From the IMG/VR virus record IMGVR_UViG_3300031707_000034, positions 1-46,001 of that record: DNA of 46,001 nt; one strand, given 5' to 3'. The position numbers were made by a program, and so were the translations under genes. The stretch is from a virus. Positions 1-46,001 of this stretch are shown one piece after another (positions within the stretch are counted from its first letter, which is position 1; the number at the start of each line of letters is the position of its first letter). Below the pieces are notes generated by a model. The model made no database searches and was not told the origin of the DNA. It worked only from the letters and a program-made list of their open reading frames with translations.

Positions 1-487
1 GTTCAGTAACCCCTGCATGTACTTCAGAATGGCAATTAGCACATAAAAGTACACACTTATCTACTTCACTTTGAAGAGTATCTAAAGACAGGGTTACATG
101 CCCAAGTGTAAATTTTTTCATGCTAGGATTTATATGATGAAAGTGGAGAGATCCAGCATACTTTTTATAACCACAAATCTGACAAGCACCCCCCTTGTAC
201 TCTATAAGCAATAGCTTCCTTCTTATGCGGTGTTCTCCAACACGTTTAACCCAGGTTTCTTTTCTTCTTTTGATAGAAGCTTCTTTTCTTTTAGCTAGTA
301 TATCTGGGAGAACATCTTCTTTACATTTAGTACAGTAAGTATGAAGGCTATTTATTGGTGCTTTACATAATTTACATTCGTGTTCTGGTTTTCTTTTGGG
401 AATTTCCCTATTGTGGAAACTATTAGCACAACTTCTAGAGCAAAAGCTAGGATTATTGGTTTCTTTATTACAATTTTTACATATCAT
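1..487 (-). CDS. HNH homing endonuclease, 3' end outside window
   Basis: I translated the minus strand by eye. An open frame starts at ATG 487-485 after a GGAGA-type ribosome site and runs 162 codons to the window edge without a stop. The N-terminal part has paired cysteines (MICKNC, FCSRSC, ECKLC, YCTKC), typical of zinc ribbons on phage HNH enzymes. It is followed by a basic stretch and then CQICGY, LHFHHINPSMKK and VLLCANCHSEVHAG, which give the His-His/Asn/His core with zinc-binding CxxC pairs. The family makes strand breaks that help the gene spread between phage genomes. It is one of very few minus-strand genes here and diverges from the tRNA cluster. The C-terminus is missing only because of the edge. 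Confidence 0.9.
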   Translation of the reverse strand, partial: MICKNCNKETNNPSFCSRSCANSFHNREIPKRKPEHECKLCKAPINSLHTYCTKCKEDVLPDILAKRKEASIKRRKETWVKRVGEHRIRRKLLLIEYKGGACQICGYKKYAGSLHFHHINPSMKKFTLGHVTLSLDTLQSEVDKCVLLCANCHSEVHAGVTE

Positions 488-498
488 ATTCTCCTCTT

Positions 499-571
499 TG
501 GTGGGTAGTTTAATGGTAAAACATCAAACTGTTAATTTGAAAGACTGGAGGTTCAACTCCTCCCCCATCAG
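499..571 (+). tRNA. tRNA-Asn (GTT)
   Basis: Cloverleaf read by eye: acceptor TGGTGGG/CCCATCA with one G-T pair, anticodon stem TCAAA/TTTGA with anticodon GTT at 531-533, and T-arm GGAGG/CCTCC with loop TTCAACT. No CCA is encoded. It is the first tRNA of the cluster, 11 nt from the divergent HNH gene. Confidence 0.95.
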
Positions 572-631
572 CTATTGAACATTATAACACATAGTTACTG
601 TTTTATGCTAATTATAGTGATATATGTTCAA

Positions 632-671
632 CTCCCCTCTGAGGTTCCAGGTTCAAGCCCTGGTCGGGGAG
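632..671 (+). other. tRNA-like minihelix (acceptor stem plus T-arm only)
   Basis: A canonical T-arm (CCAGG, loop TTCAAGC, CCTGG at 647-663) sits inside a perfect 6-bp helix CTCCCC (632-637) / GGGGAG (666-671). Only nine bases separate the 5' strand from the T-arm, so there is no room for D or anticodon arms, and no matching 5' half occurs in the upstream spacer (572-631, AT-rich, otherwise empty). It is either a tRNA gene with an internal deletion or a deliberate minihelix. Confidence 0.6.
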
Positions 672-674
672 CTA

Positions 675-750
675 TCCTCTTGTCATATAATCGGAATAGT
701 ATATGGGACTCTCAATCCCATCATGCCGGATCGTTCCCGACCGAGAGGAC
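675..750 (+). tRNA. tRNA-Glu (CTC), atypical T-arm
   Basis: Acceptor TCCTCTT/GAGAGGA, and anticodon stem TGGGA/TCCCA with loop CTCTCAA giving anticodon CTC at 711-713. The T-arm is poor: GGATC / GACC pairs only with a bulged A, and the loop lacks the usual TTCRA. The D-stem is also weak. The gene may be decaying, although the rest folds well. Confidence 0.75.
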
Positions 751-764
751 TCCACAGGATTTAT

Positions 765-849
765 GAGTGTGATGGAGAAATGGCTGTCTCCACCTGTCTG
801 TAGAATAGGCACATAAGAAACATTGTAGGTTCGACCCCTACCACACTCA
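765..849 (+). tRNA. tRNA-Tyr (GTA)
   Basis: Acceptor GAGTGTG/CACACTC, D-stem GGAGA/TCTCC, anticodon GTA at 800-802 in stem CCTGT/ATAGG, a long class II variable region, and T-arm GTAGG/CCTAC with loop TTCGACC. Discriminator A849. Confidence 0.95.
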
Positions 850-946
850 CCTTGAAAACCAGTCACGAAAGACACGGACCTTAACAGGTCGTTGCACCGA
901 CTCCGTGTGCAAAAACGGGTAAAAGCGTGTCCTTAAACAAGTGGCG
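850..946 (+). ncRNA. Structured spacer A with competing helices
   Basis: No ORF with a ribosome site and no tRNA is visible. Two alternative pairings exclude each other: 872-878 (ACACGGA) with 902-908 (TCCGTGT), or 869-876 with 926-934 (AAG-ACACG against CGTGT-C-CTT). Inner hairpins GTCG/CGAC (888-901) and TTGCAC/GTGCAA (892-912) also compete. Function unknown. Described from pairing only. Confidence 0.45.
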
Positions 947-1028
947 ATTGGGATGCTGTAGTGTATGTGACAGGACTTACTAGCTAGAGGTCTGGCAGGC
1001 CCCCCTATAAAGGAAGCCACATCCCAAT
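947..1028 (+). ncRNA. Structured spacer B, four-way-junction RNA without a T-loop
   Basis: A perfect 9-bp helix (947-955 with 1020-1028) encloses three contiguous hairpins with no unpaired linkers: CTGT/ACAG (956-973), GACTT/AGGTC (974-992) and TGGC/GCCA (993-1019). The size and layout copy a tRNA cloverleaf. However, the third loop is 19 nt and lacks the T-loop consensus, and the middle loop has nine bases. The element ends 4 nt before tRNA-Arg. It could be a highly diverged tRNA or a separate structured RNA. Confidence 0.55.
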
Positions 1029-1032
1029 ATAT

Positions 1033-1105
1033 GTTCTCATAGCTCAATAGGACAGAGCACTGGTTTCCTAAACCTGTAATGTGGATTCAAGTTCCACTGA
1101 GAACT
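1033..1105 (+). tRNA. tRNA-Arg (CCT)
   Basis: Acceptor GTTCTCA/TGAGAAC, D-stem GCTC/GAGC, anticodon CCT at 1067-1069 (one T-T mismatch in the stem), and T-arm GTGGA/TCCAC with loop TTCAAGT. It reads AGG, a codon used often in this phage. Confidence 0.95.
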
Positions 1106-1109
1106 CTGA

Positions 1110-1182
1110 CAGGTGATAGCCCAACTGGATAAGGCGACTGTCTGTGGAACAGTATAACCAGGTTCGATTCCTGGCCACCTGA
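1110..1182 (+). tRNA. tRNA-His (GTG)
   Basis: Acceptor CAGGTGA/CCACCTG with the last pair mismatched, anticodon stem ACTGT/ACAGT with anticodon GTG at 1144-1146, and T-arm CCAGG/CCTGG with loop TTCGATT. Confidence 0.95.
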
Positions 1183-1184
1183 CC

Positions 1185-1274
1185 TGGATTGAGTCGTTGC
1201 AGATGATAAGAGACATTGGGATCCCTGTAATAATTTGCGAATATCTGCTAGAAGCGGTGTCCACTCTTAATCCA
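1185..1274 (+). ncRNA. Structured spacer C
   Basis: The spacer is closed by a 10-bp helix with a two-base bulge (TGGATTGAGT 1185-1194 with ACTC 1263-1266 and AATCCA 1269-1274). A second helix GCAGAT/ATCTGC lies inside (1199-1204 with 1243-1248). It begins 3 nt after tRNA-His. It does not fit a tRNA and has no convincing ORF on either strand. Function unknown. Confidence 0.5.
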
Positions 1275-1292
1275 AAACTTTGGAGGTAACTT

Positions 1293-1475
1293 ATGAGTAG
1301 AACATATAAGAAGCCATATACCAAAAGTAAAAGATTTGATAGTAGCTGTAGAAATCACGGAAGTTGTGGTTACTGCTACTGTACAAGAACATACTTTGAT
1401 AAGAAGAAAAGATTGTATTGGAGATTAGATTTAGAAGATTATTTGGAAAATGGAAAGATGCCGGAGTCTGGTTGA
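1293..1475 (+). CDS. Small basic Cys-rich protein overlapping tRNA-Ser
   Basis: A 60-residue protein whose ATG follows a strong TGGAGG site by eight bases, which sets the start. It is rich in Lys/Arg/Tyr and holds a tight cluster CRNHGSCGYCYC (about residues 19-30) that could bind zinc. The final eight codons and the stop lie inside the tRNA-Ser gene that begins at 1452, so the same DNA serves both. This is the only plus-strand protein gene inside the tRNA cluster. I do not recognise a function; a small nucleic-acid-binding protein is a guess based on charge and cysteines. Confidence 0.75.
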   Translation: MSRTYKKPYTKSKRFDSSCRNHGSCGYCYCTRTYFDKKKRLYWRLDLEDYLENGKMPESG

Positions 1476-1538
1476 TCGGAACAGTCCTGAAAACTGCAAC
1501 TCTGAAAGGAGTCGTGAGTTCAAATCTCACTCTTTCCT
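1452..1538 (+). tRNA. tRNA-Ser (TGA)
   Basis: Acceptor GGAAAGA/TCTTTCC, anticodon stem CAGT/ACTG with anticodon TGA at 1488-1490, a long class II variable arm, and T-arm GTGAG/CTCAC with loop TTCAAAT. Its 5' 24 bases overlap the small CDS ending at 1475. Confidence 0.95.
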
Positions 1539-1610
1539 CTATCGGATGAATCTAGAGCTAGGCTAATAATCTTAGTGAAATCCTCGTGTGTATTCGAGCG
1601 AGGTAAATAT
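1539..1610 (+). other. Spacer D with one hairpin
   Basis: This spacer between tRNA-Ser and tRNA-Leu has one clear hairpin, CCTCG/CGAGG at 1582-1603, whose loop contains TATTCGAG. No end-to-end closing helix, ORF or tRNA was found, unlike the neighbouring spacers. Confidence 0.3.
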
Positions 1611-1684
1611 CCTCCAGTGGACCAATTGGCAGAATCGTCCGCCTCAAGAGCGGAAACGTGAGAGTTCGAATCTCTCTTGGAGGA
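1611..1684 (+). tRNA. tRNA-Leu (CAA) with short variable region
   Basis: Acceptor CCTCCAG/TTGGAGG, anticodon stem TCCGC/GCGGA with anticodon CAA at 1645-1647, and T-arm GAGAG/CTCTC with loop TTCGAAT. The D-loop AATTGGCAGA resembles leucine tRNAs. Only about five bases lie between anticodon and T stems, whereas bacterial leucine tRNAs normally have a long class II arm. Confidence 0.85.
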
Positions 1685-1686
1685 CA

Positions 1687-1825
1687 GACTACCAACATCG
1701 AGGGCATCCCGCCACTAAGGCGTATAGGTAAGGTGTGCCAAGACAAAGCACTATACTCACCGAATTGGTATAAATCGTCAGTGAGGACAAGCATTACCCA
1801 AGATGAGCGACCTGGATTGGTAGTC
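1687..1825 (+). ncRNA. Structured spacer E
   Basis: A 139-nt spacer closed by a perfect 9-bp helix, GACTACCAA (1687-1695) with TTGGTAGTC (1817-1825). It starts 3 nt after tRNA-Leu and ends 6 nt before tRNA-Asp. Inside are CATC/GATG next to the closing helix, a CGCC/GGCG hairpin with loop ACTAA, and a GTGC/GCAC hairpin. No credible ORF or tRNA. Function unknown. Confidence 0.55.
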
Positions 1826-1830
1826 CATAT

Positions 1831-1902
1831 GGCTTGTTAGTTCAACGGTAGAACATCTGCCTGTCACGCAGAAGGTCACGGGATCAGCACCCGTACAGGT
1901 CG
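1831..1902 (+). tRNA. tRNA-Asp (GTC)
   Basis: Acceptor GGCTTGT/ACAGGTC with wobble pairs, anticodon stem TCTGC/GCAGA with anticodon GTC at 1863-1865, and T-arm ACGGG/CCCGT with the unusual loop ATCAGCA, a loop shared with tRNA-Cys. Confidence 0.93.
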
Positions 1903-1905
1903 CCT

Positions 1906-2013
1906 TATAAGCAAGTAGTTCTCTAGGTAGTGTGCGGCGACACCGATACAGAGTCGGGTATCCCTGAGGGCATAAGAGATAGGCACTGAAAACCAGCAAC
2001 TCTCTTGCTTATA
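1906..2013 (+). ncRNA. Structured spacer F
   Basis: A 108-nt spacer closed by a perfect 10-bp helix, TATAAGCAAG (1906-1915) with CTTGCTTATA (2004-2013). Further pairing AGTT/AACT lies inside, along with hairpins GTGT/ACAC and a GGGTATCCC palindrome. It begins 4 nt after tRNA-Asp and ends 4 nt before tRNA-Thr. No ORF or tRNA. Function unknown. Confidence 0.55.
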
Positions 2014-2016
2014 TAT

Positions 2017-2089
2017 GCCGAAGAAGTTCATGTGGCAGAACGCTTTCTTGGTAAGAAAGATGCTGTGAGTCCGACTCTCACCTTTGGCT
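2017..2089 (+). tRNA. tRNA-Thr (GGT)
   Basis: Acceptor GCCGAAG/CTTTGGC, anticodon stem CTTTC/GAAAG with anticodon GGT at 2050-2052, and T-arm GTGAG/CTCAC with loop TCCGACT. Confidence 0.95.
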
Positions 2090-2093
2090 CTAA

Positions 2094-2167
2094 CCTAGCA
2101 TGGCACGACAGGTCAAGGCAACATTCTTATAAAGTGTGATATGTAGGTCCGAATCCTACTGCTAGGA
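2094..2167 (+). tRNA. tRNA-Ile (TAT)
   Basis: Acceptor CCTAGCA/TGCTAGG, anticodon stem ACATT/AGTGT with anticodon TAT at 2128-2130, and T-arm GTAGG/CCTAC with loop TCCGAAT. It should decode ATA directly, without the lysidine-modified CAT tRNA used by most bacteria. ATA is very frequent in the genes of this window. Confidence 0.93.
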
Positions 2168-2227
2168 CTTGACTTTATTTACAATTAGTGCTATTATGAT
2201 GTAGATAAGAATGATTATATATACCAT
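2162..2227 (-). CDS. Possible 21-residue membrane peptide
   Basis: On the minus strand, TAGGAGGTG stands five bases before an ATG that opens a 21-codon frame made almost entirely of Ile, Leu, Val, Tyr and Ala and ending in NKVKS. That is the composition of one transmembrane helix with a charged tail. The last codons and the stop lie antisense to tRNA-Ile. The ribosome site is among the best in the region, but the frame is very short and overlaps a plus-strand promoter, so it may be chance. Confidence 0.35.
   Translation of the reverse strand: MVYIIILIYIIIALIVNKVKS
2169..2197 (+). promoter_or_regulatory. Sigma70-type promoter inside the tRNA cluster
   Basis: TTGACT (2169-2174), 17-bp spacer, TATTAT (2192-2197): one mismatch in each box. 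It lies in the 128-nt gap between tRNA-Ile and tRNA-Arg and points rightward, so it could drive the second half of the cluster. The rest of the gap to 2295 shows no further structure I can support. Confidence 0.65.
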
Positions 2228-2295
2228 ATCCACCTCCTATATTAAGTATAACATAGAGACTCATGGGTATGGTATAGGGAAAGTATAGTATCTTT

Positions 2296-2368
2296 GAGAC
2301 CGTAGCTCAACAGACGGAGCAGTAGCCTTCTAAGCTAATGGTTGAGGGTGCAAATCCCTCCGGTCCCA
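2296..2368 (+). tRNA. tRNA-Arg (TCT)
   Basis: Acceptor GAGACCG/CGGTCCC (one A-C mismatch), D-stem GCTC/GAGC, anticodon TCT at 2329-2331, and T-arm GAGGG/CCCTC with loop TGCAAAT. It reads AGA, the dominant arginine codon here. Confidence 0.93.
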
Positions 2369-2566
2369 CTAAGCATCGGCTGTGAAACTGGAGCAATGGG
2401 AACGACTGAGAATACTTGGAACTTTGAGTTCCATCATCGAAAGATGCTGTGGCAAAGTCTCTCCGAAAGGGTTGCCATCCAGTCAACAAGCATTGGTTCG
2501 TGTGATTAGAAGCGCACACTCATTTGCAGGAAAAGGTAAGCCGAGACGGAAGGTGTAACCGTATAT
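2369..2566 (+). ncRNA. Structured spacer G, several hairpins
   Basis: A 198-nt spacer. A tRNA-sized unit is closed by AGCATC (2372-2377) / GATGCT (2443-2448) and contains a GGAAC/GTTCC hairpin. It is followed by TGGCAA/TTGCCA (2450-2477) capped by a GAAA tetraloop, then GTGTG/CACAC (2500-2519), then ACGG/CCGT (2546-2562). No single helix closes the whole spacer. No ORF or tRNA was recognised. Confidence 0.45.
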
Positions 2567-2638
2567 AGGGGATTGGTGAAGTGGTATTCACGACTGCCTC
2601 TGGAGCAGTAGACAGGAGTCCGATTCTCTTATCCCCCG
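2567..2638 (+). tRNA. tRNA-Gln (CTG)
   Basis: Acceptor AGGGGAT/ATCCCCC with the first pair mismatched, D-stem GTGAA/TTCAC, anticodon stem ACTGC/GCAGT with anticodon CTG at 2600-2602, and T-arm AGGAG/CTCTT with loop TCCGATT. Confidence 0.92.
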
Positions 2639-2643
2639 CCTAT

Positions 2644-2728
2644 GGAGTAGTGGCATAACGGTAGTGCAGAGGTTTGCTAAACCTTCCATCCCTAAAAAGG
2701 TGTCCGAGTTCGAGTCTCGGCTTCTCCG
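2644..2728 (+). tRNA. tRNA-Ser (GCT)
   Basis: Acceptor GGAGTAG/CTTCTCC with one mismatch, anticodon GCT at 2676-2678, a long class II variable arm, and T-arm CCGAG/CTCGG with loop TTCGAGT. It reads AGC/AGT and complements the TGA serine tRNA. Confidence 0.95.
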
Positions 2729-2731
2729 CTC

Positions 2732-2760
2732 TTGACAAATAAATAGTAAGGTTGTATAAT
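2732..2760 (+). promoter_or_regulatory. Perfect-consensus sigma70 promoter
   Basis: TTGACA (2732-2737), exactly 17 bp, TATAAT (2755-2760): both boxes match the bacterial housekeeping consensus fully. Transcription should start near 2767 and run through tRNA-Cys, -Val, -Lys and -Phe, and possibly into the protein genes from 3136. Confidence 0.9.
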
Positions 2761-2763
2761 GAT

Positions 2764-2788
2764 GTCGCTGTCTCGAAAACAGCAAGAC
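2764..2788 (+). other. 5' hairpin resembling an anticodon arm
   Basis: Immediately after the promoter, GTC GCTGT / ACAGC AA GAC forms an 8-bp helix with a two-base bulge and a seven-base loop CTCGAAA. The loop has the layout of an anticodon loop (it would read CGA), but no D-arm or T-arm surrounds it. It would sit at the very 5' end of the transcript, where it could protect or mark it. Confidence 0.5.
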
Positions 2789-2799
2789 CCGCCTTAAAT

Positions 2800-2872
2800 G
2801 ACTCCTTACCCGTCCGGCTGATGGGGTTCCTCTGCAAAAGGAAATAGGAGGGATCAGCACCCTCAGGAGTCT
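2800..2872 (+). tRNA. tRNA-Cys (GCA)
   Basis: Perfect acceptor GACTCCT/AGGAGTC, D-stem CCC/GGG, anticodon stem TTCCT/AGGAA with anticodon GCA at 2834-2836, and T-arm GAGGG/CCCTC with loop ATCAGCA as in tRNA-Asp. Confidence 0.93.
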
Positions 2873-2875
2873 CAT

Positions 2876-2947
2876 GCCCGACTCGTATAACGGTCAGTAC
2901 ACTTCTCCTACACAGAAGGAATCAGCGTTCGAGCCGCTGGTGGGGCA
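2876..2947 (+). tRNA. tRNA-Val (TAC)
   Basis: Acceptor GCCCGAC/GTGGGGC with one G-G mismatch, anticodon stem CTTCT/AGAAG with anticodon TAC at 2909-2911, and T-arm CAGCG/CGCTG with loop TTCGAGC. Confidence 0.94.
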
Positions 2948-2952
2948 CTTAT

Positions 2953-3025
2953 GGGCTTATAACACAAAGGACAAGTGTAGCAGACTCTTAATCTGCTAAT
3001 CTGGGTTCGAGTCCCAGTAGGCTCA
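2953..3025 (+). tRNA. tRNA-Lys (CTT)
   Basis: Acceptor GGGCTTA/TAGGCTC with wobbles, anticodon stem GCAGA/TCTGC with anticodon CTT at 2987-2989, and T-arm CTGGG/CCCAG with loop TTCGAGT. It reads AAG only. Confidence 0.95.
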
Positions 3026-3031
3026 CTAAAT

Positions 3032-3103
3032 GTGTCTGTAGCTGAGACGGATTAGCGTCTGCCCGAAGAGCAGAAAAGACTGGCTCGATACCAGTCGGAC
3101 ACA
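3032..3103 (+). tRNA. tRNA-Phe (GAA)
   Basis: Acceptor GTGTCTG/CGGACAC, anticodon stem TCTGC/GCAGA with anticodon GAA at 3065-3067, and T-arm ACTGG/CCAGT with loop CTCGATA. Last tRNA of the cluster. Confidence 0.95.
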
Positions 3104-3135
3104 CTCGGTTCAAACATTAGTGAAAGGAATAAACT

Positions 3136-3285
3136 ATGTGGATGTTAATTAGATTTTTAGGTATAACGGTATTAACACTTGTATTTTTTCCAACCCATGA
3201 GGTATTTACCTGGAAGGTACTTGTCTGGGTATTAGGTCTTGCGCTTATAGCCGTGTCTGGTGCGATGGAAGAGAGAAATAGATAA
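3136..3285 (+). CDS. Small two-helix membrane protein
   Basis: A 49-residue frame begins at ATG 3136 after AAAGGAA and ends at TAA 3283-3285, which overlaps the next gene's ATG. Two hydrophobic segments are visible: about residues 4-18 (LIRFLGITVLTLVFF) and 27-43 (KVLVWVLGLALIAVSGA), joined by a short polar turn, with the charged tail MEERNR. It looks like an inner-membrane protein. Phages encode many such small membrane proteins (holin-like, superinfection-related), but nothing here identifies which type. Confidence 0.75.
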   Translation: MWMLIRFLGITVLTLVFFPTHEVFTWKVLVWVLGLALIAVSGAMEERNR

Positions 3286-3800
3286 TGCACATGTCCCGTG
3301 TTTGGGCTATGCCAAACCATAATACCTTTGAGATAAAGCCAATTATGGCGTTTGTATTAAAATATCTAAAAAATTCTAAGCTAAGTATAGATCCATTTGC
3401 TAGAAATTGTAACCTAGCCACAGTAAACAACGACTTAAATCCTGATACTTTGGCTAGGTATCATCTTACAGCAGTGGATTTTCTTTCTCTTATGAAAGAA
3501 AAAGAATACAGACCAGACCTGGTTCTCTTTGACCCTCCCTATAGCATAGGTCAGATAAAGCAGTGCTATGAAGATTTTGGTTTACCGTTCGGACAGCATG
3601 AGGCACAGTATATGCCCTCTTGGAAAGAAGAACGTGATATAATAAAGGAGATTATACATGATAATGGTGTGGTTTTGTCTTTTGGTTGGAATAGCAATTG
3701 TATGGGCAAGACGAGAGGGTTTGATATAGTGGAAATATTGTTAGTCAGTCATGGCGGCCCACACTTCGACACCATCTGCGTTGCTGAGAAGAAAATATGA
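3285..3800 (+). CDS. Adenine-specific DNA methyltransferase-like protein
   Basis: A 171-residue protein with the signature DPPYS at residues 83-87 (the catalytic DPPY motif IV of N6-adenine and N4-cytosine amino-methyltransferases) and an IDPFARN segment (35-41) in place of the usual DPFxG AdoMet-binding motif. It is shorter than typical stand-alone Dam enzymes and has no obvious target-recognition domain. Such small phage methyltransferases are thought to mark phage DNA against host restriction. Its ATG overlaps the previous stop, and the next gene starts within its stop region. The real start could be the second Met at 3291. Fairly sure of the family, not of activity. Confidence 0.8.
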   Translation: MHMSRVWAMPNHNTFEIKPIMAFVLKYLKNSKLSIDPFARNCNLATVNNDLNPDTLARYHLTAVDFLSLMKEKEYRPDLVLFDPPYSIGQIKQCYEDFGLPFGQHEAQYMPSWKEERDIIKEIIHDNGVVLSFGWNSNCMGKTRGFDIVEILLVSHGGPHFDTICVAEKKI

Positions 3801-3988
3801 ATACAAAAATCTGTCCTAGATGTAATACAGAACAGAGTATATCCTCTTTCCAGAAATCTTCTGATAGAAAGGATGGTTTACAAGTTTATTGTAAAAATTG
3901 TAGGAAGAAGATTTATCCCATAGATAAAGTCAAATCAAGGGAAGATACTGAGAGGATACGAAATGAAATTAAAATGTCCTGTATGTAA
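3797..3988 (+). CDS. Small zinc-ribbon protein
   Basis: 63 residues with CPRCN (6-10) and YCKNCRKK (31-38), a four-cysteine zinc knuckle. The segment SSFQKSSDRKDGLQVYCKNC matches the N-terminal module often fused to phage HNH endonucleases, but no HNH core follows. It may therefore be a stand-alone DNA-binding fragment or the remnant of a homing endonuclease. The start overlaps the methyltransferase stop by four bases, and the 3' end overlaps the next gene by 26 bases. Confidence 0.65.
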   Translation: MNTKICPRCNTEQSISSFQKSSDRKDGLQVYCKNCRKKIYPIDKVKSREDTERIRNEIKMSCM

Positions 3989-4166
3989 TGGTTGCTTTGA
4001 TTATGTTTGGATAGGATTTCAAAGATTCTTTAATTGTGATTTCTGTAAGGCTACTTATAATGTAGCGGGAGAATCCATGAAAAGAGTAAAGGATATTACG
4101 CTAAAGATAAATGTAAATGGAAATGAGGTTGTAGACAAGGTGACATATTATGGAGAAGCTGATTAA
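3963..4166 (+). CDS. Small zinc-ribbon protein
   Basis: 67 residues with CPVCNGCF (5-12) and a second pair in CDFCKA (25-30), together making a treble-clef or ribbon zinc site, then a polar C-terminal half. It is translationally coupled, overlapping both neighbours. No enzyme motif is visible. Likely nucleic-acid binding; precise role unknown. Confidence 0.65.
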   Translation: MKLKCPVCNGCFDYVWIGFQRFFNCDFCKATYNVAGESMKRVKDITLKINVNGNEVVDKVTYYGEAD

Positions 4167-4530
4167 AAGAGGATTTTTTAGATTAGCTAGAAACACCCTG
4201 CCCTATTCTGATTGTAAGATTAGGGTTGGTGCTGTGATCTCTAGGAAGTCTCCTATTTCCGTTGGATTCAACGTAACTAAGACACACCCTAGTTTTTGTA
4301 ACCCAGATGTAAGTTGTACAATGAGTATTCATGCAGAGATGAACGCTCTTATGAGAGCTCACCTCTCTGTTAATGGTTGTGATATTTATATCTATAGGGA
4401 ACTAGCAGATGGTACTCCAGGTATTGCCAAGCCATGCAAAGTGTGTTATGATACCCTTAAGTTAAAGGGTATAAAGAAAATATACTACACTATAGGAGAA
4501 TACCCATACTGGAAGTGTGAGAGACTATGA
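4150..4530 (+). CDS. Deoxycytidylate (dCMP/CMP) deaminase family protein
   Basis: 126 residues of the cytidine/deoxycytidylate deaminase fold. The zinc site is complete: HAEMNAL (His61, Glu63 as proton shuttle) and PCKVC (Cys96, Cys99). Phage enzymes of this family convert dCMP to dUMP and feed thymidylate synthesis. The length is short but normal for the core domain. The substrate could also be a modified or free nucleoside. Its stop overlaps the following ATG (ATGA). It belongs with the nearby nucleotidase as nucleotide-pool functions. Confidence 0.85.
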   Translation: MEKLIKRGFFRLARNTLPYSDCKIRVGAVISRKSPISVGFNVTKTHPSFCNPDVSCTMSIHAEMNALMRAHLSVNGCDIYIYRELADGTPGIAKPCKVCYDTLKLKGIKKIYYTIGEYPYWKCERL

Positions 4531-4697
4531 GAATCGAGAAGGCGAGCAGTAGAGATAACAAACTAAAGAAAAGAAAAAATGGTATGCGTGAAGATGGCAG
4601 AAGCGTATTTACTATCAAGAGACTCCAGAAAGAAAGAGCCCTGCAGATTGAGCAGGAACGCAAGAGAAAAGAAGCCATTCTTGTAGGAGATGAATAA
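4527..4697 (+). CDS. Small charged protein, unknown function
   Basis: A 56-residue frame starting in the ATGA overlap with the deaminase stop and ending at TAA 4695-4697. The protein is almost all Lys, Arg and Glu, with a helical run TIKRLQKERALQIEQERKRK suggesting a short coiled coil. There are no cysteines or hydrophobic segments. The overlap and good spacing support it being real. No function recognised. Confidence 0.6.
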   Translation: MRIEKASSRDNKLKKRKNGMREDGRSVFTIKRLQKERALQIEQERKRKEAILVGDE

Positions 4698-4699
4698 TA

Positions 4700-4834
4700 A
4701 TGACAGTAAGAAAAGTTGGAAGTAAGTATGTTGTATATTCTAAGAAAGGTAAAAGACTTTCTAAACCAACTACTAAAGCAAAAGCAGAAAAAAGGCTTAG
4801 AGAGATAGAATACTTTAAGCACAAAGGAAAATAA
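4700..4834 (+). CDS. Small basic phage protein, unknown function
   Basis: 44 residues starting at ATG 4700, two bases after the previous stop. The pattern is VGSKYVVYSKKGKRLSKP, then TKAKAEKRLREIEYFKHKGK: a beta-hairpin-like start followed by one basic helix. I recall similar short helical modules in many phage genomes near replication or structural genes, but this is from memory only. Probably nucleic-acid binding. Confidence 0.6.
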   Translation: MTVRKVGSKYVVYSKKGKRLSKPTTKAKAEKRLREIEYFKHKGK

Positions 4835-4847
4835 AGAAAGGATATGA

Positions 4848-5771
4848 ATGGAGACCCTTCTTGAAAAGATTATCGGATTAGACTACAGAGTAGTAGGAAA
4901 CGGAGATAGATGGAAGTTCACTGAGGAACATTCATCTCTAGTTCTTGACCTGGAGAGGCAGCACTGGTTCTGGAATAGCAGAGACCTGCATGGAAGTCCC
5001 CTAGAATACCTTACGATAGTAAGAGGTATGCAGGAACAACAGGCCAAAGATCTGGTAAAGGACCTTAAGTACGTACAGGGAAAAGAACTAGCCCCTCCTG
5101 GTAAGAAAGAAGTAGTAGTACAAAACGATAAGTTAGTGGAAGTATTTTGGAAGAACGGAGAAACCGACAGAGGTTATTGGTATAGAAGAGGTCTTACAGA
5201 CAAGACAATAAATACATATAAGTTAGGTAAGTATGACGGCTTTTGGACTCTGCCTATATTTATGGAAGGAAAGTTCATGAACTTTCAGTGTAGGACAGAT
5301 ACGCCAGAAAAGAAAATTAGACCCTGGTACAGGGGCGTAGGACCTCTTCTGTTTAATTCATCCATACTTCCCTTTGTATCCACAGTGTATATTACAGAAG
5401 GGCCTGTGGATGCTATGATACTAAATCAGAATGGATTTCCCGCAGTTAGCCATACCGGAGGTTCTTCCGGTTGGAATAATAACTGGTTCCCTTATTTTAG
5501 GGGACAACGGGAAATTTTCTATGTTGCTGATAATGACTTAGCGGGGTATAATGCGGTAAGGAAAATAGCAAGAAGTCTGGGGGAATACAGGGTAAAGGTA
5601 GTTTCTTTCTTGGGCTACCCACTGAAATACGATTCAGTAGATTTCTTCCGTGATGGAGGGACTATTGAAAAATTCAAAGCACTGGTGTCAAATGCCAGCC
5701 AGAGTTTTATGGTAAAGGAGTTGTGTGAATACATTAAAAGAGAATATCCAGAAGAAGCCACTCAAGGCTAA
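4848..5771 (+). CDS. TOPRIM-domain DNA primase-like protein
   Basis: 307 residues. The N-terminal part (about 1-75) has features of the primase zinc-binding/CHC2-like fold (WFWNSRDLHGSPLEYL), although the cysteines are missing. The centre holds a TOPRIM domain: VYITEGPVDAMIL (conserved Glu, about residue 184) and FYVADNDLAGYNAV (the DxD-type acidic pair). This is the layout of small phage primases that lay down RNA primers for replication. No helicase domain is fused. ATG 4848 follows AAAGGA at good spacing. The zinc-free N-terminus is odd and could mean degraded template recognition or a specialised role. Confidence 0.8.
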   Translation: METLLEKIIGLDYRVVGNGDRWKFTEEHSSLVLDLERQHWFWNSRDLHGSPLEYLTIVRGMQEQQAKDLVKDLKYVQGKELAPPGKKEVVVQNDKLVEVFWKNGETDRGYWYRRGLTDKTINTYKLGKYDGFWTLPIFMEGKFMNFQCRTDTPEKKIRPWYRGVGPLLFNSSILPFVSTVYITEGPVDAMILNQNGFPAVSHTGGSSGWNNNWFPYFRGQREIFYVADNDLAGYNAVRKIARSLGEYRVKVVSFLGYPLKYDSVDFFRDGGTIEKFKALVSNASQSFMVKELCEYIKREYPEEATQG

Positions 5772-5925
5772 ATTTTGTCCTTATTGTGGAGGTACAAATA
5801 TATCCCCAACTGGTCTTACGTCATATGTATTTAGAGAGCATATAAAATGTAAAACTTGTAGGGTATATATTGAGATTCAACGAGATCAGTATAATGACTT
5901 ACCATTTAATAATGAAAAGGAGTAA
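5725..5925 (+). CDS. Small zinc-ribbon protein
   Basis: 66 residues, starting inside the primase 3' end in another frame. It contains FCPYCGG (about 17-23) and KCKTCRVY (about 42-49), a classic two-knuckle zinc ribbon as in transcription or replication accessory factors. The translational coupling suggests co-expression with the primase. No enzymatic motif. Confidence 0.65.
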   Translation: MNTLKENIQKKPLKAKFCPYCGGTNISPTGLTSYVFREHIKCKTCRVYIEIQRDQYNDLPFNNEKE

Positions 5926-5928
5926 CAT

Positions 5929-6471
5929 ATGAATATAATCTTTGATCTTGATGGTGTACTTTATCCCTGGCATGATGCGGTGTATACATATCTACGAGTA
6001 GAAGGAGGGGACTCTTTGCCCTCATTCAACGTACTTTGGAAAGACCCATACAAATATATTAAAAAAGAAAAGTGGGACTTTATAGCCACAATTCCACTTC
6101 TTTATTCCACTATATTACCTAAGAAAGAAATTGTTGCCATGCTCAAGGAACTGGACGCAATGGGTCATACTTTATATTATGTTACCAACAGAGAACAAGA
6201 CCTAGAAAGAGTTACTAGGAAATATCTTAATGACTATAATTTTCCTCAGGAGTTCAATCTCATACATACCAAAGACAAGGACAAAATAATCAGAACGCTG
6301 GAGATAGATGTGATTGTGGAGGATAAGGTAGAAAATCTTGAAAAGTTTTCTGCCCTTTGTAAGACCATAGGAATAGAGCACCCCTGGAATGAGGAAAAGA
6401 GAGGTTACTTAGAATCTCTAGGAATAATATTTATTCCCTCAGCAGAGTATGTACAGGAGATTTTGTGCTGA
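5929..6471 (+). CDS. HAD-family 5'(3')-deoxyribonucleotidase-like phosphatase
   Basis: 180 residues opening with FDLDGVLYPW (5-14), the HAD motif I with nucleophile Asp6 and acid Asp8. YVTNRE supplies the motif II Thr, and VIVEDKVEN supplies the C-terminal acidic motif. The size and motif pattern match the 5'-nucleotidase, deoxy type of HAD phosphatase, which dephosphorylates (deoxy)nucleoside monophosphates. With the dCMP deaminase it suggests adjustment of nucleotide pools. ATG 5929 follows AAAGGAG. The 3' end overlaps the next gene by seven bases. Confidence 0.8.
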   Translation: MNIIFDLDGVLYPWHDAVYTYLRVEGGDSLPSFNVLWKDPYKYIKKEKWDFIATIPLLYSTILPKKEIVAMLKELDAMGHTLYYVTNREQDLERVTRKYLNDYNFPQEFNLIHTKDKDKIIRTLEIDVIVEDKVENLEKFSALCKTIGIEHPWNEEKRGYLESLGIIFIPSAEYVQEILC

Positions 6472-6671
6472 TTTGTTTCTATTGTGGTAAAGAAATATCC
6501 ATGAAAAATAATGAGCATCATATGGTAGCTATAGATAATCCATATATAAACTTATTCTTCTGTAGTCCTGAATGTTGGCTAACAGTTAATCCAGACCTAG
6601 AACAATATCTTGTAGAAAATACAGAAAAGGTGTATACTTATATGAGAAAATCAAAAGAAAAAGGAAAATAA
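6465..6671 (+). CDS. Small Cys/His zinc-binding protein
   Basis: 68 residues with CFYCGKEI near the N-terminus (residues 4-11), HH at about 18-19 and CSPECW (33-38), giving a plausible zinc site. A charged C-terminal tail follows. It overlaps both neighbours (its last base is the first of the next ATG). Function unknown. Confidence 0.6.
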   Translation: MLICFYCGKEISMKNNEHHMVAIDNPYINLFFCSPECWLTVNPDLEQYLVENTEKVYTYMRKSKEKGK

Positions 6672-7405
6672 TGGCAGATAATGACGAAAAACCGAATGTA
6701 TGGTATGAGCATGGCATCAAGCATGTAGTACCTAATAAGAAGAAGCTGAAAAATCTTAAGCAGAATAGGGACCTGACCGATGAGGAGTTTGAATTAGCCT
6801 ACGAAGAGAAGTACCTGAGCATAGAGCAATCAGCCAACTTTGAAAAAAGAATTATCGAGAAACTTCAGGAGTTTGAAACAGAGTATGACCTATCGGATAT
6901 GAAAGTAAACGATAGGGCATCTTTAAGAGCCCTGGTTCAGGCGGTAATAGCACTAGAGGACTATGAGCAAGTTTTATTCCAACTGAGGTCAGGCAAAGAA
7001 GGTATAAATGCGGATAACGTCTATATCTTTGAGAAGGTAAATAAGGTTCTATCCGACCTGCGTGAGGATATAAATAAGTTACAGGCCGAATTAAAGATTT
7101 CCAGGAAAAGTAGGAAGTCAGATTCAGATGCATCTTTTATAGACTATCTGGAGAGCATGAAGGTAAAAGCAAAAAAGTTCTATGAGTCAAAGATGTCATA
7201 TCTTTATTGCCCTAAGTGTAAAACCCTTTTGGGAACTCTCTGGTCTCTTTATCCAGAGGATAAAAGAAATAAGATAAGACTGGTCTGTTGTCGTGAGTTA
7301 GATGATGGTATAGTTTGTGATGGAGAGGTAGTTATAGGAACAAAAGAACTACTGGCTAATAGAGGTCACAGCGAAGAAAACCTAGTGCCTATAAGGATGG
7401 AATAA
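6671..7405 (+). CDS. Candidate small terminase subunit with C-terminal zinc ribbon
   Basis: 244 residues. The central part is helical and charged (LREDINKLQAELKISRKSRKSDSD, about 131-154), the type of long helix seen in small terminase or P27-like DNA-packaging proteins. The C-terminus has CPKCKTLLG (about 180-188) and CCREL...VC, a zinc ribbon. In tailed phages the gene before the large terminase is often the small subunit. Here it is separated from that gene by ten sugar and acyl genes, so the assignment rests on helix pattern and rough position only. It could instead be another DNA-binding regulator. Confidence 0.4.
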   Translation: MADNDEKPNVWYEHGIKHVVPNKKKLKNLKQNRDLTDEEFELAYEEKYLSIEQSANFEKRIIEKLQEFETEYDLSDMKVNDRASLRALVQAVIALEDYEQVLFQLRSGKEGINADNVYIFEKVNKVLSDLREDINKLQAELKISRKSRKSDSDASFIDYLESMKVKAKKFYESKMSYLYCPKCKTLLGTLWSLYPEDKRNKIRLVCCRELDDGIVCDGEVVIGTKELLANRGHSEENLVPIRME

Positions 7406-8130
7406 TGCCAGATACTTTAGCAGTTTTATTCACATATGATAGATATGAGCTACTTAAGGATTCTCTTAAGACCATGTTTAGTTCTCCCGGCCTTCCCCTT
7501 AGACTATGGGTAGTGGATAACGGCTCTATTTTTGAGAATAAGAGCACCAACGGGATAAAACAATTAGACCTTATTATAGATTATTATAAACAAGGGAAGA
7601 TAGAAAGCGTGATACTTAATCATAAAAATTTTGGGTGCAACCACGCCGTAAATCAGTTGATGGCACAGGCTAAACTAACCTCTATAAACCCACCAATATC
7701 CACACCAGACTTTATATTCCAAACCAACGATGATATGATATATGAGGATAACTGGTTACTGGAAACCTACAATACCTATATGGCATTGGAAGCCCCAGAG
7801 AAAGTTACCATAGTCTCACCCTTTCACTGTAAGCATTTAAATGGTCATATATCTCATGGCATGGATACCATAAAGACTACAGAAATAAACGGCACTAAAT
7901 ATGAGATAAAAAAGAATGTATCTGGTAACACATGGTTTATGCGTGGTTCTACCTGGATACATTTTTTTGATTGGTGGCCTGTGAATGACCCTACCGAAGG
8001 TGGAGATTGGGAGAAACTATACAAGAATTCTAACATGAATTTCTTTTGTGCTGTAACTCCAAAGGAAATGGTACACCATGCACCAGAGTCACAGGGCACT
8101 GGAAAGTTCAATAGGTTAGGACACTGGTAA
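7405..8130 (+). CDS. Family 2-type glycosyltransferase
   Basis: 241 residues with a GT-A fold pattern: LAVLFTYDRYELLKDSLKTM at the N-terminus (nucleotide-binding first strand), LWVVDNGS (34-41), and FIFQTNDDMIYEDNW, where NDD is the DxD-type metal and sugar-nucleotide motif. The C-terminal half has GGDWEK, common in GT2 acceptor regions. It should move a sugar from a nucleotide donor to a glycan or protein. It is soluble, with no membrane helices. It is the first gene of the cassette, with its ATG overlapping the preceding stop. Confidence 0.85.
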   Translation: MPDTLAVLFTYDRYELLKDSLKTMFSSPGLPLRLWVVDNGSIFENKSTNGIKQLDLIIDYYKQGKIESVILNHKNFGCNHAVNQLMAQAKLTSINPPISTPDFIFQTNDDMIYEDNWLLETYNTYMALEAPEKVTIVSPFHCKHLNGHISHGMDTIKTTEINGTKYEIKKNVSGNTWFMRGSTWIHFFDWWPVNDPTEGGDWEKLYKNSNMNFFCAVTPKEMVHHAPESQGTGKFNRLGHW

Positions 8131-8131
8131 T

Positions 8132-8653
8132 ATGAATATAGAAAAAGCTAGGTTAATTGGTGGCTGGCTTCCAGACATTGAATTGGAATGGTTAGCCAGT
8201 ACAGCAGAAAAAAGCCATGCTATCCTTGAACTAGGCTCTTTCTTGGGAAGATCTACGAGAGCCCTGTGTGATAATACTAGGGGAGCTGTTGTAACAGTGG
8301 ATTTATGGGAACAAACAGATGGAGGTCTTATAGCTGATTTTCCAACAGTAGAAAATCAATTCATAGAAAATCTAAAAGACCACTTTATGACCCATAAGTT
8401 ATTTTATTATAAATGTACCACCGATATAGCAATAGATATACTGAGAAAAGATTGCAGGAAGTTTGATTTTATCTTTATAGATGCTGACCACAGATATGAA
8501 CAGGTAAAGAAGGATATTCTTGGTTGTCGAGAGCTACTAACGGATGGTGGAATAATCAGCGGTCATGATTATAATTGGGAAGGAGTTAAGAAAGCAGTGG
8601 ATGAAATTTTTCCTACGTTTAATTTACATAATTATATATGGTGGGCACAATGA
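8132..8653 (+). CDS. Class I SAM-dependent methyltransferase
   Basis: 173 residues with motif I ILELGSFLGRST (31-42), VVTVDLWEQ (acidic residue of motif II) and FIFIDADHRYEQVKKDI plus GGIISGHDY, matching the Methyltransf_24 type of class I enzymes common in polysaccharide and antibiotic clusters. Inside this cassette the likely target is a sugar or its acyl group. It starts one base after the glycosyltransferase stop and ends in an ATGA overlap with the epimerase. Confidence 0.8.
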   Translation: MNIEKARLIGGWLPDIELEWLASTAEKSHAILELGSFLGRSTRALCDNTRGAVVTVDLWEQTDGGLIADFPTVENQFIENLKDHFMTHKLFYYKCTTDIAIDILRKDCRKFDFIFIDADHRYEQVKKDILGCRELLTDGGIISGHDYNWEGVKKAVDEIFPTFNLHNYIWWAQ

Positions 8654-9630
8654 GTAATATACTTCTAACAGGAGCAGGTGGTTACTTGGGAGCAGTACTT
8701 CAGCAAGTAAATTTTCCACTGAGGCACACAATCTACCCTCTTGATCTAGGGATATTTACCAGTCCTTTTCCATATCCATATAACAAGATAGATTTAAAGA
8801 CAGGAACATTTAAGCGAATTATGTTCCCAGAAGATGCCAGTATAGATACCGTAGTTCATCTAGCTGGTATTTCCAACGACCCCTCTGGAGAGATAGACCC
8901 GGCCTTTACCCGTAGAAATAACATAGATGCCTCTAAGAGGCTCATAGACTTTGCACTAGCCGCAGGAGTAAAAAAGTTTATTTTTGCCAGTTCTGCCAGT
9001 GTATACGGGGAGAATGATGCCCTAGTTACTGAAGAGAGCCCACTAAATCCTAAGACACATTATGCAGAATCTAAAGCAGTGGTTGAAGAATATTTACTTG
9101 GGGTAAAAGAACTTAATCCAACCATATTTAGATTTGGTACATTGTTTGGTGTCTCACCTAAGATGAGGTTTGATATAGCAATTAATCTTATGGTAAAGGA
9201 TGGACTAACCACTAAAAAAATAAATGTATATGGTGGCGGGGAACAGTATAGGCCTTTTCTTCACGTTGAGGATGCTGCCGCAGCCCTATTGTTAATTGCA
9301 GGACAAATGCCAACCTCAGTATATTTCTCAGGACAAATATATAATCTATGCTCTTCTAACATAAGGATAGGTTCTTTGGCAGAAGTAGTAGCAAACCTAA
9401 CAGAGTCAGAAGTTATTTTCAATCCATATGATCATCCAGATATTAGGAACTATAGGATGGATTGCAGTAAGTTTCTAAACCGTTTTGGGATGGAGTTTAC
9501 TAGCATAGTTAGTGGTGTACTATCCCTGAAAAAATGGGTAGAATATAACACGCTTGTATTAGATAATAGAGACTATTATACTATTGAGGCGTGGAAGAAG
9601 TATATGAAACATGAAAGTACCATTCTCTAA
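8650..9630 (+). CDS. NAD-dependent sugar epimerase/dehydratase
   Basis: 326 residues of the extended short-chain dehydrogenase family. ILLTGAGGYLGAVL gives the TGxxGxxG Rossmann motif, FIFASSASVYG carries the catalytic Ser/Thr region, and YAESKAVVEEYLL supplies YxxxK. Such enzymes epimerise or dehydrate nucleotide sugars, the usual first step to amino- or deoxy-sugars. I choose ATG 8650 rather than the Met four codons upstream because it forms an ATGA overlap with the methyltransferase stop and places the Rossmann strand right at the N-terminus. Confidence 0.88.
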   Translation: MSNILLTGAGGYLGAVLQQVNFPLRHTIYPLDLGIFTSPFPYPYNKIDLKTGTFKRIMFPEDASIDTVVHLAGISNDPSGEIDPAFTRRNNIDASKRLIDFALAAGVKKFIFASSASVYGENDALVTEESPLNPKTHYAESKAVVEEYLLGVKELNPTIFRFGTLFGVSPKMRFDIAINLMVKDGLTTKKINVYGGGEQYRPFLHVEDAAAALLLIAGQMPTSVYFSGQIYNLCSSNIRIGSLAEVVANLTESEVIFNPYDHPDIRNYRMDCSKFLNRFGMEFTSIVSGVLSLKKWVEYNTLVLDNRDYYTIEAWKKYMKHESTIL

Positions 9631-10699
9631 ACCAAAAATAACAGATGAGGAAATATCGTCCGTAGTAGAAACCCTCTTAAGTGGGTGGCTTACCATAGGT
9701 CCAAAGGTCAAGGAATTTGAGACAGCACTATCAAAATACACTGGTTCTAAGAATACAGTTGCCTTAGATTCTTGTACATCAGCTCTTACCTTATCTGCTG
9801 TCGGGATTAAGGTAAAAAAGAAAAAGGCAGTTATACCTGCCCTAACTTTTATAGCCACAGCTAACTCTTTCTATCATGCTGGCTATGATATAGAATTTTG
9901 TGATGTAGGTATGGATGGAAACATAGACCCAAATTGTTTGCATGATGGTAATGATGTGGTGGTTCCAGTGCATTTTGCAGGACAGGTTTGTGATATAAAA
10001 AGAATAGCAATAAAAACAATCTCACTTATAGAGGATGCTGCCCACGCCATAGGTGCTACTTATGATGATGTTCATGTAGGTCTGTCATTATATTCAGATG
10101 GGGCTTGCTTTAGTTTCTATCCTACAAAGAACATGACCACCATAGAGGGTGGTGCATTTATTTCCAGACATGCACAGCTCACTGAGTTTGTTAGGAAACT
10201 ATCTTTGCATGGTTTAGATTCATCCCATATAAATAGGTATGAAAGGTCAAGTATTGCAAAACCTACAATAGCATTTCCAGGATTTAAAGCCAATATGACT
10301 GATGTAGAGGCGTCTATTGGTATAGTCCAACTCAGTAAACTGAACTCTTTTATTACTAGGAGGAAAGAATTAGTTAGAAATTATTTTAGTGAGTTGGGTA
10401 ACGAGATACATCCCCTGGCCCTAAATGGAAGAGATCATGTATGGCATATGTTTATTATTTTGGTAGATAACAGAGATGAATTTGTAACCAAACTGAGAGA
10501 AAAAGAGATATATGCGGGTATACACTATTCCCCTATTATACCTGCCCATCCATTCTACTCAGTTCTTACTGGCTATAGAAGGGGACAGTTTCCAATAGCA
10601 GAGTATATAGCAGACCATTGTGTTAGCCTACCACTATTCAATGGCATGACAGATGATGAACAGGATTATGTTATAAGGAATGTAAAGGAGTTACTATGA
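9611..10699 (+). CDS. DegT/DnrJ/EryC1/StrS-type sugar aminotransferase
   Basis: 362 residues, full length for the family. Visible marks are VPFSKPKITDEEI at the start, PALTFIATANS, the EDAAHA motif (141-146) that contacts the cofactor, and SFYPTKNMTTIEGG with PLP-binding Lys173. These enzymes convert keto-sugar nucleotides to amino-sugars. Downstream of an epimerase/dehydratase and upstream of a GNAT acyltransferase, it fits a route such as keto-sugar to amino-sugar to N-acyl-sugar. It overlaps both neighbours. Confidence 0.92.
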   Translation: MKVPFSKPKITDEEISSVVETLLSGWLTIGPKVKEFETALSKYTGSKNTVALDSCTSALTLSAVGIKVKKKKAVIPALTFIATANSFYHAGYDIEFCDVGMDGNIDPNCLHDGNDVVVPVHFAGQVCDIKRIAIKTISLIEDAAHAIGATYDDVHVGLSLYSDGACFSFYPTKNMTTIEGGAFISRHAQLTEFVRKLSLHGLDSSHINRYERSSIAKPTIAFPGFKANMTDVEASIGIVQLSKLNSFITRRKELVRNYFSELGNEIHPLALNGRDHVWHMFIILVDNRDEFVTKLREKEIYAGIHYSPIIPAHPFYSVLTGYRRGQFPIAEYIADHCVSLPLFNGMTDDEQDYVIRNVKELL

Positions 10700-11574
10700 A
10701 AATTTATGCAGAGGTTTTACCAACCACGCTAGGTAGGGTTGTATATAGAATAAATAAAAATTTAAAGCAATTCGCACCCCCTTGGGCAGAGTTTACAAAA
10801 GACCCAACACAAGCGGATGTTCAGATACTAGATGTTATTGGTAAGGGGAGTCTGGAATTTATAAAGAATGATAATTTGATAATGTTCCAGCATTGTTACC
10901 TTACTACGGAAACATCAGACCCTGCCTTTTGGTATCCAATATTCAGTAGTGCTAAGTTGGTAGCTTCTTATATAGACATACCTAAACTACTTGGAAGAGA
11001 CGATTTCAACTTCCTAAGAACTCCCTGGGGCGTAGACCCAAATTCATTCTTTTCTCTTGGACCAGTACATAAACACTTTGATGTACTTTCAACAGGCTAT
11101 GTATCAAGTACCGAGAGCATACAAGAGGCGTATAATGCTGTGGTTAGACTTGGGGGACATATGGTAAATATAGGTCATAATTTTAAGTTCGGAAGAGGGT
11201 TTTCTCATGCAGAGAACATATCAGACGCAGAACTTAGGAAACTGTATGAAAGGTCTAGATATGTTATAGGTCTTAGAAAGATGGAGGGGTATGAACTCCC
11301 CATCCTAGAGGGTTTACTATGTGGAACAAGAGGAATTTGCTATAACTCTGACCACTATACACATTGGTTTGGTGACCTGGTAGAATACATTGAAGAAGAT
11401 CCATTGTCTTTGTGTGGAGTAGAATATTCTAAGGTAGTGGAAGATCAGATATATAACATAATATCAGAACCATACAGAGAAGTAACCAAAGAAGAAAAGG
11501 AATTAGTAATTAATAAATTCTCTTGGGAAAATATTTACAAGAGAATTTGGAAGGAGCTGGAAAAAATCCTATGA
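10696..11574 (+). CDS. Glycosyltransferase, GT4/GT-B-like
   Basis: 292 residues. The C-terminal half has GYELPILEGLLCGTRGICYN (about 197-216), the glutamate-rich EX7E-like region of GT4 retaining glycosyltransferases that grips the nucleotide sugar. The N-terminal Rossmann half is short and diverged (MKIYAEVLPTTLGRVVYRIN). It lacks a signal or membrane helix. It is the second transfer enzyme of the cassette, suggesting a glycan of at least two sugars. The ATG overlaps the aminotransferase stop by four bases. Confidence 0.75.
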   Translation: MKIYAEVLPTTLGRVVYRINKNLKQFAPPWAEFTKDPTQADVQILDVIGKGSLEFIKNDNLIMFQHCYLTTETSDPAFWYPIFSSAKLVASYIDIPKLLGRDDFNFLRTPWGVDPNSFFSLGPVHKHFDVLSTGYVSSTESIQEAYNAVVRLGGHMVNIGHNFKFGRGFSHAENISDAELRKLYERSRYVIGLRKMEGYELPILEGLLCGTRGICYNSDHYTHWFGDLVEYIEEDPLSLCGVEYSKVVEDQIYNIISEPYREVTKEEKELVINKFSWENIYKRIWKELEKIL

Positions 11575-12269
11575 TAATCTATAAAGAATGGGACTCTAAA
11601 ATACTTGGAAAAAGGGTGGGAGAGGTTGATATTGAGTCTGGAAATCTAATAGAAGGTTTACAAGAATATGATTATGTTACAGTTAAAATACCAACCTACT
11701 CAATAGATGTTATACGCATGTTAGAGGATGATGGTTTTAGAGTATGTAATACCCTCTTGACGTTTAGGAGAAAGCCGGCCCATCAGATTGTATCTCCAGA
11801 AATAGTAATAAGACTTGCCACTAAGAACGATACCAAAGAATTACAGGAGATAGGAAGAAATGCTTTTTATCTGGATAGATACCATACCGACCCATATCTA
11901 ACAAGAAAAGAAGCAGATAGCATATATGATTCTTGGATAGAAAATGAGATTAATGGTGAGCATGGGGATGCTGTCTTTGTAGCCACAGTAAATAATGACA
12001 TACTTGGTTTTATATGCTGTAGAATATCAGGGGGTAACGGCTACATAGATTTAACGGCTACTACAATGAAAGCTTTTTTACAGTATAAAATAAAACACTT
12101 CGCAGGTTTTTTACTGAGGGTTGCTACTAACTTCTTTTATTCTAGGAGCATATACAGCATCTCAACTGCAACTCAGTCTACAAATATTCCATCAATAAAT
12201 TCTTTGCTGGAAAATTACTTTGAAATAACAGAATCATATCTTATTTTATCGTGGAGAAACAAAAAATAA
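11571..12269 (+). CDS. GNAT-family amino-sugar N-acyltransferase, WecD-like
   Basis: About 232 residues. The layout (IYKEWDSKILGKRVGEVDI at the N-terminus, a second domain IVIRLATKNDTKELQEIGR, DAVFVATVNNDILGFICCR, and a late helix with STATQSTNIPSINSLLE) resembles WecD/RffC, which acylates dTDP-4-amino-4,6-dideoxy-sugars. I place the start at ATG 11571 in the ATGA overlap with the previous stop, not 16 codons upstream. Next to an aminotransferase it would N-acylate the new amino-sugar. The adjacent acyl carrier protein suggests the donor may be acyl-ACP instead of acetyl-CoA. Confidence 0.8.
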   Translation: MIIYKEWDSKILGKRVGEVDIESGNLIEGLQEYDYVTVKIPTYSIDVIRMLEDDGFRVCNTLLTFRRKPAHQIVSPEIVIRLATKNDTKELQEIGRNAFYLDRYHTDPYLTRKEADSIYDSWIENEINGEHGDAVFVATVNNDILGFICCRISGGNGYIDLTATTMKAFLQYKIKHFAGFLLRVATNFFYSRSIYSISTATQSTNIPSINSLLENYFEITESYLILSWRNKK

Positions 12270-12539
12270 ATGAATGTAAGAACAGCAGTACTAGAGTATA
12301 TAAAAGATAACCCAATCTGGTCTGGGATTGATATAGATAAGGTATGCTTTTATGGACAGGGTGGTATCTTTGATTCTATTGACCTAGTATCTTTTATAAT
12401 AGAACTGGAACAAAGACTATCCATTTCGTTGAGCACAGATAAAGCGTTCTCCCATAGAAACAGCCCCTTTCTATCATTAGAGAGACTAGAACAATTTATA
12501 AAGGAGATACAAGATGAGAATAGTAATAACAGGAACTAG
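12270..12539 (+). CDS. Acyl carrier protein
   Basis: 89 residues with the four-helix carrier protein pattern and GGIFDSIDLVSFIIELEQ, where Ser36 in the DSI motif would take the 4'-phosphopantetheine arm. Acidic helix 2 follows. Carrier proteins are rare in phages. Position between an acyltransferase and a ketoreductase plus AMP-ligase suggests it holds a hydroxyacyl group during its synthesis. No phosphopantetheinyl transferase is seen in the window, so a host enzyme would have to activate it. It starts directly after the GNAT stop, and its 3' end overlaps the next gene by 26 bases. Confidence 0.88.
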   Translation: MNVRTAVLEYIKDNPIWSGIDIDKVCFYGQGGIFDSIDLVSFIIELEQRLSISLSTDKAFSHRNSPFLSLERLEQFIKEIQDENSNNRN

Positions 12540-13203
12540 CCGAGGTATAGGCAAGTATTTAGCCAGCTACTATACCCAAAAGGGAGATACTGTTTACGGA
12601 TGTAGTAGAGGAGAGCCAGATATAGTAGCCCCGTTTGTAGACCCCTTCTATTATCACCACTCTTGCTTTGATGCAACCAATGAAGAGGATGTAAAGTGCT
12701 TTGCTAGTATGCTAAAGAGCATTGATGTTCTTATAAATAATGCTGGCATATCCTCTATGAACCATTCCCTCCTTACACCAATAAGTACGGTTAGAAAAAT
12801 AATAGATACAAACTTTATAGCTACTTTTACATTCTCACAATATGTATCTAAGCTAATGAACGATGGTGGTAGAATAGTAAACCTTTCGTCTGCAGCCTAC
12901 CCAATGCTACTGGAGGGAGAGGCGGTATATGCTGCCTCAAAAGCTGCGGTAGTTACCTTGACCCAGATAATGGCAAAGGAACTTGCTCATAGGAATATAA
13001 CTGTAAATGCTCTTGGTCCTAATCCAATAAAGACTGACCTTATAAAAGGAGTTCCGGAAAAAAAGATGAAGGAGTTAATACAAAGGCAGGCCATAAAGAG
13101 ATATGGTACATTTGAAGATATAACTAATGTTATAGACTTCTTTATTAAACCTGAAAGTAACTTTATAACAGGGCAGGTTATTTATCTTGGAGGGGTTTCG
13201 TGA
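12514..13203 (+). CDS. Short-chain dehydrogenase, FabG-like 3-oxoacyl-ACP reductase
   Basis: 229 residues of classical SDR type: TGTSRGIGK (6-14) nucleotide-binding motif, NNAG (75-78), Ser near 124-125, and Tyr139/Lys143 (YAASK) as the catalytic triad. FabG enzymes reduce 3-oxoacyl-ACP to 3-hydroxyacyl-ACP with NADPH. The overlap with the carrier protein gene makes a carrier-bound substrate likely. It could alternatively act on a sugar, but the neighbours favour the acyl role. Confidence 0.85.
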   Translation: MRIVITGTSRGIGKYLASYYTQKGDTVYGCSRGEPDIVAPFVDPFYYHHSCFDATNEEDVKCFASMLKSIDVLINNAGISSMNHSLLTPISTVRKIIDTNFIATFTFSQYVSKLMNDGGRIVNLSSAAYPMLLEGEAVYAASKAAVVTLTQIMAKELAHRNITVNALGPNPIKTDLIKGVPEKKMKELIQRQAIKRYGTFEDITNVIDFFIKPESNFITGQVIYLGGVS

Positions 13204-14276
13204 CCGAGTTATTTAAAGACTTTGATGATAGAAAGGATTTCATTTGTGCCATAGTGGGTAAGCACTCTATGACATATGAACAGGTGTGTGAAGAAATTCT
13301 TATCCCCATGATTTCTTTAGATGGAGATAGGGAAGTATTTACATTCTCTACCTCAGGTTCCTCAGGCACTCCAAAAATAGTTTACCACGATGCTAAGAAA
13401 TTCTTAGAAAAATATAGGGTAGACAGGCCTGCTTATACCACCTTAGTTACTATGAAGCCCAAACATATGGGGGGGATTGATGCAATTCTAAAGACCATGT
13501 ATAGTGGTGGAAAAATTATCTTCCCAGAAAATCTACAACCAGATACTATCTTTACTGCCATAGATTTACGTAATGTTCAGGTAGTGGTGGCATCACCGTC
13601 TCTTCTAAAGCTATTAGCCATAAGTGGACTTTCAACCAAGTTTGATTTAAGTTCTGTAGAAGTAGTTGCATATGGCTCGGAAAAGATGCCCGAAACCTTT
13701 CTTATAAAAGTTCAGGAGATGTTCAAGAACGCTAAACTAAAGCAGACCTATGGCATAACCGAAATAGGCACACTTAGAACACACTCTAAAGGTTCTGACT
13801 CTACTTGGATGAAGCTGGTTGGAAATGAACAGACAAGGGTTGTGGATGGGGTTCTCCAGATAAGAACAGATAGTTCTTTTATTAGATATGGAGAAGGTCC
13901 TGGTCCTTTTATAGAAGATGGTTGGTATGTTACCGGAGATCTTGTAGAGCAGGACGGAGAGTATATCAGGATACTAGGCAGAGAATCTGACATAATTAAT
14001 GTTGGTGGAGAGAAGGTATACCCACCTGAAATAGAAGATGTAATATCAGAAGTTCCCGAAGTAGTGGATGTTTTAGTTACTGGGGAGAAGAATGAGCTTT
14101 TAGGACAGGTAGTTGTTGCTACTGTTTACACAACCTCAAAAGATACTGCCGATCTAAAATACTCCATTAAAGACCACTGCAAAGAAAGACTAGAGAAATA
14201 TAAAATCCCAATAAAAATTTATTTTTCGGATGAACCACTAATAACGGATAGAGCGAAGAAGAGGAGAAAAAGATGA
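13200..14276 (+). CDS. Short AMP-forming acyl ligase (ANL superfamily)
   Basis: 358 residues beginning at GTG 13200 (GTGA overlap with the FabG stop). It carries FTFSTSGSSGTPKIVYH (ATP-grasping P-loop A3), QTYGITEIGT (A5), GWYVTGDLVEQDG with GRESDIINVGGEKVYPPEIE (A7-A8), and a C-terminal RAKKRRKR where the catalytic Lys of A10 would lie. ANL enzymes usually have about 500 residues with 150 or more before the P-loop. Here fewer than 60 precede it, so the N-terminal subdomain is largely missing. It likely activates a small acid and loads it on the carrier protein. Confidence 0.85.
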   Translation: MTELFKDFDDRKDFICAIVGKHSMTYEQVCEEILIPMISLDGDREVFTFSTSGSSGTPKIVYHDAKKFLEKYRVDRPAYTTLVTMKPKHMGGIDAILKTMYSGGKIIFPENLQPDTIFTAIDLRNVQVVVASPSLLKLLAISGLSTKFDLSSVEVVAYGSEKMPETFLIKVQEMFKNAKLKQTYGITEIGTLRTHSKGSDSTWMKLVGNEQTRVVDGVLQIRTDSSFIRYGEGPGPFIEDGWYVTGDLVEQDGEYIRILGRESDIINVGGEKVYPPEIEDVISEVPEVVDVLVTGEKNELLGQVVVATVYTTSKDTADLKYSIKDHCKERLEKYKIPIKIYFSDEPLITDRAKKRRKR

Positions 14277-14791
14277 AATTAGAACTAGGATCTGGGTATC
14301 ACCCAATAGACGGATTTACTCATGTAGACATAAATCCTAACTGCCCACACTTAGAGTATGTATCAAGCGTAGATAATTTACCCATGTTTGAAACAAACTC
14401 TGCAGAGGTGATGAGAGCATGTGATGTATTAGAGCACTTTTCATACCGAGATACTTTGCGTGTGCTATCAGAGTGGTATAGAATTCTAGCTCCAGGAGGT
14501 AGCATATACATACAATGTCCAAACGCTAAACTACTTGCCGAAAGATGGCTAAAGGGGGACCTACCAAAAGTGGATGGTATGCCCATAGATTTCTCCGCTT
14601 CTTATTGGATTATGGGAGGACAGGAAGATAATACCTTTGCAAAGAGGGGGGATGATTGGAGGTGGAACGCACACTATACCTTATTCTCTCCAGAATCATT
14701 ATTGTTCTATTTAGAGAAGGTAGGGTTTGTGGACATAATTATAGAATCTGACGGAGGCTCCAACTTAGTTTGTTGGGCACATAAAAAATAA
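14273..14791 (+). CDS. Class I SAM-dependent methyltransferase
   Basis: 172 residues with LELGSGYHPIDGFTHVDIN (motif I and acidic loop, 3-21), ACDVLEHFSYRDTLRVLSEWYRIL (post-motif helix) and PGGSIYIQCPN, the pattern of Methyltransf_11-type enzymes. It overlaps the ligase stop by four bases and ends directly before the terminase ATG. It is the last cassette member; target probably the glycan or its acyl group. Confidence 0.82.
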   Translation: MKLELGSGYHPIDGFTHVDINPNCPHLEYVSSVDNLPMFETNSAEVMRACDVLEHFSYRDTLRVLSEWYRILAPGGSIYIQCPNAKLLAERWLKGDLPKVDGMPIDFSASYWIMGGQEDNTFAKRGDDWRWNAHYTLFSPESLLFYLEKVGFVDIIIESDGGSNLVCWAHKK

Positions 14792-17368
14792 ATGCCTATA
14801 GTAGAAAAAGCAACCCCAGAAGATTTAATACTATATGAGATATTCAAAAACCCCGTGTTATTTGGGGAATTTGTAATGAACATAGATAGCATACCTGGAG
14901 ATCCTGAGTTTGAACTAACACCTTATCAGAGAGAATTCATGCTGGACTTCAGTAACTACGTGTCTCTGTGCTGTGCCCGTGCAGTAGGAAAGACGGTAGC
15001 TATCTCCATACTTTTATTATGGGCCTTGATATTTAATATCTTTCCAAATGATTACATAGTTTACTCAGTACCTAATAAGGTTCACCTAGAGCCAGTATTC
15101 ACCACATTATCCAGATTACTACGCTCTAATTCAATTCTAAAACAATTCATAGAGCCAAAGGGAGGTATAAACAACTCAGAGTTTTCTTTGAAGCTACTAA
15201 ACAATACCAAACTTATGTGTCGTATCGCAGGTCAGTCTGGTACAGGTGCAAATGTTATTGGTCTACACAGTCCATATGTTTTACTGGATGAGGCAGGTTA
15301 CTACCCAGTAGCCACATTCAACGAACTACAGCCTGTTATAAACACATGGGAACAGGGTTTTAAGTTACTTGTATCTGGAGTACCTACTGGGGTAAGAGAG
15401 AATAACGTACTCTATCACTGTGACAGGGAAAATACTAACTATACCAAGCATAGGGTTTCAGCTTTTCAAAACCCTAGATTCTTTGAGAAGGATAAGGAAA
15501 GAGCTATAGAGCAGTATGGTGGTGAAGAATCTGACGAGTATATTCACTCAGTACTGGGTCAGCATGGGAAACCAATCTTCTCATTGTTCGACAGAAGTAC
15601 CTTCCAAATCCAGCCTTATCCCATCTATAAACTTACTATAGATGGGATAACGGAGTCCGAAAATCTAGCTGGCATACTGGCAAAAGTAGCTATGATACCA
15701 CCCCTGAAGGATGATAGAGTGGACAGAATATTTGGTATAGATTTGGGCTACTGCTATTCAGACGATACTGAGGTACTAACTAAGAGAGGGTGGTTGAAAC
15801 ATCAAGACATGACTACGGAGGATATAGTTGCCTGTTTTGATACAGAAACATCCAAAATAAAGTGGGATCATCCTATATATATATGGGAACAGGAGTATAA
15901 AGGAGAAATGTTAGAGATCTCAGGAAAGAGTACAAATTTTATGGTGTCTCCAAAACACTCTGTATGGGTAAATAAATATAGAGAATATAAACCAACAAAG
16001 TATGAAAAACTGATGGCTAAGGATTTACTGCACCTAAAAAATAATAGATTTAGTGTAAAAATTTCAGCCCCCTCCGAAAACCAAATCGGTCCTATAACCT
16101 TTGATGTACCCAGTTATATTATAAATAAAAAAGAAAAAAAACCCACAAATATAAGTATGTCTATTTGGCTACAGTTTTTAGCTTGGTTTATTTCCGAAGG
16201 GTCTGCAACAGCAAATGCAAGTTGGGAAGTAAACATTAGTCAGAGCTTGGGAAAATATTCCAAGTTAATTGATGAAATGTTTAAACACCTTCCCTATACA
16301 GTAACAAGAAAAGAGTTTACTACCCAACGGGGTAAACAACAAATTAATTGGAGAATAACTTGTAAAGAGTTGTGTTTGTGGCTTAGAGAAAATTGTGGGA
16401 TTCATTCTGAAAATAAAAGAATCCCCAACTTTGTGTTTGATTGTTCTACTGAGGATCAGGAGTTATTTTTAAGAACATTGCTTATGGGAGATGGTTCAAG
16501 AGTAAATTCTAGCAGATCACCCCAATATAATAGTCAATCAGAAGAATTAGTAGATCAATTTCAACAAATGGCCATATCTTTAGGATATTCTTCCACTAAA
16601 GGTTACTATAAAAAGGGAAATATGTATAGGGCCACTCTTATGGATAAACAGGAAAATCAGTTGTACAGGGATAGTAGTATTAGGAGTGTAGACTACAGTG
16701 GAAAAATATACTGCCTAAAAACAAGAACTGGTTTCTACGTTACTAGAAGAAAGGGTAAAACAGTAATTGCTGGAAACACAGAACCAACGGCGATATTTAT
16801 TATGTATTTGGACGACATAGACAGACTGAAATTTCATGCAAAAATACAATTATCCAAAGTATCTTATCCGGTTCAAGAGAAGATAATAGATCTTTTGGAC
16901 TCCAGATTCAACCCATCTATAATAGGAATAGATAAGGGAAGTTCAGGTATATCCGTTATACAGGATCTACTAGAACTTAAAGACTACCTACACAAAGATT
17001 TTAAAAAGAAAATAGTGCCGATTGATTTCTCATCTTCTATGATTCTAGGCCTTAGCACAGAGGGAGAGGAGATAAAATCAAAGACCAAACCATTTACCGT
17101 CTCTATTCTACAAGATTATACCAATAATGGAAGGATTGTATATACGACTACTGATATGGAAACTGTGGTAGAATTAGAAAGGATGACCTATACAAAGACG
17201 GTCAGTGGGGAGATAGCATACAGGACCCTTACAACTAAGGGAGGAAAGAGGGGAGAAGATCACTTTACTTCTGCTCTACTGTGTGCGGCTACCTCTTATT
17301 ACTTAATGAACGAGTTCTCCTTTTCAAGAAGAACCAAGAAAAAATTGCTAAGGTCGGGATGGCTATAA
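14792..17368 (+). CDS. terL: Large terminase subunit interrupted by an intein
   Basis: 858 residues, of which 516 form the terminase. Packaging ATPase: CARAVGKT (61-68, Walker A) and YVLLDEAGYY (162-171, Walker B with the catalytic Glu). Nuclease: GIDLGY joined to TEPTAIFI after splicing, giving the first RuvC-type acidic site, then IGIDKGSSG and GEDHFTSALL with the late acidic residue. Residues 321-662 are an in-frame intein (described separately) placed exactly in the first nuclease motif, so unspliced protein should lack nuclease activity. TerL cuts concatemers and pumps DNA into the prohead. It follows the methyltransferase directly and precedes the portal. Confidence 0.95.
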   Translation: MPIVEKATPEDLILYEIFKNPVLFGEFVMNIDSIPGDPEFELTPYQREFMLDFSNYVSLCCARAVGKTVAISILLLWALIFNIFPNDYIVYSVPNKVHLEPVFTTLSRLLRSNSILKQFIEPKGGINNSEFSLKLLNNTKLMCRIAGQSGTGANVIGLHSPYVLLDEAGYYPVATFNELQPVINTWEQGFKLLVSGVPTGVRENNVLYHCDRENTNYTKHRVSAFQNPRFFEKDKERAIEQYGGEESDEYIHSVLGQHGKPIFSLFDRSTFQIQPYPIYKLTIDGITESENLAGILAKVAMIPPLKDDRVDRIFGIDLGYCYSDDTEVLTKRGWLKHQDMTTEDIVACFDTETSKIKWDHPIYIWEQEYKGEMLEISGKSTNFMVSPKHSVWVNKYREYKPTKYEKLMAKDLLHLKNNRFSVKISAPSENQIGPITFDVPSYIINKKEKKPTNISMSIWLQFLAWFISEGSATANASWEVNISQSLGKYSKLIDEMFKHLPYTVTRKEFTTQRGKQQINWRITCKELCLWLRENCGIHSENKRIPNFVFDCSTEDQELFLRTLLMGDGSRVNSSRSPQYNSQSEELVDQFQQMAISLGYSSTKGYYKKGNMYRATLMDKQENQLYRDSSIRSVDYSGKIYCLKTRTGFYVTRRKGKTVIAGNTEPTAIFIMYLDDIDRLKFHAKIQLSKVSYPVQEKIIDLLDSRFNPSIIGIDKGSSGISVIQDLLELKDYLHKDFKKKIVPIDFSSSMILGLSTEGEEIKSKTKPFTVSILQDYTNNGRIVYTTTDMETVVELERMTYTKTVSGEIAYRTLTTKGGKRGEDHFTSALLCAATSYYLMNEFSFSRRTKKKLLRSGWL
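15752..16777 (+). mobile_element. Intein with LAGLIDADG-type homing endonuclease in terL
   Basis: 342 residues. Splicing marks: Cys1 in CYSDDTEVLTKRGW (block A), FMVSPKHSVWV (block B His), and IYCLKTRTGFYVTRR with final GKTVIAGN followed by Thr as +1 residue. The penultimate residue is Gly rather than the usual His, a variant known in some phage inteins. Two dodecapeptide-like motifs, FLAWFISEGS (462-471) and LRTLLMGDGS (560-569), spaced about 98 residues apart, indicate a DOD homing endonuclease. Removing it restores GIDLGY-TEPTAIF. Confidence 0.93.
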
Positions 17369-17371
17369 ATT

Positions 17372-18886
17372 ATGACAACAGAAGTTAAACAAAAAAAGGT
17401 GGCATATACCAAGAAGGCAGAATTTATTTATGCAGAAAACCCTCTAAAGATTATAAACCCGTGGAGCGTAAAACCTACAGATAAGTCAGCTACAATAGAC
17501 CAGAATGGTTTTAGTGCTATGGTGAATAAGTGTAGATTTTATTATAGGAAGGACGCACTTACCTCAACGACAATAAATAAACTTATAGAGATAGGAATTA
17601 ATGACTTGGAATTTTCCAAGAACGGACTCAGTGACAACGAGTTAAGAGTATTCACGGGAATGGAACAGCAACTACTTGATTTTGCTGAGGACATGGCACT
17701 TGAGTTCTTAATTTCAGGTCTTGTGGTTCCTGAATTCAAATATATAGTGAAGGGTAAAGAAGAGGTGGCCAGACTGGGGGTAAAGAAGTATACACACCTG
17801 ACACTTCCCGACAGTCTTTGGCTTAGAGACCCAACCACCATAGAAATAAAAAAGACTATAATCTCCAATAAACCATCCTATTATGTTATAATACCAGATG
17901 AGTTAAGATACTTTATTAATAAAAAGGGTAAGTATCCTGACGGAACGGAAGACCCAAAGCTATATGCATGGCTAGTGTCTTATTACCCTAAGTTCGTTCA
18001 GGATATAGAAAGCGGAAAGAGTAAGGTATTGTTAGACAATCCCTATATTCTTAGAAGAAGGGTCATACAGGATTCACCTTATCCAGTACCTTATCTTTCC
18101 GCAGCTCTGGATATATTAGAGCATAAGAGGAACTTGAGGAAAGCTGACTATTCCATTGTTACAAAGGTAATCAGTTCTATTCTTCATGTAAAGATAGGTA
18201 GTGATGAGTTCCCCATGACGGATTCCGAAGAAGACTCTGACATGCTGAACCAGATAAAGGATCAGTTATCCTGGAGAAACGCTTCTTATAATGTGGTAGA
18301 GAATATATTTCAATTCTATTCAAACCATACCGTAAACATGGAGTGGGTGTTTCCAAATGTAGAACTACTTCTTAGTGAAGCAAAGTATAAGGAAGTAAAT
18401 CAAGAGCTAATCTTTGCTTTAGGCTTCCCTAGAACACTTATAGCAGGAGAATCAGAAAGAAGTAATGCATCTGATCCTGAATATTCAGCCATTGCCCCAG
18501 TCAGGACAATGGATAATTTTAGAAATAAAATCCGTAATATACTCCAACAGGTAGTATATGATATAGCAACAAAGAATAATTTTTCGTCAGTTCCTGATAT
18601 AGAGTTCAAACCTATAAATTTGTATGATTTCAAAACCTATATAGACGCAATGAAGATGTTATTGGATACAGGCTCACTAAGTAGAACATCACTGGCTGAC
18701 ATCTTTGGCTACTCATTCAATGACGAACTTGAATTAAGAACAGAGGAACAGAAGAAATTAGAGAAATCTGGAGTACCAGAATTTCAACCTACTCCTAATA
18801 GTAGAGTACCAGAAATTTCACCGACTGGACCTAAGACAACTACCATTACAAAGAAACCAGCTAAAAAGCCAGTTTCGGGGCAATAA
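17372..18886 (+). CDS. Portal protein
   Basis: 504 residues in the portal position (directly after terL, before protease/scaffold), the usual size for the family. It is mixed alpha/beta with few hydrophobic runs, DIVTK-type helical stem segments (about 240-290), and a Pro/Lys-rich disordered C-terminus (PTGPKTTTITKKPAKKPV). The portal forms the dodecameric ring at the capsid vertex through which DNA enters and the tail attaches. Assignment rests on gene order and size more than on a diagnostic motif. Confidence 0.8.
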   Translation: MTTEVKQKKVAYTKKAEFIYAENPLKIINPWSVKPTDKSATIDQNGFSAMVNKCRFYYRKDALTSTTINKLIEIGINDLEFSKNGLSDNELRVFTGMEQQLLDFAEDMALEFLISGLVVPEFKYIVKGKEEVARLGVKKYTHLTLPDSLWLRDPTTIEIKKTIISNKPSYYVIIPDELRYFINKKGKYPDGTEDPKLYAWLVSYYPKFVQDIESGKSKVLLDNPYILRRRVIQDSPYPVPYLSAALDILEHKRNLRKADYSIVTKVISSILHVKIGSDEFPMTDSEEDSDMLNQIKDQLSWRNASYNVVENIFQFYSNHTVNMEWVFPNVELLLSEAKYKEVNQELIFALGFPRTLIAGESERSNASDPEYSAIAPVRTMDNFRNKIRNILQQVVYDIATKNNFSSVPDIEFKPINLYDFKTYIDAMKMLLDTGSLSRTSLADIFGYSFNDELELRTEEQKKLEKSGVPEFQPTPNSRVPEISPTGPKTTTITKKPAKKPVSGQ

Positions 18887-18889
18887 AAC

Positions 18890-19900
18890 ATGACAAAATC
18901 ATTTATAATAAGTACAAATATAGAAGATATGTTAGAATCATCTGAAGATGATGAATTTTCTGAAATTAAAGAAGCAGTATCATCTACTGTATCTGACAAT
19001 ATGACCATATCTTGGGCTAAGTTTATTCTAACAGATGACCAACCCAATGAAAACAAAATGCGTATACCACAGTCAGAATTCAGTAACCTTATCCGTACAG
19101 GTACATATATGCCCTTTAAAATGGCATATGAAAAATTTAAAGACGGACATGAAGAATCTTATCCATTAGGCGTTATAGCACAACTGAAACAATCTGGGAA
19201 TCAGATAGTTGCTCTAGCAGCCCTTTGGCGGAGAGAGCGAGAACAGGATATAGAATATCTAAAAACCTGTATCGCTGAAAAGACACCTGTAAATGTTTCT
19301 TGGGAAATATTACATGACGACTCAAAGTTTGATGAAGATGGTATAGAGGACTTAATCGGTACGTCTCTACGAGGAGTAACTATAGTTGGTAGACCTGCCT
19401 ATGCAGGAAGAACCCCAGTACTTCAAGTGGCGTCAGCAGAAACACAGGATAATTCTAACTCGGAGGACAATACATTGGACGAACTAGAACAATTAAAGCA
19501 GGAGATGGTAGATCTTAAGGCATCTCTAGCAAGTAAAGACACAGAACTGGCGGAGAAAGTGACCAAGTTGACAGAGATGGAAACTGAATTAACTTCTTTA
19601 CGTGAGTTTAAGGCTTCTATAGAAAGTAAGGAAGCAACACTTGCTAAGTTCCTTGAAGTAAAGGACATCTTCAGCAAAGCAGGTATTACTAAACCTGACA
19701 CTTATTTTGAAGAGAATAAGGAAAAACTATTGAACATGAACAAGGGAGACCTTGAATTCATGGTACAAGAACTTGTGGCATTTTCTTCAACCCAACAGGC
19801 AGTGGCTTCAACACAGATACCAGACCTGACTGGGGATGCACTAAAAGAATATAATGTTAAAGAACTTGCCGAAGAACTACGCAAAGACAGTTCTAAATAA
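18890..19900 (+). CDS. Prohead protease fused to scaffold-like coiled coil
   Basis: 336 residues. The first about 180 resemble phage prohead proteases (ISWAKFILTDDQPNENKMRIP start, VNVSWEILHDD, GTSLRGVTIVGRPAYAGRTPV near 165-185). About 195-260 is a strong heptad coiled coil (LEQLKQEMVDLKASLASKDT and onward), as in internal scaffolds, with an acidic helical C-terminus. Such fusions assemble the HK97-type prohead, then self-cleave and clear the interior. The catalytic residues are not certain by eye. It lies three bases after the portal stop and is followed by decoration and capsid genes. Confidence 0.75.
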   Translation: MTKSFIISTNIEDMLESSEDDEFSEIKEAVSSTVSDNMTISWAKFILTDDQPNENKMRIPQSEFSNLIRTGTYMPFKMAYEKFKDGHEESYPLGVIAQLKQSGNQIVALAALWRREREQDIEYLKTCIAEKTPVNVSWEILHDDSKFDEDGIEDLIGTSLRGVTIVGRPAYAGRTPVLQVASAETQDNSNSEDNTLDELEQLKQEMVDLKASLASKDTELAEKVTKLTEMETELTSLREFKASIESKEATLAKFLEVKDIFSKAGITKPDTYFEENKEKLLNMNKGDLEFMVQELVAFSSTQQAVASTQIPDLTGDALKEYNVKELAEELRKDSSK

Positions 19901-19918
19901 CTTTGGAGGAATAACTAA

Positions 19919-20491
19919 ATGGAAATTAATGATTTTGAAAAGGTAAAGGGTGTTGTGACTACAGAGGACATCGTTGAAGGACGCTTTGTAGTTCTAGGTG
20001 GAGCACACTCAGAGACCTATGGCTTCGGTAGTAGGGAAGATTTACAAGGAGCGAAAGTTCCTCATACTGCTGAAGAAGGTTTAAGAGCCAAATATATAAT
20101 CACTTGGCCTGTAAGTAATGGTCAGACCCCTATATATGAGCCAACCCCATCTTATCCCTTCTCTTTGAGACAGGGTTTTGGTGGAGCTGCTAACGTACCT
20201 TTTGATGCAAAAGTGTACTTGACATACCCTGGATACACAGACGGAGAGACTATTCCATCCGGCAGCCTAGCACTAGCTTTTACAGAGGGAACTTTCACAA
20301 TCCCATCTGGTAGTTATATTTATGGTGCTAATATTATTGTTCCAGGTGCTGCACTTGTTGTATGTACCGTAGATGGAGACACTACCAATGCAGGTAAAGT
20401 AAAGTATGCCGCAGCTTTGGCTGTTGGTGTGATTGGCTTTACTGAAAGTTGGGATGAGACTACCGGAAAGCTAACTGTAAGGGTTGAATAA
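19919..20491 (+). CDS. Putative capsid decoration protein
   Basis: 190 residues, beta-rich and Gly/Thr/Pro-rich, with a TTEDIVEGRFVVLGG start and repeats of short strands, placed between the protease/scaffold and the major capsid gene, where many siphoviruses encode a head-stabilising protein. TTTGGAGG lies before the ATG. No catalytic motif. Decoration proteins trimerise on the mature capsid. The alternative is a minor structural component of the head. Confidence 0.6.
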   Translation: MEINDFEKVKGVVTTEDIVEGRFVVLGGAHSETYGFGSREDLQGAKVPHTAEEGLRAKYIITWPVSNGQTPIYEPTPSYPFSLRQGFGGAANVPFDAKVYLTYPGYTDGETIPSGSLALAFTEGTFTIPSGSYIYGANIIVPGAALVVCTVDGDTTNAGKVKYAAALAVGVIGFTESWDETTGKLTVRVE

Positions 20492-20514
20492 ACTCTTAGG
20501 AGGAAATTAAAACA

Positions 20515-21426
20515 ATGGATGAAAAAATCAAGGAGAGTATCGCCTCTTTAATGAAAGATAAAGGCCAAAGAGACGCACTAGCTCAGTTATTTGTAGAATA
20601 TGTTCAGCCACATCATCTTACAGTTGACTTTGTAAGTATGTTATTGAACTCAAGATCCCTAAAACCAGGTGATGCTCTAGTAAAGAAAGTACGCAAGGGC
20701 ATCAAGGTTAGAACCCTAGTTCCAGGTTCTGTTCATTTAGCATCAGAGATCACCGTAAGTGAGAGAATGAACTTCGCTCTAGACGGTGCTGATGTCAAAG
20801 TAATGGCTAACTATTGGGAACTAGATTCAGGGGAACTTGGAACTATTGCTTCTATACGAAGTGAGATGGAAGCCAAACTACGAGACTACTTTTTGGCAAA
20901 GGTTTTCACAGCCCTATCAAGTATTTGGACTGTTGGAAATACCCCAGATAACTTTGTAGCCACTGGTGCTACCATTACCAATACCGTATTAGAGGCCGCT
21001 ATTGACAGAATCAATGCAACTACTGGTGGTGTAAAAGCCGTAGTAGGAACTAGAGCTGCCATGACCCCAATCACCAAGTTTGGTGCTTTCTGGGCGGATC
21101 CTGGTGGAACTGAATACGGGTATGTACCCGAAAGAATCCAGCAAATTATGGCAACAGGTATGTTGGGTAACTACTATGGTGCTCCTCTTCTAACCCTAGA
21201 ACAGGAATATGACAACCCACAGGATCACAACAAACTGCTACCTGAGAATCTAATTCTCGTTATAGGGCAGAATGTAGGTGAATTTATTACCTATGGGGAA
21301 GTTAAGACCAAGCAGTATGATGATATGAAACCAACACCTCCTTACTGGTTCCTAGAACTATACCAACAGTTTGGTATGATTATAGACAACGCAGAAGGAA
21401 TTTACGTAATACAACTGGGAAGTTAA
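20515..21426 (+). CDS. Major capsid protein, HK97-like
   Basis: 303 residues with a strong AGGAGG ribosome site, as expected for the most abundant virion protein. It has an N-terminal helical segment (1-45), a long E-loop-like part (VRKGIKVRTLVPGSVHLASE), the spine helix region DYFLAKVFTALSSIW, and GGVKAVVGTRAAMTPI in the A-domain position. The length is right for an HK97-fold capsid. A terminator-like hairpin follows immediately. The gene order protease/scaffold, decoration, capsid supports the call. Confidence 0.85.
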   Translation: MDEKIKESIASLMKDKGQRDALAQLFVEYVQPHHLTVDFVSMLLNSRSLKPGDALVKKVRKGIKVRTLVPGSVHLASEITVSERMNFALDGADVKVMANYWELDSGELGTIASIRSEMEAKLRDYFLAKVFTALSSIWTVGNTPDNFVATGATITNTVLEAAIDRINATTGGVKAVVGTRAAMTPITKFGAFWADPGGTEYGYVPERIQQIMATGMLGNYYGAPLLTLEQEYDNPQDHNKLLPENLILVIGQNVGEFITYGEVKTKQYDDMKPTPPYWFLELYQQFGMIIDNAEGIYVIQLGS

Positions 21427-21433
21427 GGATTGA

Positions 21434-21461
21434 TGGAGGAGGTAGCCCCTCCTCCATTTTC
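21434..21461 (+). terminator. Terminator hairpin after capsid gene
   Basis: A perfect 9-bp G+C-rich stem TGGAGGAGG (21434-21442) / CCTCCTCCA (21448-21456) with a five-base loop, followed by TTTTC. It lies 8 nt after the capsid stop. The T run is short, so it may act partially and keep capsid mRNA more abundant than downstream messages. Confidence 0.8.
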
Positions 21462-21490
21462 AATGATATAAGGAATTAGAAGGAGAACAT

Positions 21491-22003
21491 ATGACAACAA
21501 ATGAATTTAATATATACTCTGCCATGCAGACCGGAAAACCCTTTAAGACTTATAAGAAGGCTGTCCTGGGTAGAGTGTATGTATCAGCTATAGACCCATT
21601 TACTGAGCAACCAACTGGCGTCATGCTTTATGGTGATCCTAAGCGAAGTGATGAGTCTTGTTTTATAGATATGTGGAGTGAGCGGGATGACCTATTTTTT
21701 AGAAAAATGAATAAGGTACATTTTGATTCAGGCTACATAATAGAAACTGTAAGAAAAGAAAAGGAAGTTGTTGAAATATCTATAGAACAATATAGTGATG
21801 AACAACTAAAGGAAGTAGTAAATCTTAAATTCTTTGCTCTACAAGCAAGACTTAACAAAGTAGTTAATGAGGCAGTTCTATATAGAATGTTAGACCTTGC
21901 CAATGAAATGGAAAAGTCAGAGAAGATAATAAGGGCTATAGAAGCCAGACTTACAGAGATAAATGAATTATCATTAACCGGAAAACCAATGGAGAGTGAC
22001 TAA
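21491..22003 (+). CDS. Virion-module protein of unknown function
   Basis: 170 residues with a GAAGGAG ribosome site. The N-terminal half is beta-rich and mentions IDPFTEQPTGVMLYGDP and CFIDMWSERDDLFFRKMN. The C-terminal half (about 95-165) is a continuous amphipathic helix with many Glu/Lys, coiled-coil-like. It lies among head genes, so a head accessory or assembly role is likely. I do not recognise the family. Confidence 0.65.
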   Translation: MTTNEFNIYSAMQTGKPFKTYKKAVLGRVYVSAIDPFTEQPTGVMLYGDPKRSDESCFIDMWSERDDLFFRKMNKVHFDSGYIIETVRKEKEVVEISIEQYSDEQLKEVVNLKFFALQARLNKVVNEAVLYRMLDLANEMEKSEKIIRAIEARLTEINELSLTGKPMESD

Positions 22004-22137
22004 TGGCTAGGACTAAGAACGAAAAGAAAAAGAAATTACCTAAGACTAATAAGACTGATAAGAAACCTCATTATGTTTTAGATGTACACGATTCAATAAT
22101 TTCCAGTAAAGATTTATTTGGAGAGGGAGAAAAATAA
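22003..22137 (+). CDS. Small Lys-rich protein, unknown function
   Basis: 44 residues in an overlap with the preceding stop (TAATGG). The first half is a run of Lys, Asn and Thr (MARTKNEKKKKLPKTNKTDKK); the second half VLDVHDSIISSKDLFGEGEK looks like a peptide-binding or capsid-tethering tail. Translational coupling supports it. Function unknown. Confidence 0.6.
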   Translation: MARTKNEKKKKLPKTNKTDKKPHYVLDVHDSIISSKDLFGEGEK

Positions 22138-22140
22138 ATT

Positions 22141-22572
22141 ATGGGTAAACCCTCTACCAAAGAGCATAGACACCTATATTACATCAAAAACAGAGAGAGA
22201 ATTTTAAACAAAGTTAAAAAATATAGAAAAGAACATCCAGAAAAGGCCATGAATATTCCTGGATATTGGAGTAAACATTGGGAAGAGGTTAGGGAAAGTT
22301 TTTTTAGTATCTACGGGGATGCATGTTCTTGCTGTGGAGAAACAAATCATATATTTTTAGTCCTAGACCATATTATGGGCCCAGAAAGAAAAATAAAGAG
22401 TAATAGAAAATCTTATCTTGATGCAATTAAGAATTACGACCCAGAGGAATACAGAACTTTGTGCCATAATTGTAATCAAGCAACAATGGGTGGGAGAGTT
22501 TGCCCACACCAATTACAAAAAGAGGAAACAATGGAAAATTTATTTAAAATAAGAGAGGTGAACTATGGGTAA
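22141..22572 (+). CDS. HNH homing endonuclease
   Basis: 143 residues. A basic N-terminal region (YYIKNRERILNKVKKYRKEHPEKA) is of the type found in DNA-binding HNH enzymes. Next come CSCCGETNHIFLVLDHIMG (zinc pair and the first His) and YRTLCHNCNQATMGG (His/Asn and second zinc pair), a complete HNH core. It is inserted between two virion genes, and its last eight bases overlap the start of the next gene, whose ribosome site lies inside it. No promoter of its own was seen. Confidence 0.9.
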   Translation: MGKPSTKEHRHLYYIKNRERILNKVKKYRKEHPEKAMNIPGYWSKHWEEVRESFFSIYGDACSCCGETNHIFLVLDHIMGPERKIKSNRKSYLDAIKNYDPEEYRTLCHNCNQATMGGRVCPHQLQKEETMENLFKIREVNYG

Positions 22573-22963
22573 GCTGGCCCCCGATGCCATGATTGATGCT
22601 GCTCTTGACTATGTTGCAGCAAGCGACTTAATAACTGTTTGCCAGGACACACCAATAACTTATGCAGATGCAACAGACCACAACGATGCTGGTGGGGATG
22701 TACTGGCATCTCATGCGATGACACCTGGTGCTGGTAATGGTGACTATACCAAAGCAGATGATACAAGTGGTCGTAAGTTAACTATGACAGCTCAATCAGC
22801 AATATCAATTTTACACTCAGGTACAGCAACTCACGTTGCTCTAACCCTAGCTGCAGGTACAACTCTAAGATATGTAACCACCTGTACTTCACAGGCATTA
22901 ACTGCTGGTGGTACAGTTGATATTCCAGCTTGGAAAATCAATATAGCTGATCCAACGGCCTAA
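22565..22963 (+). CDS. Small virion protein, possible decoration or spike component
   Basis: 132 residues rich in Ala, Thr and Gly. The opening MGKLAPDAMIDAALDYVAAS looks like a helical anchor, followed by a beta-rich, repeat-like body (TLAAGTTLRYVTTCTSQALTAGG). A GAGAGGTGAACT site precedes the ATG. It ends just before a strong hairpin and a terminator, consistent with a highly expressed structural protein. I recall similar proteins in uncultured phages but cannot name the family. Confidence 0.6.
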   Translation: MGKLAPDAMIDAALDYVAASDLITVCQDTPITYADATDHNDAGGDVLASHAMTPGAGNGDYTKADDTSGRKLTMTAQSAISILHSGTATHVALTLAAGTTLRYVTTCTSQALTAGGTVDIPAWKINIADPTA

Positions 22964-22997
22964 CCGTAACGAGGTAGTAATGACTACCTATACGGTT
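22962..22997 (+). promoter_or_regulatory. Hairpin presenting a start codon in its loop
   Basis: Two stacked helices: AACCGTA (22962-22968) / TACGGTT (22991-22997) and AGGTAGT (22972-22978) / ACTACCT (22983-22989), around the four-base loop AATG. The loop ATG (22980) opens a 34-codon frame, and its GAGG ribosome site lies in the stem. The structure would hide that start or act as an mRNA end-protecting hairpin just after the upstream stop. Confidence 0.6.
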
Positions 22998-23084
22998 TAC
23001 GTTTATAAGCAGACCATAATAGCTGGTGATATATTATACTCACCAGCTTTTTTGGATTCTGTTGAGATGATAAATGGCAACTAA
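22980..23084 (+). CDS. Possible small ORF spanning a terminator
   Basis: 34 codons from ATG 22980 after GAGG, encoding MTTYTVYVYKQTIIAGDILY and a further polar tail. It overlaps the fibre gene start (ATG 23074) and contains the terminator hairpin at 23021-23053, so it may be a leader peptide that couples translation to read-through. It may also be chance. Confidence 0.3.
   Translation: MTTYTVYVYKQTIIAGDILYSPAFLDSVEMINGN
23021..23053 (+). terminator. Intrinsic terminator
   Basis: A perfect 9-bp stem AGCTGGTGA (23021-23029) / TCACCAGCT (23040-23048) with an AT-rich loop, followed directly by an unbroken run of six T (23048-23053). It is the strongest terminator in the window, placed between the small virion gene and the repeat-rich fibre gene. 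Confidence 0.88.
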
Positions 23085-25773
23085 ATTCTACTTACTTTCT
23101 AGTGGTACATCTTCACAGAACCCTGCCTGGAGTGCTTCGTGGTATAATGCTACGGGGTTTTCTGCGGGTAAGTTTTGCTGCTGTGAAACTAAAGCAAATA
23201 CTGGGTTAGTTACTAAGACGCTTACTGAAGCTGATGTAACTGACAGGCATTTTGCTGCTGGTATGTGGATAAGTAGACCACTGGCTGCACAGACCATTGC
23301 TAGTGGTACTGTGATTACAGGGTCTGTGCAAATAAGTGAAGATAACGCTAAGAATAACCTATCACTACACTGGATTATCAGGCTATTACAGAGTGATGGT
23401 ACTACATACAGGTCTAACGTAGTAGCTTTTGCTGACGATGCTACTGAGGCATACTCAAGCCTAAGAAGTGTCGCTTTTACAGCTACTCTGGGTGGGAATG
23501 TATCGGTAACTGCTGGTGATATGCTTGTTATAGAGTTAGGTGTGGGTGGTGACCCCGCATCTGGTGGTGGTTCTCACAACTCTACCCTACGAATAGGTGA
23601 AACCAGTGGTGGTGCAGGCTTAGAATACACGGATGCCGATGCAAGCACTACTGCTATACCCTGGATAAACTTCTCTCAAACACTTGTATATATTTCTGCT
23701 GTACCCGCTGATGCTGCTCATGCTCATACTGCTGAAAGTCCTGCACTAACTCAGCACTATGTATTAACAGTAGCCGGAGCCTCTCAATTACAAACAGCAG
23801 ATACTAAAATATTAGGGTTGAGTCTAACTGTTGCAAATGCAAGCCAGTTACAGACCTCTGATACCCCAACAATAACTTATATACCTGCATCTACGTCTAT
23901 TACTATAGTTGGAGATGCTCTTGTACATACAACAGATAATACTGTATTAGTTCAACATAATGCTCTGGCAACTCAAGACTCCAGCCAAGCACATACATCT
24001 GATACACCAGTCCTAGTTCAACACTATGTACTGGTAGTATCTGACCCACAACAATTACAAACATCTGATGCTCCTATACTTGGTGTTGGTCTTATAGTAT
24101 CGGATATAAGTCAGTTACAAACCTCCGATACTGTATTTATAGGTATTGATTTACTTATAAGCGATTCAGAACAACTACATACTTCAGATATTATAGGGCT
24201 TGGTGTAGGACTGCTTGTAGCAGATACTACACAATTACATTCGGTAGATGCACCCGTTCTAACCGCATATGACCCACATTTTGATTTAGTTGTAGATGAC
24301 GTAGAGCAATTACATTCAAGTGCTGGTACTGACTTAATTCAGCATAATGTTCTAGAAGTAGGTGTTTGTCTACATGAGCAAACGAGTCAGAATGTAAATA
24401 TAGGGGGTATTGATGCTAATGCCGAGGACACACAACATCTACAGACCTCGGATAATATTATCCTTGTACAGTACCACGTACTAGAAATAAGTGATTCTAC
24501 CCAACTACAAATAACAGACGGTCCTTTACTTGGATTAAATATATTTGTATCAGATATTCAGCAACTACATACATCTGATACCTGTGCATTAGTCCAGCAT
24601 AACCTTTTAGAAGTAGCAGATTCTGCACACACTCTATCTAGTGATACCAGTATACTGGGTCTATCTATAAATATAGATAACTCTGAGCAGTTACACACAG
24701 CAGATTTTTGTGATCTAGTCCAACATAATGTTCTTATAGTAAGTGACTGCCTACATGAACAAACAGCACAAAATGTAAATATAGCTGGTATTGACGCTAC
24801 TGCGGATGATACCCAACATTTACAAACAGTAGATAATGTAGTTCTTGTTCAACACTACGTACTAGAGCTTTCTGATGTAGAGCAACTTCATACAAGTGAT
24901 GAATTTATTCTTGGACTTAGCCTAGCTATTTCTGATGCCTCACAACTTCAAACAAGTGATAATGTAGAAATCCTTCACCACTACTCTATATTAGTAGGTG
25001 ATACTTCTCAATTACAAACAAGTGAAGAACCAATACTAACCTTCCATGCGGGAGATGCAACAGTACTGGAGATGGGGGATGGCACTCATCCACACACATC
25101 GGATAATGTAGCTTTAATCCAATATAATATACTTGCTGTTTCTGATAGCACACATCTACAGGTAACTGATGGTGTAGCTTTAGTACAGCACCATATCCTA
25201 ACCGTAGCTGATGTACAGCATATTCTAACCTCCGAAGAGATTATACTAACTGCCTATGCACCTGTTTTGGAAGTAAACTCCTCAACTCACTTGCAGACAG
25301 CAGACAACGTAAACCTTGTACCACGCTACATACTAAGTATCTATGATGGTATATTATTACATACTGCAGACAGTCCCGACATAGTTCCGCACGAGCTTAA
25401 TGCTCTTGTTGTTTCTAATGCCGAACATCTACATAGTGTAGATAATATAGGTTTACTAACCGCCCTCATCATAGCAGCCACAAATCAATTGCATACTGCG
25501 GATAACATAGACCTTATGCAGTATAATATACTGGACGTTAATAATGCATACCAGCAATTATTCTCTCCAGCAATAGATATGACCAGGTTCTTTGCAACGG
25601 AGCATGAATTAATCATAAATGATGAACTCATTGTTAATGGTAATATAGATTCTGTATACAGTAAGAATACTAATATAAATAGAATTGCTGGAGTAGACGT
25701 AAGTACAACCAGAACTACAGGAAGAAATCTTAGAATAAATAAATCTAAGACAAAAACTTATAATAGAGAATAG
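23074..25773 (+). CDS. Repeat-rich fibre protein, probable head fibre
   Basis: 899 residues. An N-terminal beta-sandwich-like domain (about 1-205) is followed by about 28 degenerate repeats of roughly 20 residues built on a pattern like LxVxDxxQLHTSDxxxLVQH, with TSD, TAD or TTD at the core (about 208-825). The C-terminal 70 residues are polar and basic. Repeats of this type form extended adhesive shafts in phage fibres. The gene is not in the tail module but between capsid/decoration and neck genes, which points to a capsid- or neck-attached fibre. The Thr/Ser-rich repeats could carry sugars. Confidence 0.75.
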   Translation: MATKFYLLSSGTSSQNPAWSASWYNATGFSAGKFCCCETKANTGLVTKTLTEADVTDRHFAAGMWISRPLAAQTIASGTVITGSVQISEDNAKNNLSLHWIIRLLQSDGTTYRSNVVAFADDATEAYSSLRSVAFTATLGGNVSVTAGDMLVIELGVGGDPASGGGSHNSTLRIGETSGGAGLEYTDADASTTAIPWINFSQTLVYISAVPADAAHAHTAESPALTQHYVLTVAGASQLQTADTKILGLSLTVANASQLQTSDTPTITYIPASTSITIVGDALVHTTDNTVLVQHNALATQDSSQAHTSDTPVLVQHYVLVVSDPQQLQTSDAPILGVGLIVSDISQLQTSDTVFIGIDLLISDSEQLHTSDIIGLGVGLLVADTTQLHSVDAPVLTAYDPHFDLVVDDVEQLHSSAGTDLIQHNVLEVGVCLHEQTSQNVNIGGIDANAEDTQHLQTSDNIILVQYHVLEISDSTQLQITDGPLLGLNIFVSDIQQLHTSDTCALVQHNLLEVADSAHTLSSDTSILGLSINIDNSEQLHTADFCDLVQHNVLIVSDCLHEQTAQNVNIAGIDATADDTQHLQTVDNVVLVQHYVLELSDVEQLHTSDEFILGLSLAISDASQLQTSDNVEILHHYSILVGDTSQLQTSEEPILTFHAGDATVLEMGDGTHPHTSDNVALIQYNILAVSDSTHLQVTDGVALVQHHILTVADVQHILTSEEIILTAYAPVLEVNSSTHLQTADNVNLVPRYILSIYDGILLHTADSPDIVPHELNALVVSNAEHLHSVDNIGLLTALIIAATNQLHTADNIDLMQYNILDVNNAYQQLFSPAIDMTRFFATEHELIINDELIVNGNIDSVYSKNTNINRIAGVDVSTTRTTGRNLRINKSKTKTYNRE
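23701..25560 (+). repeat. Array of about 28 degenerate 60-bp coding repeats
   Basis: The repeats are evident at protein level (QLQTSD, QLHTSD, HLQTAD, AHTSD about every 20 codons). DNA copies have diverged, with synonymous codons varying from unit to unit, so the array is old rather than a recent expansion. Some units recur as longer pairs: two near-copies of a unit reading HEQTxQNVNIxGIDAxAxDTQHLQT lie about 390 bases apart. Confidence 0.8.
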
Positions 25774-25781
25774 GAGAAATA

Positions 25782-26093
25782 ATGGAAGATATTGATAAAT
25801 TTCAGTTGGGAGATACTGGTGTGCTGTTCAGGGTTTGTCTATTAGACGATGGACTTCCAGTAGATTTGCAGGCATGTAATGATAAGCACCTTATATTTAA
25901 GAAACCAGATGGCACTACTATGGTGGAGGAAGCTGATTTCTATACAGATGGGGCGGACGGATATATCCAGTATGTAGCTGCGTCTGGTTATTTAGACCAA
26001 ACGGGTATGTGGAAATTCCAGGGATATGCAGCATTTTCATCCTCTAGTTTCCATACAAACTATGAAAATTTCCTTGTGCTGGATAACTTATAG
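25782..26093 (+). CDS. Small beta-rich virion protein
   Basis: 103 residues, opening FQLGDTGVLFRVCLLDDGLPVDL and continuing LIFKKPDGTT, with alternating hydrophobic strands throughout, an Ig-like or beta-sandwich pattern. Proteins of this look accompany fibre genes in many phages as adaptors or baseplate/upper-fibre proteins. A GGAGAAATA site precedes the ATG. The role as a fibre partner is inferred from position only. Confidence 0.6.
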   Translation: MEDIDKFQLGDTGVLFRVCLLDDGLPVDLQACNDKHLIFKKPDGTTMVEEADFYTDGADGYIQYVAASGYLDQTGMWKFQGYAAFSSSSFHTNYENFLVLDNL

Positions 26094-26102
26094 AGGTATA
26101 AT

Positions 26103-26624
26103 ATGACAGAATCAGTAGAATATTTAATTCCTACCCTTAGATTAAGGATAGGGGATATAGACAGCTCCAAATATAGATATATGGATGAATGGCTGATGAT
26201 AGCCCTTGTAGCCTCTGTGCGTAGTCTGGAAAGGTATTGGGGAAGCAAGTATGTTATTACAGAAGGTGGTGTTGTAACTAGAAATGATAGCTATGCCAAC
26301 TTCGAGTTTGGTGAATCAGAAGGAGTTATACAGAAGAAGGATGAACACATCATAGTAACTAAAGCAGCGTTAATTACACTTGAGGGAAGTTTGGAGAATT
26401 CGGCTTGGGCTATAGGCTCATGGAAAGATGCGGAAATTTCCGTATCTAATATAGAAGCCGGAAAACTCAGAACCGAGACACTAAGGAACTTGAGAGCTGA
26501 GCTAGATAGCCTAATAAAGTCCCCTATGAAAAGACTAACCAAAGGTTCTAGAGCCACCATACTAGAAGAAGTAACTGGCTTCCAAGTAGTGCCAGAGGAC
26601 ACAGTAAAAATAATAATTATATAA
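26103..26624 (+). CDS. Putative head-tail connector (adaptor) protein
   Basis: 173 residues, mostly helical. IPTLRLRIGDIDSSKYRYMDEWLMIALVASVRSLE at the start and AALITLEGSLENSAWAIGSWKDAEISVSN in the middle resemble gp6-type adaptors that dock under the portal. It ends in a hydrophobic IIII tail. The position after head genes and before stopper/terminator genes fits. Assignment rests on helix pattern and order. Confidence 0.65.
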   Translation: MTESVEYLIPTLRLRIGDIDSSKYRYMDEWLMIALVASVRSLERYWGSKYVITEGGVVTRNDSYANFEFGESEGVIQKKDEHIIVTKAALITLEGSLENSAWAIGSWKDAEISVSNIEAGKLRTETLRNLRAELDSLIKSPMKRLTKGSRATILEEVTGFQVVPEDTVKIIII

Positions 26625-26634
26625 AGGAGAATGA

Positions 26635-27837
26635 ATGATGAGCAAGGATAAAATTAAGGTTTTATGGATAAGTGATTTAGTCGTGCCAACGGGATTTGCC
26701 AGGGTATCACACTCTATTTTAGGACATCTTCCCAGAGAAAAATATGAGATAGTGGGACTTGGAGTTAACTATAGAGGAGACCCTCACGAACTCAAGTTTC
26801 CCGTATATCCAGCAATATTGGGTGGTGATATATATGGTTTTACTAGGCTTCCAGATGTATTGAAAGCACACTCAATAGATGTTATTTATATTCTAAATGA
26901 TATATGGATTATACATGAATATCTTAAGAGAATAAAAGAAATCTATAAGGAAGGAACTACAAGACCAAAGATAGTAATATATTTTCCTGTAGATGCCAGA
27001 CATCATTCACCCCTTTGGTATACAAATTTGGATATTGTAGATAGTGCTAATGTTTACACACAGTTTGGAAAGAAGGTATCTGAGGCAGTTTATGATGGTA
27101 AATTTAATATAATACCTCATGGGGTGGACAAACATTTATTTTCTCAGTTGTTCGAGAGACGGTCTCAGGCTAAAGAAGTACTGTATTCTAACACCTCAAA
27201 TAAGGATATTATTGGAGAGGACGCATTTATATTTCTAAATGCTAACAGGAACCAACCAAGAAAAAGATTGGAACTTACCATGCAAGGTTTCCGTTTATTC
27301 GCCGATGGAAAGCCAAATAGTGTTTCCCTGTATATGCATTGTGGTAACACCGATGCCAAGCACATAGAGGTAGCAGAATTGGCTAAAAGACTCGGTATTC
27401 AAACCAAGTTAATTATAACAGGAGCAGTAACAGGTATTCAACACGTTTCAGATAACAAACTAAACTTGATCTACAATGCAACCGATGTAGGACTAAACAC
27501 AGGTCTTGGAGAGGGCTGGGGATTACCTAATATGGAACATGCCCTTACCGGGGCCCCACAACTTGTACCAGACCATAGTGCCTGTGAAGAGATTTATAAA
27601 GATTGTGGTATCCTCATCCCCACCCATAGTGATCTAATGTTGGACGGTGGTGCAATGACAATTGGAAGATTAGTAAGTCCTGAAGCAGTGGCAGAAGCTA
27701 TGGAGAGGATTTATACGGATAAGGATTTGTATAAGGAATTGGCAAAGAAATCCGTAGAGAAATTTTCTTCTAAAGAATATGAATGGGGAACCATAGCAGC
27801 CACCTGGGACGGAATTTTTAACTCTGTTCTACAATAG
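26635..27837 (+). CDS. GT4-family glycosyltransferase inside the neck module
   Basis: 400 residues of GT-B type. VLWISDLVVPTGFARVSHSIL is the N-terminal acceptor-side Rossmann start, IIPHGVDKHLF the linker, FLNANRNQPRKRLELTMQGF the donor-side start, and NTGLGEGWGLPNMEHALTGAPQLVP the EX7E region. It is complete and soluble. It sits between connector and stopper genes rather than with the sugar cassette, so its natural target may be a virion protein made from the same transcript. Confident of the family; the acceptor is inferred. Confidence 0.88.
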   Translation: MMSKDKIKVLWISDLVVPTGFARVSHSILGHLPREKYEIVGLGVNYRGDPHELKFPVYPAILGGDIYGFTRLPDVLKAHSIDVIYILNDIWIIHEYLKRIKEIYKEGTTRPKIVIYFPVDARHHSPLWYTNLDIVDSANVYTQFGKKVSEAVYDGKFNIIPHGVDKHLFSQLFERRSQAKEVLYSNTSNKDIIGEDAFIFLNANRNQPRKRLELTMQGFRLFADGKPNSVSLYMHCGNTDAKHIEVAELAKRLGIQTKLIITGAVTGIQHVSDNKLNLIYNATDVGLNTGLGEGWGLPNMEHALTGAPQLVPDHSACEEIYKDCGILIPTHSDLMLDGGAMTIGRLVSPEAVAEAMERIYTDKDLYKELAKKSVEKFSSKEYEWGTIAATWDGIFNSVLQ

Positions 27838-27846
27838 ACTACCTGA

Positions 27847-27882
27847 TGGGCAGGGGAGGGACAGGCCAATCCTCCCCACCCA
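27847..27882 (+). terminator. G+C-rich hairpin, weak terminator or processing site
   Basis: TGGG and GGGGAGG (27847-27859) pair with CCTCCCC and CCCA (27871-27882) across a small internal loop. This is unusually G+C-rich for this genome and lies right after the glycosyltransferase stop. No T run follows, so it may protect or cut the mRNA rather than end transcription. Confidence 0.5.
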
Positions 27883-27904
27883 ATTATATAAGAGGTAATT
27901 AGAA

Positions 27905-28345
27905 ATGGAAATAGTATTCCCAGCAGGTACAGAAGATATAATAGATAGTATGCGAAATGCAATTGGAAGGGATGTTACATTCAATTATATTGAGTCCACC
28001 ATTCCCTGTTCTGCATGTAGTTTAGACCCTGTAACAAATACATCAGATAATGCGTTCTGTCTCGTTTGTTCTGGGGAATACTGGATAGATACAATATCAG
28101 GTTACACGATCATTGCTGTAGTAACTTGGAGTCCTAGCGACAGACCCCAGTGGGAAACAGGTGGTACTATAGCACAGGGGGATTGCCTAATTCAGGTAAA
28201 ACTTACAGATGAAATAGAGGAAATTTTACTAAAGACTAAAACTGTAGTGGTTGATAGTAGAATAATGGAGATTAAGAAGCCATTGCGAAGAGGCGTACAG
28301 ACCTTGAATCGCATATTACTATCTTTAATAGAAAAAGAAAGATAG
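27905..28345 (+). CDS. Putative head-tail stopper protein with zinc motif
   Basis: 146 residues with CSACSLDPVTNTSDNAFCLVC (about 35-55), two CxxC pairs suggesting a zinc site, followed by a beta-rich body (YTIIAVVTWSPSDRPQWETGG) and a helical end. The position between adaptor and tail terminator genes is where stopper proteins that plug the head after DNA packaging are encoded. Family not firmly recognised. Confidence 0.55.
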   Translation: MEIVFPAGTEDIIDSMRNAIGRDVTFNYIESTIPCSACSLDPVTNTSDNAFCLVCSGEYWIDTISGYTIIAVVTWSPSDRPQWETGGTIAQGDCLIQVKLTDEIEEILLKTKTVVVDSRIMEIKKPLRRGVQTLNRILLSLIEKER

Positions 28346-28356
28346 AAGGAGAAATA

Positions 28357-28584
28357 ATGAGTGGTACAAATGTTATACAAGAGGTTGATATTCTGGATAT
28401 ATTAAGGAACATAGGTCGCCGCAAGAAAAAACTGCAAGCCATATTATTACAGGAGCTGGAAACAATAATTAATAAAGAATCTCCAGAATATGGGAAGATG
28501 CGTAAGGTTATTATGGATGAAACCAGTGAGTATGCCAGATCTGTAGTAAGAAGTATATTTGGTGATGTAGAGGTATTAGAGTAG
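28357..28584 (+). CDS. Small helical neck-module protein
   Basis: 75 residues, almost entirely helical and charged (LDILRNIGRRKKKLQAILLQ, INKESPEYGKMRKVIMDETS). A GAAGGAGAAATA site precedes its ATG. Its stop shares one base with the GTG start of the next gene. Such small proteins often bridge connector subunits. Function unknown. Confidence 0.55.
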   Translation: MSGTNVIQEVDILDILRNIGRRKKKLQAILLQELETIINKESPEYGKMRKVIMDETSEYARSVVRSIFGDVEVLE

Positions 28585-29879
28585 TGCCAGAGGGAGTCCA
28601 GGATGAACTAATTGCCTTTTCTAAAAGAGCAAAGATTCTTTATGAAGAGATGGCAGCAAAAGCAGCCGCAGAAAAGGCAGCAGCAATGGCAAAGAAAGCT
28701 GGTGCTGTTGCCATTATGGACATAGACACCACCAAGAAAATAAAGGTACTGTCAAATGCAGAGATAGATAAAGAAATAGCCCATCTGGAAACACTACTAA
28801 AGAAAGACCAAGAGTTGTATATTGAGGTAGATAAGGTTGTACAATATCTAAAAAGCCAATTACAGGGGGAAGGATCTATTGGGAACACTGTAATAGCGGG
28901 TATGTTGGAAAAAAACACCCCCACTTTTATATTACTAAAGCATATGTCCAGGGCTCTACAGGTAAATAGAGAATTTAATACTGGTCTCTTTGCCAAGGGT
29001 CTATATGCTGCTGCAGCCAACCCAAAAACATTCTCTATTACGAGACTATCAAATAATGCTCTTTCTACCAAAATAAATTTGAATGAGACAGCAGGAAGTA
29101 TCAGTGATTGGGGAGCAGCTATCTGGAAGATAAGATCAGAACTGATAAACAGAAAATATAATGAAAGTGGACCTGGCAGACCTTTTACCGTTACCTCCGC
29201 AGAGGTAGCCAGCTCTTTCTGGGAGAACATGTACTATAAACCAGCAAGAGAAGGAGGAAAAGCAACCAGGAGAAAGTTCAATAGAAAGACCAAGACATAT
29301 GAAGATAGGGATGTTAAGGCAGAGGTGATAGCGGATTATTGGAATACAATGACCAAGAGATTAACTGCATCTGGAAAGCCAGCTCCTTATTGGGAGATAC
29401 TTGATAAAGGAATTGTAGGTCTTAAAGGAATTGAAGGTGGGGGTGGTAAAGCCTATCCAGTACCTACACCCACACACTTTGTTCAGGCTACCATAGATGA
29501 ACTGGCTAGTATATATAAAAAGGAAAGGAAAGTTAAGACAAATCTTTTTGATAAGGATTTACAAAAAACACAGAAACTGGCAACACAACTTCAAGCAGAT
29601 ATAATCCTTATAAATAATGAAATAGATAGGCTAAGAAAGATAAGGGCGTCTGCGGCTATTCCTTCGGGTACTTCTCCAGGGCAAGTATTTCATTCCAGAG
29701 TTCTAGCTTTGGGCAGACCGGTTGATGAGGCTAAGGTATTGGCTATAATGACATCACTAAATGCCAGACAATTAGGAGAAATATATGTTACCGCTGAGTG
29801 TAGAGTGGAGATTACAGCCAAAGGCGGACCTAGAGCAAGGATTCGTATATCAAGTATAATTAGAGATTTTGGGTTATAA
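28584..29879 (+). CDS. Neck-module protein of unknown function
   Basis: 431 residues from GTG 28584, one base overlapping the preceding stop. It has an Ala-rich helical start (AAKAAAEKAAAMAKKAGAVA), coiled-coil-like segments (about 55-95 and 315-345), Gly-rich loops (GLKGIEGGGGKAYPVPTP, near 275-292) and a beta C-terminus (VTAECRVEITAKGGPRARIRI). It sits where HK97 gp10-like tail-completion proteins lie but is much longer than those. The start is set only by overlap; the ribosome site is weak. Confidence 0.55.
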   Translation: MPEGVQDELIAFSKRAKILYEEMAAKAAAEKAAAMAKKAGAVAIMDIDTTKKIKVLSNAEIDKEIAHLETLLKKDQELYIEVDKVVQYLKSQLQGEGSIGNTVIAGMLEKNTPTFILLKHMSRALQVNREFNTGLFAKGLYAAAANPKTFSITRLSNNALSTKINLNETAGSISDWGAAIWKIRSELINRKYNESGPGRPFTVTSAEVASSFWENMYYKPAREGGKATRRKFNRKTKTYEDRDVKAEVIADYWNTMTKRLTASGKPAPYWEILDKGIVGLKGIEGGGGKAYPVPTPTHFVQATIDELASIYKKERKVKTNLFDKDLQKTQKLATQLQADIILINNEIDRLRKIRASAAIPSGTSPGQVFHSRVLALGRPVDEAKVLAIMTSLNARQLGEIYVTAECRVEITAKGGPRARIRISSIIRDFGL

Positions 29880-29907
29880 TTCGTATGATACTTAAGGAGG
29901 ACTTCGG

Positions 29908-30410
29908 ATGTATTTAGATGTTCCTGGAATTTACCAGATAAAGGAAGGTGTGCCATCTATCTAGAACGAAAGGAAGATCTAGCAATTTACTATTGGCTAG
30001 TTGATTTATTTTCATCTACACAAGGAATTAATGTTGTAGATGGTTTTCCAGATGACCCCCTTAAGCTTCCCACAATATCCGTAGAATGGGATGATACCGA
30101 GGCAGTGGATTTTCAGCTCGGTGACAGGTCAGGAAAAAGACTAAGAACCTGGTTCATAGATGTATTTGCAAAGAACAAAACAACGAGGGATGAATTTGCA
30201 TATAAGATACACAACGAACTTAGGAACGGAATTACAGTATATGATGTTGTTAATGGTGTTCCAACGCAAGATAAAATAGGACACCTTGACATTTTACAGA
30301 GACGAATAAAAGTTGTTAGAGTGGACCCAGAACTTGTAAGTACCTTATATTATCGGGCTTCCATTTCCATTTTAGCAGAGAACACAATACTTCAAGACGA
30401 TGAAGTATAG
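29908..30410 (+). CDS. Putative tail terminator, reading frame broken after 18 codons
   Basis: A strong AAGGAGGA (29893-29900) with seven bases to ATG 29908 opens MYLDVPGIYQIKEGVPSI and then stops at TAG 29962. The protein continues in the -1 frame as YLERKEDLAIYYWLVDLFSS, KLPTISVEWDDTEAVDFQLG and onward to a stop at 30410. No start codon exists upstream in that second frame; a GTG at 30105 gives only the C-terminal 101 residues. Together the parts would form a protein of about 167 residues, right for a tail terminator in this position. Programmed slippage, an indel mutation, or a sequence error could explain the break. Confidence 0.6.
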
Positions 30411-30474
30411 CTTATTAAACTATTCACTACAGATTACAAAGTTTGTCTGTAATGACATTGGAGGATGAACAAAA

Positions 30475-31668
30475 ATGGCAAAACGCTTAGCAGTTCCATC
30501 AAAGGAAACCCAACTACACATAGTTGGAGCCAGAGATGTATTTAAAGCATCAAGAGTACAGAGATTAAGTCTCGGTACTGACATCCCCTCTACTACAGTG
30601 GATGAATTAGGAAACTCACTGCATGTGGGAGATGTAAAAGACACTCCTAATGTGACTCTATCATTCTCCGCTTTTGACACCAGCATTAAGATTTTTTCAG
30701 CAATGACTGGTACAAACCCAGCAGCATTTCCTGTTTCTGGTGTTGATATAGTAGAGTTGGGAGAATTAGACGCAATCCTATTCACAAAGGATGCAACACT
30801 TTCTGACTATGTAAAGTCAGGTCATGCAAGAAAGTTGCAGATTAGAGATTTCTCATTTAGTTATACAGTAGATGGAGAAGCAACCGAAGATTATACCGCA
30901 ATTGGTTCAGAAAGAAGATGGTTGAAGAATGATGTTATAGTAGATAAATTTGTAACCAGCAATAACACCTTCACCCTAACTCAAACACCATTGCAATTAA
31001 AGAATGGAAACAAATTACTATCTGTTATCCTGGATGGGGAATATCTAACAGAGGTTTCCGCCACCCCAGGTACAGGTGAGTATAGTGTAGCAAGTAAAAC
31101 ATTGACAACCGGAGATACCAGAACAGCACAGGTACTTGCAGTTTATCACGCAATACCTGCAGGATCTAACTGGTCAGACATAGCAGACGACACCATTCCA
31201 GCAGCTATCAAAGGTAAGGATGTTGGTATCCAAATACTAGCTAATGATATTCCAAGAGTTCAGTCAGTGACCCTAAACGGTAACTTGAACTCACAACCAG
31301 TAAAGGAATTGGGAAATAGAAACATATCAGGCTACCAAAGACAGATACCTACCATTGATGGTACTATCACAGTACTTGACACAGATACAGAGCTAATCAG
31401 TTTATTGACTGTAGGAACTCTAAGTGGTGTTGATGTTGAGTGGCAACCTGGAGAGGGTTGTGCTACTGAGGAAATATCATTGAAAGTAGAACTGATGGAT
31501 CCTTGTGATACCACCGCACCTTATACCGTTCTAAAGACTATCTATCTACCATCTATTACCATCGTTGGGGATTCATATACACAGAATGTAAATAATAATG
31601 CACAGCAAGTTTTTAACTTCAAGAGTGCTGATGCACAGTGTATCGTACATTCAGGTGCAATGGTCTAG
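30475..31668 (+). CDS. Major tail tube protein
   Basis: 397 residues, beta-rich, with a good GGAGG site. SKETQLHIVGARDVFKASRV, VKDTPNVTLSFSAFDTS and YTVDGEATEDYTA fit the tail tube fold, followed by an extra C-terminal region (VGIQILANDIPRVQSVTLNG and a region ending in SADAQCIVHSG) that may form Ig-like decorations on the tail surface. It sits just before the chaperone genes and is followed by a terminator-like hairpin, as expected for an abundant structural protein. Confidence 0.8.
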   Translation: MAKRLAVPSKETQLHIVGARDVFKASRVQRLSLGTDIPSTTVDELGNSLHVGDVKDTPNVTLSFSAFDTSIKIFSAMTGTNPAAFPVSGVDIVELGELDAILFTKDATLSDYVKSGHARKLQIRDFSFSYTVDGEATEDYTAIGSERRWLKNDVIVDKFVTSNNTFTLTQTPLQLKNGNKLLSVILDGEYLTEVSATPGTGEYSVASKTLTTGDTRTAQVLAVYHAIPAGSNWSDIADDTIPAAIKGKDVGIQILANDIPRVQSVTLNGNLNSQPVKELGNRNISGYQRQIPTIDGTITVLDTDTELISLLTVGTLSGVDVEWQPGEGCATEEISLKVELMDPCDTTAPYTVLKTIYLPSITIVGDSYTQNVNNNAQQVFNFKSADAQCIVHSGAMV

Positions 31669-31729
31669 ATCAAAAGCGAGAATAATTAAATATTTACCCT
31701 CTTGGGTAGAGCCATAAAGGAGAATTAAA

Positions 31730-31776
31730 AGGGGCTATAGCTAGAATAAAATCTGTTATAGCCCCTGTTGTTTTAT
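31730..31776 (+). terminator. Terminator-like hairpin after tail tube gene
   Basis: A perfect 10-bp stem AGGGGCTATA (31730-31739) / TATAGCCCCT (31757-31766) with a 17-base loop, then GTTGTTTTA. A smaller hairpin TACCC/GGGTA lies upstream (31695-31708). The interrupted T run suggests partial termination. The 128-nt gap before the chaperone gene holds nothing else. Confidence 0.75.
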
Positions 31777-31796
31777 AGGATTATAGGAGAGACGAC

Positions 31797-32507
31797 ATGC
31801 CAATTGTAGAGCATAATGATGTAGATTTATCTAAACTTTTTCTGTGGAGTAAAGAAACCACAATAAAAGGTGCAAAGGACAAAGAAATTAAAGTATATCT
31901 TCGTCTTTTAGGAGATGCGGATATAAACAGGGCTAGAGTAATGGCACTTAGAAAGAGTGCGGAATTACGCAAAGCTATGAGAGATACCGAGTCTGATGAG
32001 AGACTGGCCTTTGTACCAGAACTTGTAGAAATAGAGGAGGGTATGCTGACAGAATATATCATACTCTATACTATGCGAGACCTTACCAAGAAGGCCATGC
32101 AAGATGTAGTAATACCTAAGCCTAAAGATCCTGGTTCAGATGCAACCACCGAAAGACTGGAGAAATACCAGCAAGAGGTAGACGATTATCCCAAGACCAG
32201 GGAAAAAGCCATAGGAGATCTTCTAAAGAAGCTTATTGATGCCAGAAGAATAGAACTAAATCTTAAGCCAGTAGAAGAACTTTATAATATGTACATAAAT
32301 GTTCTAATCAATGAATTATGTGAGCAGGAACTGATGGACAGATTCAAAGACTATTGTTTGCTATTTGGGACATACTCCGATAAGAAACTAACCACTAGAT
32401 TATTCAGTTCTTTTGAAGAGGTAGATAACCTACCTAGAGACGTTAAGATACACCTGAAAGAAGAGTATGAATTATTGGATGTAGAAACAGAGTCTTTAAA
32501 AAAATAG
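31797..32507 (+). CDS. Tail assembly chaperone (gpG-like)
   Basis: 236 residues, charged and largely helical, without catalytic motifs. It lies between tail tube and tape measure, the invariant place of the tail chaperone pair in long-tailed phages. The last codons run TCT TTA AAA AAA TAG, a slippery site (see separate entry). The chaperone wraps the tape measure while the tube polymerises around it and is not in the finished virion. ATG 31797 follows AGGAGAGACGAC. Confidence 0.85.
   Translation: MPIVEHNDVDLSKLFLWSKETTIKGAKDKEIKVYLRLLGDADINRARVMALRKSAELRKAMRDTESDERLAFVPELVEIEEGMLTEYIILYTMRDLTKKAMQDVVIPKPKDPGSDATTERLEKYQQEVDDYPKTREKAIGDLLKKLIDARRIELNLKPVEELYNMYINVLINELCEQELMDRFKDYCLLFGTYSDKKLTTRLFSSFEEVDNLPRDVKIHLKEEYELLDVETESLKK
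32495..32504 (+). promoter_or_regulatory. -1 ribosomal frameshift slippery site
   Basis: The zero-frame heptamer T TTA AAA (32495-32501) fits the X XXY YYZ rule, and A AAA AAA overlaps it (32498-32504). The zero-frame stop TAG follows at once (32505-32507). After slipping back one base, the frame reads on through AAA ATA GCT and enters the downstream frame at ATG 32522 without a stop. Confidence 0.9.
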
Positions 32508-32521
32508 CTGGGAGCAACGCC

Positions 32522-32794
32522 ATGTCAGCTATTTGGAGTGTGTCGAAGGCGTTGCAAATCCCACTAGATAAGAAGCTGACCAAGTTGGATGAAGTACCTT
32601 ATACCATAGGATATGTTATAAGGAAAAGACAGCAAATAGATAATCTTAATACTTTGCCAAAGGAGAAGAGACCACCAGATGATATGATCTGGGATGGTAC
32701 TTCAGAAGATATAGATGAGTGGTTGAATAAAGTATTTGATATAAAAGAAGGGAATAAGGACCAAACAATAATAATTACAGATATTGAGGAATAA
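32522..32794 (+). CDS. Tail chaperone frameshift extension (gpT-like)
   Basis: 90 codons counted from ATG 32522, but the natural product is probably the fusion of the upstream chaperone with this frame by -1 slippage at 32495-32504, adding about 97 residues in all. MSAIWSVSKALQIPLDKKLTK and EWLNKVFDIKEGN are polar and helical. No strong ribosome site stands before the ATG, which favours fusion over independent translation. In lambda the equivalent gpGT binds the tape measure and the tube protein. Confidence 0.8.
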   Translation: MSAIWSVSKALQIPLDKKLTKLDEVPYTIGYVIRKRQQIDNLNTLPKEKRPPDDMIWDGTSEDIDEWLNKVFDIKEGNKDQTIIITDIEE

Positions 32795-32797
32795 CCA

Positions 32798-35700
32798 ATG
32801 CCTATAGACAGAATAGCACAATTTAACCAAACCATAAGAACATCTTCCACCGAGTTAGCAGATCTTAACCGAGTGTTGTATCAATCCGGTCTTGCTATGC
32901 GAAACCTGGATGTACAAACTGCTCAGGCACTCAGGAGTCTACAGGCACTACAAAACCTCCAAAGAACTGCTCCTCCTGGAGCAAGGTATGATCCAGCAAT
33001 TGCTAGGGTAGATACAGCCCTTACTAATGCAACAAATAGAGGAGCACCTCAGTATAGAATAGATCAACTGAACCAGCAAAGAGATAGTCTTTTAGCAAAA
33101 CAACAGGCATTAAATGATGCTCTTGCCAATCAAATAACCGCCATATCCTCTCCAACAGGTACTGTTGCCCAATTGGTGTCTCAAAGAGAGAAAATAAGAA
33201 CTCTTAGACCTGATACAGCAATAACTACTGCAGCCAGAAATGTTAGGGACAGGCAAGCATCTATAACCGCCCTGCAAGGAAACTATGTAACTGCATTGAA
33301 CACCCAGCAGCCACAGGTAGTTGTATCAGCTCTTGAAAGAATGATAGATGCTGAAACTACGGCTATGGAAGCTGAAATTAAAGTTCTTCAGCAGTGGGAC
33401 AGTTATAGAAGGGGGGTTATAGCAAATGCAGGAAATGCTCCGGTTGGATCTAACAACCTAGTAGGATCTCTCACCGGATCCTTAAATCAACCCAACCTTA
33501 GTGGGGATCAGCAGACCCTTTGGGATAGGGCTGGTATGAAAAAGGTTGAGTATGATAAAATGCTGGAATCAGCCTATGCTCAGAACGATATGGTAACTCA
33601 ATTAAAGACCGGAAGATACTCTACGGCTACAAAGGAGTTTAGTGCTAGGGGATTTGGAGTAGGGGATATTAAGTCAATAAAAGCATCTGGTTTGGAAGGA
33701 ATAGAAAAACTAACCGGAGCATATAAAGACCCCCTTACCCAAATAAATCATTCGTTGGATTTATTTGTAGATAAGACTGGTAGAGTTCTTCCTACAGTAA
33801 CCCGACAGTTCAGTACCTTTGCCTCATCTATAGGCAGAGACTTTAGAGAGTTAGCTAAGTGGACTATAGCTATTGGTTTGATCTATGGTCCTATGAGAAA
33901 GATGCAGGAAATGGTGACCTTAATGATAGCAAATGAGGTCAAGCTTGCAGACGCATCTATAGCCGTGTCAGACTCTACCCTAAAAATGGGGGAGATATTT
34001 GATATAGCTAATGAAGCTGCTAATGCTATGGGAGAAAATGTAGGAGATGTTATAGTAAACTTCAAAGAAGCATATCAAGCAACTGGTGGTCTTGCTAAAC
34101 CTATGGAAAGAATAGCACAGGCAACGCAGTTGATGAATGATGCACTTTTGTTATCTAAATTATCATCACTAAATGCTACACAATCTATTGATGTTCTATC
34201 ATCAGCTTTGAGACAGTCTGGATTACATTTGGATGAGGCCAACAAGAAAACAGGAAATGGTGCTTCTATTCTTGATAAGTGGGTAAAGGTAACTAAAGTT
34301 GCTAACGTAAGTTTAGATACTCTTGCTACTGGCTTCTCCGTATTGGGGGAAGCAGCAGATGCCGCTGGATTAACAGAGGATGAATTAAATGCTGTTCTAG
34401 CAGTTACTGCTGAAACAATGGGTGTAACTGGTAAAGAAGCTGCAAATATGGCCAGGTCATTTGTAGCTGGTTTTCAATCAGATAAGGCAGTAAAGGCACT
34501 AGAAGATGTTGGTATAGCCACAAAAACCACCACAGGAGACATGAGAAATCTTCTTGCTATACAAGAGGATCTATATCAAGCCAAATTAAATCAAACCATC
34601 TCCCCAGAAACATACTCTAAATTAACTTTAGCTATTGGTGGTGGTACTAGACGACAAGCACCTCTAGCAGGTTTTATAGAGTCTCAGCCACGTATACAAG
34701 AGATAGTAGCAGCTCAAGCGGATGCAGAGGGAGCAGCAACAGCAGCTCTTGCTAAACAATTAGATACTGTACAAACATCCCTAACCAGACTACAGAACGC
34801 CTTTCAATCCTTAGCTCAAAGTTTAGGGGATGAGGGAGGACTTCTTAATGTATTTAAGTTAGTGGTGGATATACTCTCTTCTATAACAACACTAGCAGAT
34901 AAAGCCTTTGCTACTATGGGAAAGACAGGACCAGTTCTGATGATGGCCTTAGCCGCAGGAGCATTATTAAAACGCCAAGGTCCTCTAGCTTTGGAAAACT
35001 TTGCTATGACCGCTTCAACAAATGTAGCTAAATTAGCTAGAGATACAAATGCACTTGGAGTAAGTCCTACAGGAAACTTTGTTAGAAATGTTATAATGGG
35101 ACAACAAACTGTTCCAGCAAAACCACAATCAGGTATGTTATTCGCCCCCGGAATTGGTAAGTTAACAGACCAAGTCAAGGCAGCACCATTTTCTGTGGAG
35201 AGGGTGGGGGGAACTGCATTAGCCGCTGGATTGGCTGCCATAGGTCCCGTAATTCAAAACTTATCCGCTTATAATAAAGGAGAAAGTGAGTTTGGTAGAT
35301 CAAAAGCTGCTGCAAATGCAACCGGAGCTTTAATTGGGGCAGCTATTGCAAGTACATTTGGACCTATGGGAAGTTTCATAGGTGCATCTATAGGGCAAGC
35401 AATAGCAGAGTCATTTGTAAACACAGCTACAAGTAATCTTTCTGCCTTTAAAACAAGTGGTATGGGAGTTATAGGAGATCTAAGTACAAAACCTCCTGTT
35501 TATGGGGAAACCGTTCAATCAAGGTTGGGAGGAGCAGGAAGTGGACCTTGGGGGGGAGTAAATCAATTTATGGCCAGTACATTTGCCTGGTTAACAAATG
35601 CATCTAATACCTTTAATGCAAAATATGGTAAAAAAGAGGTGAAGGGTGGAGAATTTACTGGCTACAAACCAGAAGAAATGCCATACTACACCACAGAAAA

Positions 35701-37726
35701 TCTACTCTATCATCTACTACCTGAAAATAAAAAGAAAGAATTTGATACATGGAAAGCAGAGCAAATTTCTGAGGGTAAACTCCCAGCAGAACCAAGAAAA
35801 AGACCTGTAGAACTAGATATAAAAGAGCAGCAGGATCTGCATGGTAGCTATATAGATACCCAAAGAAAAATGAGAGAACAAGAATTCCTGGATAAAATGA
35901 TACAGGGGAAGATGACCCCTACAGCTTATCTCGGAAAGATGGACACTTTAGGTACGTTTGAAGAAAGATCTACTAAATATTTTGCTACTTTTGGGCAGCA
36001 ATTTATAGATGTAAGTAAAGACATAAATACTGCCGAAGAAGCTTATTCAGCTTTTTTGGATATATTTTCTTATGGGAATGAGGAACAATTATCTAACATA
36101 ACCGCTATGTCCACTGAGGTTGCAGATCTTACTAATAAAATACAGGCCCTTAACGAAACGGGAGGATCAGCAGCCCTAGCTCAGATACCAGGTCTTGAAA
36201 CAAAGAAAGAAGATTTACAAAAAATATTAGCTGGAGCAATAACTCAAATGTATAATACAGTACAATTTGAGAAGTTCCCTATCCCAACTATGGTGAACGA
36301 GTCTCAACCAATACAAATGAATAAACCAGTACTAGCATCTATGATAAAAGAAGCGGAAGCTGGCATGATAAATTATTATACATCTCCAAAATTAGGGGAA
36401 GCACAGAGAACTCCAGCACAAGTAGATGAAATAAGAAAACAAATGGAGGACTTTGGTGTAGTAATAGAAGAGGGTGGTAAACTGGTATACTATACATTTA
36501 CTGAGCTGGTAAAAACCCTGGGACTATCTATGGATAAAATAAGTCCTGAAATGTTTGAGAAATTCTTGAAGGAGTATATAGCCTCTGGTAAGATAGAGAT
36601 AAAAGCAGAGGTACAAAAAGTAGGGTTTGAATCTTATGATATAACTCAGGCCAAGTTCGACCAGGCCATGACCGGATATGATGCCCTAAGACAAAAACTA
36701 ACCGTAGGGCCCGATGGTAAACCAACTGGCTATGTATCTGAGGAATCTCCTCTTGTACAAATGTTCAAAGATGGGGTAGTTAGAACTAACTCTAAAGATT
36801 GGTCTATAGTAGCAGTTCTTCTCCAAAGGATGTTGGACATAGACCAGAAACAGTTGGATGGTATGTATAATATACCAGATGGGGCTAGTTTCTGGATACC
36901 ATACAACGAAGAACTTATCAGGATGTTACAGGCCGGATTCAATGGTACTGGGGACGGTTCTGATGTAGTAGGAGCAATAGATAATTCTGCAGATAGAATA
37001 GTTTCTGCAATAGAGGGGTTATCCCCCGAAGCCATTGCAAATTATGATAAGATGCAGATAGAAAAACTAAAGCAGCAGGGTTATGGTCAACTTCCAGAAG
37101 GATTTAGAATTCCTACAATAACCCCAGCACTAACCCCATATTCTGTTAGAGAAAGAGAGAGGGAGGGAATTGGGGGTCATGGTGCGGGTCTATATTATCC
37201 AAATGAGTTATTAAATCAACCAAAGGATATTTATAAAGTAGATAAATATGGTATTCCAATAGAAACTCCTAACCAGAATTATGGACAGAAACCAATAACC
37301 CCAACACTAACCCCATTAGATCTTATAAATAGATTAATATCAGCTATAGAAAGAGCTTCTGGAGGAAGAGGTTTTGGAAGTAAGCCCACCCCATTTGAGG
37401 AGGCTTCCCACGATTACAGAGATAGGGAGAAATTCCCAAGTGGGACAGGACCCATACCAGGATATGGAACAGGAATATTTGGTGTTGGTAACGGTGCTGG
37501 TATGGGAGCCGGATTATTAAATTTATTTGGTAGTGTACTTGGTGGTATGAAACAAGAAAGTCCTCAACAAACCAAAATAGATATAAGAATGGATTCTAAA
37601 GTTCAATTAATTGTAGATGGTAGAACCCTTGCTAATGTGGTAAGAGTTTATTTACTAAACGATCTATTGAAGGCACAGGCCGGTTTTGGTACTGGTACAA
37701 AGAACGTAGTTATAACAGCAACATAG
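32798..37726 (+). CDS. Tape measure protein
   Basis: 1642 residues, starting three bases after the chaperone frame. The N-terminal third is helical and Gln/Ala/Leu-rich. The centre has the TP901-type core pattern (LSKLSSLNATQSIDVLSSALRQSG, LSVLGEAADAAGLTEDELNAVL, VTAETMGVTGKEAANMARSF). A hydrophobic Gly/Ala stretch (about 805-870) may form membrane-spanning segments, and the end is Gly/Pro-rich. At the usual 1.5 angstrom per residue the tail would be about 240-250 nm. No lytic or peptidase domain is obvious. Confidence 0.93.
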   Translation: MPIDRIAQFNQTIRTSSTELADLNRVLYQSGLAMRNLDVQTAQALRSLQALQNLQRTAPPGARYDPAIARVDTALTNATNRGAPQYRIDQLNQQRDSLLAKQQALNDALANQITAISSPTGTVAQLVSQREKIRTLRPDTAITTAARNVRDRQASITALQGNYVTALNTQQPQVVVSALERMIDAETTAMEAEIKVLQQWDSYRRGVIANAGNAPVGSNNLVGSLTGSLNQPNLSGDQQTLWDRAGMKKVEYDKMLESAYAQNDMVTQLKTGRYSTATKEFSARGFGVGDIKSIKASGLEGIEKLTGAYKDPLTQINHSLDLFVDKTGRVLPTVTRQFSTFASSIGRDFRELAKWTIAIGLIYGPMRKMQEMVTLMIANEVKLADASIAVSDSTLKMGEIFDIANEAANAMGENVGDVIVNFKEAYQATGGLAKPMERIAQATQLMNDALLLSKLSSLNATQSIDVLSSALRQSGLHLDEANKKTGNGASILDKWVKVTKVANVSLDTLATGFSVLGEAADAAGLTEDELNAVLAVTAETMGVTGKEAANMARSFVAGFQSDKAVKALEDVGIATKTTTGDMRNLLAIQEDLYQAKLNQTISPETYSKLTLAIGGGTRRQAPLAGFIESQPRIQEIVAAQADAEGAATAALAKQLDTVQTSLTRLQNAFQSLAQSLGDEGGLLNVFKLVVDILSSITTLADKAFATMGKTGPVLMMALAAGALLKRQGPLALENFAMTASTNVAKLARDTNALGVSPTGNFVRNVIMGQQTVPAKPQSGMLFAPGIGKLTDQVKAAPFSVERVGGTALAAGLAAIGPVIQNLSAYNKGESEFGRSKAAANATGALIGAAIASTFGPMGSFIGASIGQAIAESFVNTATSNLSAFKTSGMGVIGDLSTKPPVYGETVQSRLGGAGSGPWGGVNQFMASTFAWLTNASNTFNAKYGKKEVKGGEFTGYKPEEMPYYTTENLLYHLLPENKKKEFDTWKAEQISEGKLPAEPRKRPVELDIKEQQDLHGSYIDTQRKMREQEFLDKMIQGKMTPTAYLGKMDTLGTFEERSTKYFATFGQQFIDVSKDINTAEEAYSAFLDIFSYGNEEQLSNITAMSTEVADLTNKIQALNETGGSAALAQIPGLETKKEDLQKILAGAITQMYNTVQFEKFPIPTMVNESQPIQMNKPVLASMIKEAEAGMINYYTSPKLGEAQRTPAQVDEIRKQMEDFGVVIEEGGKLVYYTFTELVKTLGLSMDKISPEMFEKFLKEYIASGKIEIKAEVQKVGFESYDITQAKFDQAMTGYDALRQKLTVGPDGKPTGYVSEESPLVQMFKDGVVRTNSKDWSIVAVLLQRMLDIDQKQLDGMYNIPDGASFWIPYNEELIRMLQAGFNGTGDGSDVVGAIDNSADRIVSAIEGLSPEAIANYDKMQIEKLKQQGYGQLPEGFRIPTITPALTPYSVREREREGIGGHGAGLYYPNELLNQPKDIYKVDKYGIPIETPNQNYGQKPITPTLTPLDLINRLISAIERASGGRGFGSKPTPFEEASHDYRDREKFPSGTGPIPGYGTGIFGVGNGAGMGAGLLNLFGSVLGGMKQESPQQTKIDIRMDSKVQLIVDGRTLANVVRVYLLNDLLKAQAGFGTGTKNVVITAT

Positions 37727-37736
37727 GAGATGTAAT

Positions 37737-38096
37737 ATGTCTTGGACCCTGGGTAATATAAGAATTTTTGTTGTAGAATCTGGAGAAGAAGGAAGTCAAA
37801 TAATAGCCAGACTTCAACCCCTTTCTGGTGGGACCATCAATCAGGTGTTTGGTTATGAATCCCCCACCAGAAGATTAAATTGTTATGTAGTGGGGGATAG
37901 TGACATGAACGATATTCTAGGAATGACTACCTCTGGAACAACCTATGAATTAGTATCTCCAGAAGGAAGTCTGGGAAATTTTTTGGTACAAAAGGTAAAT
38001 ATGCCCAGACAAAAGGTAATAGACCAGTCACTGAGACCAGATCTAGCCTGTGATTCTCCAGTTTATTTGGGAGAAATCTCTCTATTAGAGGATTAA
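37737..38096 (+). CDS. Small distal tail protein
   Basis: 119 residues, beta-rich (IRIFVVESGEEGSQIIARLQ, RLNCYVVGDSDMNDILGM, YELVSPEGSLGNFLVQKVNM), directly after the tape measure with AGGAGATGTAAT before its ATG. It resembles small tail-tip or hub-adaptor proteins that connect the tube to the baseplate hub. Name not certain. Confidence 0.6.
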   Translation: MSWTLGNIRIFVVESGEEGSQIIARLQPLSGGTINQVFGYESPTRRLNCYVVGDSDMNDILGMTTSGTTYELVSPEGSLGNFLVQKVNMPRQKVIDQSLRPDLACDSPVYLGEISLLED

Positions 38097-38099
38097 ATA

Positions 38100-39053
38100 T
38101 TGAAAACTATTTATATGGCGGCTTCAAATACCTCTAATATAACCTCTATTAACGTAGTGGGTGGTCATGGTATGCAGACGGCTACTGCTACTATAGATGC
38201 ACGTAATACCGATCTTGATATAGGAGATACTGTATCTGTTAATATAGGTTATGATGATGATCATGGAACTGTCTTTACAGGGTATGTAAAGTCTATAAAT
38301 AAGTCAGAGGCCAGTATGAAATATACTATCAACGCTATAGATACATTGGTAAGAGCTATGGATTATTTTATAGTTTCCTCAGATCCGGATACCCCATTTA
38401 CAAGAAGTAACATAACCGCAGAAAATCTAATTAGAGATGTTCTGGCTTTATCCGGTATAACCAACTATGATGGACACTCATCAAACTTTACTCTGGCGGT
38501 ACAAAAACCAGTTGAAATAAATCTTACCTCTGCTTATGATTATTGTAAGTTCATAGCAGATCTTCTTGCCTGGCATTTATACGCAGATCTGGGCGGGGTA
38601 GTACACTTTGAGGATAGAAAACCATATATAACTGGTGGAGATACATCCACTCAAACCATACAACTAACCCAGATATTAAATTTAGATTATTCAGAGGATG
38701 CAAATAATCTTAGAAATAGGGTGGTTCTGTATGGTGCAGAGGGAATTACTGCAGAAGCAAGTGCGGCGTCTCCCTACCTACCAAGTGGTTTCTATAAATC
38801 CTGTGTGGTATCTGCACCCATTATAGATTCACAATCTTATGCAGATCAATGTGTAGCATATAACCTGGCACTATATAATAGACTAACCAAAGCAGTTAAC
38901 ACAACTATTTTAGGAGATCACTCAATAATACCAAGAACAGGGCTTACACTCGATATTGGTGTATCAAAGGTAGACGATCTATGGTATGTATATGGGGTTT
39001 CTCATACCGCTAATGAATCTGGATATATGACGGAATTAGAATTAAGGAATTAG
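38100..39053 (+). CDS. Baseplate hub protein (gp27/gpD-like)
   Basis: 317 residues. ATATIDARNTDLDIGDTVSVNIGYDDDHGTVFTGYVKSINKSEA is the beta-barrel start of hub proteins. LTSAYDYCKFIADLLAWHLYADLGG and LDYSEDANNLRNRVVLYGAEG mark the middle and later domains. The start is TTG 38100 or, more conservatively, ATG 38115 (five codons in). It forms the trimeric ring at the tail tip. The next gene begins with a similar domain, so the two look like tandem relatives. Confidence 0.75.
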   Translation: MKTIYMAASNTSNITSINVVGGHGMQTATATIDARNTDLDIGDTVSVNIGYDDDHGTVFTGYVKSINKSEASMKYTINAIDTLVRAMDYFIVSSDPDTPFTRSNITAENLIRDVLALSGITNYDGHSSNFTLAVQKPVEINLTSAYDYCKFIADLLAWHLYADLGGVVHFEDRKPYITGGDTSTQTIQLTQILNLDYSEDANNLRNRVVLYGAEGITAEASAASPYLPSGFYKSCVVSAPIIDSQSYADQCVAYNLALYNRLTKAVNTTILGDHSIIPRTGLTLDIGVSKVDDLWYVYGVSHTANESGYMTELELRN

Positions 39054-39054
39054 A

Positions 39055-42000
39055 ATGAGCTTAGCAGATAGGTATGGAATTTCATTATATCGTGGTGGAA
39101 CTAATATAACCAACCACACTATATCCTATACATGGAGTAAAAAGGTATGTACTGGTATAGGAACCATGACCTTAATTATAGAAAACTCCATTATAGACAC
39201 CATAAATATATCGGATAGTATTGAAATATTTGAAAACTCTGCTCTTGTATTTACTGGGTATGTGTCCAAGACAACAGACAACTATCAGGGTACTTCAACC
39301 ATAGAGTGCCAGGACAAGTCTAAAAATCTCGTAGATTATTTTATCACGGAAACCTATCTGATAGACTATGCTTCCTTTTCCAGAACCTGGATAGAGAAGT
39401 TCCTTACTGATGCACAAGTTTCTTATCAGTTTCTAACCGAAGAAAACGGCTCGCTATTGTCTAATAATACCAGTCTAGGGCTTACATCTGCATATGACCA
39501 GATAATGAGTTTACTCCAACAGAATGGTTGGTACATAGAATTTACCCCAGGAGGAGGAGCACTTATAGGTAAACTAACATCCAGTGTATCAAATGGAGTA
39601 AGCATAAACAAATCAAGAATACTTCAGATAGAAGTAATAAAAGATGATAAAATGCTTAGAAATAGAGGTGTAGTGTGGGGAAATGCCAACCCAAATACTG
39701 GTTTACAGGTATATGCAGATGTATATAGACCTACCCCCTGGGATATAGATTCTAATGATAAAAGAGCATTTGTAGTAGCCAACTCTAATATACCCAATAG
39801 CTATACAGCCAATCAGATAGCCAATGCAGGATTAGATACCTTTGCCAAGATAACAGAGGAAAAACACATAGTAGTTGAATCTCTACTGGGTGTGGGCTTC
39901 AGTACAAGAATATATGTAGATAGTGATGTATTCAATGGTTCAGGAATAGTCACTACTTACGGAACTTCCTGTGATAGTAATGGACTAAAGACAAATATTA
40001 TTCTTGATGAGAGATGCCCTAGATTATTTGGTAGTTTTTATGACTTTGGAGATTTTGTTTATGTGGGTACAGATGGTTCTGGTGTATGGAGAAAACAACT
40101 GGAATCCGGTATTTGGTATAACTTTTCTGGAGAAATAAATGATCTACACATCTCAGATCTTTATAAAAATAAGGATCTGATTTCCTGTGTAACAGCTTCT
40201 GGAGAAGCATATAGAACATATGGCGGGTATTCTTCCTGGATACCTATAGAAATTCCCCCACTAACAATAAACGAAAATGACATTGAAGCCTCTGGGATGT
40301 TAGCATTAAATCTAGTATCTTCTGGATTAATGACCAGAGCGTGTATAATGGATAAAACATCAAATGATATTAGGCTACTTGTAGATAATAGAGAAGGAGC
40401 TAATTATCCTGTTGGAAGCGGGATAAATATTAGTAGTATGCTGGCGGCAACTTCTGGGGTGGGGTCCAGGGCCTGGGTATTGGACTACTCATCTAATGGA
40501 GTATTGATAGAGCAGTATCCTATACATATTTCTGGTGATTATGATTCCTTTATATTTGCGGGAGGAGATATAGAAAATGATGGGAGTAATGATTTTGTAT
40601 CTGTACTTATGGCAGAAAAGGCCTTTCATAGAACCCCACAAGGAAGGTTTGATCTTGGGTATGCTTCTGGGCATCCTGGAGGAGTCACAACAGTAAAATC
40701 CAGTATATCAGATACCTTTGAATATCCAACCCAATATGCTAATGAATATTTTACATCATATCAGGACTATACCTTTTTAAATTATTCTCTATCAGTATTT
40801 GCTACAGAAAATGAATATCAAGTTAACTATTCATGGTTAGGCAACAGTAAGACCAATTGCACCATAAATAAACTAATAAACTCTAATACTTGGAATGGAA
40901 GATCACACGCATTTTCTGGTACATATGCTGTTATTGGGTCTTTTACAAATGGGGACGTAACCAGGTTCTTTTCTAACAGTGCCAACCACACCTATTTTGA
41001 GCATACCTACTCAACTAATTCCTGGTCACACGCAGATCTAGGGACAACAAACTATTGTTCAGCCACCGTAAAAATAAACAATAAAATATATTTTTCCAGA
41101 TATGAAAATATAACAAATGATGATGGCCCTCCCTGGTTCTACATTGGTTTTAATTATTGGGTATATGAACTGGATATGGAAACCAGTTCTTTATCTGAAT
41201 ATAGTAGTGGTGGTATTGAGGGAAGTTTAGCACATAGAAGTGTTATTTGTGATCTGGTTATAGCACAAGTTAATAATAGTTTAAAAATAATATGTCCCTA
41301 TGTACAATTAGATCTTGTTAATGGCAATGATTCTTATGTATACCTTAATGACTTTATAACTGGGGATGGGGAATATCTAGGCATTTGGGAAGACGCTCAG
41401 TGGTATTATTCAGGGTCTTATGGAGATGTGGATGTAATATCCCCAGTAAATAATGCTAATTTCTATGGGGTAGGATCACTAAATACATCACCAACTAATT
41501 ACTTTTCTATAGATAGTGGAGGTATAGGACCAGTATCAGAAACATATACAGAATTTCCAATACTGGACTCACACTTTACCAACAGTGATGTATATTCATC
41601 TGGAATAAAAAAAGGGACAAATGATTTATATATAACAGATAGTGTAGGAAACCCACTAATAAAAGTGGATTTTGGTGCAGAGTATACTCCTCGCAGTATG
41701 TCAGGTGTCTTAGACTACCTAGATGGTAGTTTTTATGTCTTAGCTAATAAAGGATCAGAAACTTGGCTAATAAAAACCCCCAATGGAACGGACATTACAA
41801 ATAAAATAAAACTAAGTAATTCAACTGTACCTGACGTAGATGCAGTGGTGGATCTATATGGACCATATATAGTGATAACAGACCCAGAAAATAATTCTGT
41901 TTTTTCAATCTTTGCGATAAATGATTCCACAGTAGACGAAATATATATTACGTATGCAAAAGTCTTAAGAAGAGTTAATGATATTTATAATGAGATAATA

Positions 42001-42510
42001 AGTAGTAGAGCCGGAACCTATTATAAATTGGAAATATCCCAAAATAATCCAGTATTAATATATTCATCTCATGTATCCTCCAATATAGCATCATTAAAAA
42101 TGTATATATCAGGTCCAGATATATTTATAACCACGTTAACTACCCCAAATATACATGCTTTACATGATGTACGCTACACCTGTACACAGGATGATTATCT
42201 AGCTGAAACAGAAGTTAGTTTATTTTATGCTTCTTCTGGAATGATGATAAGATCTGACATATCTAGTATTTATGTATCTGGATATGATACAAATTTTCTG
42301 GATACCTATGATGAATATTTAATAATGTCTGGGATTAAATTTTTAGAAACAACTAACTATAAATATCCATATCAATATATATTTGCAGCTACAAGTGGAA
42401 TGTATCCTACCTTTATGCAGCAAAACAACACAGAACTTGGTTTTATTGACTATAGTTCTGGTTTGCCAGAAAGTTCTATAACTATAATTAGAATAGATGA
42501 CTCCATATAG
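39055..42510 (+). CDS. Large tail-tip protein with N-terminal hub-like domain
   Basis: 1151 residues from ATG 39055. Residues 1 to about 290 repeat the hub pattern of the previous gene (NISDSIEIFENSALVFTGYV; LTSAYDQIMSLLQQNGWYIE; KMLRNRGVVWGNANPN). The remaining about 850 residues are beta-rich with short recurring strands and many Gly, Ser, Tyr and Asn (FVYVGTDGSGVWRKQLESG, LGSFTNGD-like turns), suggesting propeller-like receptor-facing blades. It may contact the host surface. Confidence 0.7.
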   Translation: MSLADRYGISLYRGGTNITNHTISYTWSKKVCTGIGTMTLIIENSIIDTINISDSIEIFENSALVFTGYVSKTTDNYQGTSTIECQDKSKNLVDYFITETYLIDYASFSRTWIEKFLTDAQVSYQFLTEENGSLLSNNTSLGLTSAYDQIMSLLQQNGWYIEFTPGGGALIGKLTSSVSNGVSINKSRILQIEVIKDDKMLRNRGVVWGNANPNTGLQVYADVYRPTPWDIDSNDKRAFVVANSNIPNSYTANQIANAGLDTFAKITEEKHIVVESLLGVGFSTRIYVDSDVFNGSGIVTTYGTSCDSNGLKTNIILDERCPRLFGSFYDFGDFVYVGTDGSGVWRKQLESGIWYNFSGEINDLHISDLYKNKDLISCVTASGEAYRTYGGYSSWIPIEIPPLTINENDIEASGMLALNLVSSGLMTRACIMDKTSNDIRLLVDNREGANYPVGSGINISSMLAATSGVGSRAWVLDYSSNGVLIEQYPIHISGDYDSFIFAGGDIENDGSNDFVSVLMAEKAFHRTPQGRFDLGYASGHPGGVTTVKSSISDTFEYPTQYANEYFTSYQDYTFLNYSLSVFATENEYQVNYSWLGNSKTNCTINKLINSNTWNGRSHAFSGTYAVIGSFTNGDVTRFFSNSANHTYFEHTYSTNSWSHADLGTTNYCSATVKINNKIYFSRYENITNDDGPPWFYIGFNYWVYELDMETSSLSEYSSGGIEGSLAHRSVICDLVIAQVNNSLKIICPYVQLDLVNGNDSYVYLNDFITGDGEYLGIWEDAQWYYSGSYGDVDVISPVNNANFYGVGSLNTSPTNYFSIDSGGIGPVSETYTEFPILDSHFTNSDVYSSGIKKGTNDLYITDSVGNPLIKVDFGAEYTPRSMSGVLDYLDGSFYVLANKGSETWLIKTPNGTDITNKIKLSNSTVPDVDAVVDLYGPYIVITDPENNSVFSIFAINDSTVDEIYITYAKVLRRVNDIYNEIISSRAGTYYKLEISQNNPVLIYSSHVSSNIASLKMYISGPDIFITTLTTPNIHALHDVRYTCTQDDYLAETEVSLFYASSGMMIRSDISSIYVSGYDTNFLDTYDEYLIMSGIKFLETTNYKYPYQYIFAATSGMYPTFMQQNNTELGFIDYSSGLPESSITIIRIDDSI

Positions 42511-42519
42511 AGAACCCCA

Positions 42520-43050
42520 ATGATACATTTATTAGGAAAAAGATTTGGAAGGCTTTTAGTTATAAATCAAACTACTAGAAGAGGCAAAAACGGTGGTATT
42601 TGGTGGCTATGTAAATGTGATTGTGGAGATGAAAAGGAGGTGGATATGACAAATCTTATTAATGGACATGTTAAAAGTTGTGGATGCTTACAAAAGGAAT
42701 CAAGATACAGGGAAGATACTGGCTTAAGATATGTTATAAGTGTCTATAAAAGAAATGCAAAAACTAGAAATCTTATTTGGAAACTCACCCAAGAACAGGT
42801 TGAAAGTATAACTAAAAAGAATTGTTTTTATTGTGGTAGACCACCAGAAAGAGAATCCCTATGTTCATCTATAAAGTATATTTATAATGGGATAGACAGA
42901 GTAGATAGTTCTGTTGGGTACACAGAGAATAACTGTGTTTCCTGCTGTTGGAGTTGTAATGCAAGAAAAAGTAACTTTTCAGCAGAAAATATGAAGAAGT
43001 CCCTTGAATTTCTTGGGTATAAAATAATAAGAATAGATGATGAGATGTAA
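42520..43050 (+). CDS. HNH endonuclease with N-terminal zinc-ribbon DNA-binding module
   Basis: 176 residues. GKRFGRLLVI with CKCDCGDEKEVDMTNLINGH and SCGCL (about 6-60) is the Cys-rich module typical of phage and intron-associated HNH enzymes. The nuclease part has CFYCGRPPE, GIDRVDSSVGYTENNCVSCCWSCNARK and N at about 158, the His-poor GIDRxD...NxxxxCxxCNxxK variant common in this group. It is inserted between the tail-tip protein and the next baseplate gene with only short gaps. Confidence 0.88.
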   Translation: MIHLLGKRFGRLLVINQTTRRGKNGGIWWLCKCDCGDEKEVDMTNLINGHVKSCGCLQKESRYREDTGLRYVISVYKRNAKTRNLIWKLTQEQVESITKKNCFYCGRPPERESLCSSIKYIYNGIDRVDSSVGYTENNCVSCCWSCNARKSNFSAENMKKSLEFLGYKIIRIDDEM

Positions 43051-43052
43051 TT

Positions 43053-43715
43053 ATGCCCTTAAATGATTTTTCCTATACTATAATAGAATTTATAAACAAT
43101 GCAGTTAAATCTGCATCTATGAAACCTCTTAATCTAGGAGGTATAAATTATTCTGGTGGTGGTTATGGAGGTCCTCCTGGTGGGTTTGTTGGAGTTTTAC
43201 CACAAACCAGGGTAGCCTATGACTATAGTGAACTTTCTTACAGTGGAATACCAAGTTCCGGGGTATCCCTACTTGACAATCTTAATCACATACGATATAG
43301 GATAGAGGAAGAAGCAATACAATATCCAGATGGTATTACAATTGTAGGTACTGGCACTTTTGATGACCCCTTTACAGCAACCGCATCTAATATAAGAACA
43401 TATACTTGGGTAATTGGAGATCCGGAAATTGGTGGAATACCAGGACCAAGGATAGCAGAAATTCACGAAATAACTAGAATAGATAGTTATATAACCGCAT
43501 CAGCCTCGGTTACATATAACATCGAAGAAAGAAGTATTATAGGAACTACTGGAACAGACATATTAACAAGTGACCTTATAACTACTGTAAGTGGTGAGTA
43601 CTCAGAATCCTTCTCTAATCCAATACTGGCAAACGGATCTTGGTTATGGTTGGACATATCTGATATTTCTGGAAATCCAGGAGAACTTGTTGTAACTCTT
43701 GTATGTGAGGTTTAA
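43053..43715 (+). CDS. Baseplate or tail-tip accessory protein
   Basis: 220 residues. It has a helical N-terminus (about 1-27), a Gly-rich linker (GGINYSGGGYGGPPGGFVG, about 33-51) and then a beta-rich C-terminal domain (ASVTYNIEERSIIGTTG, ELVVTLVCEV). This is the layout of tail-tip adaptors or small fibre-tip proteins. No enzyme motif seen. It lies between an HNH gene and the Cys-rich gene. Confidence 0.55.
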   Translation: MPLNDFSYTIIEFINNAVKSASMKPLNLGGINYSGGGYGGPPGGFVGVLPQTRVAYDYSELSYSGIPSSGVSLLDNLNHIRYRIEEEAIQYPDGITIVGTGTFDDPFTATASNIRTYTWVIGDPEIGGIPGPRIAEIHEITRIDSYITASASVTYNIEERSIIGTTGTDILTSDLITTVSGEYSESFSNPILANGSWLWLDISDISGNPGELVVTLVCEV

Positions 43716-43716
43716 T

Positions 43717-44118
43717 ATGTTCAATTTAAATGAAACAGAATTCAAGATTCATTTACATAACAAATTATGTGCTGTTGTAGATATATTGATAGCCTACTAC
43801 AACCCATGTAATATTGGTGCTAATGGTACGTGTAAGACAGGAATTATAACCTGCTGCCACAACACTAATTATGAATCTGTAGATGGAGGGTGTATATTTC
43901 TATCTGATCTAGGATGTACCGTTAGAAATCTTGAATGTAAGGTGTGGTTCTGTAATGAAATATTAGACAAGCTACCAAGAAAATTAAAGTTGTCTCTAAA
44001 GGCTATAGAGATATTGGACAGATTGTTTATGCTGTCTAGTTATCCCCCAGAACACCTGACACATGAAAACTCCGAATATCAGATTCAGGATACGTTGAGA
44101 TATTTTGATGAAGAATAG
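43717..44118 (+). CDS. Cys-rich metal-binding protein, YkgJ-like
   Basis: About 133 residues. I choose ATG 43717 (one base after the previous stop, GAGG six bases ahead), not the TTG 18 bases upstream. It has about ten cysteines: CAVV, YNPCNIG, GTCKTG, TCCHNTN, GGCIFLSDLGC and ECKVWFC. The run GCIFLSDLGCTVRNLECKVWFC looks like the YkgJ-type iron or zinc cluster-binding pattern. The rest is helical. In a baseplate region it could deliver metal to a tail-tip protein, but that is a guess. Confidence 0.6.
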   Translation: MFNLNETEFKIHLHNKLCAVVDILIAYYNPCNIGANGTCKTGIITCCHNTNYESVDGGCIFLSDLGCTVRNLECKVWFCNEILDKLPRKLKLSLKAIEILDRLFMLSSYPPEHLTHENSEYQIQDTLRYFDEE

Positions 44119-46001
44119 TAAAGTTGTTATCGCTAGAATACTGGAAGACTTAACACTATTGAGTCATAGTGTTCTGTCTACGTTTATAAACGAAGATCAT
44201 TTACTCAAGTATAAGCCGATCCATCTGTGTGAGTGGTATGGACGGCTTGGCTTGGATACCCCAAAGTATTTCATTGGAAAAACAGTAGTACCAACCCTAA
44301 CAACAAGTGCTTGTACCAGTGTTTTATATACATCCGCAACCGGAAATGGTAATATCACTGCTACCGGTGGTGCTAATCCTACAATACGTGGATTTTGCTA
44401 TATGGTTGGAACAAGTGGAGATCCAACTACCTCTAATTCAACAAAGTCTGAAAGTGGTTCTTTTGGCACTGGATCATACTCATTGTCAATTACTGGATTA
44501 GTCTACAATACTGGATATAGAGTCAGAGCATACGCCACAAATTCTGCCGGTACTGGTTATGGTACAACTGTTCAACTTACTACTATAAACGTACCTAGTA
44601 TAGTCCTGGGGACCCCAACAGAGGGAAGTACTGAGGATACAACACCAGTTCTTTATTTTACTGGTACTGCTCTGTCAGGAGAAGAAATTGAATATGAAGT
44701 TCAGATAGACACGGTAGATACCTTTAATTCACAAACAGCAATAAACAGGTATCTGAAATATCTCAATGTTAGCACCTATAAATATAACTCGCCTACTGGG
44801 TATTTGTATGCTATTGTAAGAAGCGGTTCTAATTCAGGAACTATTGTAGGTACAAGTGAAAATAGATTAATGTCTGAGTTTATTACTACTCCAGGACAAT
44901 TTGAAATATTTACATTTACTACTCCCATAGAACTATCAATAGGAACTAATTATTTTATTCAACTTCTACGAACAGCCAATTATGACGCCACTAACAGATG
45001 CGATATTAATTTAAGTAATGGGAATTACGCAAGTGGGGATTGTTATGAATATAATACGAGCTGGACTGTATATACTGGGGTAGATATTATATTTCAACTT
45101 CTTGATTCCGATTTCACGGTATTTTTAGACTGTAATTATAGTAAAGCTGGGTCTGAACCTTTATGTGGAGAACCAAGTGGTACATATGCCAGGGTAGGAC
45201 AATCTTTTGCAGCACCTAGCGTTGCAGCATCGCTTAAAGATAAGTTTTCAGCCAAACCAGATACCGGATTTTACCATGATGGAAGTGACACACACCCATT
45301 TACTTCTGGTCACGAAATAACTTTTACAATTCAGGTTGGGGACGAATTACCATCAAACGATACTTATTATTGGAGAGTCAGAGCCAGAGACGCTACCTAT
45401 GGATTATGGGGAAGTTGGAGTTCTGCAAAATCTTTTGTAGTACCGGCAGTACTGGTTGTTGCTAACACATCACATTTACAAAGTTCAGACAATGTTACTT
45501 TAACTCCACATACAGGTGGTACAGAGCTAGTTGTTCAGAATTCATCCCACGCACACACTTCGGAATCCCCAACTCTTGTATATGTAGCCATATTAGTAGT
45601 TAATAACGCCTCTCATGCACATGCAGCGGGTAATATAACACTAACATTAATAATTACTGCGTCTGCAATAACTGCCGATGGTCATAATTTTTATAACGAT
45701 ACTACCCCAACACTTGAATTTGTGGGCTTTGATCCAGGAGCAAGGAGTTTAGAATATGAAGTAAAAATAAATCAAAAATGGGAGATTAATACTCCATACG
45801 CTACCTCGTATGGCTGGGCCTTTAACTCAACTTCTGGAGGTCACATATTTACTCATGTATCTGCCGGTACGCGCAGATTGTGGCACTTTAATGGGAGTTC
45901 TTGGGTAGAGGAGAGACCAATAAACGATGCAAGCTATTATTGGGGACCCCTAGATATAGCAAATGGAAAAATGCTTGCAATGAGGTGGATTGATACAACT
46001 A
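44108..46001 (+). CDS. Large tail fibre protein, 3' end outside window
   Basis: An open frame from ATG 44108, inside the last codons of the previous gene (ATGA overlap), runs to the window edge: 631 codons visible, no stop. An N-terminal helical tail-attachment part (about 1-60) is followed by fibronectin-III-like modules (SLSITGLVYNTGYRVRAYAT near 145; YYWRVRARDATYGLWGSWSS near 425), then repeats of the type SSHAHTSE and SHLQSSDN (about 448-510) shared with the fibre at 23074-25773. Likely the host-recognition fibre. Confidence 0.8.
   Translation, partial: MKNSKVVIARILEDLTLLSHSVLSTFINEDHLLKYKPIHLCEWYGRLGLDTPKYFIGKTVVPTLTTSACTSVLYTSATGNGNITATGGANPTIRGFCYMVGTSGDPTTSNSTKSESGSFGTGSYSLSITGLVYNTGYRVRAYATNSAGTGYGTTVQLTTINVPSIVLGTPTEGSTEDTTPVLYFTGTALSGEEIEYEVQIDTVDTFNSQTAINRYLKYLNVSTYKYNSPTGYLYAIVRSGSNSGTIVGTSENRLMSEFITTPGQFEIFTFTTPIELSIGTNYFIQLLRTANYDATNRCDINLSNGNYASGDCYEYNTSWTVYTGVDIIFQLLDSDFTVFLDCNYSKAGSEPLCGEPSGTYARVGQSFAAPSVAASLKDKFSAKPDTGFYHDGSDTHPFTSGHEITFTIQVGDELPSNDTYYWRVRARDATYGLWGSWSSAKSFVVPAVLVVANTSHLQSSDNVTLTPHTGGTELVVQNSSHAHTSESPTLVYVAILVVNNASHAHAAGNITLTLIITASAITADGHNFYNDTTPTLEFVGFDPGARSLEYEVKINQKWEINTPYATSYGWAFNSTSGGHIFTHVSAGTRRLWHFNGSSWVEERPINDASYYWGPLDIANGKMLAMRWIDTT
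45450..45650 (+). repeat. Fibre repeats shared with the upstream fibre
   Basis: Three units (LVVANTSHLQSSDNVTLTPH; LVVQNSSHAHTSESPTL; LVVNNASHAHAAGNITLT) follow the same pattern as the array at 23701-25560. Their presence in two separate virion proteins suggests module exchange between fibre genes. Confidence 0.7.

Follow-up and report, generated by a model that had tools for sequence, protein, structure and literature searches.

The window is a stretch of viral DNA of 46,001 nucleotides (IMG/VR record IMGVR_UViG_3300031707_000034). It contains ten open reading frames at 7405-14791, each abutting or overlapping the next (Table 1). Seven of the nine internal junctions overlap by 4-26 bp and two abut (gap of 0 or 1 bp), so an earlier note on this DNA, which had described the genes as all overlapping, was right for the seven. 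The ten coordinates and enzyme families that it gave were recovered, with profile matches for all genes (ACP borderline in Pfam). For GNAT the family stands, and the start is most likely 11571 rather than 11523, since this gives an ATGA overlap with the preceding gene and is the start used in L001, a second, divergent viral contig. The cassette and TerL form one continuous gene run. H6671, on the other side, is putatively small-terminase-like, by position only.

Table 1. Features of the cassette and its surroundings (positions in the window)
Feature	Position	Strand	Description
H6671	6671..7405	+	Conserved protein, Cys-containing C-terminus; left border of slot
GT2	7405..8130	+	Family 2 glycosyltransferase; PF00535 (Glycos_transf_2) E=6.4e-6
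MT24	8132..8653	+	SAM methyltransferase; PF13578 (Methyltransf_24) E=1.5e-16
EPI	8638..9630	+	NAD-dependent nucleotide-sugar epimerase/oxidoreductase; PF01370 (Epimerase) E=8e-35; PDB neighbours
DegT	9611..10699	+	DegT/ArnB/PseC-type sugar aminotransferase; PF01041 E=6e-84; PDB 8sng
GT1	10696..11574	+	GT-B-like glycosyltransferase; PHROG 2170 E=1e-11
GNAT	11571..12269	+	WecD-like amino-sugar N-acyltransferase; NCBIfam PRK10975 E=3.7e-22, below cut-off
ACP	12270..12539	+	Acyl carrier protein; PF00550 (PP-binding) E=0.001, borderline
SDR	12514..13203	+	FabG-like reductase; PF13561 E=8e-43
LIG	13200..14276	+	Short AMP-forming acyl ligase, 358 aa; PF00501 2.5e-18, PF13193 (AMP-binding_C) 1.4e-11
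MT11	14273..14791	+	SAM methyltransferase adjoining TerL; PF13489 (Methyltransf_23) 1.5e-7 / PF08241
Exchangeable island as unit	7406..14787	.	blastn homology to L014 and L017 breaks off and restarts
TerL	14792..17368	+	Intein-containing; right border of slot; PHROG 2, LAGLIDADG_3
GTb	26635..27837	+	Second GT-B glycosyltransferase, within structural module; PHROG 2170 E=7e-34

Enzymes of the cassette and their conservation

Scored with the phage codon table, the ten genes give 0.954-1.044 nats per codon. They fall among the other genes of the phage (0.934-1.099), as the earlier note had held; bacterial homologues score 1.37-1.44. Gene content and order are the same in L001, at 31-71% amino acid identity, including the C-terminus of GT2 (64%), MT24 (39%), DegT (59%), GT1 (43%), SDR (53%), and MT11 (71%). 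The gene set that was to be sought in other phages was thus found in a viral contig. Third codon positions are the most divergent in every window/L001 gene pair, which is expected for genes under protein-level selection. L001 also independently shows the linkage from the GT2 end through to TerL. Another contig, L002, matches window positions 14597-15751 at 97.7% and spans the MT11-TerL border; the TerL intein is missing there. The left border is supported by L014 and L017. An assembly chimera or join was rejected on the linkage in these four contigs, and host insertion on the phage-like codon usage and the borders matched in related contigs. Loss of catalytic residues was rejected for DegT, EPI, SDR, ACP, and LIG, whose core motifs are present in alignments. 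None of the three objections raised in the earlier note (host chimera, assembly join, catalytic loss) was borne out.

The motifs GGYLG, SSASVYG, and YAESK are intact in the alignment of EPI. We take SSASVYG to be an epimerase-type motif, in place of the acid pair of a 4,6-dehydratase, and with this epimerase-like motif an assignment as 4,6-dehydratase was not adopted. In DegT, the predicted PLP lysine, K173, lies within SFYPTKN. The PseC and ArnB models of NCBIfam were best, with both under cut-off. Measured against the curated equivalog cut-offs, DegT is a member of the DegT family and not an equivalog of PseC (281.7 against 423.5 bits), ArnB (241 against 631), or WecE (163.6 against 375). 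An unannotated DegT protein of Pseudomonas phage Y5 is 34% identical.

The nearest solved relative of GNAT is WecD, a dTDP-fucosamine acetyltransferase (PDB 2fs5; profile match E=8e-10). The predicted GNAT model is of moderate quality (pLDDT 67) and has 2fs5 as its top Foldseek match (E=1.8e-11, TM about 0.5). According to this model, GNAT shares the WecD fold. The cut-off of the WecD NCBIfam equivalog was not reached (79.3 bits against 219), and by this score GNAT is a relative of WecD, not an equivalog.

ACP has the serine motif GGIFDS with the predicted phosphopantetheine serine Ser36, invariant in eight orthologues, and weak matches to D-alanyl carrier protein. The corresponding residues of SDR are S126/Y139/K143. 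The LIG core motifs, TSGSSGTPK, YGITE, and TGD, and a C-terminal Lys are conserved; judged from alignments, LIG carries the nucleotide-binding and adenylation motifs of ANL acyl ligases together with this Lys. It is without about 75 N-terminal residues found in L001 and in bacterial forms, leaving the ANL N-terminal subdomain incomplete, and its predicted structure is poor (pLDDT 54, three-sequence input). The ligase of contig L228 is also short (374 aa).

A scan of viral contigs with the single LIG sequence gave no match, and a five-sequence LIG alignment used as query found ten loci. ACP, SDR, and LIG are adjacent and in the same order in five viral contigs (the window, L001, L226, L227, and L228) and in three Nitrospirota polysaccharide loci. 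Over these eight loci the Ser, the Tyr/Lys, and the ligase motifs are all kept. The three genes form a portable trio. Near it lie GNAT in L226, DegT and a hexapeptide transferase in L227, and an Antibiotic_NAT domain together with a cytidylyltransferase and GNAT in L228. In trees of the trio, only the Nitrospirota genes grouped with strong support.

An exchangeable slot beside TerL

The cassette fills a slot between H6671 and TerL, of which 39 distinct cases were compared, window included. Three are empty (2-5 bp), one has 324 bp, and the rest hold 1.5-9.6 kb. Relatives of H6671 were found in 52 viral loci, and in the slot-empty relatives H6671 abuts TerL (2-5 bp). The TerL genes of L014 and L017 are 84-87% identical to that of the window, and their slots contain unrelated genes. 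The blastn match to these contigs ends at 7405 and restarts at 14785/14788, and there is no tblastx match between their islands and that of the window. With matching flanks and unrelated contents, the island is exchangeable. Contig L179 retains only GT1 (47% identical) and MT11 (70%) of the cassette.

The 133 ORFs surveyed in the slots of relatives include methyltransferases, epimerases/dehydratases, GT2, DegT, ATP-grasp, and NTP-transferases. In this phage group, the slot as a rule holds a sugar cassette. The earlier remark that such a pathway is unusual for a phage therefore does not apply to sugar cassettes, which are usual here; it does apply to the ligase, present in only 2 of 34 group records, although it recurs in three other viral contigs. 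The GNAT and MT11 proteins had no match among 50,697 phage records, and TerL had a single match in phage records, at 24% identity.

The cassette is probably carried as cargo in an exchangeable slot for glycan synthesis, which tailed phages of this group have between H6671 and TerL, and would be a kit for altering the virus's own sugar coat. At somewhat under an even chance, the slot may be a phage 'glycotype' locus, where related phages swap whole sugar cassettes, here one with an acyl-activation trio, as bacteria do with O-antigen loci, and their virions differ in acylated coat sugars.

Proposed product and acceptor

The gene content, conservation, slot exchange, and trio recurrence are demonstrated; substrates, step order, acceptor, and biological role are inferred. 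Our favoured reading, held with moderate confidence, is that the cargo of this slot makes an N-acyl amino-sugar, which is put most likely on a virion protein. The host would supply a nucleotide 4-ketosugar, and EPI and DegT would convert it to a 4-amino sugar nucleotide. LIG would activate an acid with ATP and load it onto ACP. SDR would reduce the acyl-ACP, most likely turning a 3-keto acyl group into a 3-hydroxy one, and the WecD-like GNAT would move the acyl group onto the amino group of the sugar. One or two methyltransferases would O-methylate, and GT2, GT1, and possibly GTb would attach the sugar while still in the cytoplasm, with a virion protein as the likeliest acceptor. Swapping of the slot among phages would alter the coat glycan. 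GTb is kept in many relatives (36-59% identical) and is a candidate partner of the cassette. It is also present in the slot-empty phage L066 and may thus be independent of the cassette.

The earlier note had proposed an N-acylated amino-sugar with a hydroxyacyl group. This is the best reading of the families and of the WecD-like GNAT, with the product deduced from them and the hydroxyl only probable. Its 'near-complete pathway' was overstated. The window yielded no nucleotidyltransferase (PF00483) and no 4,6-dehydratase or other enzyme that would make a nucleotide 4-ketosugar, no ketosynthase is among the ten cassette genes, and no phosphopantetheinyl transferase was found. Given this lack of a ketosynthase, the substrate of SDR would have to be a keto-acid that LIG loads, or some other compound. 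Fatty-acid synthesis proper was rejected, as the trio stands without ketosynthase, dehydratase, or enoyl reductase beside it.

The same N-acyl amino-sugar could instead end up on the LPS or capsule of the host, where it would change receptors or exclude competing phages, a role proposed for sugar clusters of cyanophages and jumbo phages. Epimerase and glycosyltransferase clusters of jumbo phages have been read so (PMC7824862), and homologues of the trio occur in polysaccharide loci of bacteria beside an O-antigen-ligase-like protein and MBOAT. However, the cassette has no predicted polytopic membrane protein (one marginal segment in LIG), and none of the 133 slot ORFs of relatives has at least four predicted membrane segments; positive controls worked. 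The membrane-segment scan thus gave no flippase, polymerase, ligase, or ABC exporter of an O-antigen or capsule locus, which argues against surface-polysaccharide export, although host enzymes could supply it. The slot also directly adjoins TerL, within a single unbroken run of genes. Placement on the host surface is therefore unlikely, and on these predictions virions are favoured over host receptors as the target.

Hypermodification of phage DNA by sugars, through the glycosyltransferases, is quite improbable. Upstream of the cassette are a dCMP-deaminase-like gene (4150-4530) and, closer to it, an NT5C-like gene (5929-6471), which would suit such a role, but no homologue of thymidylate synthase or hydroxymethylase was found in 18 group records, the longest of 78-96 kb. 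There is very little likelihood that the product is a small acylated sugar metabolite, or that the genes work separately as auxiliary metabolic genes and not in a single pathway. The islands are modular, as in L179 with its two remaining genes, the trio partners vary among phages, and the acpP-fabF-fabG genes of Roseobacter prophages have been read as fatty-acid genes (PMC8224337). Against this, ten genes, two glycosyltransferases among them, keep the same order across large divergence.

Sugar genes of phages are usually listed singly as accessory genes. In this uncultivated phage group, entire cassettes are exchanged at a single site, and one of them encodes steps of its own for activating an acid, carrying it, and reducing it. 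Should the product sit on virions, phages would possess a locus for switching coats, comparable to the O-antigen loci of bacteria, and this would bear on adsorption, immune recognition, and gene exchange. The finding makes it testable which phage proteins carry glycans, and which glycans.

Comparison with known systems

Three viral contigs, L069-L071, have a FabG-like SDR, ACP, GNAT, and DegT like the window, and L069 additionally has ketosynthase III, a MaoC-like protein, and FdtA. Unlike the window, they have a ketosynthase route and no AMP-ligase, and their SDR is only 35-37% identical. The Nitrospirota loci L151, L173, and L176 have the trio in the same order (SDR 55-58%, LIG 42-45% identical; SDR is 58% identical in a Nitrospira MAG). 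Their ligase is longer, at 457-461 aa, and the neighbours in L151 and L173 include polytopic membrane proteins.

We know of no acyl-sugar pathway in the virion glycosylation of mycobacteriophages. In mycobacteriophages, glycosylation of the capsid and tail tube is reported (Freeman 2023, as cited in PMC12619734). The sugar clusters of cyanophages and jumbo phages are similar in that they hold phage epimerases and glycosyltransferases and are polymorphic between related phages; the text on them mentions no acyl carrier, and no description of slot exchange beside TerL was found in it (PMC7824862).

The viosamine island of Pseudomonas syringae makes dTDP-N-(3-hydroxy-1-oxobutyl)-2-O-methylviosamine, and the N-(3-hydroxy-1-oxobutyl) amino-sugar on flagellin was shown by mutants and mass spectrometry (PMC3927599). 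Like the viosamine island of P. syringae pv. tabaci and the flagellin island of P. aeruginosa PAK, the cassette combines an aminotransferase, an acyltransferase, an ACP, a 3-oxoacyl-ACP reductase, a methyltransferase, and a glycosyltransferase. It differs from the viosamine island in its AMP-ligase, in place of the ketosynthase III VioS, in its WecD-type GNAT with no long VioT, and in its location in a phage slot. Compared by gene content, it has the aminotransferase (at the level of the DegT family), the ACP, and the reductase of viosamine-type islands; VioS is missing, and the cassette is not filed as a member. Flagellin glycosylation islands of enterobacteria carry Acp, a CaiC-type ligase, and FabG beside aminotransferases and methyltransferases (PMC4875605). 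Unlike the phage cassette, these islands are bacterial, and they are without a determined product; the two share, by gene kinds, the combination of ACP, CoA-ligase, and FabG (PMC4875605).

The cassette and its putative acyl-supply genes

The window is a linear record of an IMG/VR virus of 46,001 bases. To the right of its tRNA array come primase-like genes and genes of nucleotide metabolism, and then the cassette. TerL, portal, and a major-head-like gene follow, ahead of other structural genes. Ten ORFs fill one strand of the cassette, and H6671, cassette, and TerL follow each other without a gap. Profile searches assigned all ten, at least marginally, to families in line with the earlier note: GT2, Methyltransf_24 (MT24), epimerase (EPI), DegT, GT1-like, WecD-like GNAT, ACP, FabG-like SDR, AMP-ligase (LIG), and methyltransferase (MT11). 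That note had all genes overlapping; most do, by 4-26 bp, but some abut. A near-identical TerL (L002) lacks the intein of the window's TerL.

Features of the window and of related viral contigs
Contig	Feature	Positions	Remark
Window	tRNA array	499-3026	16 genes, left end
Window	H6671	6671-7405	conserved protein
Window	Cassette, (+) strand	7405-14791	ten genes
Window	GNAT	11571	most likely start
Window	LIG	13200-14276	358 aa
Window	TerL	14792-17368	
Window	TerL intein	about 15751-16772	LAGLIDADG-like domain
Window	Repeat protein	23074-25773	899 aa, LQTSDT/LHTSDN repeats, no Pfam matches
Window	GTb	26635-27837	second GT-B glycosyltransferase
L001	LIG	5453-6730	
L005	GT2 gene	8578-10011	internal intein-splicing domain
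L007	Small slot ORF	2411-2638	weak DUF4254 match
L017	Small slot ORF	2391-2648	weak DUF4254 match
L017	GIY-YIG/NUMOD3 homing-endonuclease gene	9450-10007	directly upstream of TerL
L179	Interval between GT1 and MT11	11570-11716	147 bp, no clear ORF

Codon usage of the ten genes was found, as had been claimed, within the range of the remaining phage genes, with bacterial homologues outside it. The gene set also recurs elsewhere. A divergent 9.8-kb viral contig, L001, carries the end of GT2, MT24 (39% identical to the window), EPI (43%), DegT (59%), GT1 (43%), GNAT (31%), ACP (39%), SDR (53%), LIG (40%), MT11 (71%), TerL (60%), and portal (53%) in this order. The catalytic residues, whose loss would have counted against the cassette, are kept in both: the PLP lysine of DegT (SFYPTKN), the YxxxK motif of both EPI and SDR, the serine of ACP, and the LIG motifs and C-terminal lysine. 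Codon usage, gene order in L001, and shared motifs indicate that the cassette is real and under selection.

Among 34 records searched in the phage group, the ligase family turned up in the window and L001 alone. The ACP-SDR-LIG trio is found in the same order within polysaccharide loci of a Nitrospira MAG contig (JABFSU010000060.1) and two Nitrospirota loci (L173 and L176). Nitrospira genome G001 has two copies, at separate loci on contigs C23 and C36. Scanning viral contigs with a ligase profile revealed the ordered trio in L226, L227, and L228 as well (180, 62, and 41 kb). Close to it are a GNAT in L226 and, in L227, DegT together with a hexapeptide transferase. In L228, where a terminase is also present, the trio lies near a GNAT, a cytidylyltransferase, and an Antibiotic_NAT domain. 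Key residues are invariant across 8 of 8 loci, except at the SDR serine position, which holds S or T. Compared with L001, about 75 residues are absent from the N-terminal part of the window's LIG; a likewise short form (374 aa) occurs in L228, so the window's is no isolated oddity. Three other contigs (L069-L071) carry a different type of acyl module, which in L069 groups a FabG-like SDR, ketosynthase III, MaoC-like and HAD proteins, ACP, GNAT, FdtA, and DegT.

The slot between H6671 and TerL

Profile scans for TerL (67 viral loci) and H6671 (52) merged into 39 distinct cases with both borders, the window included. The slot measures 2-5 bp in three, 324 bp in one, and 1.5-9.6 kb in 35. Only the window has this cassette between both borders; the left border of L001 is not visible because the contig starts within GT2. 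L179 has GT1 and MT11 alone of the cassette genes (47 and 70% identical). No remnant of GNAT-ACP-SDR-LIG was recognised in the 147 bp at their position.

The cassette appears to move between phages as one block. The close relatives L014 and L017 (TerL 87 and 84%, H6671 78 and 77% protein identity) match the window's DNA at 73-78% up to 7405 and again from 14788 and 14785, respectively. Their islands gave no tblastx matches to the cassette, whereas that of the more distant L001 does match. Homing elements are present at the slot border, as in L017 and L005, and might contribute to such exchange. Among 133 slot ORFs of relatives, the dominant Pfam families are methyltransferases, sugar epimerases/dehydratases, GT2, DegT, ATP-grasp, radical-SAM/B12, and nucleotidyltransferases; by gene content, the slot is one for glycan synthesis. 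Several islands also contain small ORFs of 76-86 aa.

Proposed pathway and destination of the sugar

The pathway had been called near-complete. Families for amination, acyl supply, acylation, methylation, and transfer are present, but the window has no PF00483 nucleotidyltransferase and no clear 4,6-dehydratase, and no phosphopantetheinyl transferase was noticed in it. The start is supplied by the host or by genes beyond the 46,001-base fragment. WecD, which acylates a 4-amino sugar nucleotide, is the nearest solved structure to GNAT in profile and fold comparisons. We infer that a 4-ketosugar from the host would be aminated and that an acid would be activated, loaded onto ACP, and then reduced. 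N-acylation, O-methylation, and sugar transfer would follow. By analogy, our guess for the acid is a 3-hydroxybutyrate-like one; given the weak similarity of ACP to D-alanyl carrier proteins, an amino- or hydroxy-acid is also conceivable.

Surface-polysaccharide loci normally require polytopic membrane proteins. By a crude hydrophobicity count, no protein with at least four hydrophobic segments occurs in the cassette or among the 133 slot ORFs (membrane-protein controls, 4-12). Thus, cytoplasmic transfer onto virion protein or DNA is favoured, although host machinery could export the sugar. Use in DNA modification is weakened by the absence of a thymidylate-synthase homologue from 18 records of the phage group. 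Virion decoration fits the position of the cassette against TerL and the conserved GTb, which many relatives retain. The Ser/Thr-containing repeats of the 899-aa protein could be glycan acceptors.

Comparison with known systems

In the literature searched, no description was found of a terminase-side exchangeable glycan slot or of a phage AMP-ligase/ACP/FabG trio; coverage was incomplete, so novelty is not proven. Sugar clusters in phages, glycosylation of virions, and acyl-amino-sugar islands in bacteria are already known. Enterobacterial flagellin islands, like the cassette, combine ACP, CoA ligase, and FabG (PMC4875605). The P. syringae viosamine genes encode a DegT-type aminotransferase (VioA), acyltransferase (VioB), ketosynthase (VioS), reductase (VioR), ACP, and methyltransferase; mutants and mass spectrometry argue for dTDP-N-(3-hydroxy-1-oxobutyl)-2-O-methylviosamine as the product, for flagellin (PMC3927599). 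The phage cassette matches all of these roles but the ketosynthase, in place of which it has an AMP-ligase.
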